A DNA stretch of 50,854 nucleotides, from NCBI GenBank assembly GCA_003162935.1, contig PLUW01000120.1, positions 130,706 through 181,559 of the forward strand, read 5' to 3'. Position numbers and translations under genes: made by a program. This stretch comes from Acidobacteriaceae bacterium (lineage in GTDB: Bacteria > Acidobacteriota > Terriglobia > Terriglobales > Acidobacteriaceae). Below the pieces are notes generated by a model. The model saw only the letters and a program-made list of their open reading frames with translations. It did no database searches and was not told where the DNA came from. Below, one piece after another: positions 1 through 50,854 of the stretch (positions within the stretch are counted from its first letter, which is position 1; the number at the start of each line of letters is the position of its first letter).

Positions 1-63
1 GCGTATTTGAGCTGCCCGATCATAATTTGCGGCCTGCCGAAGCCAGCATCCAGTATGCATCCC
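1..63 (-). other. Left edge, possible 5' end of a further minus-strand gene
   Basis: Downstream of the first sulfotransferase (minus direction) two minus-strand frames stay open to the window edge: one could start at an ATG at 55-57 just after a GAGGG, another at an ATG at 21-23. Too little is present to choose or name a product. Confidence 0.2.
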
Positions 64-942
64 TCATCGCGGAACGCCGCTGAGATCTCGCAGCGATCCA
101 TACTCCCGCACTTCCGCCGGAGATTGCGAACTCAATTCATATCCCAAGTGTTGCATCAGGTGTCCCCATGCGGCCTCGATTCTTGCGGCTTGGGGAGCGG
201 GCAAATCGGAGCGCCATCCGCCAGCGCCGGCGGCGCGGACAAAGGAAAGATCCTTGCGCGATCCTTTCATGAGCGTGTTCCGGTCGGGTTGCTCCTTTTC
301 GAGCTTGCGCATGCGATCGGCCGAACTTCGTTCGACGGCTTGCGCAATCTGCTCCGGGCTTGCGGAAAGTTGCAGAAATGTGACCACCTTGGCCAGTTCG
401 CGGGCGGTATCGGCCAGCAGGTCCTCATAGCGCAGCAGCAGGAAGCGGGCGTTGCCCTCGCTCGTGTACAACCAGGTTGCGATGTTTTGTCCCCAAGAAC
501 CGTGCGGGCACGTCTCGCCGGCAAGGAAGCGGGTGACGAATTTTTCAATCGGGGAATCGTCCTCGATTTTCTTTAGTTTCCGATGATAGTGATATTGCGA
601 AACCACGACATCGCGCGGGTCGCGAACGATATAGACAACGCGCGGATAGCGCGGATCGAAACACTCATGGCTCTTGATGATGCGGGGCCTCGGCATCCGG
701 TCGAAATCGCGTTTGGTGGTGCCCATCGGATCGGGAACCAGGCGATCGATATTCGCCCAGTTGACGGGTTCGCCGGGAAATCTGAGGTTCGCCAGAAGGA
801 ATCGGGTCCAGGTGTTGCCGGACTTCGGAAACGACACCAGAAAAATGTCGTCGGGCAGGATGACCAGGCTGCGGTGCGGGATGTGCAAGCCCAGAGCGCG
901 CTTCACTCCGGCAATCAAATGCTTCACGATTGGAATCCGCAC
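64..942 (-). CDS. SULT-type sulfotransferase, copy 1
   Basis: Predicted cytosolic PAPS-dependent sulfotransferase, transferring sulfate from PAPS to a hydroxyl or amine of an unknown acceptor, here probably a sugar. About 292 residues. It shows the 5'-phosphosulfate loop (FPKSGNTWTRF, about residues 38-48), a KSH motif holding the likely catalytic His (about 90-92), the 3'-phosphate motif RDPRDVVVSQY (about 107-117) and a C-terminal FVR..GAGGW segment, as in the Sulfotransfer_1 family. The GTG start at 942 is chosen because the protein then aligns with the first residues of its neighbour; a TTG at 981 would add 13 residues and has no good ribosome site. It lies 57 bases after the second sulfotransferase on the same strand, so tandem duplication is likely. 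The family call is firm, the acceptor unknown. Confidence 0.88.
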   Translation of the reverse strand: MRIPIVKHLIAGVKRALGLHIPHRSLVILPDDIFLVSFPKSGNTWTRFLLANLRFPGEPVNWANIDRLVPDPMGTTKRDFDRMPRPRIIKSHECFDPRYPRVVYIVRDPRDVVVSQYHYHRKLKKIEDDSPIEKFVTRFLAGETCPHGSWGQNIATWLYTSEGNARFLLLRYEDLLADTARELAKVVTFLQLSASPEQIAQAVERSSADRMRKLEKEQPDRNTLMKGSRKDLSFVRAAGAGGWRSDLPAPQAARIEAAWGHLMQHLGYELSSQSPAEVREYGSLRDLSGVPR

Positions 943-998
943 CTCGATACACCCGACCTTTCTTCCCCGCGTCTTCGCCAAGGAGCGAACTTCGTCGA

Positions 999-1841
999 CT
1001 AGCGTCGATCCGCGCCGACGGAGACTGTGTTGGCCACCGCGAGTTCATATCCGATTTCGCGCATGAGCCGTCCCCACGCGGATTCAATCTCGGCCACGCT
1101 GGATTCCGACAGCTCGTTTTTCCAGCCGCCTGCCTTGGCGGAGCGAACGAATGGTTTGTCCTGCCGGGTCTGCTTGGTGGAGGACCACAGATGGCCCTGC
1201 TTCTTTTCCAGTTCCCGCATGCGGTCGGCGGAACTCTGTTCGAGGGCGAAGGCAATCCGTGCAGGATCTGCGGGAACTCCGATGAACTCCGCGATCTTTG
1301 CCATCTGCCGCGCGCCTTCCGACTGCAACGCTTCGTAGGTCACCAGCAGCAAGCGCGGACTCTGGCCACGGGTATAGAACCATGTCGCCGTATTTTCTGC
1401 CCACGTTCCGTAGGGATGATTGAGTTCGCCAGAAACAAAGCGCGAGACGAATTTGTCCAGCGGAAAGTCGTCGGGAATCGCGCGCCGCTTGATGTCAAAG
1501 TAATATTCCGAAAGCACTACGTCGCGCGGATCGCGGACGATATGAATGATCTTCGGATAGCGCGGATCGAAATATTGATGACTCTTGAGATAACGCGGAC
1601 GCGGCAACTGCTCGAGATGGCGCTTGGAGATTCCTTCCGGATCGGGGATCAGTTCGTTGATATTGGCGAAGTCGGGATGCTTCTCGGGGTAGACGAGGTT
1701 CGCGATCAGAAACCGCGTCCAGGTGTTGCCGGACTTCGGATAGGAGACCAGAAATACATCGTCCGGAAAAATCCGCAGATTGCGGCCGGGATAATGTAAA
1801 CCGAGAAGCTGTTTTCCGCCCGCGATGAGTCGCTTGATCAT
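999..1841 (-). CDS. SULT-type sulfotransferase, copy 2
   Basis: A second PAPS-dependent sulfotransferase of about 280 residues, clearly paralogous to its downstream neighbour. It has YPKSGNTWTRFL near the N-terminus, KSH before a DPRYPK stretch, VRDPRDVVLSEYY as the 3'-phosphate motif, and a C-terminal FVRSAKAGGWK segment. All residues expected for PAPS binding and catalysis are present. The ATG at 1841 is used; an in-frame TTG at 1853 would add four residues, and neither has a strong ribosome site. It follows a GT2 glycosyltransferase and precedes copy 1 in the same direction, which fits work on a glycan. The different C-termini of the two copies suggest different acceptors, which is inference. 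Confidence 0.87.
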   Translation of the reverse strand: MIKRLIAGGKQLLGLHYPGRNLRIFPDDVFLVSYPKSGNTWTRFLIANLVYPEKHPDFANINELIPDPEGISKRHLEQLPRPRYLKSHQYFDPRYPKIIHIVRDPRDVVLSEYYFDIKRRAIPDDFPLDKFVSRFVSGELNHPYGTWAENTATWFYTRGQSPRLLLVTYEALQSEGARQMAKIAEFIGVPADPARIAFALEQSSADRMRELEKKQGHLWSSTKQTRQDKPFVRSAKAGGWKNELSESSVAEIESAWGRLMREIGYELAVANTVSVGADRR

Positions 1842-1897
1842 TGGGAAGTCCAAAGCATGTCAAAGTAAAAGTTGAGCGGCTCGCGCAGTTCGGCGCG

Positions 1898-2905
1898 CTA
1901 CGTTCCCTGCCGCATTCGATTCCAAAACGAGATGAGCTTCGTCGTCGCGCCCGGCGCAATCGCCAAACCGATCGTCGCCAGGCTCAAGCTTGTCTGGTGC
2001 AAATAGCCGTTCGCCTCTGAAAACAGTTTCCGGGCCTGATCAAACTGACGTTCCTCCAATTTGCTCTTACCTTCCTCCAATAAATACCGGGCTCGGATCT
2101 CCGCGGCGCGCTTCTCCACCATTACGCGATCCGCATCTTTCAGCGGAAGGGTCTGCTTGTACTTCTCCAGAATCGCCGAGTACCCTTCGGCCAGCCTCGC
2201 CCGCGACGCACTGAGCGAACCGGGGCGTCCGACGGGCATATATGCCTGTACTTTCTGTGTATATCCAATTTTCGCACCGTAGAACGCCGTGCGCACCCAC
2301 ATATCGTAATCGTCACAGCGGGCGAGCGATTCATCGAACATTCCCGCTCTTACAATCGCCTCTTTGCGCGCCACCACGGTGGAGATGGGTATCTGGCAGC
2401 GTTCCACCAGCAAAGAACCGAACGTCGCCTCGCCGGCCGAGGGACACCCCTTCATGAATTCGCGTTCCTGGCCCCGCTCGCCGACGAGGCCATTGGAGTA
2501 CGTAAGCTCGAGCGCGGGGTTGTCGTCAAACAGCTGCATCTGCGCAGCCAAGTGATCGGGCATCCAAGTGTCATCGCTGTCGAGGAAGGCGACATACTCG
2601 CCGCGAGCGTGCCGAATGGCGTTGTTTCGTGCTCCCGCCGTGCGCTTGTTTTCCTGCTTAACGTACACGATCCGGTTCAGGTACGGCGCAAGCACCTTCT
2701 CCAACTCCGGCGTATCGGGCGAGCCGTCGTTCACCACAATCGCCTCGAAATCCCGATAGGTCTGGGCGAAAACCGAATCCAGGCATGCCGCAATGAAATG
2801 AGCTGTCTTGTAGGTCGGAATGATCACGCTGACCTTCGGCGCTGCGCCGAGCGGCGGCGTCTGTCCGCTGAGCTTCGGCTGCGAAATGGAATCGGCTGTC
2901 TGCAT
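1898..2905 (-). CDS. GT2 family glycosyltransferase
   Basis: Predicted GT-A fold inverting glycosyltransferase of 335 residues that adds a sugar from a nucleotide donor. The N-terminal half has the family hallmarks: KVSVIIPTYK opening strand, VVNDGSPD, then FLDSDDTWMPDHL, which holds the metal-binding DxD-type motif. The C-terminal 100 residues are charged and helical (a KSKLEERQFDQARKLF-type stretch), like a short TPR-like tail. No membrane segment is evident apart from a weakly hydrophobic stretch near the end. The ATG follows a GGGGAGG, though spacing is short. It sits between the FAD enzyme and the sulfotransferases on the same strand, so the four form a likely glycan-modification unit. 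Donor and acceptor cannot be read from sequence. Confidence 0.85.
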   Translation of the reverse strand: MQTADSISQPKLSGQTPPLGAAPKVSVIIPTYKTAHFIAACLDSVFAQTYRDFEAIVVNDGSPDTPELEKVLAPYLNRIVYVKQENKRTAGARNNAIRHARGEYVAFLDSDDTWMPDHLAAQMQLFDDNPALELTYSNGLVGERGQEREFMKGCPSAGEATFGSLLVERCQIPISTVVARKEAIVRAGMFDESLARCDDYDMWVRTAFYGAKIGYTQKVQAYMPVGRPGSLSASRARLAEGYSAILEKYKQTLPLKDADRVMVEKRAAEIRARYLLEEGKSKLEERQFDQARKLFSEANGYLHQTSLSLATIGLAIAPGATTKLISFWNRMRQGT

Positions 2906-2934
2906 GCCCTCCCCAGGTACTTACACACTCCTAC

Positions 2935-4299
2935 TTACGAACTGTGGAACACTTCTTCCTTGTCTCCCGCAACAATATGGTTGACCGCCTCCACTCCCAT
3001 CATCACCGAGTGATCCATGTTTCCGATCTCGTAACGCCAAGCGCCGAAGCGACCGCGGGAGTAAATTCCCTTTTCCAGCAAAGCGGGTTGCAGCACGGCG
3101 AGGGCTTGGTCGCGGCCGAGCGTTGGGATCGGGTAGGAGTAGCCCACGATGCGATGATAGCGCGAGACAATGCGGCTCCGGTCGGCTTCTTCCAGCATTT
3201 GGGCTTTGATCAGTCCCGACGTGACCTGCTCAAGAATTTTCTCCGGGTCGGGCGTTTCGCCCACGCGGAACGACATTTCGCACATCAGGGAACTGTAATG
3301 TTCGGTATCACCGTTGGGAACGTTGTACGGCGAATAGTGGGAAAAATAGGTCGCCCGATAACACGGCATCTTGGAATCGGTGAAGTAGATCCAGCAGCGT
3401 CCGGTCTCGATCTTCTTCTTGAGTCCCAGCCCAAGCACCAGCAGGTTGTTGTGTTCAAGGCCGGTCGCGGCCTCCAGCAGTTTGCCGTCCGCCGGCTTCA
3501 TCATCTTTACGAACAGATCGAGAGGTGCGGTCGAGATCAGCACATCGTAGGTGTCGCCAGTTCCGTCGGCAAAAGAGACTTGGCGGCGGACGGGGTCAAT
3601 CTCGGCCAGCTGTTTTCCGGTTTTCACTTTCCCGGCGAAATACTTGGCGATCCGGCGGTAGATCTCGCCGGTTCCGCCGTGCAGCGGGAACTTGAACTTG
3701 CTGTTGGGACCCCACCCCACATCGTCGCGCTGATAAAGCACGTTTTCGAGGAGTCTCTTGAAGTCCACCACCGCGACGCGGTCGGCGATCCAATGTTTGG
3801 ACATCTGTTCGAGCGGCGTGGTCCAGACCTTGTAATTGTAGGGGAACATGAAGGCATCGGCGATGCCCTCGCCAAACGTAGCGAGGATCCAGTCGCGGAA
3901 GTTCCCCGTTGTGCCGGCGGCTCCCGTGGCTGCGGCCTTGGCGGCGCCGATAAGGCAAGAAACCTGAACTTCTTTCGGCAGGTAGCGCAGATTGCTCTGG
4001 AACGGATAGGGAACCCAGGAATCGTCGCCTTGCACAATCCAGCTCTCGCGGATGCGCTCGTGGACTTCTTTGCCCATGACCTTGTCGATGAGGTCGTCGA
4101 AGTATTTGTAGTGCGAGAAGATGACGTGGCCGCCCTCGTCCCACACGAACCCGTTTTCATCGACATGCGAAGTGGAGTGACCTCCGACGTCGCCGGTTTT
4201 CTCGTACAGTACCCAATTGTCGTAGCCCAGCTCGTGAAGGCGGTAGGCCGCACCCAGTCCGGTCGGTCCGCCTCCGATGATGACAATTCTCTTGCTCAT
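2935..4299 (-). CDS. FAD-dependent amine-oxidase-fold protein, UDP-galactopyranose mutase-like
   Basis: A 454-residue flavoprotein. The N-terminus is a dinucleotide-binding fold with GGGPTGLGAAYRL at about residues 8-20 and a following acidic residue in VLYEKTGDVGGHS, which matches the amine-oxidase/protoporphyrinogen-oxidase clan used by UDP-galactopyranose mutases. An FPLHGGTGEIYRRIAKYF stretch in the middle and GRFGAWRYEIGNMDHSVMMG near the C-terminus fit FAD contacts of that clan. The position beside glycosyltransferase and sulfotransferase genes suggests a sugar-nucleotide or glycan substrate, but a carotenoid- or porphyrin-type oxidoreductase cannot be excluded. The ATG at 4299 has no visible ribosome site upstream, so it may be leaderless. 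Confidence 0.75.
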   Translation of the reverse strand: MSKRIVIIGGGPTGLGAAYRLHELGYDNWVLYEKTGDVGGHSTSHVDENGFVWDEGGHVIFSHYKYFDDLIDKVMGKEVHERIRESWIVQGDDSWVPYPFQSNLRYLPKEVQVSCLIGAAKAAATGAAGTTGNFRDWILATFGEGIADAFMFPYNYKVWTTPLEQMSKHWIADRVAVVDFKRLLENVLYQRDDVGWGPNSKFKFPLHGGTGEIYRRIAKYFAGKVKTGKQLAEIDPVRRQVSFADGTGDTYDVLISTAPLDLFVKMMKPADGKLLEAATGLEHNNLLVLGLGLKKKIETGRCWIYFTDSKMPCYRATYFSHYSPYNVPNGDTEHYSSLMCEMSFRVGETPDPEKILEQVTSGLIKAQMLEEADRSRIVSRYHRIVGYSYPIPTLGRDQALAVLQPALLEKGIYSRGRFGAWRYEIGNMDHSVMMGVEAVNHIVAGDKEEVFHSS

Positions 4300-4892
4300 A
4301 GTTATAGATAGATTGGTGTGGCAAAAACACGTTGCGCCGAAGGATTCAGCCGACGGAGCGGTGTGCGGTGAACTGTTGCTCCGCGCCCGCGCTCACCTCG
4401 AAACTACAATCGGCAACCCCCGAACAATTGTGGGACGAAAAGAAAATTGTACCATCCGAATTTCAGCCCACTGTGTTCCGCAAGTAACCTCAACAACGCT
4501 ATGCAGAGCCCGAGCGACGGACCGATCGCGAAGGGAGCGATTATCCCGCTATGGTCTTCGCCGGGCACGCCACAAAAAGCCCTTTTGCGCGCGATTTGGG
4601 TCATGGGATCAAGTAGGGAGATTCAGATGGGATGGCTGGCTTCGATTCCCCTTGCGCCTACATTCCTAATCGCTTATTATCAGCAGCTTACATGCAATAC
4701 CTTGAGGGAATCTCGTGGTATTGACAAGAGTGCGGGCGATGGTAATCTTGATCTCAAGCAGGCGGCGCCCCCAGCCGACCGGTACTCGTGTCTAATCAAG
4801 CTAATTGACCAGGCATAACGGAAGCAAACGCGACCACCTTACCGTGGTCTTCGGAGAGCAAGACCAATCGACGGTGCGAGGCTAGAATCTGC
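4300..4892. other. 593-base divergent intergenic region
   Basis: The region separates the minus-strand FAD enzyme from the plus-strand esterase and must hold promoters for both. Several short open frames cross it (for example 4447-4818, plus), but they lack family features and convincing ribosome sites. A plausible plus-strand promoter lies at 4721-4748. No RNA gene was recognised. Confidence 0.5.
4721..4748 (+). promoter_or_regulatory. Candidate sigma70-type promoter for the esterase gene
   Basis: TTGACA at 4721-4726 is a perfect -35 match, followed after 16 bases by TAATCT at 4743-4748, a weaker -10. This would start transcription about 135 bases before the esterase ATG. Pattern-based only. 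Confidence 0.35.
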
Positions 4893-6464
4893 ATGAAGAT
4901 CGCTAGAATCATCACGGTTTTGTTGTTGGGAACCGCTTCGGGCCTGAGCTTGCCGTTAACCACGACAACGCTCTCTTCGTCGCTGAATCCATCCACATAC
5001 GGAGAGACGGTGACTTTCAAGGCAGTGGTCACTCCTGTGCCGCCGAATGGAGAAACGGTTACGTTCAAGCAAGGAAACACGGTGCTGGGAACGGGGACGC
5101 TGAGTTCTGGATCGGCCACGTTTGCCATCTCGACGCTGACGACGGGCGGCACGGATAACATAAAGGCGTTTTACTCGGGAGATTCAAACTTTGCCGGCAG
5201 CACATCGAGCGTGGTGGCGCAGGTGGTAGACCCAGCGCCGACGACGACGACGTTGACCTCCTCGCTGAATCCGGCAAATGTGGGTCAGTCAGTGACGTTC
5301 ATGGCGAGCGTGACACCGGCGTTCGGGGGCACCGTCACCGGAAACGTGACTTTCTACAATGGGAGCGCTCGCTTGGGGGGCGAATCGCTTTCGGGCGGAG
5401 TCGCCAGCTACACGACCGCGAATTTGCCGGCTGGCACCGATTCGATTACCGCTGTCTACAAAGGTGACAGTTCTTTCGCCACCAGCACATCAAATGCCGT
5501 GAGTCAGGTTGCGGGTTCCGGAACATTCATTGACTCTTCGATCACCTGGGATGGCGTCACCCGATATTACGAAGTTTATGTGCCAACGGTTCTCCCGGCG
5601 AATCCGCCCCTGCTGCTCATGCTGCATGGAACGCAATCCACCGCTTCCACGGGTTCCGACCCTACGCCGGTCATTACCCTCAATTGGGGCTGGCAGAACC
5701 TCGCCGAGCTGAAGGGTTTTATTCTGGTAAAGCCCGCTTCCACTTACAACGCAAACTCGCACCAGTGGAACTGGAACTCGTATTTCATGGATGCATCGTT
5801 TACTGCGGCCGATGTGGGAACCTGTACCATGCCACCCGCAACCGGGTGTCCTGACGACGCCGGCTTCCTGCGCCAGTTGATCGTCAATCTGACGGCGCAG
5901 TACAACGTGAATCCAAATATGGTATACGTGGCAGGGTTCTCGTCGGGTGCACAGATGGCGGAGCGCGTGGGCGTCGAAATTTCCGATCTGGTGGCGGCCA
6001 TTGTTCCGGCTTCGGGCCAGATGGAGGGGCAGCAGGCTGCTCCTCCGCCGGTGCTGACGCCCGGCCCCGCGGTTGCGCCCATTTCCGTTCAGGAATGGCA
6101 AGGCACGCTGGATACGGAACTACCCCCATGCAACTACGGCACGACCGGGTACTCGGGCGTGATCTACCATCTGGACACGGTCGATGACACTTTCAATTAC
6201 TGGACTGGACCGAACGCCAACGCCTGCACTGCGTTTCAGACCTCGCAGCCTTTGTGCTTGAACGATGCGCCGAACAATACGAACGATGCGCCTACTCCGG
6301 GCATGACGGGCTTGACGGGCAATGTTGCTTCAAGCTGCTCGGAGAGCAATGTCGAAGTGCAATTCATTTGGGAGCCGGGCGTCGCGCATGCGTTCGAGCC
6401 ACAATACAACACCGCACGCTGGTTGTTCTTTGCGGCTCATCCAAAATCGACGCCATCGCGGTAG
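4893..6464 (+). CDS. Secreted Ig-like plus alpha/beta-hydrolase (PHB-depolymerase-like) esterase
   Basis: A 523-residue exported fusion. Residues 1-20 form a signal peptide (MKIARIITVLLLGTASG). Two Ig-like repeats of about 90 residues follow (about 22-112 and 113-207), each with the TTTLTSSLNP start and YKGDSSFA-type ending of Big_3_5 domains. The rest (about 210-523) is an alpha/beta-hydrolase like extracellular polyhydroxybutyrate depolymerases and feruloyl esterases: LLLMLHGTQ (oxyanion strand), the nucleophile elbow GFSSG with Ser350, and a late GVAHAF that may carry the catalytic His. Several Cys pairs suggest disulfides. It probably hydrolyses an ester outside the cell, a deacylase for the matrix or a polymer scavenger; the substrate is unknown. 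A GAGG lies about 11 bases before the ATG. Confidence 0.8.
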   Translation: MKIARIITVLLLGTASGLSLPLTTTTLSSSLNPSTYGETVTFKAVVTPVPPNGETVTFKQGNTVLGTGTLSSGSATFAISTLTTGGTDNIKAFYSGDSNFAGSTSSVVAQVVDPAPTTTTLTSSLNPANVGQSVTFMASVTPAFGGTVTGNVTFYNGSARLGGESLSGGVASYTTANLPAGTDSITAVYKGDSSFATSTSNAVSQVAGSGTFIDSSITWDGVTRYYEVYVPTVLPANPPLLLMLHGTQSTASTGSDPTPVITLNWGWQNLAELKGFILVKPASTYNANSHQWNWNSYFMDASFTAADVGTCTMPPATGCPDDAGFLRQLIVNLTAQYNVNPNMVYVAGFSSGAQMAERVGVEISDLVAAIVPASGQMEGQQAAPPPVLTPGPAVAPISVQEWQGTLDTELPPCNYGTTGYSGVIYHLDTVDDTFNYWTGPNANACTAFQTSQPLCLNDAPNNTNDAPTPGMTGLTGNVASSCSESNVEVQFIWEPGVAHAFEPQYNTARWLFFAAHPKSTPSR

Positions 6465-6528
6465 GCAGAAGTGAAATATTAGTTTGCAGAAGTAATGACG
6501 AATCCATTGTCCCCGGGAGATATCTGAT

Positions 6529-9500
6529 TTGCGACGCCTTGAATACTTAACCTCACCCACCCGCACCAAGGCGTTCTTCTGCACTGCGGCAACCGTCCTT
6601 TTTCTTCTGTCTTGGAACTCGGCCGCCGTCAGCCAGATCAGCGTCCTGACCCAGCACTACGACAACGCTCGCACCGGTCAAAACACACGGGAAACGATCC
6701 TGACTCCGGCCAACGTCAATGCGGTCCAGTTTGGTAAGCTTTTCACGCAAAGCCTGGATGGACAAATGCCCGCCCAGCCGCTCTATGTTCCCAACGTCTT
6801 CATCCCGGCAACGAATTCGACGCACAACGCCATGTATGCGGTCACGATGCACGATGGCATTTACGCCTTCGACGCCGACAACAATCAGGGCAGTAATGCA
6901 TCGCCTCTTTGGTATGTGAGCTTGCTCACGAATGGCGCCACCACCGTTCCTCAGTCCGACCAGGGCTGCAGTATTGACTACACCGAGTTCGGAATTCAGG
7001 GCACGCCGGTCATTGATACGACTCTCCATGCCATTTTCTTCCTGGCGATGACGGTGGAGAACGGCAGCTATGTTCATCGACTGCACGCTTTGGATCTGGG
7101 CACGGGAGAGGAATTGTTTGGCGGGCCCGTGGTCATTGCGGCGTCCGTCGTGGTCGATGGCTTGACCTACCCGTTCGTCGATCACTATCAGCAGCAGCGT
7201 CCGGGGTTATTGTTGCAGAACGGAACGATCTACATAGGATTCGGCAGCCCGGGTTGCAACATCCCCACGGAAATGGGCTGGGTGATGGCCTACAACGAAC
7301 AGACACTGCAGCAGGTTGGCGTGTTCGATACATCTCCGGGAGTCGAGGCGTCGGCAGTCTGGCTGTCGGGTGGTGGCCTGGCCGGCGATGGCGCCGGGAA
7401 CATCTACTTCAGTACCGGCGATGGCCTCTTCGATGGACCCGGGGGAACGCATTACGGCGACAGCGTGATTGAATTGAACCAGGGCGATGGGGTGCTGAAT
7501 CTGGTCAGTTCTTTCACTCCGTATAACCAGAAGTTTTTTCAGGAAAACGATCTCGACGTCAGTTCCGGCTTGGTGCAACTGCTGCCCCAACAGCCCGACG
7601 GCAGCAATTTCGTCCTGTCCATCGATAAGAACGGAACCACGTATCTGCTCAATCAGAACAGCCTGGGCGGCTACAACTCTCTGAGCGATACCCAGATTCC
7701 ACAGGAACTCGATGTTCCCGTGAATGGAGAGGTACACGCCGGACTGACGTATTGGAACAACAACATCTACATCGCCGCGTACCAGACGCGGGTCGCGGCA
7801 TACTCGTTTGCCAATGACCAGATTTCCTTGACGCCGACCTCGCAGACCCCAGCGTCGACGGCAAATCCACAGGGTGGAATCGTCTCTTCCAGCGGCCAGA
7901 CCAATGGGATCTATTGGTATGTAACGGTTCCCACCGCCCATCTTCTTGCTTTCGACGCCACCAATCTTGCCAACCAGTTTTACAGCAGCACGACGGCGGC
8001 AAATAATCGCGACGCATTAGGCTCGGTGGTCCACTTCGAGATGCCAGTGGTCGCCAATGGCAAGGTGTACGTGAACGGTAAAACCCAGTTAACCGTGTAT
8101 GGACTGTTGCCGATCATCACGGCCACGGCGGGCAACAATCAGAGCGGACTCGTCGGCACAACGCTGCCGATCGCGTTGCAGACGGCGCTTCAGGATCCCT
8201 ATTCCGGCAACCCGATTCAAACGAGCGGCATACCGATTACCTTCACCGCCAATAATAAGACGGGCTCGTTCTCGAACCCCAGCGCCGTTACCGGCAGCAC
8301 AGGGACCGCCAGTACCTCCTACACTCTGCCGCCGAAAGCCGCGACCGTCACGATTACCGCGTCCAGCCCTGGATATGCCAGCGCAACCTTTGTGGTCACC
8401 TCGACGTCGACCGGCCAGACGGGTCAGACCATCACGTTCACCACTCCGGCTCCGGCCAGCGCCGCCAATGGCAGCAACTTCACCGTAGCCGCCACTGCCA
8501 GTTCGGGCTTGACCGTGGCTTACACGTCCTCCGGATCGTGCAGCAATTCCGGCGCGACCTACACCATGACCAGCGGCACCGGAACCTGCTCGGTCATCGC
8601 CAATCAGGCGGGCAACAGCAGCTACGCGGCTGCGCCACAGGTCACCGATACCGTAACTGCAACTCCCTTGGGCCAGACCATCACGTTCACCATTCAGGCT
8701 CCGGCGAGTGCTGCCAACGGCAGCAACTTCACCGTAGCAGCCACTGCCAGTTCGGGCTTGACCGTGGCTTATACGTCTTCCGGGTCGTGTAGCAATGCGG
8801 GCGCGACCTACACCATGACCAGCGGCACCGGAACCTGCTCGGTCATCGCCAATCAAGCGGGCAACGCCAACTATGCCGCTGCGCCACGGGTTACCGAGAC
8901 CGTAAACGCGGCTTCGGGGAGCCAGACGATCACGTTCACGACTCCCGCACCGACCAGCGCCGCCAACGGCAGCAACTTTACCGTAGCCGCTACTGCTAGT
9001 TCGGGTTTGACCGTGGCTTATACGTCTTCCGGCTCGTGCAGCAATTCCGGTGCGACCTACACCATGACCAGCGGCACCGGAACCTGCTCGGTCATCGCCA
9101 ATCAACCGGGCAACAGCAATTACGCGGCTGCGCCGCAGGTCACCGAGACTGTCGCTGCGACTCCGGGCAGTCAGACCATCACGTTCACGACACTGGCTCC
9201 GAACAGCGCCGCCAATGGCAGCAACTTCACCGTCGCCGCCACCGCCAGTTCAGGTTTGACCGTGACCTTCAGCAGTGCGGGAAGCTGCAGCAATTCTGGC
9301 GCGACCTACACCATGACCAGCGGCACTGGAACTTGCTCGGTGATCGCCAACCAGCCGGGCAACGCCAACTACGCGGCGGCGCCACAAGTCACCGAGACTG
9401 TAATCGCGGCGGCGGGCAGCCAGACCATCACGTTCACAACGCCGGCTCCGTCCAGCGCCGCCAATGGCAGCAACTTCACCGTCGCGGCCACCGCCAGTTC

Positions 9501-11700
9501 GGGTTTGACCGTGACTTTCAGCAGTGCGGGAAGCTGCAGCAATTCTGGCGCGACCTACACCATCACCAGCGGCACCGGAACCTGCTCTGTGATCGCCAAC
9601 CAGGCGGGCAACAGCAACTATGCAACGACGCAGGCCACCGAAACTGTAACCGCCACGCCAGCGAGTCAGACCATCACGTTCACCACACCGGCTCCCGCCA
9701 GCGCTGCCTATGGCAGCAACTTCACCGTGGCGGCCACTGCCAGCTCGGGCTTGACCGTTTCGTACACATCTTCCGGGTCCTGCAGCAATTCCGGCGCGAC
9801 CTACACCATGACCAGCGGCACCGGAACTTGCTCGGTGATCGCCAATCAGGCGGGCAATGGTAACTATGCAGCTGCAACACCGGTCACCGAGACCGTGACC
9901 GCGTCTTTGACGAGCCAGACCATCACCTTCACTACTCCTGCTCCAGCCAGCGCCACCTATGGCAATAACTTCACGGTGGCGGCTACTGCCAGTTCGGGCT
10001 TGACCGTGACCTTCAGCGGCTCGGGAAGCTGCAGCAATTCCGGCGCGACCTACACCATGACCAGCGGCACCGGAACCTGCTCGGTCACCGCCAACCAGCC
10101 AGGCGACGGCATCAATTACGCGGCTGCGACGCCGGTCACGGAAACGGTGAACGCGGCTTTGGCGAGTCAGACCATCACGGTCACTACGCCGGCACCAGCC
10201 AGCGCCACCTACGGCAGCAACTTCACCGTGGCGGCGAACGCGAGTTCGGGATTGGGAGTCTCTTACACGTCGTCCGGATCGTGCAGCAATTCCGGCGCGA
10301 CCTACACCATGACCAGCGGCACCGGAACCTGCTCGGTGGTCGCCAGCCAGGCGGGCAACAGCAATTACTCGGCCGCGACACCGGTCACGGAGACGGTCAA
10401 CGCCACGCCGGGAAATCAGACCATTACCTTCACCACCCCAGCTCCGGCGAGCGCCGCGTACGGCAGCAACTTCACTGTGGCGGCAAGCGCCAGTTCGGGC
10501 TTGCCGGTGAACTTCAGCAGTGCGGGAAGCTGCAGCAATTCGGGCGCGACCTACACCATGACCAGCGGCACCGGAACCTGCTCGGTGACTGCCAACGCGG
10601 CGGGCAACGGCAATTACTCGGCGGCCACGCCGGTCACGGAAACAGTAACCGCGGCCCCGGCGAGTCAGACCATCACGTTCACTACACCGGCACCGGCCAG
10701 CGCCGCCTACCTCAGCAACTTCACCGTGGCGGCGAGCGCCAGTTCTGGCCTGTCCGTCGCTTACTCGTCTTCCGGATCGTGCGCCAATTCCGGCGCGACC
10801 TACACCATGACCAGCGGCAGCGGAACCTGCTCGGTGACTGCCAACGCGGCGGGCAACGGCAACTACTCTGCGGCGGCTCCGGCCACGGAAACCGTAGCCG
10901 CAGTTCCGTTGAGCCAGGCCATTATGTTCAGTGTGCCGCCTCCCGCAACCTCCAGAAGGAATGACACATTCACCGTGGTAGCCACCGGTGGAGCAAGCGG
11001 GAACCCGGTGAGCTTTGCCGCCGGCGTTGGCTCCGTGTGCACTATTTCCGGCGCCACGTTCACCATGACCGGCAACACCGGATTCTGTTATGTGGTCGCA
11101 AACCAGGCGGGCAATAGTAACTACTCGGCGGCACCGCAACTGATTGTGCCCGTAACCGCGGTTGCGACAGTAACGAAGGTTGCGCCTACCGTGACCTTCA
11201 CCGGCGCACCGGCCAGCGCCGCGTATGTGTCCACCTTCACGGTGGCAACGACGCAGAACTCCGGTGTCACACCGACCATTATGTCGACCACGGCGAGCGT
11301 CTGCACGGTCGCCGGCAACTTAGTTACGATGAAGAGCGGTACAGGGACCTGCACCGTGAAAGCTGCGTGGGCAACCAACGACTATTACTTGGCCGCGAGC
11401 CTCACGCAATCCGTTACTGCAACGCCGCTGGCCACGACCACCACCATCACCAACGCGGTTCCGGAGACAAATCCTCTAAAGGTGACGGTGTACTTCGCGG
11501 TGAGCAATGGAATGAACACGGTGACGGGCGACGTCACGGTGACCGCCGCCACCGGGCAAACCTGCACTGGAATGCTGAGCGCCGGCAGTTGCACATTGAA
11601 GTTTAGTAACCCAGGGCCGACGACTCTGACTGCGGCCTACGCGGGTAACCCCAGCAACACCACTAGCACGTCGGCGTCGTATCCGTTGACGGTGAACTAG
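6529..11700 (+). CDS. Giant secreted protein: PQQ-type beta-propeller plus Ig-like repeat array
   Basis: A 1723-residue predicted surface or secreted protein. It starts at TTG (6529) with GGGAG 9 bases upstream; residues 10-36 form a clean signal peptide ending near AAVSQ. Residues about 40-520 hold a beta-propeller resembling PQQ-like repeat proteins (blades such as GIYAFDADNN, LHALDLGTGEELF, WVMAYNEQ, TYLLNQNSLGG). Residues about 525-630 form a Big_1-like Ig domain (PITFTANNKTGSF). Residues about 631-1461 are ten near-identical repeats of about 83 residues, then two increasingly divergent copies and a final Big_3_5-like domain (TTTTITNAVPETNP). Each strong repeat has two Cys (GSC and GTC) that could form one disulfide. 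No membrane anchor, LPXTG or PEP-CTERM tail is visible. The role is unknown; adhesion or matrix scaffold is inferred. Confidence 0.82.
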   Translation: MRRLEYLTSPTRTKAFFCTAATVLFLLSWNSAAVSQISVLTQHYDNARTGQNTRETILTPANVNAVQFGKLFTQSLDGQMPAQPLYVPNVFIPATNSTHNAMYAVTMHDGIYAFDADNNQGSNASPLWYVSLLTNGATTVPQSDQGCSIDYTEFGIQGTPVIDTTLHAIFFLAMTVENGSYVHRLHALDLGTGEELFGGPVVIAASVVVDGLTYPFVDHYQQQRPGLLLQNGTIYIGFGSPGCNIPTEMGWVMAYNEQTLQQVGVFDTSPGVEASAVWLSGGGLAGDGAGNIYFSTGDGLFDGPGGTHYGDSVIELNQGDGVLNLVSSFTPYNQKFFQENDLDVSSGLVQLLPQQPDGSNFVLSIDKNGTTYLLNQNSLGGYNSLSDTQIPQELDVPVNGEVHAGLTYWNNNIYIAAYQTRVAAYSFANDQISLTPTSQTPASTANPQGGIVSSSGQTNGIYWYVTVPTAHLLAFDATNLANQFYSSTTAANNRDALGSVVHFEMPVVANGKVYVNGKTQLTVYGLLPIITATAGNNQSGLVGTTLPIALQTALQDPYSGNPIQTSGIPITFTANNKTGSFSNPSAVTGSTGTASTSYTLPPKAATVTITASSPGYASATFVVTSTSTGQTGQTITFTTPAPASAANGSNFTVAATASSGLTVAYTSSGSCSNSGATYTMTSGTGTCSVIANQAGNSSYAAAPQVTDTVTATPLGQTITFTIQAPASAANGSNFTVAATASSGLTVAYTSSGSCSNAGATYTMTSGTGTCSVIANQAGNANYAAAPRVTETVNAASGSQTITFTTPAPTSAANGSNFTVAATASSGLTVAYTSSGSCSNSGATYTMTSGTGTCSVIANQPGNSNYAAAPQVTETVAATPGSQTITFTTLAPNSAANGSNFTVAATASSGLTVTFSSAGSCSNSGATYTMTSGTGTCSVIANQPGNANYAAAPQVTETVIAAAGSQTITFTTPAPSSAANGSNFTVAATASSGLTVTFSSAGSCSNSGATYTITSGTGTCSVIANQAGNSNYATTQATETVTATPASQTITFTTPAPASAAYGSNFTVAATASSGLTVSYTSSGSCSNSGATYTMTSGTGTCSVIANQAGNGNYAAATPVTETVTASLTSQTITFTTPAPASATYGNNFTVAATASSGLTVTFSGSGSCSNSGATYTMTSGTGTCSVTANQPGDGINYAAATPVTETVNAALASQTITVTTPAPASATYGSNFTVAANASSGLGVSYTSSGSCSNSGATYTMTSGTGTCSVVASQAGNSNYSAATPVTETVNATPGNQTITFTTPAPASAAYGSNFTVAASASSGLPVNFSSAGSCSNSGATYTMTSGTGTCSVTANAAGNGNYSAATPVTETVTAAPASQTITFTTPAPASAAYLSNFTVAASASSGLSVAYSSSGSCANSGATYTMTSGSGTCSVTANAAGNGNYSAAAPATETVAAVPLSQAIMFSVPPPATSRRNDTFTVVATGGASGNPVSFAAGVGSVCTISGATFTMTGNTGFCYVVANQAGNSNYSAAPQLIVPVTAVATVTKVAPTVTFTGAPASAAYVSTFTVATTQNSGVTPTIMSTTASVCTVAGNLVTMKSGTGTCTVKAAWATNDYYLAASLTQSVTATPLATTTTITNAVPETNPLKVTVYFAVSNGMNTVTGDVTVTAATGQTCTGMLSAGSCTLKFSNPGPTTLTAAYAGNPSNTTSTSASYPLTVN
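8422..11162 (+). repeat. In-frame tandem repeat array of about 249 bases per unit
   Basis: Ten strongly conserved units begin (at a conserved CAG Gln codon) at 8425, 8674, 8923, 9172, 9421, 9667, 9916, 10168, 10417 and 10666. The period is 249 bases except one unit of 246 and one of 252, both whole-codon changes. A diverged eleventh unit starts at 10915, and more distant copies follow inside the same protein. The core encodes GATYTMTSGTGTCSV in almost every unit. Such an array can recombine and misassemble. Confidence 0.93.
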
Positions 11701-12045
11701 CGAACTCTGGCGATGGGCTAGCGCCGCGAATCGATCGCAACCACCCGCGGCCCAACCTGTAGTTGTTAACCAGTGACCGGGCGCGGGACGATTCCTTTAG
11801 GCTGGCCTGCGGTCCGGCGCACCAAAGACACCGTTGTACTCTTGACAGCCAATATGAGCGCGCTCTTAACTGGAATCGTGAGGAAGTCGGAGGATTCCGC
11901 TACTGTGGCACGGCCTGCCCAAGAGATAGGGAAATGTTGCAAAGTCTTTCACACGGTCCGAAGAAAGGCCTCCGCCCTTCGATGGAATCGAGATAACATT
12001 ATTACTTACAATATGTTACGGAATTGCCCAGGGGGCACGACGGAA

Positions 12046-12081
12046 TTGAAATTGCACTTCATTGAAGTTGCACCGACTTCA
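12046..12081 (+). promoter_or_regulatory. Operator-like direct and inverted repeats upstream of PAPS synthetase
   Basis: TTGAA(A/G)TTGCAC occurs twice, at 12046-12057 and 12062-12073, exactly 16 bases apart. Each copy also forms an inverted repeat: TGAA/TTCA at 12047-12061, and a perfect TGAAGT/ACTTCA around a 7-base spacer at 12063-12081. The site overlaps the predicted -35, as expected for a repressor or LysR-type regulator site. Confidence 0.45.
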
Positions 12082-12109
12082 CATTGCTGTCGTATTGCTG
12101 TTATACAAT
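12078..12109 (+). promoter_or_regulatory. Candidate promoter of the sulfate-activation operon
   Basis: TTCACA (12078-12083) is followed after 18 bases by TATACA (12102-12107), preceded by TG one base upstream, an extended -10. Transcription would start near 12114, leaving a leader of about 70 bases. Pattern-based only. Confidence 0.4.
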
Positions 12110-12138
12110 TTAGAAAGACTCTGCCTTTCAGACCATTC

Positions 12139-12178
12139 CTCGCCACCCCCGCGAGACTACGGGAGCGAGTCCGAGGAG
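12139..12178 (+). promoter_or_regulatory. Structured leader ending in the ribosome site of PAPS synthetase
   Basis: CTCGC (12139-12143) can pair with GCGAG at 12151-12155 or with a second GCGAG at 12165-12169. The C-rich loop (12144-12150) can pair with GGG at 12161-12163, giving an H-type pseudoknot. GAGGAG at 12173-12178 is the ribosome site, 7 bases before the TTG start. It matches no riboswitch class I can name; the fold is hand-drawn. Confidence 0.3.
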
Positions 12179-12185
12179 ACTGAAA

Positions 12186-13991
12186 TTGACTCACAGCGAT
12201 TCTAATATCACGAAAAAACTTGATCTACGCATCGGGAGGATCACCGAATTGACCGCTTCGACCAGTCATCTTATTGCCCCGCACGGGGGAGAACTTATCC
12301 AACTGCAAGTGCCGGCCGATGTTGCCGCGGAACTGAAGGGACATTCGAAAGAATGGCCTTCCTGGGACCTTACAGCACGCCAACTCTGCGACCTCGAACT
12401 TCTGATGAGTGGCGGCTTCTCGCCGCTCTCTGGCTTCATGAACCGCGCCGATTATGAAGGCGTGTGCCACAACATGCGCCTAGCCAGCGGAACACTCTGG
12501 CCCGTGCCGATCACGCTTGACGTCACCGAAGAATTCGCCAAGAAATTGACCCCGGGCCAGAGCAAGGTTGCCCTGCGCGACGGCGAGGGCGTCATGCTGG
12601 CCGTGCTGAATGTCGGGGACGTATGGCAACCGGATCGCACGGCGGAGGCAAAAGCTGTGTTTGGTTCGACCAGTAGCGCGCACCCGGGCGCCGACTACGC
12701 CATCAACAAGTCGAATCCCTGGTATGTCGGCGGCAGCCTTCAGGGAGTGCAGCCGCCGTCGCATTACGATTTCCGCGCGCTGCGCCTGACGCCTGCTGAA
12801 TTGCGGGCGGAATTCAAGCGCCTGGGATGGACGCGCGTCGTCGCCTTCCAGACCCGAAATCCCATGCACCGCGCCCACGTCGAACTGACCATGCGCGCGG
12901 CCAAGCAAGTCGAAGCCAACCTGCTGATTCATCCCTCGGTGGGCATGACGAAGCCGGGGGACGTGGACTACTTCGTCCGCACCCGTTGCTACGAACTCCT
13001 GCTCTCGAAGTATCCCCATGGTACCGCCAAGCTTTCGATGCTGCCGCTGGCTATGCGCATGGGCGGGCCGCGGGAAGCGGTTTGGCATGGGCTGATTCGC
13101 AAGAACCACGGCTGCAGTCACTTCATCGTCGGCCGCGATCATGCCGGTCCAGGAAAAGACACCGACGGCAAGAACTTCTACGGCCCTTATGACGCCCAGG
13201 AACTGTTCAAGAAACATGAAGCGGAAATGGGCGTCACCATGGTTCCCTTCCAGATGATGGTGTATCTGCAAAGCGAAGACCGCTACGTTCCTGCCGATGA
13301 AGTCCCGCAGGGCGCCAAGGTCCTCGATGTTTCGGGTACCGAATTGCGGCAGCGCCTCAACGAAGGGCGCGACATTCCGGCGTGGTTCACCTATCCGGAA
13401 GTGGTGAAGGAACTGCGCCGCAGCTATCCCCCGCGGGATAAGCAGGGCGTGACCATTTTCTTCACCGGACTTTCCGGATCGGGCAAATCAACCATTGCCA
13501 ACGCGCTGATCACGAAATTCCTGGAGATGGGCGGGCGTCCCGTGACCCTGCTCGACGGCGATCTGGTGCGCAAGAACCTGTCAAGCGAGCTCGGCTTTTC
13601 CAAGGAGCACCGCGACATCAACATTCGCCGCATCGGCTACGTCGCTTCGGAAATTACCAAAAACGGCGGGATCGCCATCTGCGCTCCCATCGCTCCCTAT
13701 GAGGCGACTCGCAAACATGTCCGGCAGCTGATCGAGCCGGTCGGCGGCTTCATCCTGGTGCACGCCGCGACCTCGATCGAAGTCTGTGAACAGCGCGACC
13801 GCAAGGGCTTGTACGCCAAGGCCCGCGCCGGCATCGTCAAGGAGTTCACCGGCATCTCGGATCCGTACGAGGCGCCCACCGATGCCGAAGTCGTGATCGA
13901 CACCGACAAGCTCAGCCCCGAGGAGGCGGCGCAGACCATCATTCTGCACCTCGAACGGGAAGGCTTTATCGGCGCCAACGGCAACAGCTAA
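12186..13991 (+). CDS. Bifunctional sulfate adenylyltransferase / adenylylsulfate kinase (PAPS synthetase)
   Basis: Makes APS from ATP and sulfate, then phosphorylates it to PAPS, the donor for sulfotransferases. It has 601 residues. The N-terminal two thirds is ATP sulfurylase: QTRNPMHRAHVE (nucleotide-binding HxxH-type motif, about residues 219-230), then GRDHAGPG. The C-terminal part from about residue 418 is APS kinase: P-loop GLSGSGKST (about 427), DGDLVRKNLSSELGFS, and a lid-type IAPYEATR. Both active sites look intact. The TTG start is supported by GAGGAG 7 bases upstream. Transporter and PAP-phosphatase genes follow on the same strand and no APS/PAPS reductase is seen nearby, so the product probably feeds sulfation rather than cysteine synthesis (inference). 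Homologues are named Sat/CysC or CysNC-type fusions. Confidence 0.95.
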   Translation: MTHSDSNITKKLDLRIGRITELTASTSHLIAPHGGELIQLQVPADVAAELKGHSKEWPSWDLTARQLCDLELLMSGGFSPLSGFMNRADYEGVCHNMRLASGTLWPVPITLDVTEEFAKKLTPGQSKVALRDGEGVMLAVLNVGDVWQPDRTAEAKAVFGSTSSAHPGADYAINKSNPWYVGGSLQGVQPPSHYDFRALRLTPAELRAEFKRLGWTRVVAFQTRNPMHRAHVELTMRAAKQVEANLLIHPSVGMTKPGDVDYFVRTRCYELLLSKYPHGTAKLSMLPLAMRMGGPREAVWHGLIRKNHGCSHFIVGRDHAGPGKDTDGKNFYGPYDAQELFKKHEAEMGVTMVPFQMMVYLQSEDRYVPADEVPQGAKVLDVSGTELRQRLNEGRDIPAWFTYPEVVKELRRSYPPRDKQGVTIFFTGLSGSGKSTIANALITKFLEMGGRPVTLLDGDLVRKNLSSELGFSKEHRDINIRRIGYVASEITKNGGIAICAPIAPYEATRKHVRQLIEPVGGFILVHAATSIEVCEQRDRKGLYAKARAGIVKEFTGISDPYEAPTDAEVVIDTDKLSPEEAAQTIILHLEREGFIGANGNS

Positions 13992-14003
13992 AGGCAGGGC
14001 CCG

Positions 14004-14065
14004 GCTCCCGGTTCTCATGGTTCCGCGGAACTGGGAACTGGGAGCTACCAACGCGCTTCGCGCGT
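14004..14065 (+). repeat. Intergenic palindromic repeat after PAPS synthetase
   Basis: GCTCCCGGTTCTC (14004-14016) pairs with GGGAACTGGGAGC (14033-14045) at 11 of 13 positions, around a perfect GTTCCGCGGAAC palindrome (14020-14031). A second hairpin, ACGCGC/GCGCGT with a 3-base loop, lies at 14051-14065. No T-run follows, so a REP-like element is as likely as a terminator. Confidence 0.5.
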
Positions 14066-14129
14066 CAAGAAAGTCGAGTATTTCAATGGACTTTATGCGA
14101 TAATGTCCTTGAAAAACGGCTCTCAGCAC

Positions 14130-14200
14130 CGGTTCTCGGTTTCCTCAGTTCCGGAACCTGCTTCGCTCGACTGAGAACCGATCGCTGGGAACGGAGAACT
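14130..14200 (+). repeat. Second intergenic palindromic repeat before the TauE gene
   Basis: CGGTTCTCGG (from 14130) is mirrored by CTGAGAACCG (14171-14180), with an AGTTCCGGAACC palindrome between. The words GGTTCTC and AGTTCC are shared with the element at 14004-14045, so the two look like members of one dispersed repeat family. Confidence 0.4.
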
Positions 14201-14214
14201 CTTCGAAAGACCGC

Positions 14215-14985
14215 ATGGAACTCTTGCTGCTAAAAGTGCTGATCGGCTTCACGGTGGGAACGCTGATCGGGTTGACGGGGCTGGGCGGCGGCGTCTTGCT
14301 GCTGCCCATGCTGATATTTGGCCTGCACATCTCCCCCATCGTTGCTGTCGGCAGCGATGCCATGTGCAACTTCTTCACCAAAATCCCCGCGACCATCATT
14401 CACTTGGTCAAAGGGACAGTGCGGCGAAAAGTCGTCCTGGCCATGGCGGTCGGCAGTATCCCCGGCTCTTTTCTCGGCGTGCGACTGCTGGTGCATCTGC
14501 GCGAACTCCACGGGGCGGGCGTGAACGATTTCATCAAGTCGGCGGTGGGACTGCTGCTGGTCGTGATTCCCGCGCTGCTTCTGTTTCAAAAGCGCATTGA
14601 AGATCGTCTCGTCGGGCGCCAGCCCACCATGAAGTCTTTTGCCTTCATGAGCGTAATTGGACTGGTCGGCGGATTTCTGGTGGGCATCACTTCCGTCGGA
14701 TCGGGCAGCATCATCATGATGTTGCTTCTGTTGTTTTATTCGTTCCCCCCAAAGATCATGGTTGGAACCGACATTGCCCATGCTGTGATTTTGACCGGGG
14801 TCACCGGTCTGATGCACTTTCTGGCGGGCAACGTCGACGGACATTTGGTCGGAGCCATATTGCTCGGCTCGATTCCCGGCGGCATAGTTGGCTCGTATCT
14901 GGCAACGCGCGTTCCCGTACTCTGGCTGCGCCGCATCCTGTGCACGGTCTTGCTGATGACCGGAGCTAGAATGCTGTGGGCGTGA
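14215..14985 (+). CDS. TauE/SafE-family membrane transporter
   Basis: A 256-residue integral membrane protein of the TauE/SafE (TSUP) family, which moves sulfite, sulfate or organosulfonates. It is hydrophobic throughout with about eight predicted helices, and shows the family Gly-rich opening LIGLTGLGGGVLLLPML and the repeated half GGFLVGITSVGSGSIIMMLLL. Length is typical. It sits between PAPS synthetase (223 bases upstream) and the CysQ-like gene (117 bases downstream), so sulfate uptake for PAPS or export of a sulfur anion is likely; direction cannot be read from sequence. Start ATG at 14215; no strong ribosome site is seen. Confidence 0.85.
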   Translation: MELLLLKVLIGFTVGTLIGLTGLGGGVLLLPMLIFGLHISPIVAVGSDAMCNFFTKIPATIIHLVKGTVRRKVVLAMAVGSIPGSFLGVRLLVHLRELHGAGVNDFIKSAVGLLLVVIPALLLFQKRIEDRLVGRQPTMKSFAFMSVIGLVGGFLVGITSVGSGSIIMMLLLLFYSFPPKIMVGTDIAHAVILTGVTGLMHFLAGNVDGHLVGAILLGSIPGGIVGSYLATRVPVLWLRRILCTVLLMTGARMLWA

Positions 14986-15004
14986 AAACAGTACTCAGTT
15001 GTCA

Positions 15005-15091
15005 GTACCCAGTACCCAGTGAGTGCCGGGTCACTGAAAACTGGTCACTCAAAACTTGGGTTGCTGGGTACTAGGTACTGGGTACTTTTTT
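15005..15091 (+). terminator. Long inverted repeat with T6: terminator or attenuator before the CysQ-like gene
   Basis: GTACCCAGTACCCAG at 15005-15019 pairs with the start of the element at 15064-15085 (14 of 15 bases), and six T follow at 15086-15091. The T-run ends three bases before the GGAG ribosome site (15094-15097) of the next gene, so termination here would decide its expression from the upstream promoter. The arms also contain internal GTACCCA repeats, like a dispersed repeat. Confidence 0.5.
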
Positions 15092-15102
15092 ACGGAGCAT
15101 CA

Positions 15103-15918
15103 ATGACGTCATCCTCATCCGCAGAAACTCTCGAACGCATTCACGCCGCTCTCGAAGCGGCGCGCACGGTTCTGAACGACTTCACTCCCGGCGCCATCGA
15201 GGCCAAATTTAAAGTTGGCGACGATCCCGTGACGGCGGCCGATCGGGCGGTCGACGCCGTCCTCAAGGAAACCTTGCTTCGCCCGGGCGAAGGCTGGCTC
15301 TCGGAAGAGACCGTCGACGATTTCTCGCGCCTGGACAAGCGGCGAGTTTGGGTCGTCGATCCCCTCGATGGCACACGCGAATTTGTACAGGGCATTCCCG
15401 AGTTCTGCGTTTCGATTGCCATGGTTGAAAATGGTGTACCGGTTGCCGGCGGAATCTGCAATCCCGCAACCGACGAACTGATTCTTGGATCGCGCGATAC
15501 CGGCGTCACCTACAACGGCCAGCCCGCGCAACCCAGCCAGCGTAAGGATCTGCACGGAGCCCTGGTGCTCGCCAGCCGCAGCGAAGTGAAACGCGGCGAG
15601 TGGAAGCAGTTCGAGGCCGCCGAATTTAACATTCGTCCGATGGGCTCCGTCGCTTATAAGCTCGGCCTCGTTGCCGCCGGCCGTGCCGACCTCACCTTCA
15701 CTCTGGTTCCGAAAAACGAGTGGGACGTGGCCGCCGGGGCTGCGCTAGTCGAGAGCGCCGGAGGCTGGACGCTCAAGCTCGATCAATCGCCGCTGCGCTG
15801 CAATCAGAAGGATCCGCTGATCTCCGGCCTGCTGGCGGGCGGTCCGTTCCTCCGCGGGGCACTGCTGGCCATACTGGATCGACATGCGCAGACCACCGGC
15901 GCCGAGAAGCAAAGCTGA
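15103..15918 (+). CDS. cysQ: CysQ-like 3'(2'),5'-bisphosphate nucleotidase (inositol monophosphatase family)
   Basis: Predicted Mg-dependent phosphatase that turns PAP, the by-product of sulfotransferases, into AMP and so relieves product inhibition. It has 271 residues. The metal-binding motifs of the inositol monophosphatase superfamily are visible: EET near residue 67, VVDPLDGTREF near residue 85, and WDVAAGAALVESAGG near residue 207. Length fits CysQ/HisN-type proteins. The start is the ATG at 15103, with GGAG 5 bases upstream; an in-frame ATG at 15019 lies inside the inverted repeat and would add 28 residues of unlikely sequence. Position downstream of PAPS synthetase favours PAP as substrate, but histidinol phosphate or inositol phosphate remain possible. 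Confidence 0.85.
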   Translation: MTSSSSAETLERIHAALEAARTVLNDFTPGAIEAKFKVGDDPVTAADRAVDAVLKETLLRPGEGWLSEETVDDFSRLDKRRVWVVDPLDGTREFVQGIPEFCVSIAMVENGVPVAGGICNPATDELILGSRDTGVTYNGQPAQPSQRKDLHGALVLASRSEVKRGEWKQFEAAEFNIRPMGSVAYKLGLVAAGRADLTFTLVPKNEWDVAAGAALVESAGGWTLKLDQSPLRCNQKDPLISGLLAGGPFLRGALLAILDRHAQTTGAEKQS

Positions 15919-15937
15919 CGTTTCGGAGCTTGCCATC

Positions 15938-16720
15938 ATGGTTCGTTCGCCTATCGTTTTCCTGATGTACCACGAACTCGAGTTGGCGGGACGCAAACTC
16001 TGCCAGTCCGAGCCTGGCTACGTGCGCTACATTCTGCCACTCGACGCCTTTCGTCGCCAGATGGAGTGGGTCAAACAGTCCGGCTTTCGCGGCCTGAGTG
16101 TGAGCGAGGCTCTTCTGTTCCCCGCGGAACCGAGCGTCTGCCTCACCTTCGACGATGGCTGCGAAACCGATGGCATGGCCGCCGCTCCCGTGCTCCTCGA
16201 ATTTGGCTTTCACGCAACCTTCTATCTGACCGCTGGTTTTTTGGGTAAGCCGGGCTACCTGAGCGCGGAACAGGTGCGCGCCCTCGACGCGCAGGGTTTT
16301 GAGATCGGCTGCCATTCGATGACCCATGCCTACCTCTCCGACTTGTCGGAGGAGGAGCTGAGACGCGAAGTCGTAGACGCAAAAACTCGGATCGAGCAGA
16401 TTGTAGGGCACGCGATCGAGCATCTCTCCTGTCCCGGAGGACGCTACAACCAACGTGCGCTGGCGATGGCGCGCTGCGCCGGATTCAAAACCGTTGCCAA
16501 TAGCGAATTCCATGCGAATGGTTCGGCTACCAACGCCTACCAACTCGGCCGCGTCGCGATGCTGCGAGATCTCCGGGTCGACGAATTCAGTTCCCTGTGC
16601 CACGGCCGTGGTTTGTGGAAAAAACGTCTTCAGCACCGGACGCGCCGCGGCGTGCAGCGCCTGCTTGGAAACCGCGCCTACGACCGGCTGCGCGCGGTTC
16701 TATTGAGCGAACCCAGCTAG
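15938..16720 (+). CDS. Polysaccharide deacetylase (NodB-type), cytosolic
   Basis: Predicted metal-dependent carbohydrate deacetylase of 260 residues in the CE4/NodB fold. Motif 1 LTFDDGCETD holds the catalytic and metal-binding Asp; motif 2 GCHSMTHAYLSDL gives the metal-binding His pair; motif 3 SCPGGRYN follows. No signal peptide is evident, so it would act on cytosolic or lipid-linked sugars. The ATG at 15938 is chosen because GGAG lies 9 bases upstream; an ATG at 15884 would overlap the CysQ-like gene. The 19-base gap makes cotranscription with it likely. N-acetylated sugars in the matrix repeat could be the substrate (inference). Confidence 0.87.
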   Translation: MVRSPIVFLMYHELELAGRKLCQSEPGYVRYILPLDAFRRQMEWVKQSGFRGLSVSEALLFPAEPSVCLTFDDGCETDGMAAAPVLLEFGFHATFYLTAGFLGKPGYLSAEQVRALDAQGFEIGCHSMTHAYLSDLSEEELRREVVDAKTRIEQIVGHAIEHLSCPGGRYNQRALAMARCAGFKTVANSEFHANGSATNAYQLGRVAMLRDLRVDEFSSLCHGRGLWKKRLQHRTRRGVQRLLGNRAYDRLRAVLLSEPS

Positions 16721-17019
16721 TAACCTGACGAGATTACTTTCGTAAATTCGCGATTTCTTCCCTGCCTCCCTGCAATCTCATGGCGAAAACCTGATGTTTC
16801 ATTGGCCAAACGCGGCGTCCCGCGCCTGTTTTCGGCTATTACTCGCAAGTGCACCCGGTGGATCACTGCCCGATGCGAAACCGTACACGCCAGGTCCACA
16901 TGCACTAATGCGTTGCTGCGTGAACTTCTGATATCTGTGAGCCACCGGTAGATGCCGATAGATTCAGCATGTGGACTTGTTCGACTAGTCCCCCAATTTG
17001 TAGGGTCGAGGTCTCGCAA
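16721..17019. other. 299-base intergenic region before the first beta-helix gene
   Basis: A weak AGTAA/TTACT hairpin follows the deacetylase stop. No gene, riboswitch or strong promoter is recognised. GAGG at about 17008-17011 can serve as ribosome site for the next gene. Confidence 0.4.
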
Positions 17020-19692
17020 ATGTTGATTACTGGATTTGGGTCTTATCGTTATCATGGAAGGTTTTCGCAGCAGCATGGAATACGTATCGGAGCCTCGGCT
17101 CTTGTACTGGCGATCGCGTTAATCTGCATCTCGTGCGGTTCGGTGGCGCAGGCTGACCCTCGTGGCAACGCGGGTCTGGTGCTGTCGGGATCGCTGCCGA
17201 ATGGATCGGTGAGCCACTCTTATAACACTGTGTTGTCGGTCAGCGGCGGCAGTTCGCCGTATCAGTTCTCCGTCGCCTCAGGCAAGTTGCCGCCGGGCCT
17301 CACTTTGAACGCGGCCACCGGGTCGTTCACCGGCGAGCCCTCCAGCGCGGGCAACTATACATTCGCGGTAAGTGTTACCGACAGTCCACGCCCCGATCGC
17401 GGAACCCAGACGTACACGGTCACAATCAAGAATGGCGGTAACGGCGGCCAGGGGATCGCGGTTAGCATTTCGCCTTCGAGCGCGACCTTGTCCTCCGGTG
17501 GAACGCAGCAATTCACCGCTACCGTGACCGGGACCGCAAACACTGCCGTGACGTGGTCGGCCACAGCGGGTTCGGTTAGCGGTAGCGGCCTTTACACCGC
17601 GCCCACGGTAAAATCGGCAACGAGCGCAACTGTCACGGCGACGAGTCAGGCGAGTTCGGCTCAGTCCGCCAGCGCCGCGGTCACGATTAACCCATCCCAG
17701 GGACAGCAGTCCCTTCAAATCTCCACTTCGAGTCTTCCCCAAGGGCTGCAGGGGGAAACGTACGTCGCGGCTTTCTCAGCCACGGGTGGAACCCAGCCCT
17801 ACGACTGGAGCTTGACCACTGGCACTCTTCCGGCAGGACTCACGCTGAGTACGAACGGGAACTTGACCGGCACGCCAAGCGCGCTGGGGACGTCCGGCTT
17901 CTCGGTCATGGTGAAGGATGCCAACGGCAAAACGGCGACAGGTACATTCGGCATCACCACCGTGGCCAGCAGTGGTTACGATGGTCCGGCGCAACTGCCC
18001 CTGGTGACGGTTGCCACCGCCATGGCGGATACACCCGCGCCCGGCGCTGTCATCAACGTCAACGCCGGCGGTGATTTGCAATCGGCTTTGAACAGCGCTC
18101 AGTGCGGAGAAACCATCCAACTTCAAGCCGGCGCAACCTTCAACGGCTCGTTTACGTTGCCGGCCAAGAATTGCGACAACAACCATTGGATCATCGTCCG
18201 CACCAGCTCTCCCGACAGCGCTCTGCCCGCCGAAGGGCAGCGCGTGACGCCCTGCTACGGGGGCGTCAGTTCCCTCGAAGGACGCCCGGCTTACAACTGC
18301 CCGAATCCACAAAATGTGTTGGCGAAGGTGCAAATGCCAAACCCGGACGGCGGTCCTTTCAGTCTGGCCAACGGAGCGAACTTCTACCGGTTGGTTGGCT
18401 TGGAACTCACTCGCCCGATTGGAGTCAAGGGGAGCGCCGTCCTCATCTCAATCGAGGACAAAGGAGACGTGCGAGGAACCGCCGACCACATCATTGTTGA
18501 TCGCTCCTGGCTGCATGGACAGGCGCAGGACGAAACCCGCACTGGCATGAACCTGGGTGGGGGCACCTACATCGCAATCGTGGATTCTTACTTTAACGAC
18601 TTCCATTGCATTGCAGACACCGGCAGCTGCACCGACGCTCACGCCATTGCGGGTGGCAACACCGAAACCCAAGACGGTCCCTATCTGATCCAGAATAACT
18701 TCCTCGAGGCTTCGGGCGAAGGAGTGTTGTTCGGCGGCGGACCCGCCACCAAAAACCCCGCCGACATCGAAATCATCGGCAATCATTTCTGGAAGCCCTG
18801 GCAATGGATGCCGGGAAACACGCCATTCGTCGGCGGGCCGGACGGCAAACCTTTCATTGTTAAGAATCACTTTGAGCTCAAGAATGCCGTGCGCGTCCTC
18901 TTCGAAGCCAACCTATTGGAGAACGTCTGGGGCGGCTTCACGCAGGCTGGACATGCCATCGTGATGTCGCCTTCGAATCAACACTCGAAATCGGGCGCGA
19001 ATGTTTGTCCGCTGTGCCAGGTTACCGATGTGACGATGCGCTACAACCAGATCTCGCATGCGGGCGGGGGCATCTCGCTCGCCACTGAGATCTCTCCCAG
19101 CCGGACCTTAGGCGCTCCGGCGCTGGCGGGGGAACGCTGGAGCCTTCACGACCTCGTCCTCGATGACCTCAGCACAAAGTACGTGGGCGGAGGCGATGCT
19201 TTCAAAATCACGAACGCCTGGCCCAAGAACCCCATCAACACTTTCACCATCAACCACGTTACCGCGTTTCCCGATCCCACCAGTCACGTCATGTTGCTGG
19301 GGAACTTCCTGGAAGACGATCCAATGTTTGGCTTCGTCTTCACGAACAATCTTGTGACGACGGGCCAGCATCCCGTTTGGAACGACCTAGTCTTGAACAG
19401 TTGCTCCGCTGGGGATGTGCCAGCGCAAAGCTTTGCACATTGCTTCACCACCTATGTGTTCCAGAACAATGGACTGATCGCGAGTCCGTCCGCCTTCCCG
19501 GAATCCGCTTGGCCGAAAGAGAATCTCTTCCCGGCTACGGTCTTGGCCGTCGGGTTTGTCAACTACAACAACGGCAACGGCGGAAATTATGCGCTGCTAC
19601 CGGGCAGCCCGTACAAGAACAAGGGCACGGACGGCAAAGATCTTGGAGCCGATATTGCCGGACTCACTGCAGCGCTGGCTGGAGTGCAATAA
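17020..19692 (+). CDS. Secreted Ig-like plus parallel beta-helix protein
   Basis: An 890-residue exported protein. The start at 17020 (ATG, GAGG 8 bases upstream) precedes a signal peptide ending near VAQA (about residue 45). Domains in order: a He_PIG Ig domain (about 50-145, LPPGLTLNAATGSFTG), a Big_2-like domain (about 148-232, SPSSATLSSGGTQQFTATV), a second He_PIG domain (about 235-325, LPAGLTLSTNGNLTGTPS), then a right-handed beta-helix from about 345 to the end. The last part resembles pectate-lyase-fold or carbohydrate-binding beta-helices, with short repeated turns and many Asn and Gly. The next gene is a clear homologue of the beta-helix half. A matrix polysaccharide lyase or binding protein is plausible; catalytic residues were not identified. 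Confidence 0.82.
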   Translation: MLITGFGSYRYHGRFSQQHGIRIGASALVLAIALICISCGSVAQADPRGNAGLVLSGSLPNGSVSHSYNTVLSVSGGSSPYQFSVASGKLPPGLTLNAATGSFTGEPSSAGNYTFAVSVTDSPRPDRGTQTYTVTIKNGGNGGQGIAVSISPSSATLSSGGTQQFTATVTGTANTAVTWSATAGSVSGSGLYTAPTVKSATSATVTATSQASSAQSASAAVTINPSQGQQSLQISTSSLPQGLQGETYVAAFSATGGTQPYDWSLTTGTLPAGLTLSTNGNLTGTPSALGTSGFSVMVKDANGKTATGTFGITTVASSGYDGPAQLPLVTVATAMADTPAPGAVINVNAGGDLQSALNSAQCGETIQLQAGATFNGSFTLPAKNCDNNHWIIVRTSSPDSALPAEGQRVTPCYGGVSSLEGRPAYNCPNPQNVLAKVQMPNPDGGPFSLANGANFYRLVGLELTRPIGVKGSAVLISIEDKGDVRGTADHIIVDRSWLHGQAQDETRTGMNLGGGTYIAIVDSYFNDFHCIADTGSCTDAHAIAGGNTETQDGPYLIQNNFLEASGEGVLFGGGPATKNPADIEIIGNHFWKPWQWMPGNTPFVGGPDGKPFIVKNHFELKNAVRVLFEANLLENVWGGFTQAGHAIVMSPSNQHSKSGANVCPLCQVTDVTMRYNQISHAGGGISLATEISPSRTLGAPALAGERWSLHDLVLDDLSTKYVGGGDAFKITNAWPKNPINTFTINHVTAFPDPTSHVMLLGNFLEDDPMFGFVFTNNLVTTGQHPVWNDLVLNSCSAGDVPAQSFAHCFTTYVFQNNGLIASPSAFPESAWPKENLFPATVLAVGFVNYNNGNGGNYALLPGSPYKNKGTDGKDLGADIAGLTAALAGVQ

Positions 19693-19714
19693 GTCTGTAC
19701 CGGTTCCGCATCCT

Positions 19715-19749
19715 AAGGTCCGCGGTTTCTCTCGCGGACCTTATCTTTT
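19715..19749 (+). terminator. Intrinsic terminator after the first beta-helix gene
   Basis: AAGGTCCGCG (19715-19724) and CGCGGACCTT (19733-19742) form a perfect 10-base stem with an 8-base loop, followed by ATCTTTT. It lies 23 bases after the stop codon, so the two beta-helix genes are probably separately transcribed. Confidence 0.85.
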
Positions 19750-19815
19750 GTCTGTTGCAGCGCGATTTTATCAGTCTGAAAACAACCGTGATATCCTCAA
19801 AATGGGGCATGCTTC

Positions 19816-19820
19816 AGGAG
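19816..19820 (+). promoter_or_regulatory. Ribosome binding site fixing the second beta-helix start
   Basis: AGGAG lies 9 bases before the ATG at 19830 and inside the coding sequence that would follow the in-frame ATG at 19809, so it argues for 19830. Confidence 0.6.
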
Positions 19821-19829
19821 AAAACAAGA

Positions 19830-21674
19830 ATGGTCCGGACTGGATGGCTGTTTCCCCGCTCAATACCATTCCACTGCTCCCTTCTTTTCGCGGGTCTGTC
19901 GATTTTTGTAACTTTGTCCACAGGGGTGGCAGCGGCAACCGCGCCTCCAACCGGTGAAAATGCTTACTGCGGCAAGGGCGACGTGCCCCAGTTTGGCGAG
20001 AAAGACGGTCCCGCCGAACTGCCCAAAACCTGTTACTACACCGGTCTCGAGGCGACCCCATCGCCGGGAAAACAGATTCACGTAGGCGCGAAAGAAAATC
20101 TCGCCGACGCGGTCGACCACGCGAAATGCGGGGATACTCTGCTTCTTCCAGCCGGCGCTGCCTATGAAGCAGGCGAGCTTCCCTTCAAGAAATGCGACGC
20201 GAGTCACTACATTACGATCCGCACCGATACACCCGATTCCAAACTGCCTCCGGAAGGCACACGCATTTCTCCCGCTTGGGCTGGCGTCCCGAGCCTTCCC
20301 GGCCGACCGGCATTCGCTCAGCCCGCCGGAGGCGCTGCCAAGCTCATGCCAACGATTCTGGTGAAGCGCAATGCGGGCGTAGTAGTCGGAGACCATGTCC
20401 GTTTCATCGGCATCGAGTGGACCACGCGCGCCGACACCCCTGTTAACCGCATGATCAGCACCGAGCATGGCGATCACATCGTCTTCGATCGCAACTACAT
20501 TCACCCCGGCGAGAACGCCGAGGTCGCGCACGGCATCGGGATGGTCGAAGGCAGCCGTTTCGTCGGCATCGTCAACTCCTACATCGGCGGCCTCAATTGC
20601 ATTGCGGGGACGGGCAAATGCACCGACGCAACCGCGATCGGAGGCGCCCACAGCGACGCCCCCTTCGGAACCTTCAAGATCTATAACAATTTTCTCGAGT
20701 CCGCGGGCGAGAACATTCTCTTTGGCGGTGGGCCGTCGGAAAATAGTCCCACCGATCTTGAAATCCGCCGCAACCACCTGTTTCGTCCCATGATCTGGAA
20801 AGAGGGCGAACCGGGATACACTCCCAGCGCATCGGGGCGCCCCTTCATCGTCAAGAACAATCTTGAGCTCAAGAGCGGGGTCCGCGTCCTGTTTGAAGCG
20901 AATTTGCTGGAGAATTCCTGGGGTGGTTTCAGCCAAACGGGATTTTCCATTCTGCTGACCCCGGTCAGCCAAGCCAGTCAGTGTCCCAAGTGCCGCGTCA
21001 CCGATATCACGATGCGTTACATCCGGATCCGCAATGTGGCCGGGGTCCTGGTGATCGCCACGCCTCTGGCAATGGAAAGCAAAGGAGGCGGGAGCGCGGC
21101 GGACGGCGGACGCATCAGTGTTCACGACCTAATTGCGGACAATGTTCACGAGAAGGACTACAAGGGCGGTGGCGCTTTCCTCAAGTACGCCTCCTCCAAG
21201 GTTGCCGTTCATGACGTGCAGATCGACCATGTGACATCCATCGGGCCCGGCCCCCTCCTTGCCATCCTCAGTCGCGGGGACAAAATGCCCAACTTCAGCC
21301 TCATCAACAGCGTGCTTGCCGTGGGCGGCATTCGCCCCCCGGTCAACTCCGCCGGTCCGGGGAGTTGTTCGGAAAAGCAGCCCAGCGTACAAGCCGCGCT
21401 GAATGCATGTTTTTCCAACTATAAGTTCGACCACAACCTCATCTCCGTCGAGCGGCTCAGCGGCGGCTGGCCGCCGGAAAACACGATTGTTGCCTCTCCG
21501 GAGGATCTTGGCGTCCACGACCTCAAGGATGGCATCAGCAGTGATCCCCGACTCTGCCACGAGAAGGGCCCTGGCTGTCACAAGAGGTCTCCCGGCGTCG
21601 CCGCAGCCTCCGATGGCCGCGATTTGGGAGCCGATGTTGACGCCGTTGAGGCGGCCATCGCGGGCGTTGAATAA
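19830..21674 (+). CDS. Secreted parallel beta-helix protein, paralogue without Ig domains
   Basis: A 614-residue protein with an N-terminal signal peptide (hydrophobic core SLLFAGLSIFVTLSTGV, cleavage near AAA). The remainder aligns with the beta-helix half of the preceding protein: both share AxCGxTxxLxAGA, then PEGxRxxP and LPGRPA-like stretches, FLExxGENxLFGGGP, and FIVKNxxELKxxVRVLFEANLLEN. No Ig domain is present. The pair therefore came from one ancestor with gain or loss of the Ig front. It is probably periplasmic or extracellular and binds or cleaves a polysaccharide; an active site was not identified. An AGGAG fixes the start. The terminator just upstream makes it an independent transcript. 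Confidence 0.82.
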   Translation: MVRTGWLFPRSIPFHCSLLFAGLSIFVTLSTGVAAATAPPTGENAYCGKGDVPQFGEKDGPAELPKTCYYTGLEATPSPGKQIHVGAKENLADAVDHAKCGDTLLLPAGAAYEAGELPFKKCDASHYITIRTDTPDSKLPPEGTRISPAWAGVPSLPGRPAFAQPAGGAAKLMPTILVKRNAGVVVGDHVRFIGIEWTTRADTPVNRMISTEHGDHIVFDRNYIHPGENAEVAHGIGMVEGSRFVGIVNSYIGGLNCIAGTGKCTDATAIGGAHSDAPFGTFKIYNNFLESAGENILFGGGPSENSPTDLEIRRNHLFRPMIWKEGEPGYTPSASGRPFIVKNNLELKSGVRVLFEANLLENSWGGFSQTGFSILLTPVSQASQCPKCRVTDITMRYIRIRNVAGVLVIATPLAMESKGGGSAADGGRISVHDLIADNVHEKDYKGGGAFLKYASSKVAVHDVQIDHVTSIGPGPLLAILSRGDKMPNFSLINSVLAVGGIRPPVNSAGPGSCSEKQPSVQAALNACFSNYKFDHNLISVERLSGGWPPENTIVASPEDLGVHDLKDGISSDPRLCHEKGPGCHKRSPGVAAASDGRDLGADVDAVEAAIAGVE

Positions 21675-21733
21675 CCTGGGGGCGACTAGCCAAGTTCGAG
21701 ACTAGATGCAGGCGGGACTGTGGCATCCAGCTT

Positions 21734-23206
21734 TTAGGCGTCCTGCGGTTCCACCGATGCGGCCGCCATGCCAGATTGCGGTTCGTCCGCGCCCGATTGC
21801 CCGGGCAGCGGATCGGCTCCCGCATCCTGCCAGCCTACCGGGTGAGATACAGGCCTTCGGATGGGGTCGAGAAGTGTTTTCGGAGCGCCCGTGCCCAAGT
21901 CTCCGATCAGACGCACGCCGCTGCTGGGAACATTTGCAATCGGCCAGCGAAACCGATCGAAAGCGTGGCGCACCAGAGCGATCTTTTCCGGCGCATAGGC
22001 GAGCAGTTGCGCGCCCACCCAATCGATCGCCGCTGCGTTGCTCCCGCCAATCAGCAGCCCGAGGTCGAGTGGTTCCGGCGCTAGCGGACCGTTACCCTGC
22101 CCGGCAATCACCGCATCCGCAATGTGGATCACGCGCCGCTGCATTTCGTCGCTCATCGTGCCATCTGCACGTCCATACAGCAGAATGCGATTCAGATCGA
22201 GACACGTGCGCCAGATGGTGTCATTACCCGACCAGGAGCCATCCATCCCTACGCGGTCTCCACCGTAACGCGACGCTCGCGCCAGCACCGCAAAGAAAAG
22301 GTGCCACACCATGCCGCCCGTGTATGACGACGTGACGTTCTGGCGGTCGCTTACATATTCGAGCGCCCGCTTCACAATACCGTCGTCGGGATAGTTGTCG
22401 CCTCCGGTCTTGGGTCCGCCCACTCTGTGATGCGGAAGATATTCCTTATTGCCGTTAATCCCAATCAGGTTCTTGAGAGCGCAGGTGACTCCCGCCTTCT
22501 TGTGCGTCTTCAGCTTGGGAAGATTGATGATGACATCGGCATCCACCACTTCTTTCGCGACCAGATACTGATGCACGCCCGGATGATGCGTCTTCGCCAT
22601 GAGGCGGTGGTCGTACCACGCCACCCGAAACCGGCTCCGGTTGTCGCTGATCGGTTCGAGCAGGCTTTCACGTCCCAGGTCGAAGAGCGTGAAATGATCT
22701 TCCGACTGGATATTCTCCTCGGCGACGCGGACGCCATGCACCAGCACGCAGGTGGTCCTGCGAAAATCGCGCACGCCTTTGAAGCGAGGTTCCTGAGCCA
22801 TCCGCTCGCGCGCCCAGGCGTCGAGGCCCGTCGTCTGGATCAAGGCGTTAAAGTCGCACCCTTGGATCGGCGCATCTCCCACCAGCACCTCTGCGGCGTC
22901 AGTTTGCAATGCGGCATCCACTGCGGCCCGGATCACCGAGGCGTGGGTCACGAGGCAATCCATTCCCCCGGTGCCTTCATTTTGATGGAGCACGAGATTG
23001 GGTTTAATCAGAACGCGAGATCCCGGCGGGATGACCATGCCAAAGGGGCCTTTTTCACTCGACCAGCCCAGTCCGTCTGCCAGGCGAACCAATGCCTGCG
23101 AGATAGGACTGTCGCTCTCATTCGCGGACGGATAGGAACATGCGGGCAAGCGGGCAATTCCCACCGTGGGAGAGAACGCGCGACTCGCTAGGGCGTCTTC
23201 CGTCAT
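21734..23206 (-). CDS. DUF362 domain protein
   Basis: A 490-residue protein of the DUF362 family, a family without a settled function that often lies near redox or ligase genes. The N-terminal part has VLIKPNLV and EVLVGDAP, then GCDFNALIQTTG; a later INLPKLKTHKKAGVTCALKNLIGI is the most conserved stretch. A C-terminal acidic and hydrophobic segment (IDWVGAQLLAYAPEKI) follows. No ferredoxin-type Cys cluster is present. The start codon lies two bases beyond the CapK-like gene's stop, so the genes are coupled and their products may act on the same substrate. The 3' end faces the beta-helix gene convergently. Confidence 0.7.
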   Translation of the reverse strand: MTEDALASRAFSPTVGIARLPACSYPSANESDSPISQALVRLADGLGWSSEKGPFGMVIPPGSRVLIKPNLVLHQNEGTGGMDCLVTHASVIRAAVDAALQTDAAEVLVGDAPIQGCDFNALIQTTGLDAWARERMAQEPRFKGVRDFRRTTCVLVHGVRVAEENIQSEDHFTLFDLGRESLLEPISDNRSRFRVAWYDHRLMAKTHHPGVHQYLVAKEVVDADVIINLPKLKTHKKAGVTCALKNLIGINGNKEYLPHHRVGGPKTGGDNYPDDGIVKRALEYVSDRQNVTSSYTGGMVWHLFFAVLARASRYGGDRVGMDGSWSGNDTIWRTCLDLNRILLYGRADGTMSDEMQRRVIHIADAVIAGQGNGPLAPEPLDLGLLIGGSNAAAIDWVGAQLLAYAPEKIALVRHAFDRFRWPIANVPSSGVRLIGDLGTGAPKTLLDPIRRPVSHPVGWQDAGADPLPGQSGADEPQSGMAAASVEPQDA

Positions 23207-23208
23207 GA

Positions 23209-24606
23209 TCAGGAACTGGACGTCGTCTCCCTCTCGACCGGCGCGCCCGTAGAGTTTACATCCGAGCGGGTGAACCGATACTTCCCGGCGGAAGACAGCG
23301 GAATCGATTCCACTTCACGCACCTCGATGCGGATGGGATGTCCGGGAGAGACCGCTCGAATCTGCCGGATCGATTCCTGAATCTTCTCCGCCCGCGCCGC
23401 TGCGTTGCCCGGCCCGGGCACAATCGACAAAACGATCTCATCCAGCTTGGTTTGGTGAAACTGGAAGTTCACGATTCCGTCGCTGCCATACATCAAGTGG
23501 GTGAAGAATTCCCCGTGCACCACCCTTCCACCGGGGAACAGGAAATTGTCGCTAGTGCGGGCGATCTCCAACCGCATCAGCGAAAAGTGATTGCCGCACG
23601 AACAACTCTCCTGCGACAGATAGCCGCAATCTTCGTTGCGATAGCGAATGAATGGCATCGACAGGTTCTGCAACGACGTCAACAGGAACGGCCGAGGCCC
23701 ATCGCCCTCAACCTTGTCCTCTTCGATCGCCACGAAATCGGCATTGACGTGCATTTTGCCTTCCGGGCATTCGGCAGCGATGTTCTGCACTTCGCTGGAC
23801 CCGTAGCAGTCGTAGACTTTGCACCCAAACACGCGCTCAATCACCTCGCGCTGCGGCCGATACAGTTTCTCCGCCGTCGTAAATGCGCCCTTGATCCCGC
23901 CAATCGTCTCGCCCTGGCTGTCCAGAAACGCCGCGAAACGCGCGATGGTTGAAGCGTATCCCAGAATCACTCGAGGCCGAATTCGGGCGAAACGCCGCGC
24001 CCAATCCGCCATCTCCGCGTCTCCCGAAAAAAACGGGTCGAACTGATACTGCCGTCGCGCAAACTGCCGCAGCTCAAATTCCACGCCCGACATCGCGTAC
24101 AGCTTGTCGTTGCCGCCCCAAAAGAATGCGATCATCTCCCCGGGACGCCACCCGCATTGTTCCATGTTTCGGTACGTGCCGGCATCGCTCGCCACCATGT
24201 ACTCATGACTGCGAAAGAACTTCAGGGGAACGCCCGTGGATCCGCCGCTAAAGTGCGGTGACAGCTTTTCCAGCGGCACATCTTCACGAACCAGGTCGCG
24301 CTGATTTGCACGAATGATGTCTTTGGTCAGAATTGGGAGCTGAATGAAATCGTTCCACGTCCGTATGTCTTGACTTCGAACCCCGAGGCGGCGGAACAGA
24401 TCGCGATAGTAAGGAACGCGGGCCTCGGCGTGCGCCAGAAGTGCGCGCAGATCCTCAAACTGTTTTTCACGGATTTCTTCCGGGGAGCGAAACGGGGCGT
24501 TCTCGATCTCCCGGAGTTTCCCCATGAGATCCACCCCGCGCAGGCGACAAGTAAAGCTTAGGAGCGCGCGTCCCCAAAAAGGCCCGCGCTTCGCTGAGGC
24601 CCCCAT
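23209..24606 (-). CDS. CapK-like (phenylacetate-CoA ligase family) adenylate-forming enzyme
   Basis: A 465-residue member of the PaaK/CapK group of adenylate-forming enzymes, which activate carboxylic acids with ATP; CapK-type members occur in capsule and exopolysaccharide clusters. The N-terminal RLRG and LLAHAEARVPYYRDLFRRLG match the family, the P-loop equivalent is FSGGSTGVPLKFF, and YDCYGSSEVQNIA is the adenylate-binding motif. A CSCGNHFSLM segment with paired Cys may be a metal site. The start at 24606 (ATG, GGAG 9 bases upstream) is preferred over an overlapping GTG at 24612. Acyl activation for the acyl carrier protein further right in this window is an attractive but untested idea. 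Confidence 0.8.
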   Translation of the reverse strand: MGASAKRGPFWGRALLSFTCRLRGVDLMGKLREIENAPFRSPEEIREKQFEDLRALLAHAEARVPYYRDLFRRLGVRSQDIRTWNDFIQLPILTKDIIRANQRDLVREDVPLEKLSPHFSGGSTGVPLKFFRSHEYMVASDAGTYRNMEQCGWRPGEMIAFFWGGNDKLYAMSGVEFELRQFARRQYQFDPFFSGDAEMADWARRFARIRPRVILGYASTIARFAAFLDSQGETIGGIKGAFTTAEKLYRPQREVIERVFGCKVYDCYGSSEVQNIAAECPEGKMHVNADFVAIEEDKVEGDGPRPFLLTSLQNLSMPFIRYRNEDCGYLSQESCSCGNHFSLMRLEIARTSDNFLFPGGRVVHGEFFTHLMYGSDGIVNFQFHQTKLDEIVLSIVPGPGNAAARAEKIQESIRQIRAVSPGHPIRIEVREVESIPLSSAGKYRFTRSDVNSTGAPVERETTSSS

Positions 24607-24702
24607 CGGCACTTACTCCCCAACCCCGGCGCCAACCGGCGCGCGCAGGTGCAACTTGAAGATGCAGATCATGGTGAAACGTGGGCAAAGCCCCGTGCAG
24701 AA

Positions 24703-24711
24703 ACTATAGCA
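24703..24711 (-). promoter_or_regulatory. Candidate extended -10 promoter for the CapK-DUF362 operon
   Basis: On the minus strand, TGCTATAGT reads as an extended -10 (TGnTATAAT-like) about 95 bases before the CapK-like start. The -35 is poor. Pattern-based only. Confidence 0.35.
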
Positions 24712-24764
24712 TGGACGATATTTCGGTCCGCTCCGGCCTAAAGCGAGCCCATCCAGTCGCCACT

Positions 24765-26234
24765 TTAGAACCAGCACCCCATTCCACATCGCGCCATTTC
24801 CTTGAACACCTGCCGTCCCTTGTCTTCCTCTTCCATCACAAAGAACCGGAAATTGAATTTCACCTTGATCGGCTGATAAGGCCGGGGGGTAGTCAGCGTG
24901 AAAAACGCTCGCAGACTGTTGTCGTCATAGGCATCCGCGTAAAAACCCGGTCCGATCAGACCCAACGGCTTGCCGCCGGATTCAAAGTTCATTTCGATGA
25001 ATTTCAGCAGGCTTCCGGAATCGTGGTCCGCGTTGTCGACAAAGCCAGCCGGAGTGTACGCCGAAACGACCAGCAGCGGCACGCGGAATCCGTAGGTAAA
25101 GCCCTTGCCCCAGCCATTGGGCTGGGCCTGGCGGAAGGGCTTCACATGATCGTACCAACCGCCCCAATCGTCCCAGGTGATGAAAATGGCCGTGTCTTTC
25201 CAGTACTCTTCGCCCGTCCCGGCGCACGCTGGATTGGTGCCGAGGGCGTTGACGACCTTCGCCACCCAACCTGGGCCTCGGCCATCGGTCATGCGCGGAT
25301 GGTCCGACTCTTCGTGCGTCGGTGTGATCCACGAAACTTGCGCCAGTTGACAATCCTTGATGTCCTTCAAGACGTGGGGTGTGCCGATGACCATGTGGTT
25401 CGTCCACTCCGGACCGGTGCAATCCAGTGTTCCCTCATGGTTTTCCTTAGCGCCGCACAGGTGCCGGATCGCGTTCGGCCCAACCCATATCGAATCGGGC
25501 ACCTCGCTGTAGTATCTCCATGTGATTCCGGCAGCATCCAGCACATCTGGCAACGTCGCATGCTCAAAGCAGGGGAAGATCGGCGGGTGGGAATCTTCAT
25601 CTCCATCTTCGTCCACCACGGTTACGGTATTGTCGGGCGTGGCCGTACAACCGGCCGGCTCTTTGATGGGATTTCCCGACACAAACAATTTGCTGTAGGT
25701 ATCCGGCGCCGACGTGCCGGCGATAAAGAATTGGTGCGCTGAAAAACTGGGCCCCTGGTTGGTCTGAAAATTGCGGTTCGCCCACCCGTACTGCTTGGCG
25801 AGATCGAAATAAGGCTGAACCTGCCCGTTGGAGTTGTCGATGTACTTATATTGCGGAAGCGGCGGAACCACGCATCCCGGGGCAGGTTGCGATGTGTTCT
25901 TATCGGCTCCATCCATCTTGCCGCCGTCGTAAGCAACGACGAAGGCATGATAGCTGTGATTGATATCGAAACATGTTTGCCACGGAATTGGAGTCAGCGG
26001 AACCATCTTGCCCGTGGAAGTGAGCCCTTCGGTGGCCAGGTCTACTCCCGGCTCAAAGTGCGGATTGCTTCCAAAAATATTGTCCGGGGTGCGATTTTCC
26101 TGAAGAATCACCACCACATGTTTGAATTTAATGGCCTGCGCATTTGCCCAGCCAATCGCCCCTAAAGTCCACAACAATAAGATCGCAGCCATGCCAGCTT
26201 TGCCGATTGCGCTCAGACGAAAAATAGCCCTCAA
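24765..26234 (-). CDS. Secreted phosphoesterase (phospholipase C / acid phosphatase family)
   Basis: A 489-residue exported enzyme of the phosphoesterase family that includes bacterial phospholipases C and acid phosphatases. Residues about 14-34 are a signal peptide (MAAILLLWTLGAIGWANAQA). Family landmarks follow: HVVVILQENRTPDNIFG (usually ENRSFDHYFG), a central AHQFFIAGTSA, GGWYDHV and ITWDDWGGWYDHV, all metal-site segments. The C-terminus GMGCWF carries two Cys. It starts at TTG (26234), with GGAG 5 bases upstream. It could cleave phospholipid or phosphate-substituted polymer outside the cytosol; substrate unknown. It is divergent from the methyltransferase across a 317-base region. Confidence 0.82.
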   Translation of the reverse strand: MRAIFRLSAIGKAGMAAILLLWTLGAIGWANAQAIKFKHVVVILQENRTPDNIFGSNPHFEPGVDLATEGLTSTGKMVPLTPIPWQTCFDINHSYHAFVVAYDGGKMDGADKNTSQPAPGCVVPPLPQYKYIDNSNGQVQPYFDLAKQYGWANRNFQTNQGPSFSAHQFFIAGTSAPDTYSKLFVSGNPIKEPAGCTATPDNTVTVVDEDGDEDSHPPIFPCFEHATLPDVLDAAGITWRYYSEVPDSIWVGPNAIRHLCGAKENHEGTLDCTGPEWTNHMVIGTPHVLKDIKDCQLAQVSWITPTHEESDHPRMTDGRGPGWVAKVVNALGTNPACAGTGEEYWKDTAIFITWDDWGGWYDHVKPFRQAQPNGWGKGFTYGFRVPLLVVSAYTPAGFVDNADHDSGSLLKFIEMNFESGGKPLGLIGPGFYADAYDDNSLRAFFTLTTPRPYQPIKVKFNFRFFVMEEEDKGRQVFKEMARCGMGCWF

Positions 26235-26551
26235 AGCTTCTCCATTCCCGATGTGGTCGTGCGATTGTGCCGCAATCCTTGCGAATCAGCTGCACCAAAA
26301 TGCATTTGGTTCATTTCGTCGACGCCGGACCGCGCTTGTTTCGCTTGCAGAGTGCCGCACACGGAACCGAAAGTGATTCTTTGTGTATTGCAGCAATCTT
26401 ATCCTCGCTGGAGTCTCCCCTACAAGTTAACTCAACATATCCTCAGATGAACGTCTGCGCACACAGCCCGGGAAGACCATTAAGCCACATTTCCTTCTTG
26501 AAGTCCGTGTAAGGATTCGTATGATCGAAAGGGTAGTCCAGCTGGAGTCCA
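26235..26551. other. 317-base divergent intergenic region
   Basis: This separates the phosphoesterase (minus) and the methyltransferase (plus). A plus-strand promoter candidate lies at 26498-26525. No RNA gene or repeat is recognised. Confidence 0.5.
26498..26525 (+). promoter_or_regulatory. Candidate promoter for the methyltransferase gene
   Basis: TTGAAG (26498-26503), a 16-base spacer and TATGAT (26520-26525) give a good match to a sigma70-type promoter. The ribosome site TGGAG at 26543-26547 follows about 10 bases after the likely start of transcription. Confidence 0.5.
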
Positions 26552-27295
26552 ATGTTCACAAACCTTCAATATCAAATATTAAAGAAACTCTCTCCCGGTG
26601 GCCCACATTGTTGTGGAGGGGGCGTTTATAAAGGCAAATCGAAGCTCGCGGTTCTCATGGGGGATGAATTCTTCCCCAAGATTGCAGGGAAGGTGGTCAT
26701 CGACTTCGGCTGTGGCGATGGAAATGACGCCGTAGAGATGGCTGGCAGGGGGGCCAAGCGGGTGATCGGGATTGATATCCGTGAGGATGTTCTCCAAGCC
26801 GCCAGACAGAACGCAGTCGCCAAGGGTGTTCAAGAGACTTGTCTGTTTGCCTGTTCGACGAAGGAACTTGCCGACATCGTCGTTTCCGTGGACGCTTTCG
26901 AGCATTTCGGCGACCCCGCGGGAATCTTAAGTATCATGAACCATCTCCTGCAGCCGACCGGCGAGGTGCTCGTCTGCTTTGGGCCAACCTGGTATCACCC
27001 GTTGGGCGGTCATCTGTTTTCTGTTTTTCCATGGGCTCATCTGATCTTCAGTGAGAAGGCCCTGATCCGTTGGCGATCCACTTTTAAGACGGATGGAGCA
27101 ACCCGTTTTAGCGAGGTGGCCGGGGGCCTGAACCAAATGACGATCGCAAAGTTCGAGGAACTGATCGCGGGCAGCCCCCTCGAGTTAGCCAGCCTCGAAC
27201 TTGTGCCCATCAAGAAGCTTCGACATTTCCACAACCGCTTCACGCGGGAATTTACCACTGCGGTGGTGCGCGGCCGCCTGGTCAAGCGAACCTGA
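26552..27295 (+). CDS. Class I SAM-dependent methyltransferase
   Basis: A 247-residue Rossmann-fold methyltransferase. Motif I is VVIDFGCGDGND (about residues 50-61), motif II IGIDIRED, and SVDAFEHFGDP near residue 115 resembles motif IV of UbiE/Coq5-like enzymes. A Cys-rich stretch near the start (GPHCCGGGVYKG) is unusual for the family and may bind a metal or contact the acceptor. ATG start with TGGAG 4 bases upstream. The acceptor is unknown; it stands apart from the operon to its right by a 92-base gap with a hairpin. Confidence 0.82.
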   Translation: MFTNLQYQILKKLSPGGPHCCGGGVYKGKSKLAVLMGDEFFPKIAGKVVIDFGCGDGNDAVEMAGRGAKRVIGIDIREDVLQAARQNAVAKGVQETCLFACSTKELADIVVSVDAFEHFGDPAGILSIMNHLLQPTGEVLVCFGPTWYHPLGGHLFSVFPWAHLIFSEKALIRWRSTFKTDGATRFSEVAGGLNQMTIAKFEELIAGSPLELASLELVPIKKLRHFHNRFTREFTTAVVRGRLVKRT

Positions 27296-27301
27296 TGGCG
27301 A

Positions 27302-27363
27302 ACACGCGAGGAACAGTGAGTCGGTGCGCTGCCCCCAAGTACGGCGTTCGCGTGTGCTATATT
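27302..27363 (+). promoter_or_regulatory. Inverted repeat overlapping an extended -10 promoter
   Basis: ACACGCGA (27302-27309) and TCGCGTGT (27348-27355) are perfect inverted repeats about 38 bases apart. TGCTATATT at 27355-27363 is an extended -10 for the small membrane protein, with transcription expected near 27370. The downstream arm runs into the -10, so a regulator could occupy it. Confidence 0.35.
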
Positions 27364-27387
27364 TCCCCAGATTAGACTAGGAGTTGT

Positions 27388-27819
27388 ATGCGTCCAATTG
27401 GTGTGACGTTGGTTTGCTTATATCAGCTGCTGCGGGGTGTGATTGGGCTCGTCTTTGGACTTTTCATTGTCCTCTATACCGGGCCGACCAACCAATTCGT
27501 CGCCCGAGCCTCCCAAGGCAATGCCGCGGAACGCTGGATGGCCAACATCGGCCACGCGGCCGGCATCGTTATCGTCGTATTTGCTGTCGTGCACGCGCTC
27601 GCGGGCTATGGCGTTCTGCGCCGGCGAAACTGGGGGCGTCTGTTGACGATCTTAGTTTCTGCCCTGGAACTTGCGCTGATTCTTCCCGCCGCCATCCATG
27701 CCAATTGGTTTGCCCTCGTTTTTAGCCCGCTGAACGCGGCCTGCATCTTCTACCTCTCGATGCCGCCGATCCGGCGCGCTTTCCAGGGCGCGAGTAATCC
27801 AGTCTGGACGAGTGCCTAA
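27388..27819 (+). CDS. Small integral membrane protein
   Basis: A 143-residue protein with four predicted membrane helices (about 5-30, 52-72, 78-98 and 105-125) separated by short basic loops. The first helix has a Leu/Val/Gly-rich character (LVCLYQLLRGVIGLVFGLFIVLY). I recognise no named family. An AGGAG precedes the ATG at a good distance, and the coding bias fits. It sits between a methyltransferase and a sulfotransferase. The function is unknown. Confidence 0.72.
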   Translation: MRPIGVTLVCLYQLLRGVIGLVFGLFIVLYTGPTNQFVARASQGNAAERWMANIGHAAGIVIVVFAVVHALAGYGVLRRRNWGRLLTILVSALELALILPAAIHANWFALVFSPLNAACIFYLSMPPIRRAFQGASNPVWTSA

Positions 27820-27858
27820 GCTCCGCGACCTCCAGGATGGCATCAAAAGGCACCTCGC

Positions 27859-27917
27859 TGTATCGAACCATCGGGTGACTTTGGTAACGTGCGCTTGACC
27901 GGTGCATCGAACCGTCG
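27859..27917 (+). repeat. Imperfect 15-base direct repeat upstream of the sulfotransferase-HAD operon
   Basis: TG(T/C)ATCGAACC(A/G)TCG occurs at 27859-27873 and 27903-27917, with 13 of 15 bases identical and starts 44 bases apart, about four helical turns. A TTGACC at 27895-27900 lies between. It looks like a regulator-binding pair. Confidence 0.3.
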
Positions 27918-27925
27918 CTCTGATT

Positions 27926-28984
27926 ATGCGTGGTAAAATTTTCTTGACCTTGCCCACGCCAAATCCAAATGATCGCAGGAACTCCCCTGTCTTCGTGATA
28001 GGCTGCCATCGCTCTGGCACCAACCTCCTCTATGACATGTTGTTGTCATCCGGAGGCTTTGCCATGTACCGCGGGTATTTGCCCGTCTATAAGATTCTGA
28101 TCCCCCGGCACGGTTCGATGGCGAGCCTCGCCAACCGCGAGAAGATTGTCGCCACCTGGCTTCGCAGCAAGGGCTTCCGCCGCACCGGACTGGGAGCCGA
28201 GCTTTTCTCTCCCCGCATCGTGAACGAATGCAGGACCGGTGGCGACTTCATTCGTCTCGTAATGGACTCCGTCACCGAGCGCCAGGACGCTCACCGCTGG
28301 GCGTTTCATGACGGCGATAACGTCCTGCACTTCCGGCGCATCAAGAAAGACATTCCGAACGCTTTGTTCGTGCACATCATCCGCGACGGTCGCGACATCG
28401 CTCTTTCGCTCAAGAAAATGGCCGGCTTCGCTCCCCTGCCCTGGGATCGCAGCGAAACCAATAGTCTGGTCGCCACCGCCCTCTACTGGGAGTGGATGGT
28501 GCGCCGCGGACGCGAAGCCGCAAAAGTCTTCCCCGCCGATTACATCGAGATCCGCTACGAAGATCTGGTTACGAATCCCCACGAAACTCTGGGCAAACTG
28601 GGCAGTTTCATCGACCACGATCTCGACTACGATCGGATCCAGAATTCCACCGGGGGTACACTTTCCAAGACCAATTCATCCTTCCGCGAAGAGGGGAAGG
28701 AAAAGATCAATCCGCTGGGCCGCTGGAGGGAACGCCTTTCCCCGGAGAACATCGCCGCTCTCGAAGGCGCTGTGGGCGCTTGTCTCGAGGAAAACGGCTA
28801 CCAGCTCTCGCTTCCCGCGCCCGAGCGCCGCATCAGCTTGCGCAGTTCCTGGATGCGCCTAATGTACCCCGCATTTCTCGGCACCAAGCTCTGGCTCAAA
28901 TTGAATACTCCTGTGGGCCGCCTCGCCAATGTTTCCGCGCTAGAGCTCACGGAAGACCCTTGCAAGATGCCGAGCGGGTGCTGA
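27926..28984 (+). CDS. Sulfotransferase-family protein (Sulfotransfer_3 type)
   Basis: A 352-residue member of a sulfotransferase family different from the SULT-type genes in this window. The 5'-phosphosulfate loop is FVIGCHRSGTNLLYDML, and HIIRDGRDIALSLKKM is the 3'-phosphate motif. PAPS is the expected donor; such proteins often act on carbohydrates or lipids. The ATG at 27926 is preferred to a GTG at 27902 because the family begins close to its P-loop, but no strong ribosome site supports either. The stop is one base before the HAD-ACP cassette's start, so they are coupled. Confidence 0.82.
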   Translation: MRGKIFLTLPTPNPNDRRNSPVFVIGCHRSGTNLLYDMLLSSGGFAMYRGYLPVYKILIPRHGSMASLANREKIVATWLRSKGFRRTGLGAELFSPRIVNECRTGGDFIRLVMDSVTERQDAHRWAFHDGDNVLHFRRIKKDIPNALFVHIIRDGRDIALSLKKMAGFAPLPWDRSETNSLVATALYWEWMVRRGREAAKVFPADYIEIRYEDLVTNPHETLGKLGSFIDHDLDYDRIQNSTGGTLSKTNSSFREEGKEKINPLGRWRERLSPENIAALEGAVGACLEENGYQLSLPAPERRISLRSSWMRLMYPAFLGTKLWLKLNTPVGRLANVSALELTEDPCKMPSGC

Positions 28985-28985
28985 C

Positions 28986-30878
28986 ATGCCCCACCAGCAT
29001 AATCCGGCGACCTTGCGCGCGGAAGTCAACCGCCTCCTCGCCGAAGGAGCACCCGACGCAGCCTCTCGACTCCTCGCCGAGCTCTGGCGCCGCGAACCCG
29101 GATCGGCCACCGCCAGTTTCGTCACCTCGCGCGTCGATCAACTTCGCGACAAACTCCCGCTCGCTAGATTCAAGCTAGCCATTCTCCGCTCCTTCACGGT
29201 CGAGCCCATCGTACCCCTGTTGCGTGCCGAGGCTTTCACGTACGGCATCGATCTCGAAGTCCACGTTGGCGACTTCAATGCCTACGTGCAGGATATCGTC
29301 GACGCTAACAGTTCTCTCTATCGTTTCGCCCCCAACGCGGTCATTCTGGCAGTTCGCACCGAGGATGTGGCACCGGATCTCGTCCGCGAGTTCGCCGATC
29401 TCTCGCCCGAAGTCGCCCACCAAGCCGCGGCTCGCGTTACGCGCGGCTACGAGCAGTGGATCAGCTCGTTCCGCCAGCACAGTCAGGCCGCGCTCGTTGT
29501 CCACGCGCTCGAACGACCCACTCATCCGAGTCTCGGCGTTCTTGACGGCCAATCCGAAACCGGCCAATCCGGACTCACGCGCCAGATCAACCGCGAACTG
29601 CGCCTCATTGCCGCAAGCCACCACGGCGTCTACGTACTCGATTACGACGCGCTGGTCGCGCGTCATGGCAGCCAGCACTGGCACGACGAACGCAAATGGC
29701 TGACTGCCCGCCTGCCCATCGCCGCGGGCCATCTGCTCCACATGGCCCGCGAGTGGATGCGCTTCGTAGTGCCTCTCGTCGGCCGCACTGCTAAATGTCT
29801 GGTTATCGATCTCGACAACACGCTCTGGGGCGGCGTCATCGGCGAAGACGGCATGGCCGGAATCAAGGTCGGTCCCGAATATCCCGGCGCGGCCTATCAG
29901 GCGCTGCAACGCGCGCTGCTCGATCTTTCGCGCAAGGGAATCCTGCTCGCCGCGTGCAGCAAGAACAATCTCGACGACGCCATGGAAGCCCTCGACAAGC
30001 ATCCGGGGATGCTCGTGCGCTCCCAGAACTTCGCCGCGTTGCGCATCAACTGGACCGACAAATCCCAGAACCTTCGCGAGATCGCCCAGGAACTTAAGAT
30101 CGGCCTCGACTCGCTCGCCTTCCTCGACGACAATCCTTTTGAGCGCGAGCAGGTCCGCGCCGCGATGCCCGAAGTCACCGTCATCGATCCCTCGCAGAAT
30201 CCGCTCGATTACGCCGCCATCGTACGCGACTGTCCCGTCTTCGAACGCCTTACCTTATCCGACGAAGATCAACAGCGCACCGCCATGTACGCCGCGCAGC
30301 GCCAGCGTGCCGGCGCCGAACAGAGCTTCCAATCGAAGGAAGACTTCTTCCGCTTCCTCGAGCAGGAAGCCGAACTGAATCCCGTATCGGACCTTACGCT
30401 CGCGCGCGTCGCCCAACTCACGCAAAAGACCAACCAGTTCAACCTGACCACGCGCCGCTACACCGAGTCCCAGATTGCGGAGATGGCGAAGCATCCCGCC
30501 TGGAACATCTTCTCCATCCGCGTGCGCGACCGTTTCGGCGATCACGGCATCGTCGGCGTCGCCATCACTCATGACCAGGGCGACCAATGTGAAGTCGATA
30601 CCTTCCTTCTAAGCTGCCGCGTCATCGGCCGCACCATCGAAACCGCGCTCCTCGCCCACATCGCAAAAAGCGCAGCCGAGCGCGGCTGCAAGCGCTTGGT
30701 CGGTCGGTTCCTGCCGACGAAGAAAAATGCTCCGGCGCGCGATTTCTACTCCCAGCACAAATTTGGACTCGTGGAAAAGAATGGCGAAGGTTCCCTCTGG
30801 TCGCTCGATCTCACCCGCCAGCAAGTGCCCTTTCCCGAATGGGTTAAACTAATCACGGCGCAGGGAGCACACGATTGA
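28986..30878 (+). CDS. FkbH-like HAD-IIIC family protein
   Basis: A 630-residue protein of the FkbH-like class, in which a HAD-fold phosphatase removes phosphate from an activated glycerate (1,3-bisphosphoglycerate in studied cases) and loads the glyceryl unit onto an acyl carrier protein. The first 260 residues form a putative SGNH-like or accessory domain (DLEVHVGDFNAY, PSLGVLDG). The HAD core holds DLDNTLWGG with Asp275 and Asp277 as nucleophile and acid, CSKNN, and LDDNPFERE. The C-terminal 200 residues look GNAT-like (QLTQKTNQFNLTTRRY, FLLSCRVIGRTIE). Stop overlaps the ACP start. A glyceryl donor is inferred from the family and the ACP. Confidence 0.85.
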   Translation: MPHQHNPATLRAEVNRLLAEGAPDAASRLLAELWRREPGSATASFVTSRVDQLRDKLPLARFKLAILRSFTVEPIVPLLRAEAFTYGIDLEVHVGDFNAYVQDIVDANSSLYRFAPNAVILAVRTEDVAPDLVREFADLSPEVAHQAAARVTRGYEQWISSFRQHSQAALVVHALERPTHPSLGVLDGQSETGQSGLTRQINRELRLIAASHHGVYVLDYDALVARHGSQHWHDERKWLTARLPIAAGHLLHMAREWMRFVVPLVGRTAKCLVIDLDNTLWGGVIGEDGMAGIKVGPEYPGAAYQALQRALLDLSRKGILLAACSKNNLDDAMEALDKHPGMLVRSQNFAALRINWTDKSQNLREIAQELKIGLDSLAFLDDNPFEREQVRAAMPEVTVIDPSQNPLDYAAIVRDCPVFERLTLSDEDQQRTAMYAAQRQRAGAEQSFQSKEDFFRFLEQEAELNPVSDLTLARVAQLTQKTNQFNLTTRRYTESQIAEMAKHPAWNIFSIRVRDRFGDHGIVGVAITHDQGDQCEVDTFLLSCRVIGRTIETALLAHIAKSAAERGCKRLVGRFLPTKKNAPARDFYSQHKFGLVEKNGEGSLWSLDLTRQQVPFPEWVKLITAQGAHD

Positions 30879-31126
30879 CCGCTACTGTTTTCGATCAGAT
30901 TCGAACCATGGCATCCGATCTTTTCGGAGTTCCCGTGGATCAAATCAGCGCCGCGTCTTCGGCGCAGACCCTCGATAACTGGGACTCGATCCAGCATCTG
31001 AACCTGGTACTCGCCGTCGAGGAAAAGTTCGGCCTGCAACTTTCTCCGGAAGAAATCGAGCAAATGAAAACTGTCGGCGACACGGCAAAACTGGTGGAAA
31101 GCAAACTCCAAGCCGCTCCGAGGTAG
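30875..31126 (+). CDS. Acyl carrier protein
   Basis: An 83-residue acyl carrier protein. The phosphopantetheine-attachment Ser sits in DSIQHLNL (usually DSLxxVEL), at about residue 37, in an acidic four-helix protein with EEKFGLQLSPEE downstream. The TTG start overlaps the HAD gene's TGA as TTGA, with GGGAG 7 bases upstream, so translation is coupled. The partner acyltransferase follows after 3 bases. Dedicated carrier rather than the fatty-acid ACP is likely given the gene order. Confidence 0.88.
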   Translation: MTATVFDQIRTMASDLFGVPVDQISAASSAQTLDNWDSIQHLNLVLAVEEKFGLQLSPEEIEQMKTVGDTAKLVESKLQAAPR

Positions 31127-31129
31127 TTC

Positions 31130-32248
31130 TTGGCCATCGTCATCCAGCCTTATCGCCAGGAACACGAGCCGGCCGTCCAGGAATTCAATCGCCGGCTCCA
31201 GCAATCCTCAGGCGACCCCAATCTCGTATTTTCTCAAAACGCCATTCCGCGCTGGCTGCCGCCCGCCAGCAACAATCCAGTTTGGAATGAGTTCTTCGTC
31301 GCGGTCGAAGGATCGTCGGTGCGAGGCGCGTACGCCCTCAAGCAGGAACAGATCTTCACCCGTGGAAAAGGTCTGCACCGCGTGGCCTGCTACCATCACC
31401 CGCTTTCCGAGGGAATCGTCGATCGCGCCTATGCGAGCGTTGGCGCGCTGCTGGCGCGAGACGCGCTGGCGCGCCAGCCCTTTCTCTACGCGCTCGGCAT
31501 GGGCGGCGCTGATCGTCCCATAGCAAAAATGCTGAAGGCACTCGGTTTCAGCCTGACGCCCATTCCGTTTTACTTTCACGTTTTGCATCCGGCCAAGTTT
31601 CTCCTGGAAATGCAAGCCCTGCGCCAGAAGCGATGGCGCGCAATCTTGATGAACTTAGCCGCCGCGACTGGCACGGGTTGGCTCGCCATCAAGTCGGCGC
31701 AAGCAGTCGCGCGGCTGCGCGGACGCCCTGGGAACTTCACGGCCGAAGAAGTCTCCGAATTTTCGGATTGGACCGAGAACCTCTGGAATCAGGTCAAGGA
31801 CACCGTCAGCCTGGCGGCCGTTCGCGACGCGAACACCCTGCGACTCTTGTACCCACCCCAGGCCGCCAATATCAAGCGCTTGCGCATCAGCCGCAACGGC
31901 GCTGCGCTTGGATGGGCAATTGTCGGCGAGCGCCGCCAAGACGCCAAGTTTGGAAACATGCGCGTGGGCTCAATCGTGGATTGCTGGGCATCGCCGGAGA
32001 ACTCTGCGGCAGTGGTCCGCGCAGCGATTCAGTCATTGGAGAAAGAAGGCGTCGATCTGATTGCCTCCAATCAGAGTCATCAAGGGTGGTGTGGTGCTTT
32101 CGGGAGCGCCGGCTTTCTGAAAGGCCCCTCGACCTTCGTCTTTGCCGCCTCCAAAAGACTGACGGAATTATTGCAGCCGCTCGACGAAACTCGACCGTCG
32201 TTTCACATCACTCGTGCCGACGGCGACGGGCTTCCCGCAAACTTCTAA
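31130..32248 (+). CDS. GNAT/FemAB-like acyltransferase
   Basis: A 372-residue protein that resembles a two-lobed GNAT-fold acyltransferase. Both halves contain the short Gly and Leu patterns of that fold (for example ALGMGGADRPIAKMLKALGF in the first half). It starts at TTG (31130), three bases after the ACP stop. Immediate coupling to the carrier protein suggests it takes the ACP-bound acyl group and moves it to a sugar or lipid. Family assignment is moderate and donor specificity is inferred. It meets the next sulfotransferase gene convergently, 6 bases apart, with no obvious terminator. Confidence 0.6.
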   Translation: MAIVIQPYRQEHEPAVQEFNRRLQQSSGDPNLVFSQNAIPRWLPPASNNPVWNEFFVAVEGSSVRGAYALKQEQIFTRGKGLHRVACYHHPLSEGIVDRAYASVGALLARDALARQPFLYALGMGGADRPIAKMLKALGFSLTPIPFYFHVLHPAKFLLEMQALRQKRWRAILMNLAAATGTGWLAIKSAQAVARLRGRPGNFTAEEVSEFSDWTENLWNQVKDTVSLAAVRDANTLRLLYPPQAANIKRLRISRNGAALGWAIVGERRQDAKFGNMRVGSIVDCWASPENSAAVVRAAIQSLEKEGVDLIASNQSHQGWCGAFGSAGFLKGPSTFVFAASKRLTELLQPLDETRPSFHITRADGDGLPANF

Positions 32249-32254
32249 CTGCGG

Positions 32255-33115
32255 CTAGTTTCCCTTGTGTACCAGCGTTTCCTTGCTCGCCTCCGACGAC
32301 AACGGATAGCCCAGCGAAATCATCACGTGCCCCCAGGCCGCCTCGATCTGCGCCACCGATTGCGGGGGAAGCACGGCCTTCCAGCCGCCCGATGCGGCTT
32401 TCCGGACGAACGGCTTATCCTGGCGTGTGTAGCGAGTCTGTACCCACTTCTTGCCTTGCGTTTCCTCCAACTGGCGCATCCGGTCGGCGGAGCTGAGTTC
32501 CGCAGCCCGCACCAGCCGCTCCCGCGTCGGCTCAATGCCCAGCAGTTTGGCCACTTTGACCAACTCGCGCGCCGGATCTTCAATCATGTCCTCATACCGC
32601 AACACGATAAAACCATCTCTGCCGCTGCGGGTGCTCAACCAGCTGGTCACGTGGTCGCCCCAGTTTGCCAGGCGGTCCCAGATCTTTCCTTCGATCCACG
32701 GCGGCAAAAATTGTTCGATCGGACAATTGTCGCTCATCGCCCTCTGCTTCATTTCCCAGTGATAGTTCGACACGGCCACGTCTCTGGGATCGCGAACGAT
32801 GTAAATCACCCGCTTGTACCTCGGGTCGAAGACCTCGTGACTCTTCAGGATGCGCGGCCGCGGCAAGTGCCGCAGGTAATAGTCGCCGTGCTTGTACATG
32901 TCGGGAACCAGCCGCTCCACATTCAGAAACGTGACCGCCTCTTCCGTATGCGCGAGATTGCCCACCAGAAACCGGGTCCACGTATTGCCCGATCGCGGGT
33001 AAGAAGTCAGAAACACGTCATCGGGGAAAATCGTGATGTCGCGCTCGATGCGCAGCGTCCGGAACAGCACATCGTTCACCCGCGACAAATGCTTCAGACC
33101 CCTTTTGATCAACAT
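32255..33115 (-). CDS. SULT-type sulfotransferase, copy 3
   Basis: A 286-residue PAPS-dependent sulfotransferase of the same type as the two at the left end. Here the P-loop reads SYPRSGNTWTRFL, with Arg in place of the usual Lys, a natural variant. KSHEVFDPRYKRVIYIVRDPRDVAVSNYH holds the catalytic His and 3'-phosphate contacts, and the C-terminus has SADRMRQLEETQGKKW and FVRKAASGGWK. AAGGAG lies 8 bases before the ATG. It follows FemAB by 12 bases on the same strand, so a shared transcript is expected. The acceptor is unknown. Confidence 0.87.
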   Translation of the reverse strand: MLIKRGLKHLSRVNDVLFRTLRIERDITIFPDDVFLTSYPRSGNTWTRFLVGNLAHTEEAVTFLNVERLVPDMYKHGDYYLRHLPRPRILKSHEVFDPRYKRVIYIVRDPRDVAVSNYHWEMKQRAMSDNCPIEQFLPPWIEGKIWDRLANWGDHVTSWLSTRSGRDGFIVLRYEDMIEDPARELVKVAKLLGIEPTRERLVRAAELSSADRMRQLEETQGKKWVQTRYTRQDKPFVRKAASGGWKAVLPPQSVAQIEAAWGHVMISLGYPLSSEASKETLVHKGN

Positions 33116-33127
33116 GCAATATTCTCC

Positions 33128-34156
33128 TTACCCGGATGTCGCATCGTCGCGCTGGCTGCGCTCCCCATGCAACCAACCAAGAAATTTCTGTTTGCGCGCA
33201 AACATATTGCGAGCCTCGTCCCGTAGTGCGCCGACAATCTGATAGCGCGACATCGTGAACCACGGCACGCGGTGCGGAACACAACCATACTTTTCTTTGT
33301 ATGTGCCCTCGCCTCCCCAATCATAGACGGTGACTCCGCGCCCCTTCCAGTAACGAAGGGCATACCAATGGCATGCTTCGTTGGGTCGCAGATTCTGATG
33401 CGATCGAAAACTCGCGTTTCCCCAAAACTCCGCAATCTTATTGAATCCAGGGTAGATTCCGGTCGCGATGCACTTCCCTTCCGCATCGCGCGCCCGAATC
33501 AGCAGCACGTTGCCGCTCGGCCCGACGTGCTTCACCAGCGATCGCACCCGCTCCACCGTATACGTAGGGACCAGCCCCTGCTTGGCGAATACGTCTTTCA
33601 GTTGCTCGTAGTATTCGTCGGCAAAGGCGAGGTCGTGCGCTTCTTCAATCGTCACGCCGCTCTTTTCCGCCTTGCGAATGCAGCGGCGGCACGCGCTGTC
33701 CATTCCGTTAAACAACTCTTCTTCAGACCGAGCCAGATCCGTGCGGTACGAGGCGTAATACTCGGCCTTGAACCCCAGTCCTTCGCCGTCCGCCACCGTA
33801 AAGTGCGGATCGGAGACTTCCATGTGCAGGCATTTCAAATCGTCCCACGCAAACTTAACGAGGGCTTCCAGGGCCGCGCGCCGCGAAACACCGGGCCGCA
33901 GATTGAACCCGATGTAAGGCGTGGTCCAGCCAGGAAACGAACTGCCCAGCACCTTCATGCCAAACTTCGAAAACGTGAGGCCCGTAAAGTATCCAACGAC
34001 GTCGGTCCCCTCCCGCAGCTCCGCGAGCACCGGAGTCGCCCCCTGCGCCTCCTCCACAAATTGCACCCACGCGCGCGTCTGGAAGACCGTGCGATCCTCG
34101 AAGCTGTCGAGCAGCTTCCAGTCCGCCGTCTTGCCGTCAATCTGGTGCAGCTTCAT
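33128..34156 (-). CDS. FemAB-like protein (XrtA-associated type)
   Basis: A 342-residue protein with the tandem GNAT-like fold of FemAB and BioF2-like acetyltransferases. Members of this kind occur in exosortase A-associated exopolysaccharide loci (TIGR03019). Landmarks are FQTRAWVQFVEEAQGA near the N-terminus, a basic SACRRCIRKAEKSGVTIEE central helix, and YDWGGEGTYKEKYGCVPHRVPW near the end. It probably transfers an acyl or aminoacyl group onto a glycan or lipid intermediate. The ATG has GGGGAG directly upstream at a short distance. It lies 173 bases after a deacetylase gene on the same strand. Confidence 0.83.
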   Translation of the reverse strand: MKLHQIDGKTADWKLLDSFEDRTVFQTRAWVQFVEEAQGATPVLAELREGTDVVGYFTGLTFSKFGMKVLGSSFPGWTTPYIGFNLRPGVSRRAALEALVKFAWDDLKCLHMEVSDPHFTVADGEGLGFKAEYYASYRTDLARSEEELFNGMDSACRRCIRKAEKSGVTIEEAHDLAFADEYYEQLKDVFAKQGLVPTYTVERVRSLVKHVGPSGNVLLIRARDAEGKCIATGIYPGFNKIAEFWGNASFRSHQNLRPNEACHWYALRYWKGRGVTVYDWGGEGTYKEKYGCVPHRVPWFTMSRYQIVGALRDEARNMFARKQKFLGWLHGERSQRDDATSG

Positions 34157-34329
34157 CGCTCCCCAATCGCTTATCCACTCTCATTACGAACAGTAAGGGT
34201 ATTGTTTTCATAATATTACAGAATATCGCTCAACCCCAATCCAAGTCCAGTACGCAATGCGAGATTCGCACCCGACGGTAATCACACCAATGGCCTCGGA
34301 GCGGTTAGCCCTCGGAAGCAATCTGCCCG
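34157..34329 (-). promoter_or_regulatory. 173-base gap with an A+T-rich patch before FemAB
   Basis: An A+T-rich patch around 34188-34226, including a TAATATTA palindrome, contrasts with the flanks and could hold a promoter for the FemAB-sulfotransferase pair. No convincing -35/-10 pair with standard spacing was found. Confidence 0.25.
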
Positions 34330-35337
34330 CTAGACCGCCCGCCCGAGAAAGGTGCATTGCAGGTTCCAGGTGAACTGATCCAGATCGTTGGCCGCATAGA
34401 TCCGCTTCAGAGCCAGCGGATCGTCTCCCGCGCGCACCGGTCCGGCCATCGTCAGTGCCGCGGACTTGAATCCCGCCTCTCGCGTAAGCTCCAGCGTTTG
34501 CTTCGACCACTGCGGATTCAGCGCAGGGTGCGGATACGAGAAATGGTCGATGGGTTCCCTGATCTCTTCTTCCAGTCTCTTCTTACAACCCATGATCTCC
34601 GAGCGCGCCTCGCTCTCGCTCACTTGCGCCACATTCGGATGGGAGAGCGTGTGACCGCCAATGGTGTGCCCTGCCTTTCTCAAGGCACGCACCTGCTCCC
34701 AATCCATCATGAATCCACGCTTCGCCTGAACCGGTTCAGTCTCCAGCGCTCTTTCGACTCCGCCGACGAAATCCTGCTGCACTTTGCCCGTCAATGCCGC
34801 GCCCCAGTCCCAAGCTGACGCCCTCGCCGCCTTGCGCTCTTCCGGTATGGTCAGATCGTAGGTTCGCTGGCTTTCAGGATGACTCCACCTGGACTGGCGC
34901 GTGCTGTTAAAAGCGTAACGGATCCGACAGTACCAAGGTAATATTCCGTTTTCCACCGCATCGACCATAATGTAGAAGGTCGAGGGGATGCCGTAGCGCT
35001 TGAGAATCGGCAGCGCTACTTCGTAGTTGTCGGCAAAACCGTCGTCAAAAGTCACGGCAACTGCCCGCGCCGGAAGTTCGCGGCCAGACCGGGCAAACTG
35101 CGCAACATCTTCCACGGTGACTGGGGAGAAATGCTGCGCCAGGGCCTTCATATGCGCTTCGAAGTTGGCGCGCGACTGCGAAATACCGAGAATATGGTCC
35201 GTAGCTTCTGGCTCTTCGAGGATCGAATGGTACGACAGGATTACTGCGGCGGGAGGGAAAAAGCGCCTTGCCGCGCTGAAAATTGGACTGCGGACAAGCG
35301 CTTTCTTGAACCAGCGCTTGGATGTCGACCTCAGCAC
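34330..35337 (-). CDS. Polysaccharide deacetylase (XrtA-associated type)
   Basis: A 335-residue NodB/CE4-type deacetylase resembling those in exosortase A exopolysaccharide loci (TIGR03006). Motif 1 AVTFDDGFADNYEVAL holds the catalytic Asp and metal ligand; GGHTLSHPNVAQ gives the His pair, and HFSYPHPALN follows. No signal peptide is visible. The GTG at 35337 is chosen because GGGGAG sits 8 bases upstream; the open frame reaches 35550 but that overlaps the divergent methyltransferase. It probably deacetylates a sugar of the repeat unit, at the lipid-linked stage. Confidence 0.82.
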   Translation of the reverse strand: MLRSTSKRWFKKALVRSPIFSAARRFFPPAAVILSYHSILEEPEATDHILGISQSRANFEAHMKALAQHFSPVTVEDVAQFARSGRELPARAVAVTFDDGFADNYEVALPILKRYGIPSTFYIMVDAVENGILPWYCRIRYAFNSTRQSRWSHPESQRTYDLTIPEERKAARASAWDWGAALTGKVQQDFVGGVERALETEPVQAKRGFMMDWEQVRALRKAGHTIGGHTLSHPNVAQVSESEARSEIMGCKKRLEEEIREPIDHFSYPHPALNPQWSKQTLELTREAGFKSAALTMAGPVRAGDDPLALKRIYAANDLDQFTWNLQCTFLGRAV

Positions 35338-35515
35338 TCTCAACGCTCCCCGGGCCCCGAAACGCGCAACGGCCTCGTGATAGTATACCGATTTGGTGGG
35401 TTCCAACCGCAGCGGGCGGACACCCAAGACTACAGAATAAGCACGTGTGAAGGCGTCAATCGCAGCCGATTTGTGTCGCCTGCATTCGCTAACTGATTGA
35501 TAAAACGAGGGCAAC
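35338..35515. promoter_or_regulatory. 178-base divergent promoter region
   Basis: It lies between the deacetylase (minus) and the methyltransferase (plus). On the minus strand TATACTAT (around 35390) could act as -10, with a poorly spaced TTGGAA upstream, so transcription of the deacetylase would begin downstream of the longer in-frame starts. GAGGG at 35507-35511 is the ribosome site of the methyltransferase. Confidence 0.3.
35346..35351 (-). promoter_or_regulatory. Ribosome site deciding the deacetylase start
   Basis: GGGGAG on the minus strand, 8 bases before the GTG at 35337. It is the only good match upstream of any in-frame start. Confidence 0.5.
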
Positions 35516-36316
35516 GTGAGTTCTAAGCAACAAGTAAACGATCTGTTCACCCAGACTGTTGACGACTGGGCCCGGTATTACGACGACCCGGCGCCCCCGA
35601 ATCTGACCGCTCAAAATTTCGTGTCGCGACGCCGTTTTGCCATCCAGATGATCGAAGACCGGCTGGCCAAAGGGTCCAAGATTCTCGATGTGGGCTGCGG
35701 AACCGGCCATCTTGCCGCCGAACTTGCCCGCCGCGGCTACGATACCTGGGGCACGGATTTATCGGCCGGCATGGTGGACTACGCCCGCGCCAACTATAAC
35801 CAGGATCGTTATCAGGTAGGCGACATCGAGAAGATTCCATTTCCCGACAATACTTTCGATGGCATCGTGTGCCTCGGCGTGGTGGAGTACCTCGCCAGCG
35901 ACGGCCCGGCGCTAACCGAGATTCATCGTGTGCTCAAGCCGGGCGGCTGCGCGGTCATCACCACTCCCAGCAGCATTTGTCCTTTTTTCTATCTCGATCG
36001 TGTGCTCGTTCGCACTCGTTTCGCCATCCGTCCGGCGACCAGCGTGGTGCGAAGCCTGTTTGGCGGCAAGCCGCGTCCCGCTCAGACATTGCCCAAAGTT
36101 GAACATCGCCGCTATCGCCGCGGCAGTTGGGAGAAGCTCCTGCGCTCTCACCAGCTCGAACTCGAGGATTGGGTTTGTCACGCTTGGGGATGCTATGCCG
36201 TGGAGCGTTTCTTCCCTCAGGGAGGGTTCTGCCGCGCCAGCGATCAGTTCGCTCGCAACCGAGCCGTCAACTGGCTCGCCTCCGATCAACTGGTTCGCGT
36301 CCGCGCGGTCAAATGA
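35516..36316 (+). CDS. Class I SAM-dependent methyltransferase
   Basis: A 266-residue methyltransferase. Motif I is ILDVGCGTGHLAAELA, followed by WGTDLSAGMVDYARANY and motif post-I FPDNTFDGIVCLGVVEYL, which fit the UbiE/Coq5-like group. It starts at GTG (35516) with GAGGG 4 bases before. It is a lone plus-strand gene between two minus-strand polysaccharide units, and its end is 10 bases from the end of a GT4 gene. O-methylation of a sugar is plausible; the acceptor is unknown. Confidence 0.83.
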   Translation: MSSKQQVNDLFTQTVDDWARYYDDPAPPNLTAQNFVSRRRFAIQMIEDRLAKGSKILDVGCGTGHLAAELARRGYDTWGTDLSAGMVDYARANYNQDRYQVGDIEKIPFPDNTFDGIVCLGVVEYLASDGPALTEIHRVLKPGGCAVITTPSSICPFFYLDRVLVRTRFAIRPATSVVRSLFGGKPRPAQTLPKVEHRRYRRGSWEKLLRSHQLELEDWVCHAWGCYAVERFFPQGGFCRASDQFARNRAVNWLASDQLVRVRAVK

Positions 36317-36326
36317 AGACATTCGG

Positions 36327-37427
36327 TCAGTGATTTAGTACTTCGCGATAGACGTTGAGCCACTGCCCGCGCACCGCGTCCCACGTACATTTGCGCGATT
36401 CTTCGTAAGCATTCTGTGCCAGCCGCGCAGCCAATTCCGGATCGCGCAGCAGGCGAATGACGTTCGCAGCAAGCGTTTTCTCGTCGCCAACCGCTGACAG
36501 CAACCCGGTGCGCTCGTTTTCAACAAGATATGGCATCGACTCCGGCGAAGTCGTCACCACGGGCGTCCCCGCCCCAAATGCTTCGATCACCGAAACCGGC
36601 ATATTGTCGAGCCACGAAGCGTTGATAAAAATATCGGCGTTGTCATAACAATCCCCGATCTGCTGTCGCGAAGCCACTCCCATGAAGTTGACGCCGCTAA
36701 GCTTCAGATCCGAAGCCAACTTCCGGATCTCCGCTTCAAGCGGACCACTGCCCACCAGATCGAGCCTCGCCTCCGGATATTCTTTCTTCACTTCCGCGAA
36801 CGCCTTAACGACCACATCTACGCTGTAGTACTCCGAGAACCCGCGCGTGCACACCAGATGCGGCCCAAGCGGCCTGCGCTCGCGATAGCGAAATTGGGAA
36901 AGATCGACCAGGTTGGGAACCACAACCGCCGGTAGCCCAAATTCGCGAAACACATCCACCAGGTATCCAGAGGGCACGGCGATGCAGTCCACACGCGACA
37001 TCACGAACTTTCCCGAACGGAAGCGCTGCAAGTGATCGCGCGCTTCTCCGCTCCGGTAGTTAATGATGGTTCTTGTACCGCGCAGCTTCGCGAAGAACCA
37101 CGCTGGCGCGGGCGCAAGCAGAAACGACCAGTACGACGCGGAGAAGATGTGCGCCACATCGACGTCTTTCAGCCCGCGCCACAAGCGCCAGAAGTAAATC
37201 GGCTCGCGCAGAACTGTGCGCAGACCCGGAATTTTCTCCGCCCACGCAAGTGCACCCGGTAGCGCAGGGTCGACGCCGATGAAGCAGACCTCGACCTCCG
37301 GATCGTTCTGCCAAAGGCGCATTAGCAGATCGGCCTGTACCGCTTGCCCGCCAACATAACGCAGGCTCGGCGCGACGATCGCAACTTTCATTCGCGTGGG
37401 CGCTTCCGGCTTGACCGCTCCGCTCAT
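36327..37427 (-). CDS. GT4 family glycosyltransferase
   Basis: A 366-residue retaining GT-B glycosyltransferase. It opens with MKVAIVAPSLRYVGGQA (glycine-rich acceptor-side loop), and the C-terminal half has LVGSGPLEAEIR and INASWLDNMPVSVIEAFGAGTPVV, including the E-x7-E motif that binds the donor. The ATG at 37427 overlaps the preceding gene's stop as ATGA, so the two are coupled; an ATG at 37391 would drop 12 residues. It is the last gene of the right-hand operon. Donor sugar unknown. Confidence 0.88.
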   Translation of the reverse strand: MSGAVKPEAPTRMKVAIVAPSLRYVGGQAVQADLLMRLWQNDPEVEVCFIGVDPALPGALAWAEKIPGLRTVLREPIYFWRLWRGLKDVDVAHIFSASYWSFLLAPAPAWFFAKLRGTRTIINYRSGEARDHLQRFRSGKFVMSRVDCIAVPSGYLVDVFREFGLPAVVVPNLVDLSQFRYRERRPLGPHLVCTRGFSEYYSVDVVVKAFAEVKKEYPEARLDLVGSGPLEAEIRKLASDLKLSGVNFMGVASRQQIGDCYDNADIFINASWLDNMPVSVIEAFGAGTPVVTTSPESMPYLVENERTGLLSAVGDEKTLAANVIRLLRDPELAARLAQNAYEESRKCTWDAVRGQWLNVYREVLNH

Positions 37428-38581
37428 ACGCACGGGTTCCGCCGTTTCTGATTGAGAAGTCTCACGTAAAGATCTTCGTACTGCCGGCAGACGCGATCGA
37501 CGCTGTAGTTCTCTTCCGCAAACCGTTGCGCGTTCTCGCCTTGCTCCTTGCGAAGGCTGGCATCCAACAAAAGGCGGCAAACCGCGCTCGCGAATTCGCG
37601 TTCGTTGCCCGCAGCCACCAGCGCTCCGCGTTCCGCATCCACCAGTTCGCCGTTGCCGCCAACATCGTAAGCGACTACGGGCAAGGCGGCTGCCTGTGCC
37701 TCCAGGATCGCATTGGATAGACCCTCGGAATCGGATGTGAGCACAGCAACGTCGGTCGATGCCAGAACAGCGGAAACATCGCGGCGATCGCCGAGAAAAA
37801 CGACCCGCTCCCCAAGCCCCAGCGCAGTGGCTTGCCGCTCCAGTTCAGGACGCAACGGTCCATCGCCCACCAACACGAATTCCACCTCCGGCATGCTCTT
37901 GCGAATGTCGGCGGCGATCCGCAAGAACCCGGCATGGCCCTTGTACTCGGCGTTCATGCGCGCCACCATCACCACGCGCAGAACCCCAGACCTTCGCAGC
38001 AGCGCGGGCGATGCCCGCTCAAACACCTCCGCTGGAAGAGCGTTCCCAATGACCACCAGCTTTTCGGGCGCCACCCCCGCCGCCGCCAGGTAAGAGGCTC
38101 CAGCCCGTGAATTGCACACCACCGCGTTGCACCAGCGGAATGCCACCGCCTGCGCGCGATTTTGCGCCCGCGTCATCAAGTCGCCGAGTTGACGGTGGCT
38201 GCCGATGACAACCGGCACGCGCCCCAGACGAGCCGCTGGAATGAGCGTAAGGTTCGTGTAGAAATCGAAAGCATGGGCGATCTCAACATGGTTCCGCCGC
38301 AGATGGCGGGCCAGGTTGAGCCGCGTGCGCAGCGACTGCCATCCAAACAGGCTGTTGCCCAACGGAAATTGAGCGACCTCCCCAAACTGGCCGGCGAGGG
38401 GGCCGCGAGGGTTGACGCATCCCAAATGAACCTGAAACCTGGCGGCGCGGGCATTTTGCGCAAGCACCGCGAACTGCCGCTCCGATCCACCTGTCTCAAA
38501 CGTGTTGATCATGAGAAACAGGTTGATCGGCGATCTGTCGAGACGGCTCGCCGTTATGCTGGTAGCGTTCGCGGCGCCCAC
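37424..38581 (-). CDS. GT4 family glycosyltransferase
   Basis: A 385-residue GT-B enzyme. FLMINTFETGGSERQFAVLA matches the usual GT4 N-terminus, and LVGDGPLRPELERQA plus TSDSEGLSNAILEAQAAALPVVA (E-x7-E) define the donor-binding half. It starts at GTG (38581) with a G-rich ribosome site upstream and sits 4 bases after the asparagine synthase gene. It would add one sugar to the repeat unit; linkage and donor cannot be read. Confidence 0.87.
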   Translation of the reverse strand: MGAANATSITASRLDRSPINLFLMINTFETGGSERQFAVLAQNARAARFQVHLGCVNPRGPLAGQFGEVAQFPLGNSLFGWQSLRTRLNLARHLRRNHVEIAHAFDFYTNLTLIPAARLGRVPVVIGSHRQLGDLMTRAQNRAQAVAFRWCNAVVCNSRAGASYLAAAGVAPEKLVVIGNALPAEVFERASPALLRRSGVLRVVMVARMNAEYKGHAGFLRIAADIRKSMPEVEFVLVGDGPLRPELERQATALGLGERVVFLGDRRDVSAVLASTDVAVLTSDSEGLSNAILEAQAAALPVVAYDVGGNGELVDAERGALVAAGNEREFASAVCRLLLDASLRKEQGENAQRFAEENYSVDRVCRQYEDLYVRLLNQKRRNPCV

Positions 38582-38585
38582 CCGG

Positions 38586-40559
38586 TCATTCCCCCACCGG
38601 GGCCGACGCGAACACGGCAGGGCCCGGAACCTTCCGCCGGGAATCGGCGACCACCGGCAGCGAGAACAGTCCGGCGGGCTTGACGTATTTCTCCAGGAAA
38701 TTGCGGTGCCACAGTTCGAACATCAGCAACCGCCAGAGCCGCCCCGTGTTGGCTCGACCGCGAAGAAGATAATCGTCCATCACCGTGCGAATTCCGCTCG
38801 GCTGGAAGTAGCCCCGTTCGAGCGTGCGCGGCTCCAGCAGAATCATCAGCATGTCTTTCAGTTCGTGGCGCATCCAGTGCACCAGCGGGAGCGAAAATCC
38901 CCGCTTTTCCCGGTACAGCGTCTCCCGCGGCACGCCGATTCGTTCAGCAAGCTTGCGCAAAATGTATTTCTGCTCCCGGCCGCGCAGCTTCCACTCCGAT
39001 CCGAGCCCGGTGGCCCACTCGACAAAAACGTGGTCCAGGATCGGAACGCGTACCTCGAGCGAATTCAGCATGCTCATGCGGTCAACCTTGGTCAGAATGT
39101 CGTCCACTAAGTAGGTTTTCGTGTCGACGTAGAGTAACTGGCTCACCGGTTCGTCGGTCGGCGCGGCGGCAAAGCGCCGCCGCAGAACATTGCCGGGATC
39201 GTCCCCGCGCCGAAGAATCGCGCGGAACTCGTCCGAGAGCAGCTCCGTATCGCGTTCGAAATCGGGCAGAAACGAAATCCGGTCGATATACCGCTCCTGC
39301 CACGGCAGCGAAAGATTGTAGCTCAAGGTGCGACCCCGCATCCCGCGAGGCACGTGGGGGAATATCCTCTCGCGATAGAACTTGCGGGCCCACTCCGGAA
39401 TGTGCTCGAAAATCTTGCGGTCGGCGTGAATGCGGTAGCGATCGTAGCCGGCAAAGATTTCATCGCCGCCGTCGCCCGAGAGCGCGACCGTGACGTGCTG
39501 CCGCGCCATCTGCGACACATAGTACGTCGGCAGCATCGACGAATCCCCAAATGGCTCTTCCAGCGAACTGGTCAGATGTTCGACGGTCTGCACCACATCC
39601 GGCTCGAGAATCATTTCGTGATGCTCGGTGCCAAACTTTTCCGCAACCATGCGCGCATAGCGCGCTTCGTTGAAGTCGTCTTTCGTGAACCCGATGGAAA
39701 ACGTCTTGACCGGCTTGGAGCTGGCGCGCGCCATCAGGGCCACGATGGTCGAGGAATCCGTGCCGCCGCTCAGAAACGCGCCCAGCGGCACGTCTGAAAT
39801 CAGCCGGATCTTCGTCGCTTCCAACAGCCGCTGCTCCAGCTCTTCCAGACACTCTTCTTCGCTTTTCGGAAAATGCGTGTTGTATCGCGGCAGGTCCCAG
39901 TACTGCCGGATCGTGATCTCCCCGCGTTCGAACTCCAGCAAGTGTCCGGCGGGCAGCTTCTGAATGCCGGTAAATGCGGAAATCGGCTCCGGCACGTATT
40001 GATAGTAGAGATATTCCAGCAGCGCTTGCCCGTTGACTTCGGCCAATTCCGGCGCCACCGCCAAAATACTTTTCACCTCCGACGCGAAGTACAGGTTGCC
40101 CTTGTGCAGCGCGTAGTAGAGCGGCTTCTTGCCCAGGCGGTCGCGGGCCAGCGTCAGCTTGCGCTTCGTCTTGTCATAGAGGGCCAACGCAAACATGCCG
40201 CGCAGTTTCTTAACGCAATCGGCGCCCATCTCTTCGTAGAGGTGGATGATGACTTCAGTATCGGTCTTGGTGTAGAAGCGATGGCCTCGGCTTTCCAGTT
40301 CCGGCCGCAGCTCGGGAAAATTGTAGATTTCCCCGTTGAACACGATCCACGCATTACGATCCTCGTTAAACACGGGCTGGTGGCCGCCCGAAAGATCGAT
40401 AATCGACAACCGCCGCATGCCAAGCCCCGCGCCGTCTGCCACGTAGATGCCTTCATCGTCCGGGCCCCGGTACATGATCTGATCGCACATATGGCGCACG
40501 AGGGCTTCGCTAATATTGCTCTCGCGGCTGGCGCTGACGACTCCGGCGATTCCACACAT
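38586..40559 (-). CDS. asnB: Asparagine synthase-like amidotransferase (exosortase-associated type)
   Basis: A 657-residue glutamine-dependent amidotransferase. Cys2 in MCGIAG is the glutaminase nucleophile; VFNGEIYN and RGPDDEG complete that domain. LSGGTDSST (about residue 262) is the ATP pyrophosphatase loop of the synthase domain, so both active sites look intact. Close relatives accompany XrtA exopolysaccharide genes (TIGR03108-like), where they probably amidate a uronic acid or similar carboxyl sugar rather than aspartate. It lies between GT4 and the unrecognised gene in the same operon, which supports a glycan role (inference). Confidence 0.88.
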   Translation of the reverse strand: MCGIAGVVSASRESNISEALVRHMCDQIMYRGPDDEGIYVADGAGLGMRRLSIIDLSGGHQPVFNEDRNAWIVFNGEIYNFPELRPELESRGHRFYTKTDTEVIIHLYEEMGADCVKKLRGMFALALYDKTKRKLTLARDRLGKKPLYYALHKGNLYFASEVKSILAVAPELAEVNGQALLEYLYYQYVPEPISAFTGIQKLPAGHLLEFERGEITIRQYWDLPRYNTHFPKSEEECLEELEQRLLEATKIRLISDVPLGAFLSGGTDSSTIVALMARASSKPVKTFSIGFTKDDFNEARYARMVAEKFGTEHHEMILEPDVVQTVEHLTSSLEEPFGDSSMLPTYYVSQMARQHVTVALSGDGGDEIFAGYDRYRIHADRKIFEHIPEWARKFYRERIFPHVPRGMRGRTLSYNLSLPWQERYIDRISFLPDFERDTELLSDEFRAILRRGDDPGNVLRRRFAAAPTDEPVSQLLYVDTKTYLVDDILTKVDRMSMLNSLEVRVPILDHVFVEWATGLGSEWKLRGREQKYILRKLAERIGVPRETLYREKRGFSLPLVHWMRHELKDMLMILLEPRTLERGYFQPSGIRTVMDDYLLRGRANTGRLWRLLMFELWHRNFLEKYVKPAGLFSLPVVADSRRKVPGPAVFASAPVGE

Positions 40560-40568
40560 GATCGGATC

Positions 40569-41741
40569 TTACCCTTTCTGGCTCACCGGCACGGGCCTGG
40601 AATTTTCTGGCATAGCCACCGCCGCCAATCGTTGGAAGCGATAGTCGCGATAGTCGCCGGGGTTCCCCCCCCGCCCATCGCAGGCTGCCAGCAGGATGTT
40701 CGTCATCTCGCGCGCACTCACAAAGTGCAAAGTCTCTTTTCGCTCCGGAGCGCCGCCCACCAGATCCTCCATAAATTTGCCGAATGCCTCGCCCGCAACC
40801 GCGTCCCTCTGGTTCGGATGCATCCCGTGACAATGCAGCTTGATGAAAATCCAGTCGGGACGCCCTGCCACCCCGACTTGCGCCTGCTTCCACAGCGCGA
40901 GGCGCTCGATGGTCATCGCACTCCTTTCGTTGATTTCTCCATTTTCAATCGCTGGCTTCCTGCGGCGTAGCGTGCGGCCGATATCGGCGACGAGTGGGCC
41001 TTGGATGATCAGCGGAAAGGTCTTGGCCGCCCGTCCGGCAACCAAGTCGTTGCCTTTGCGATGAGGTGCGGCCTGATCCAGCGGCAGCGCGCATTCGTAG
41101 ACGCTATTGATCTTCCCGATTTGCGCCCGGTTTAAAACCGAGGTCGGCATGGTCAGGTCCGCATAGCACCCGGTTTCCGCGAGAATTTGCATCTCCGAAT
41201 CCACGCCGCACAGCTCGCCTCCGGCGGAATTGGCCAGCGCCCAATTTCCGTGCACGAAGGCATAGCGCGCCTCCGCCGATCCCTCCTCCACCGCAAGACA
41301 CCTATGACGAAACGCCAAGATGTCCCGAAATTCCACCAACTGCCGTCGCGTATTTTCGGCGGTGTCCGGTTCGAAAATGCCATGGTGCAGATGCACTTCA
41401 ATCTCGCCCCACCCTTGGCGGCAGTGCTCGGCAAGCGCCGCCACTAGCCCTTCGTCGTACTGTTCGGCGGGATAGAAATACGTGTGAACAAAAGGCCGGC
41501 CCTCTTCATCCCTCCACCGGTCGGCGATCTTGGGATATTCGCGGCACCACCATTCCACCCGGCGCTCCTGTTCGAAGCGCGAGACGCGTTTGCGTCCGTC
41601 CTGGGCGTCAATCGCCGGCTCAAAGTGATCCGCCAAAACAAAAATGAGATGCACTGGACCCGCCACCGACGAGCGCAACCCGCGCCACATCGCCCCGGGC
41701 AGCACTTTCCTCGCATACGCAAGTTTGTTGACAAGGCCCAT
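40569..41741 (-). CDS. Unrecognised protein, possibly a deacetylase-like metalloenzyme
   Basis: A 390-residue protein I cannot assign to a named family. It carries His- and Asp-rich blocks placed like those of NodB-type enzymes: IFVLADHFEPA (about residues 32-42), HTYFYPAEQY, EIEVHLHHGIFEP, YAFVHGNWAL and a late IKLHCHGMHPNQRD. The blocks suggest a metal site in a TIM-barrel-like deacetylase fold. No signal peptide is visible. The ATG at 41741 is used; the frame is open to 41861 but the added part looks unstructured. It sits between methyltransferase and asparagine synthase in the operon, so a sugar-modifying role is likely. Confidence 0.6.
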   Translation of the reverse strand: MGLVNKLAYARKVLPGAMWRGLRSSVAGPVHLIFVLADHFEPAIDAQDGRKRVSRFEQERRVEWWCREYPKIADRWRDEEGRPFVHTYFYPAEQYDEGLVAALAEHCRQGWGEIEVHLHHGIFEPDTAENTRRQLVEFRDILAFRHRCLAVEEGSAEARYAFVHGNWALANSAGGELCGVDSEMQILAETGCYADLTMPTSVLNRAQIGKINSVYECALPLDQAAPHRKGNDLVAGRAAKTFPLIIQGPLVADIGRTLRRRKPAIENGEINERSAMTIERLALWKQAQVGVAGRPDWIFIKLHCHGMHPNQRDAVAGEAFGKFMEDLVGGAPERKETLHFVSAREMTNILLAACDGRGGNPGDYRDYRFQRLAAVAMPENSRPVPVSQKG

Positions 41742-41890
41742 TTCAATCCATGAATCCAAAGATTCGGTTCCAGTCCTAAGTACCGTCTGATTACATCCAG
41801 CAAGCTTCCCACTGTCATCCTGCGCGAGCGACGGACCTTTGCATTCTGCGCGCGCCACCACCGGCGTTGCGGATCTCTGGGCGGCAACCT

Positions 41891-42859
41891 CTAGCGCAGC
41901 GGCTTTCGTCCCCGAACCGCAATCGAGAATTCCCCGATTCGCATGTCCTCCATCCCCATCGCCTCGTACCAGCGGAACACTTGCTCATAGGTATGCTTGG
42001 ATTGGTACTTCGGTGAATACCAATCGAAGGTGTCCAGCATCCGCGCCTCTGGAGTGCTTTGCCGGTTCACCGGAAACACATGATGCAGCAGACCCGCGGC
42101 CGGACGCCCCACCAGCGGCACTTTCCGCAACACCTCTTGCGTATTGTAGAGAACCGGCACCGCGACCTTCAGGACACTGTGCAGCGTTTCGGGCTTCATT
42201 TTGTGCGTGTAGCGTCGCCAGAAATCGCTGAAGCGATACCACTTGTTGTATCCGCTGTACAGCCATACCGCGAGAATGCCGCCCGGCTTCAGATACTTGC
42301 CCAGCGTCTTCACCGCCGCTTCACAATCCGGTGTGTGATGAAGCACTCCCATGCTGTAGATAAGATCGAAGCTATCCGGAGCGAACGGAAGCGCGAATAC
42401 ATCCGCCTGGAAGGCCACGAACTCGCGATCCGCCAGGTTCTTCGCTGCCACTTCCGCCGCCGCGCTCAGATCGATGCCGACCACCCGCGCGCCCCACGCC
42501 GTGGCAACCTCGGCGAACCGTCCCATGCCGCAACCCACATCCAGAACCAGCTTACCCTTGAGATCTTCGGGCCGTAGCGCCGTCTTCATCCGGAAATTGA
42601 GGTCGGCCTCGCGTACGTCGTCGTGATCGAGTTGCGTCTTCTGATAGCGGTGCCACTGGAATCCAAAACTCGCGGCATAGTGCTGCGCATCGACGAAACG
42701 CGCAATCCCATTGACAAAGGGATACGCGCGCTTGCAGGCGGAGCACACATAGCCTCCGCCACCGTCGCTATCGAGCTTCGATCCGCAGTTCAGGCAACGC
42801 AGTATTGCCTGTAATTCAGCGGGCAGGAGTGACTGCGCCTGTTTTTCCTCGATCGGCAT
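41891..42859 (-). CDS. Methyltransferase with N-terminal zinc ribbon
   Basis: A 322-residue methyltransferase. Residues about 20-45 form a zinc ribbon (CLNCG ... CSAC, then KRAYPFVNGIARFV) like Trm112-type leaders. The Rossmann core has LVLDVGCGMGRFAEVA, VGIDLSAAAEVA and FDLIYSMGVLHHTP. The ATG at 42859 is preceded by GGAGG and lies inside the end of the O-antigen ligase gene, overlapping it by 44 bases. The open frame extends to 43018, but that overlap would be larger. It probably methylates a sugar or lipid-linked intermediate. Confidence 0.82.
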   Translation of the reverse strand: MPIEEKQAQSLLPAELQAILRCLNCGSKLDSDGGGGYVCSACKRAYPFVNGIARFVDAQHYAASFGFQWHRYQKTQLDHDDVREADLNFRMKTALRPEDLKGKLVLDVGCGMGRFAEVATAWGARVVGIDLSAAAEVAAKNLADREFVAFQADVFALPFAPDSFDLIYSMGVLHHTPDCEAAVKTLGKYLKPGGILAVWLYSGYNKWYRFSDFWRRYTHKMKPETLHSVLKVAVPVLYNTQEVLRKVPLVGRPAAGLLHHVFPVNRQSTPEARMLDTFDWYSPKYQSKHTYEQVFRWYEAMGMEDMRIGEFSIAVRGRKPLR

Positions 42860-44174
42860 AAACCTCCAGAAAATGACGGCCCCGTTTCGGCGGCGGTGGA
42901 AGCGCCGATCCCTGGCCTTGATCTTGTTCTTTGGTTGTCTGCAATAAAGTTGCCGTGAAAACCACCGCAAAATACGGGAAATACTGGTAGGCCTCCGGGG
43001 CAAACAGCGCGCCCACAATAAACCCCACCAGCGAACTGGTAAGCGCTCCCACGAACAGGATGACTTCGGTATCGAGATCGGTCCGCTTCCGCAGGATCTT
43101 CAGGTTCCGAAACGCTTTTCGGAAAAACAGCAGGTAAATAATGAGAACCGGAATGCCCCCTTCCGCGGCCACCTGAAGGTACGTCATATGAACGTCGCGC
43201 CACACACCCGAATATGTCGGAAAGTCGCCCACTCCGATGCCAAAAATGGGATACGCTTCGATGGCGTCAACCGCGCGGTACATCAGAAACTTGCGTTCTT
43301 CGTAGGATCCGTATGCCGACTGCTCCGTTGTAGTGGCGCCCGAGAGCGCCTGAAACCGATCGTAGAGTTTGCCGCCCGCCGTAAACATGATGAGCACGGC
43401 GGCTAACGCGGCCGTGACAATCAGGTACGGGCGCTTGCCCTTGATCGCGAAATAGTAGAGTGTGACGGTTCCGGAGATCACCAGGTTGATAAAACCGGCC
43501 CGCGAGGCAGTCACGAAGATCGTCAGCAGCATGACCAGCATGCCGCCGAGCCACACCGTTTTGACCAGAAAGCTCTTGGCCGTAACCATGAACGCCAGCG
43601 CAAAAGGCAGCGCCAGCACGATGGCGAAAGCCAGATCGTTCGGATTTGAGTAAATGCCTCCCAGCACGCCAGCCAGACGGTCCACACCACGGCCTTTCGC
43701 CAGAGCAGCCACGCAAGCCACCACCACCGACGAGGCTTGAATAAAAATGATCCGCCGCAAGCGTCCAAAACTGGTGATGAGCAGGAATACCATCACCCAG
43801 GCGATCCAAATCTTGGAAAAATCGATCGTCTTGGATACCGCCCCCCCCTTCCAAACCGGCGAGAGAAAACCGCCCATGAAAAGCAGGACGATCATGGTGA
43901 GCAGCAGCCACGCTTCCTTCGGAAGATCTTTGAACGTGCGTTTGGTGCGCCCGAAGCTCTTGAACAAGCCCCAGATCGCGAGGATGGCAGTAATTTTGGC
44001 GAGGGGAGCATACTTGAGGCCCGGCACCCAGTCTTCCGGACGCGCGCAATAGACCACAAAAAACGCACTCAGCCAGAAGAACGGCTTCTTGGTCGGGTCG
44101 GTCACCTCGAAGTAGCCGCGTCCTCTCGACACTCTCTCCGCCGGTGTCGCGTTGCCGCTCTCGCCAATCGCCAC
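42816..44174 (-). CDS. O-antigen ligase / polymerase family membrane protein
   Basis: A 452-residue polytopic protein with about ten to eleven membrane helices. The Wzy_C-type segment is FGIGVGDFPTYSG followed by VHMTYLQVAAEGGIPVLIIYLLFF, with the His and Glu expected of O-antigen ligases or polymerases. An N-terminal CARPEDWVPGL stretch recalls exosortase-associated ligases. It would polymerise or ligate the lipid-linked repeat at the outer face of the inner membrane. The GTG start has GAGGA upstream. It lies 44 bases after the GT4 gene. Confidence 0.82.
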   Translation of the reverse strand: MAIGESGNATPAERVSRGRGYFEVTDPTKKPFFWLSAFFVVYCARPEDWVPGLKYAPLAKITAILAIWGLFKSFGRTKRTFKDLPKEAWLLLTMIVLLFMGGFLSPVWKGGAVSKTIDFSKIWIAWVMVFLLITSFGRLRRIIFIQASSVVVACVAALAKGRGVDRLAGVLGGIYSNPNDLAFAIVLALPFALAFMVTAKSFLVKTVWLGGMLVMLLTIFVTASRAGFINLVISGTVTLYYFAIKGKRPYLIVTAALAAVLIMFTAGGKLYDRFQALSGATTTEQSAYGSYEERKFLMYRAVDAIEAYPIFGIGVGDFPTYSGVWRDVHMTYLQVAAEGGIPVLIIYLLFFRKAFRNLKILRKRTDLDTEVILFVGALTSSLVGFIVGALFAPEAYQYFPYFAVVFTATLLQTTKEQDQGQGSALPPPPKRGRHFLEVYADRGKTGAVTPAR

Positions 44175-44218
44175 AAATTCCTCTTTCCCTGGTTACGGCG
44201 GTGATCTGCCGACCGACG

Positions 44219-45472
44219 TTACGCCGAACGCGCCGGCACCACGGCCGCCGCGTGCGATTTCTTTTCCGCCGCCGACTCCAACACTTCGCTGAACCGCTGC
44301 CCGATCGCCGGCCAGTCGTACCGCGCGGCCGTCTCGGCAGCCGCCTTTTCATAGCGCCGCCGCAGTTCGCGATCGCGCAACAGCAGGACCACTGACTGCG
44401 AAAATGCCCGGGCGTCGTCGGCCAGAATAATGTCGCGGCCGTGCTGCACGTCCAATCCCTCCGCGCCCACAGTCGTCGAAACCACCGCCTTCGCCGCCGC
44501 CATCGCCTCGTAGATCTTCAGCCGCGTACCGCCGCCAATCCGCAAAGGCACGATCACCACCGCCGATTCCCGCAGATGCTCAACCACCGAGGGTACGAGT
44601 CCCGTCACTTCGATCGAGTCCGAGGCCCATTTCTCGACGCGGCGGACCGGATTGCGCCCCACGATGCGGAATCTTGCCTCCGGCACCTCAGCCTTGATCG
44701 CCGGCCAGACTTCGTTGCAAAAATACTCCACCCCATCCACGTTCGGCTCCCAATCCATGGCACCGACAAAGGTGACCAGCGGCGCGGGTTGCGGCACACA
44801 GCCATCCGCCGCGTTCTCACCGGGCGTGTAGTGCGCAAGATCCACTCCCGTGGGAACCACCGTAACGCGATTTCCATCCACCCACTGCATCATCAGCGCG
44901 CGGTCGTTTTCCGAGACCGCAATCACATGCTGAAACTTGCGCACCGCGCTCCGCTCGTAGCGCAGCATTTTCCGGAACTCCATGCGGTACATCGCCTTCT
45001 TGACCGGGTTCCCTGCCGTCTCGGCATGCCGCCGCCAGATTTCGCTCTCTACATTGTGCTGAAACAGCACGCTCGGAATGTTCAGCCGCCCCGGAAAATT
45101 CACCGCCGCATCCAGAAAGTCGCATACCGTCACGTCAAAGCGTTGCTCTCGGAACCATCTCCGAATTCGCTGCTGCACCCGGGCGTTGGCAAAACGGCTG
45201 ACCGCATACGGCGGCTGCGCTCCCACATGCCCCAGATAATCGAGGCCGCGCGCGACTCCCGCCAGTTCCCTCTTGCCCGTGCACACGGCGACTGCTCCCG
45301 GCAACTGCCGCTGCAACTCACGCTCGTAGTCCGCGTCCGGGTCCCCTCCATAGTAGGAATAAAACGTGAGCTCATGCCGTGCCGACAAAAATCGCAGCAC
45401 ATGATAGCTGCGGATATTGCCGCCATTCTGCACCGGCAGCAGCTTATCGGCTTTGACCCAGAGGATTCTCAT
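44219..45472 (-). CDS. GT4 family glycosyltransferase (exosortase-associated type)
   Basis: A 417-residue GT-B enzyme. The N-terminal WVKADKLLPVQNGGNIRSYHVLRFL is typical of a group linked to PEP-CTERM/XrtA loci (TIGR03087-like). TFVGAMDWEPNVDGVEYF starts the donor domain, and VPLRIGGGTRLKIYEAMAAAKAVVS carries the donor-binding residues with E-x7-type spacing. It follows the GT2 gene after 6 bases, so they share a transcript. Donor and linkage unknown. Confidence 0.86.
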   Translation of the reverse strand: MRILWVKADKLLPVQNGGNIRSYHVLRFLSARHELTFYSYYGGDPDADYERELQRQLPGAVAVCTGKRELAGVARGLDYLGHVGAQPPYAVSRFANARVQQRIRRWFREQRFDVTVCDFLDAAVNFPGRLNIPSVLFQHNVESEIWRRHAETAGNPVKKAMYRMEFRKMLRYERSAVRKFQHVIAVSENDRALMMQWVDGNRVTVVPTGVDLAHYTPGENAADGCVPQPAPLVTFVGAMDWEPNVDGVEYFCNEVWPAIKAEVPEARFRIVGRNPVRRVEKWASDSIEVTGLVPSVVEHLRESAVVIVPLRIGGGTRLKIYEAMAAAKAVVSTTVGAEGLDVQHGRDIILADDARAFSQSVVLLLRDRELRRRYEKAAAETAARYDWPAIGQRFSEVLESAAEKKSHAAAVVPARSA

Positions 45473-45478
45473 AACGGC

Positions 45479-46606
45479 TCAGCGCACCCAGACTGCCTTC
45501 CTCCCAGTCACAAAATTCACGAACGCGACCAACGCGGCCGAATTCAGCACCACGAACGTGCGCGCCGCATCCGCCAGCCGCGACAGCGGGCCCAGTTTAA
45601 TTTCTCCCCATGCCGCCAGGCTGAGCAGATAAAACCCAAGCTGCGCCACCAGCGCCACCCGGTAAAAAGGCTGCCGCAGAAACATCGAAGCCACCAGAAG
45701 GCCCAACAAGGCGAACGGCACTGCCAAGCGCGAAAGTTTGTGGCTCACGAATTCAAATCGAATCGCGTTCTTCGAACTCAGCAGCCAGGGCGCAAGCTGC
45801 AGCAACTGATAGTTCCCGCTCAGCGTGCGCACCTTTCTCGAAAATTCGCGGCTTCCCCCCAGGTTCGGCGAGTCCCACGCGCGGGCCCGAGAATCGAAGA
45901 TCACGCGCGCTCCCCTGCGCACTACCTGCATCGGCAATAAAACGTCGTCCAGAATAGTGCCTTCGGGCAACGGATCGACAAGTTCCCGGCGCGCGCAATA
46001 GATCGCTCCCGTGGCGCCCACAACCGAACCCGAGGCCGACTCCAGGTCCCGGACTTTCTTTTCGATTCGCCAGTACAGCCCCATCCCCTTTCCTGTCTCG
46101 CCGCTGGCCGGATCTCCCAGCATCAGTTCCCCGCTCGCCGCCCCAACGTCAGGATCGCCAAAATTCTCGACCAGAAAACGTAACGCGCCCCGCTCGATCT
46201 GCTGCCGCACGTCGGTGAAGAACAACACCTCGCCGCGCGCCGCCTGGATCCCATCGTTCAGGCCCGCCGCTTTCCCCTGCGACTCCGCTTTCATAACCGT
46301 TCGCACCTGCGGATCGCGCTCAAACTCGCCCAGAATCGCCGCCGTTCCGTCGCTCGAACCATCCGACACCACCACCACTTCCAGTTTCTCCCGCGGATAG
46401 TCGAGCGTCAGCAGGTTCTCCAGCTTGTGCGCGATCGCCGCCTCCTCATTTCGTACCACCATCACCGCCGAAACCGATGGCTCGCCCGAACCGCGGCGCA
46501 CCGGGCGCGGCGACCACCGGCTGCGCAGCCACAGCCACGCCGGATACCCGAGATAGGAGTAGCCGATCACTGCTGCCGCCAGCCAGAATACCCATCTCAT
46601 TTTCAT
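45479..46606 (-). CDS. GT2 family glycosyltransferase with membrane segments
   Basis: A 375-residue membrane-associated GT2 enzyme. A membrane helix at the N-terminus (MRWVFWLAAAVIGYSYLGYPAW) precedes VSAVMVVRNEEAAI, VVVSDGSSDGT and a metal motif region FFTDVRQQ; DDVLLP and RKVRTLSGNYQLL follow, then two or three C-terminal helices. This layout is that of processive or cellulose-synthase-like enzymes, but the FTDVR variant is unusual. The stop overlaps the start of the sugar transferase gene (ATGA), so the pair is coupled. Confidence 0.85.
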   Translation of the reverse strand: MKMRWVFWLAAAVIGYSYLGYPAWLWLRSRWSPRPVRRGSGEPSVSAVMVVRNEEAAIAHKLENLLTLDYPREKLEVVVVSDGSSDGTAAILGEFERDPQVRTVMKAESQGKAAGLNDGIQAARGEVLFFTDVRQQIERGALRFLVENFGDPDVGAASGELMLGDPASGETGKGMGLYWRIEKKVRDLESASGSVVGATGAIYCARRELVDPLPEGTILDDVLLPMQVVRRGARVIFDSRARAWDSPNLGGSREFSRKVRTLSGNYQLLQLAPWLLSSKNAIRFEFVSHKLSRLAVPFALLGLLVASMFLRQPFYRVALVAQLGFYLLSLAAWGEIKLGPLSRLADAARTFVVLNSAALVAFVNFVTGRKAVWVR

Positions 46607-47976
46607 TGCGCGCCACGGCCCAGCAACACCGTCTTCACGGTCAGAAATAGGATCACCAGATCCAGGCCAATGGAAGCGTTCTTGATGTAGTACAGGTCGT
46701 ACTGAAGTTTTTCACGCGCATCCTCGACCGTGCTGCCGTACTTGTACTTGATCTGCGCCCATCCCGTAACCCCGGGCCGCACCATGTGCCGTACAAAGTA
46801 AAAAGGAATCTCTTCCTGGAGCATTTCGATGAATTCCGGACGCTCCGGACGCGGCCCGACAAATGCCATATCGCCTTTGAGCACACACCACATTTGCGGA
46901 ATCTCATCCAGGCGCGACGTGCGCAGGAACTTGCCCACCCGCGTGATGCGCGGGTCGTTATTGGCTGCCCATTGCGCCCCGGTGCCGGACTCGGCATCTT
47001 GCCGCATGGTGCGGAACTTCACCACCTTGAACAGACGCCCACCCTTGCCCACCCGCGTTTGCGTGTAGAACACGGGCCCTTTGGAATCGAGCCGAACGGC
47101 GAGCATGACCAAAGGGATCAGCGGCAGAGCGAGGATCAGGCCGATCAGCGAAATGATGACGGAGAACGCCCGGCGAACCAACAGGAAGGGCGTGCCGCGG
47201 CGAAACCCTTCGTTAAACACCAGCCAGCTCGGGTTCAGGTTTCCGACTTCGATCTTGCCCGAGATCTTTTCCAGCCACGAGGCTGCCTCTTCGATCTTGA
47301 CGCCCTGCATGCGCAGTTCCAGCAGTTCCTTCATGGGGATGGTGCCGCGGCGATCCGGCATGGCTACGATCACGCGATGGACTTTTTCCTTCTTCACCAT
47401 CTCCATCATGTGAGCCGCCACCGACTCCCGCGTCACCTCACCTTCGAGTTTGCCCGTCCAACTCGCAATCTCCACTCCAATTTCAGGATTCTTCCGCAGC
47501 CCTTGCACCAGGCGCTGCGCGCTCTCGGAGGCTCCCAGAACATAGACGCGTTCCACCAACATCGGCAACTGCACCAGCCAGCCGTAACCCAGACGCCATC
47601 CGAAAAGGGCAAAGGTCAGGATGACCAGGCCCAGCACCGAGGAATCGCCGCCCAAAAGGAATTTGGGGTGGACATAACTGATGCCAGCCGTCACAAAAGC
47701 CAGCACGCCCAGCAACAGAAACAAGCGGAAAAAGAGCTCACCCTTCGTATTCAAGCGGGCGGTATCGTAGAGGTCGAACAGATGCGAACACAGCAGCACC
47801 ACCCCGGTGAATACGAAGATCTTGAGGTAACCTCCCTCATAATTGAGCACCAGGTAACTGTTTTCCCCATGCACAAGAACCGCCGCCACCAGGAACGAGG
47901 TCCAAATAATCAGGGCCTCTCCCAGCAGCAGGATGAGTGTTCGAATCGGGTAGTAGACATGAAACAGCCGAATCAA
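46603..47976 (-). CDS. Initiating sugar transferase (TIGR03013-like)
   Basis: A 457-residue polyprenyl-phosphate sugar-1-phosphate transferase that starts the repeat unit on undecaprenyl phosphate. Four to five N-terminal membrane helices precede a Rossmann-like CoA-binding-type domain (VERVYVLGASESAQRLVQGL), then a further helix and the bacterial sugar transferase core: KVVKFRTMR, TRVGKFLRTSRLDEIPQ, FVGPRPERPEF and RPGVTGWAQI. The full set of conserved residues is present. Relatives are the standard initiating enzyme of XrtA/PEP-CTERM exopolysaccharide loci. Confidence 0.92.
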   Translation of the reverse strand: MIRLFHVYYPIRTLILLLGEALIIWTSFLVAAVLVHGENSYLVLNYEGGYLKIFVFTGVVLLCSHLFDLYDTARLNTKGELFFRLFLLLGVLAFVTAGISYVHPKFLLGGDSSVLGLVILTFALFGWRLGYGWLVQLPMLVERVYVLGASESAQRLVQGLRKNPEIGVEIASWTGKLEGEVTRESVAAHMMEMVKKEKVHRVIVAMPDRRGTIPMKELLELRMQGVKIEEAASWLEKISGKIEVGNLNPSWLVFNEGFRRGTPFLLVRRAFSVIISLIGLILALPLIPLVMLAVRLDSKGPVFYTQTRVGKGGRLFKVVKFRTMRQDAESGTGAQWAANNDPRITRVGKFLRTSRLDEIPQMWCVLKGDMAFVGPRPERPEFIEMLQEEIPFYFVRHMVRPGVTGWAQIKYKYGSTVEDAREKLQYDLYYIKNASIGLDLVILFLTVKTVLLGRGAQ

Positions 47977-47993
47977 TGGGACCTCGGTTCATT

Positions 47994-48956
47994 TCAGGCT
48001 TGGCTGTTCTTGTCTTCGTCGGGGCGATGGCCATAGCCATAACCGTATCCGTATCCGTAGCCATAACCGTAGTAGTACTTCGACTGCGCCATATGCTCGG
48101 GAGACGCGCCGTTCAGCACCACTCCCAGCAGCATCTTGTCCGGAAACTCTTCGCGCGCGCGCCGCGCCAAATCGGCCGGCGTCGCTCCCGAGCGCACCAC
48201 CAGAATCACGCCGTCACTGACGCCTGCGACCAGCGTCGCATCCGAAACCAGCACCACCGGCGACGTATCCAGAATGATCCAGTCAAACATGTGCTCGACG
48301 CGTTGCAAAAGCAGCTGCAAACGTCCGTTCGCGAGCAATTCGGCGGCGCTCGGAACGCTCCGCCCCGCCGCCATGAAGAACAGGTTTTCCATCGGCCCGC
48401 GTTGCAGGGCCGCGAACTCGTCGCATTCGCCCAACAGGTATTCCGCCAAGCCCGGCGATTGCGCCGCTCCCAGGGGCCGATGCAAGCCCGGCTTGCGCAA
48501 ATCGCAGTCAATCAGCAGGGCGCGACGCCCGTGTTGCCGCACCATCACCTGCGCCAGATTGGCAGCCGTGAACGACTTCCCGTCTTTCGGAAGCGCGCTC
48601 GTGATCAGCAACCGCTTCAACGGCATCTTCTCCCGGATCTGATAGAGACGCGAACGCAGGCTGCGAAACTCTTCTGCGCCCGCGCGCCGATCGCTGTCCC
48701 CAAAGAACAACATGGTGCGCGGATCCGGGTTCCACTCGGTTTGGGCGCACCGGGCCAGCAGCGCTTCGTAGGTCAGCCCCGAGACTCCAGGGGATACGGT
48801 CGACATGCTGGTGATCCTGGAGTCGGCCAATACCTGCCGCGCAGGCATGGATTCGTTCTGCACTTCCGGTTGCGCATAAGCGGGCTCGACATGCGTCCCC
48901 GTGGAGGCGGCTCGTTCCTGCTCGGCGCGCTTTAACGCGTCATGGATGCGGCTCAT
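47994..48956 (-). CDS. CpsD/CapB-like tyrosine autokinase
   Basis: A 320-residue bacterial tyrosine kinase that controls polymer length with the Wzz-like partner. Walker A is ALPKDGKSF (about residue 120), Walker A' is ALLIDCDLRKPG, and Walker B is WIILDTSPVVLVSDA. The C-terminus is a run of Tyr and Gly ending GHRPDEDKNSQA, with nine Tyr in about 15 residues, the expected autophosphorylation tail. The ATG at 48956 overlaps the ATPase stop (ATGA), with AGGAAA upstream. Linked to the polymerisation genes, it likely switches polymer export between phosphorylated states. Confidence 0.9.
   Translation of the reverse strand: MSRIHDALKRAEQERAASTGTHVEPAYAQPEVQNESMPARQVLADSRITSMSTVSPGVSGLTYEALLARCAQTEWNPDPRTMLFFGDSDRRAGAEEFRSLRSRLYQIREKMPLKRLLITSALPKDGKSFTAANLAQVMVRQHGRRALLIDCDLRKPGLHRPLGAAQSPGLAEYLLGECDEFAALQRGPMENLFFMAAGRSVPSAAELLANGRLQLLLQRVEHMFDWIILDTSPVVLVSDATLVAGVSDGVILVVRSGATPADLARRAREEFPDKMLLGVVLNGASPEHMAQSKYYYGYGYGYGYGYGYGHRPDEDKNSQA
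48030..48077 (-). repeat. Tyr-Gly codon repeat in the kinase tail
   Basis: Three Tyr codons then six Gly-Tyr pairs (minus strand 48077 down to 48030) built from TAC/TAT and GGT/GGC/GGA, plus a final Gly. The repetitive DNA can gain or lose units and so change the number of phosphorylation sites. Confidence 0.8.
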
Positions 48957-49906
48957 AGTTTCCTTTCCTTGGGGAGATCCTGTGGTTCCGATTGGCGCAG
49001 CCGGTCGGCCAGCATTGCCAGGGTGCGCAAAGCCTCGACCAGATCGAACTTTTCCGGGGACGGTGCCGGCCCCGCCATGGAGGCAGCGGGGGCGCCATCG
49101 ATCAAGTCGAAATCCGTTGCGACAGAATCCACCACTGCGGCCGGCACCGTCTTCTTCTGGTCGACGAACGCGCTCACCAGGCAGTGCTCGCACAGCAAAT
49201 TGATGATGCGCGGAATCCCCTGCGCATACCGGAAAATCGCCACCGTGGCGTCCGGCTCGAAAATCGGCTCCCCGTTCGACCCCGCGATGCGCAGCCGCTG
49301 CGTGATGTAGGACTTGGTTTCCTCGAGATTGAAAGCATGCGTCTTGGCCCGCAGCGTCAAGCGCTGCCGTAATTGCCGCAACTGCGGCTGTTTCAGCCGC
49401 TGTTCCAGTTCCGGTTGCCCCACCAGCACGATCTGCAAAAGCTTCTCGGTGAAGGTCTCCAGATTGGTGAGCATCCGGATCTCTTCCAGCACCTCATCGG
49501 AGAGGTTCTGCGCCTCATCGACAATCAAAACCGCCGTTTCCCCCGCCCGATAGCGATCCAGCAGCCAGTTGTAAAGCCGCTGCAGCACCTGGCTCTTCGC
49601 CTTGGTATCGCAGGGAATCCCAAAATCGGCCATCATAAAGTCGAGCAGTTGGGGCACGTCCATGCGGGAGTTGAAAATGAAGGCCGTCGCCACCTGTTGC
49701 AGGCGCAGCCACTCCAGCAGTTTATTGATCAGCGTCGTCTTTCCAGTGCCCACTTCGCCGGTCAGCAGCACGAACCCCTTGCGGCTCTGGATACCGTAAG
49801 TCAGGCATGCCAACGCCTCTTCGGTATGCCGCGTGAGATACAGGTAGCGCGGGTCCGGATTGACGTTGAACGGGTTGGCTCGAAGTCCAAAAAATTCTTT
49901 GTACAT
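48953..49906 (-). CDS. ExeA/GspA-like AAA ATPase (exosortase-locus type)
   Basis: A 317-residue ATPase resembling the putative secretion ATPases of PEP-CTERM loci (TIGR03015). Walker A GEVGTGKT is at residues 50-57, and Walker B LIVDEAQNLSDE near residue 130. A basic LRQRLTLRAKTH central segment and the late GIPRIINLLCEHCL arm sit as in ExeA. It is coupled to the kinase by ATGA overlap and follows the Wzz-like gene by 9 bases. It probably powers or regulates assembly of the export complex. Confidence 0.88.
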   Translation of the reverse strand: MYKEFFGLRANPFNVNPDPRYLYLTRHTEEALACLTYGIQSRKGFVLLTGEVGTGKTTLINKLLEWLRLQQVATAFIFNSRMDVPQLLDFMMADFGIPCDTKAKSQVLQRLYNWLLDRYRAGETAVLIVDEAQNLSDEVLEEIRMLTNLETFTEKLLQIVLVGQPELEQRLKQPQLRQLRQRLTLRAKTHAFNLEETKSYITQRLRIAGSNGEPIFEPDATVAIFRYAQGIPRIINLLCEHCLVSAFVDQKKTVPAAVVDSVATDFDLIDGAPAASMAGPAPSPEKFDLVEALRTLAMLADRLRQSEPQDLPKERKL

Positions 49907-49915
49907 AAACGTGCT

Positions 49916-50854
49916 CTAGACCTTAACCGCCTCTTGATCTTTTGGCGGAGCGGAATCACCCTTGCCCCAGAAACGGCGGTGCCCATTCCCGTTCGCAGCC
50001 GCGGCCACTTCCCCTTGTTCCCCCAGCCACGGTACGGAAATCAGCAGCGGCAGATCCGTACAAGCGGCGGCATCTTTTTCGGTGCGGATCGACTTGTCGG
50101 TAAACTCCAGAATCATGCCGATCGCAACCCCCAATCCCAGACCAACACCCAGGCCCCCTAATGACAAAACCCATGGAATCGGGAACGTGGGCGTCTGCGG
50201 CAAAGGGGCCGTGGCCACAATGTGCATCTGCTCGCCCTCTTGCTGGTTTTCCATGCTGGTGCCCAGCTGGGCCGAGCTTTTCTTGGCCAGCAGCTCCTTA
50301 TACTGGGCCTGCGCGTTATCGTTGTCTCGGGTAAGCAGCTTGTATTGCTCCTCGATCCCCGGACTCATCGCGGTGCGGCTCTGGTAGATCGTAATCTGGC
50401 TTTGCAGCTTCTTCTGGTCCTGGGCAGCCTGCTGAATCACCTCCTGGTACTGGTGAATCTGCAGCCGGAGTTGGCCGATTTCCGGCGGCTCGGTGGCATT
50501 CGGCGTATCTCCCTCGGTCGAACCGGAGGCCGTCTTGGTCCCGGCCTCTTTCAGCTTTTTCTGGACGTCGGCGATTTCCGCTTTGGTTTTGATCACATCC
50601 GGATAATCGTCGGTATAACGCGCCTGTAGTTCCTGAAGTTGTCCCTGGAGTTGCGCCAGTTCTTGTTCGAGAGTCACCGGATTGCTGCTGGACAGCGAAC
50701 TCTTCCAGGCGGCCACCTGTTGCGCTAGCATGCTTTCGGTGTACGCCTTGTCCTGCTGGGCGCGGCTTAAAGTGCCGGTCGTGGCATCGAGTTGCGAATT
50801 CAGCGACCCCAGCATGCGCATGTTGTTATCGATGTCCGTCGGCAACTGGCCCAG
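49916..50854 (-). CDS. Wzz/GumC-like chain-length determinant, C-terminal part
   Basis: The frame is open to the right edge, so the 5' end is missing. About 312 residues are visible. A long charged coiled-coil region (many Gln, Glu, Leu; for example LEQELAQLQGQLQELQARY) comes first, followed by a proline-rich FPIPWVLSLGG and a membrane helix (LGVGLGLGVAIGMILEF), then a short cytosolic tail ending VKV. This is the layout of polysaccharide co-polymerases of XrtA loci, which set chain length with the tyrosine kinase. The true start lies beyond the window. Confidence 0.85.
   Translation of the reverse strand: MGQLPTDIDNNMRMLGSLNSQLDATTGTLSRAQQDKAYTESMLAQQVAAWKSSLSSSNPVTLEQELAQLQGQLQELQARYTDDYPDVIKTKAEIADVQKKLKEAGTKTASGSTEGDTPNATEPPEIGQLRLQIHQYQEVIQQAAQDQKKLQSQITIYQSRTAMSPGIEEQYKLLTRDNDNAQAQYKELLAKKSSAQLGTSMENQQEGEQMHIVATAPLPQTPTFPIPWVLSLGGLGVGLGLGVAIGMILEFTDKSIRTEKDAAACTDLPLLISVPWLGEQGEVAAAANGNGHRRFWGKGDSAPPKDQEAVKV

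Follow-up and report, generated by a model that had tools for sequence, protein, structure and literature searches.

An FkbH, acyl carrier protein and acyltransferase cassette of many bacterial phyla, and its possible role in decorating an acidobacterial exopolysaccharide

The four-gene run and its FkbH enzyme

In the window, by which we mean the whole stretch of 50,854 nucleotides that was analysed, four genes at 27926-32248 follow one another on the forward strand. They encode a sulfotransferase (STa), an FkbH-type enzyme, a stand-alone acyl carrier protein (ACP) and an acyltransferase of an unannotated family that we term AT4. A gap of 1 base, a 4-base overlap and a gap of 3 bases separate them, exactly the order and spacing that the first-pass annotation had read, and this spacing suggests that they form one transcription unit. 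The genes and their motifs, all on the + strand, are as follows.

27926-28984, +: sulfotransferase STa (Sulfotransfer_3, model match 2.7e-24), first of the run and a lineage-specific addition
within 27926-28984, +: STa motifs read in the sequence, the PAPS-loop GCHRSGTNLL and RDGRDIALS
28986-30878, +: predicted FkbH-type HAD-IIIC acyl-ACP (probably glyceryl-ACP) synthase, matching TIGR01686 and FkbH_N
29808-29822, +: FkbH HAD motif I, D275-x-D277-x-T279, invariant in 11 relatives
29955-29957, +: FkbH Cys324 (CSKN), invariant in 11 relatives, candidate acyl-thioester or structural cysteine
30615-30617, +: FkbH Cys544 (SCRVIGR), invariant in 11 relatives, candidate acyl-thioester cysteine
30875-31126, +: stand-alone ACP (PP-binding, PF00550, 1.4e-07)
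30986-30988, +: ACP Ser38 in NWDSIQHL, predicted phosphopantetheine site; DS(I/V/M)QHL is conserved in relatives
31130-32248, +: AT4, by predicted structure an N-myristoyltransferase (NMT)-like tandem-GNAT acyltransferase of an unannotated family
32213-32245, +: AT4 C-terminal motif RADGDGLPANF, which ends the protein; tail length is fixed in 45 of 49 homologues

The open reading frame list starts STa at a GTG at 27902, and an in-frame ATG lies at 27926; the gene is syntenic in most acidobacterial loci. The FkbH protein scores 301.7 bits against TIGR01686, about twice the curated cut-off of 146.65, carries an FkbH_N domain in addition, and has 3slr (BF1531) as its closest solved chain. It is encoded once in the source genome (3.64 Mb, 83% complete). 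The HAD catalytic residues (the Asp pair D275 and D277, the Lys K359 and the DD pair D381-D382) and the cysteines C324 and C544 are all invariant across the 11 relatives, and both cysteines remain candidates for acyl attachment. The nearest solved ACP to the carrier protein is 2lml, and phosphopantetheinyl transferase genes are present elsewhere in the source genome. The studied FkbH enzymes, from tetronate and methoxymalonate pathways, act on 1,3-bisphosphoglycerate and a stand-alone ACP (PMC7489565); by analogy, the enzyme described here probably charges the ACP with a small hydroxy-acid, glycerate being the likely one.

Two further observations concern FkbH in relatives. One contig carries a second FkbH-ACP pair (L090, 15227-17259) about 4 kb past its first FkbH-ACP-AT4 set. 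In many relatives a VOC protein with a weak methylmalonyl-CoA epimerase match is encoded immediately 5' of FkbH (for example L121 7116-7652 and L089 7170-7625), and is a possible acyl-ACP epimerase; the window's own cassette has no VOC gene.

Sulfation, deacetylase and exopolysaccharide genes around the run

The following genes flank the run.

12186-13991, +: fused ATP-sulfurylase/APS kinase, Sat-CysC, for PAPS supply (NF004040, 931 bits)
14215-14985, +: TauE/SafE-type permease (PF01925, 7.2e-45)
15019-15918, +: CysQ-like phosphatase for PAP recycling, below the equivalog cut-off
15884-16720, +: polysaccharide deacetylase 1 (PF01522, 4.7e-25), with TFDDG and HSMTH motifs
32255-33115, -: second sulfotransferase, STb, convergent with AT4 (Sulfotransfer_1, 9.8e-37); nearest solved relatives in the SULT family
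33128-34156, -: FemAB-like protein (Acetyltransf_6 above cut-off, weak TIGR03019)
34330-35550, -: polysaccharide deacetylase 2 (PF01522, 2.6e-22)
36327-49193, -: XrtA-type exopolysaccharide genes, namely glycosyltransferases, AsnB-like amidotransferase, Wzy-like ligase, EpsB priming transferase and tyrosine autokinase

Within the exopolysaccharide locus the priming transferase scores 454 bits against TIGR03013 (EpsB_2; cut-off 393), and the TIGR03108 and stp models match below their own cut-offs. The locus also encodes, at 40569-41861 (-), a 430-aa protein without a family match, homologues of which occur close to AT4 in the loci of Chthoniobacter (L110) and Lysobacter (L116). A 1723-aa open frame without a convincing family match occupies 6529-11700 (+) of the window.

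Further SULT-type sulfotransferases are encoded at 999-1853 (-) and just left of the window (L141, 4919-5686, -), giving at least four in about 34 kb. Past the window end, on the same contig (L140, 12816-18609), stand GDP-mannose 6-dehydrogenase-like, heparinase II/III-like and AsnB-like genes, the heparinase-like gene apparently split across two frames. The first of these had been labelled UDP-glucose dehydrogenase, a label we narrowed since its nearest solved relative is GDP-mannose 6-dehydrogenase. A comparable sugar-nucleotide dehydrogenase, heparinase and AsnB-type set adjoins the cassette in relatives. From the sulfotransferases and their dehydrogenase and heparinase-like neighbours, we consider that the polymer probably contains uronate and sulfate, and that in this lineage the sulfotransferases, fed by the nearby Sat-CysC, probably sulfate that same polymer. 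No second ATP-sulfurylase was found in the source genome (83% complete). We did not retain the idea of a dedicated PAPS supply, because Sat-CysC is the sole ATP-sulfurylase found and may also serve assimilation.

These surroundings bear on a quite different reading of the run, in which the product served by FkbH and ACP is a small secreted molecule of tetronate-like or methoxymalonate type and the exopolysaccharide neighbours are incidental. Such a role would match that of the studied FkbH enzymes, and in other acidobacteria FkbH does occur inside open frames of polyketide synthase size (1814-2875 aa). Against it, the gene calls scanned in the window contain no PKS/NRPS, FabH or acyl-ACP dehydrogenase domains, and AT4, the sulfotransferases and the FemAB-like, sugar-nucleotide dehydrogenase and lyase-like genes are syntenic. 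We regard this reading as highly improbable. That an FkbH-loaded carrier works here outside a polyketide setting, as first proposed, and serves a glycan, is supported by the absence of PKS/NRPS domains from those gene calls, by the adjoining XrtA-type exopolysaccharide locus and by the conservation of the FkbH-ACP-AT4 trio described below.

The AT4 family and its loci

AT4 (372 aa) has no match in Pfam or NCBIfam. Sequence and profile searches of the PDB returned nothing, the profile retrieving no NMT chain among PDB sequences, and the family was absent from the plasmid collection searched. Its AlphaFold model (pLDDT 94.5) consists of two GNAT halves. In a Foldseek search with this model N-myristoyltransferases rank first, and 2wpx, a tandem GNAT of clavulanate synthesis, also ranks high. 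Structural alignment with the Candida albicans NMT gives a Z score of 20.0 and an rmsd of 4.6 over 305 residues, covering residues 1-365 of the model; over the NMTs as a whole the values are Z 18.8-20, rmsd 4.4-5.0 and 290-312 residues at 7-10% identity, and the alignment extends to the final residue of several of them. An NMT-like fold is common to many tandem GNATs. AT4 represents an unannotated family that spans many bacterial phyla and is predicted to have a fold like that of eukaryotic NMT. The fourth protein of the run had been described at first pass as GNAT/FemAB-like; the GNAT part of that description holds, as a tandem GNAT by predicted structure, and the FemAB part was rejected because neither a FemAB nor an Acetyltransf_6 model matches. 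FemAB structures do not appear among the 50 best fold matches listed for AT4, which in itself excludes nothing.

NMT uses its own C-terminal carboxylate as the catalytic base (PMC7048800), an arrangement called unique to NMT among GNATs (PMC4964394). Were AT4 to use its own carboxylate in this way, a C-terminus of fixed length would be expected, as in NMT. In 45 of the 49 homologues the chain ends 4-5 residues past R[A/G]DGDG or a one-letter variant, a motif whose presence was selected, since it was used in the AT4 scan, and whose distance to the chain end was not. The final two residues are usually Asn or His followed by Leu or Phe. The last ~10 residues of the model have low pLDDT (about 60-76), so that the modelled position of the carboxylate is uncertain. 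On the strength of the analogy with NMT, we hypothesize that the terminal carboxylate of AT4 may serve as its catalytic base.

Among 200 relatives, AT4 occurs in 24 genomes and FkbH over the cut-off in 53. FkbH lies within about 2 kb of AT4 in 18 of the 24 AT4-bearing genomes; given that no more than 53 of the 200 relatives carry FkbH at all, this proximity is not due to chance (Fisher p 2e-11 for co-occurrence, kinship ignored). A scan of genome contigs yielded 59 AT4 loci, mostly in metagenome-assembled genomes (MAGs), from Acidobacteriota, Planctomycetota, Verrucomicrobiota, Zixibacteria, Pseudomonadota, Bacteriovorax and others, with Lysobacter antarcticus GW1-59, Chthoniobacter flavus Ellin428 and Pelagibacteraceae bacterium AG-414-E02 among the named carriers. 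In 40 of the 59, spread over many phyla, FkbH is within 1.7 kb of AT4. Thirteen of the 19 loci without a nearby FkbH have another acyl supplier less than 8 kb away: an AMP-ligase (9), a 2-oxoacid dehydrogenase E1/E2 (2) or FabH (2). An acyltransferase would be expected to behave in this way, staying constant while its acyl source is exchanged. In some Planctomycetes the AMP-ligase is accompanied by LuxE and LuxC; loci L101, L105 and L113 combine AT4, ACP, AMP-ligase, LuxE and LuxC, and L113 has FkbH too.

The core of the cassette is the FkbH-ACP-AT4 trio. Sulfotransferases were found in 21 of the 59 loci, every one from acidobacterial records, and are therefore an addition rather than part of the core. 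The proposal that the acyl group is placed next to sulfate accordingly applies to the acidobacterial clade, and sulfate is not a defining feature elsewhere, where the trio, or a variant of it with another acyl supplier, often stands beside a deacetylase without a sulfotransferase. Two relatives (L082 and L084) hold Sat-CysC, TauE, CysQ, deacetylase, sulfotransferase, FkbH, ACP and AT4 inside ~11 kb. The FemAB-like gene is likewise present in 21 of 59 loci and syntenic in the acidobacterial ones, which would fit a scheme where the FemAB-like protein at 33128-34156 accepts the group from the ACP and AT4 performs some other step. We consider this scheme the least probable of those discussed here, as most non-acidobacterial loci keep FkbH, ACP and AT4 together without FemAB.

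Deacetylases are the other recurrent neighbours. In the window, deacetylase 1, whose TFDDG and HSMTH motifs are invariant and which has no obvious signal peptide, lies 11 kb from the cassette and adjoins it in several relatives; deacetylase 2 is on the opposite strand. A deacetylase, either a canonical CE4 enzyme or an unannotated companion, is encoded less than 8 kb from AT4 in 36 of the 59 loci. Within 8 kb of AT4 no recognised deacetylase was found in 23 loci and no recognised acyl supplier in 6, several of these being contig ends. The companion, a family of ~310 aa, stands beside AT4 at L128 9067-9999, L110 9019-9990, L116 8837-9997 and 15 more. Its predicted fold is CE4-like (matches include 3rxz, PdaC and ArnD), and by profile it matches the canonical deacetylase family weakly; the metal motif is changed and the position normally taken by the second His of HxxxH (motif 2) is not conserved, so that, judged from these residues, deacetylase activity of the companion is uncertain. 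Planctomycete AT4 loci contain a DegT aminotransferase, an enzyme that offers a second route to a sugar amine.

Because two kinds of deacetylase recur beside AT4, a lipid acceptor appears less likely than an amino-sugar, and of the two acceptors first suggested, glycan or lipid, we favour the glycan. The acyl group might be attached to a glycan hydroxyl as an ester rather than to an amine, the cassette remaining the same. GNAT-type enzymes are capable of O-acylation, and the 23 loci without a recognised deacetylase would agree with this; the recurrence of the two deacetylase kinds or an aminotransferase beside AT4 argues for the amine, as does the fact that NMT, the closest fold to AT4, is an N-acyltransferase. 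We judge the ester unlikely.

A departure from glyceryl is about as unlikely as the ester. Here the same decoration logic would operate with the acid of another phosphate donor, or with a glyceryl group modified on the ACP (for example to lactyl, or by epimerisation through the VOC protein). The methylmalonyl-CoA-epimerase-like VOC gene just 5' of FkbH in many relatives and the quite different acyl sources at other AT4 loci point in this direction; on the other side are the lack of that gene in the window's own cassette and the use of 1,3-bisphosphoglycerate by the studied FkbH enzymes in the literature library searched.

Proposed mechanism and comparison with known systems

From these observations, we hypothesize that the cassette carries out acyl decoration of an exopolysaccharide, in which FkbH makes glyceryl-ACP, a deacetylase frees an amine, AT4 forms the amide and sulfotransferases add sulfate; we hold this to be the probable reading, with real room for doubt. 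FkbH would load a glyceryl group onto the ACP from an acyl phosphate, for which 1,3-bisphosphoglycerate is the likeliest candidate. A CE4-type deacetylase would act on a cytoplasmic glycan intermediate and leave one of its N-acetyl amino-sugars with a free primary amine, and AT4 would move the acyl group from the ACP to this amine, probably with its own C-terminal carboxylate as base, to give an N-glyceroyl sugar. Sulfotransferases using PAPS from Sat-CysC would sulfate the same polymer, which Wzy/EpsB-type machinery would then assemble and export. Starting from what is seen directly, namely gene identities, conservation, gene order, predicted folds, the fixed C-terminus and the swap of suppliers, we infer that the acyl group is glyceryl, that an amine accepts it, what serves as catalytic base and in which order the steps occur. 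The first-pass annotation, with its glycan decoration by an FkbH-loaded ACP, pointed in the right direction and is partly supported overall.

A broader and more tentative proposal, which we think less likely than not, is that AT4 proteins constitute a phylum-spanning family of NMT-fold N-acyltransferases of surface glycans with an ACP donor, their own C-terminal carboxylate as base and interchangeable suppliers (FkbH, AMP-ligase/LuxE, 2-oxoacid dehydrogenase, FabH), and that the acidobacterial product is a sulfated polymer with uronate and N-glyceroyl groups, which would be a bacterial counterpart of heparinoid modification. The cassette ties FkbH, familiar from antibiotic pathways, to polysaccharide chemistry, and a family unnamed in the searched libraries gains a concrete hypothesis of function. 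If this is right, the N-acyl groups of glycans would be predictable from the supplier adjoining AT4, bacteria would have a catalytic arrangement like that of NMT, and acidobacteria that are abundant in soil would show a new trait, a sulfated, glyceroylated exopolysaccharide that could affect soil sulfur and carbon.

Every type of reaction involved has precedent; neither their combination nor the AT4 family is described in the literature and databases searched, and we found no description of FkbH being used for O-antigen or polysaccharide in the open-access literature. The cassette shares FkbH and a stand-alone ACP with the glyceryl-ACP module of tetronate and methoxymalonate pathways (PMC7489565), but lacks a FabH-like ring closer, dehydrogenases and PKS, and has instead a tandem-GNAT transferase and an exopolysaccharide locus. 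N-glyceroyl sugars themselves have precedents on bacterial surfaces. Neisseria PglB2 makes such a sugar, a glyceramido acetamido trideoxyhexose, on the pilin glycan, like the product proposed here; it is, however, an ATP-grasp domain fused to a phosphoglycosyltransferase, and FkbH and ACP are not mentioned in the portion of the source consulted (PMC11130364). The Pragia fontium O-antigen is likewise a polysaccharide with an N-glyceroyl amino-sugar, the D-glyceroyl group being amide-linked, and the repeat listed in the portion of the source consulted is without sulfate (PMC10609480). The flagellin glycosylation islands of Aeromonas (ACP, AMP-synthetase, LuxE, LuxC) hold the same kind of supply set as the three Planctomycete AT4 loci named above, but AT4 and FkbH are not mentioned in the sections of that source we drew on (PMC7874193).

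The proposed set of functions has a precedent in that of the Nod factor enzymes NodB, NodA and NodH, in which deacetylation, ACP-dependent N-acylation and sulfation act on one glycan (PMC5080398). Unlike the Nod system, the cassette would use a short hydroxy-acyl group from FkbH rather than a fatty acid, and would act on a polymer rather than an oligosaccharide; a NodC-type synthase was not identified here, and AT4, at 372 aa, is by predicted structure a tandem GNAT that no family model covers. With eukaryotic NMT, AT4 has in common a predicted whole-length tandem-GNAT fold (Z 20) and a fixed chain end, whereas it is bacterial, shares 7-10% identity, and probably takes its acyl group from an ACP and gives it to a sugar.
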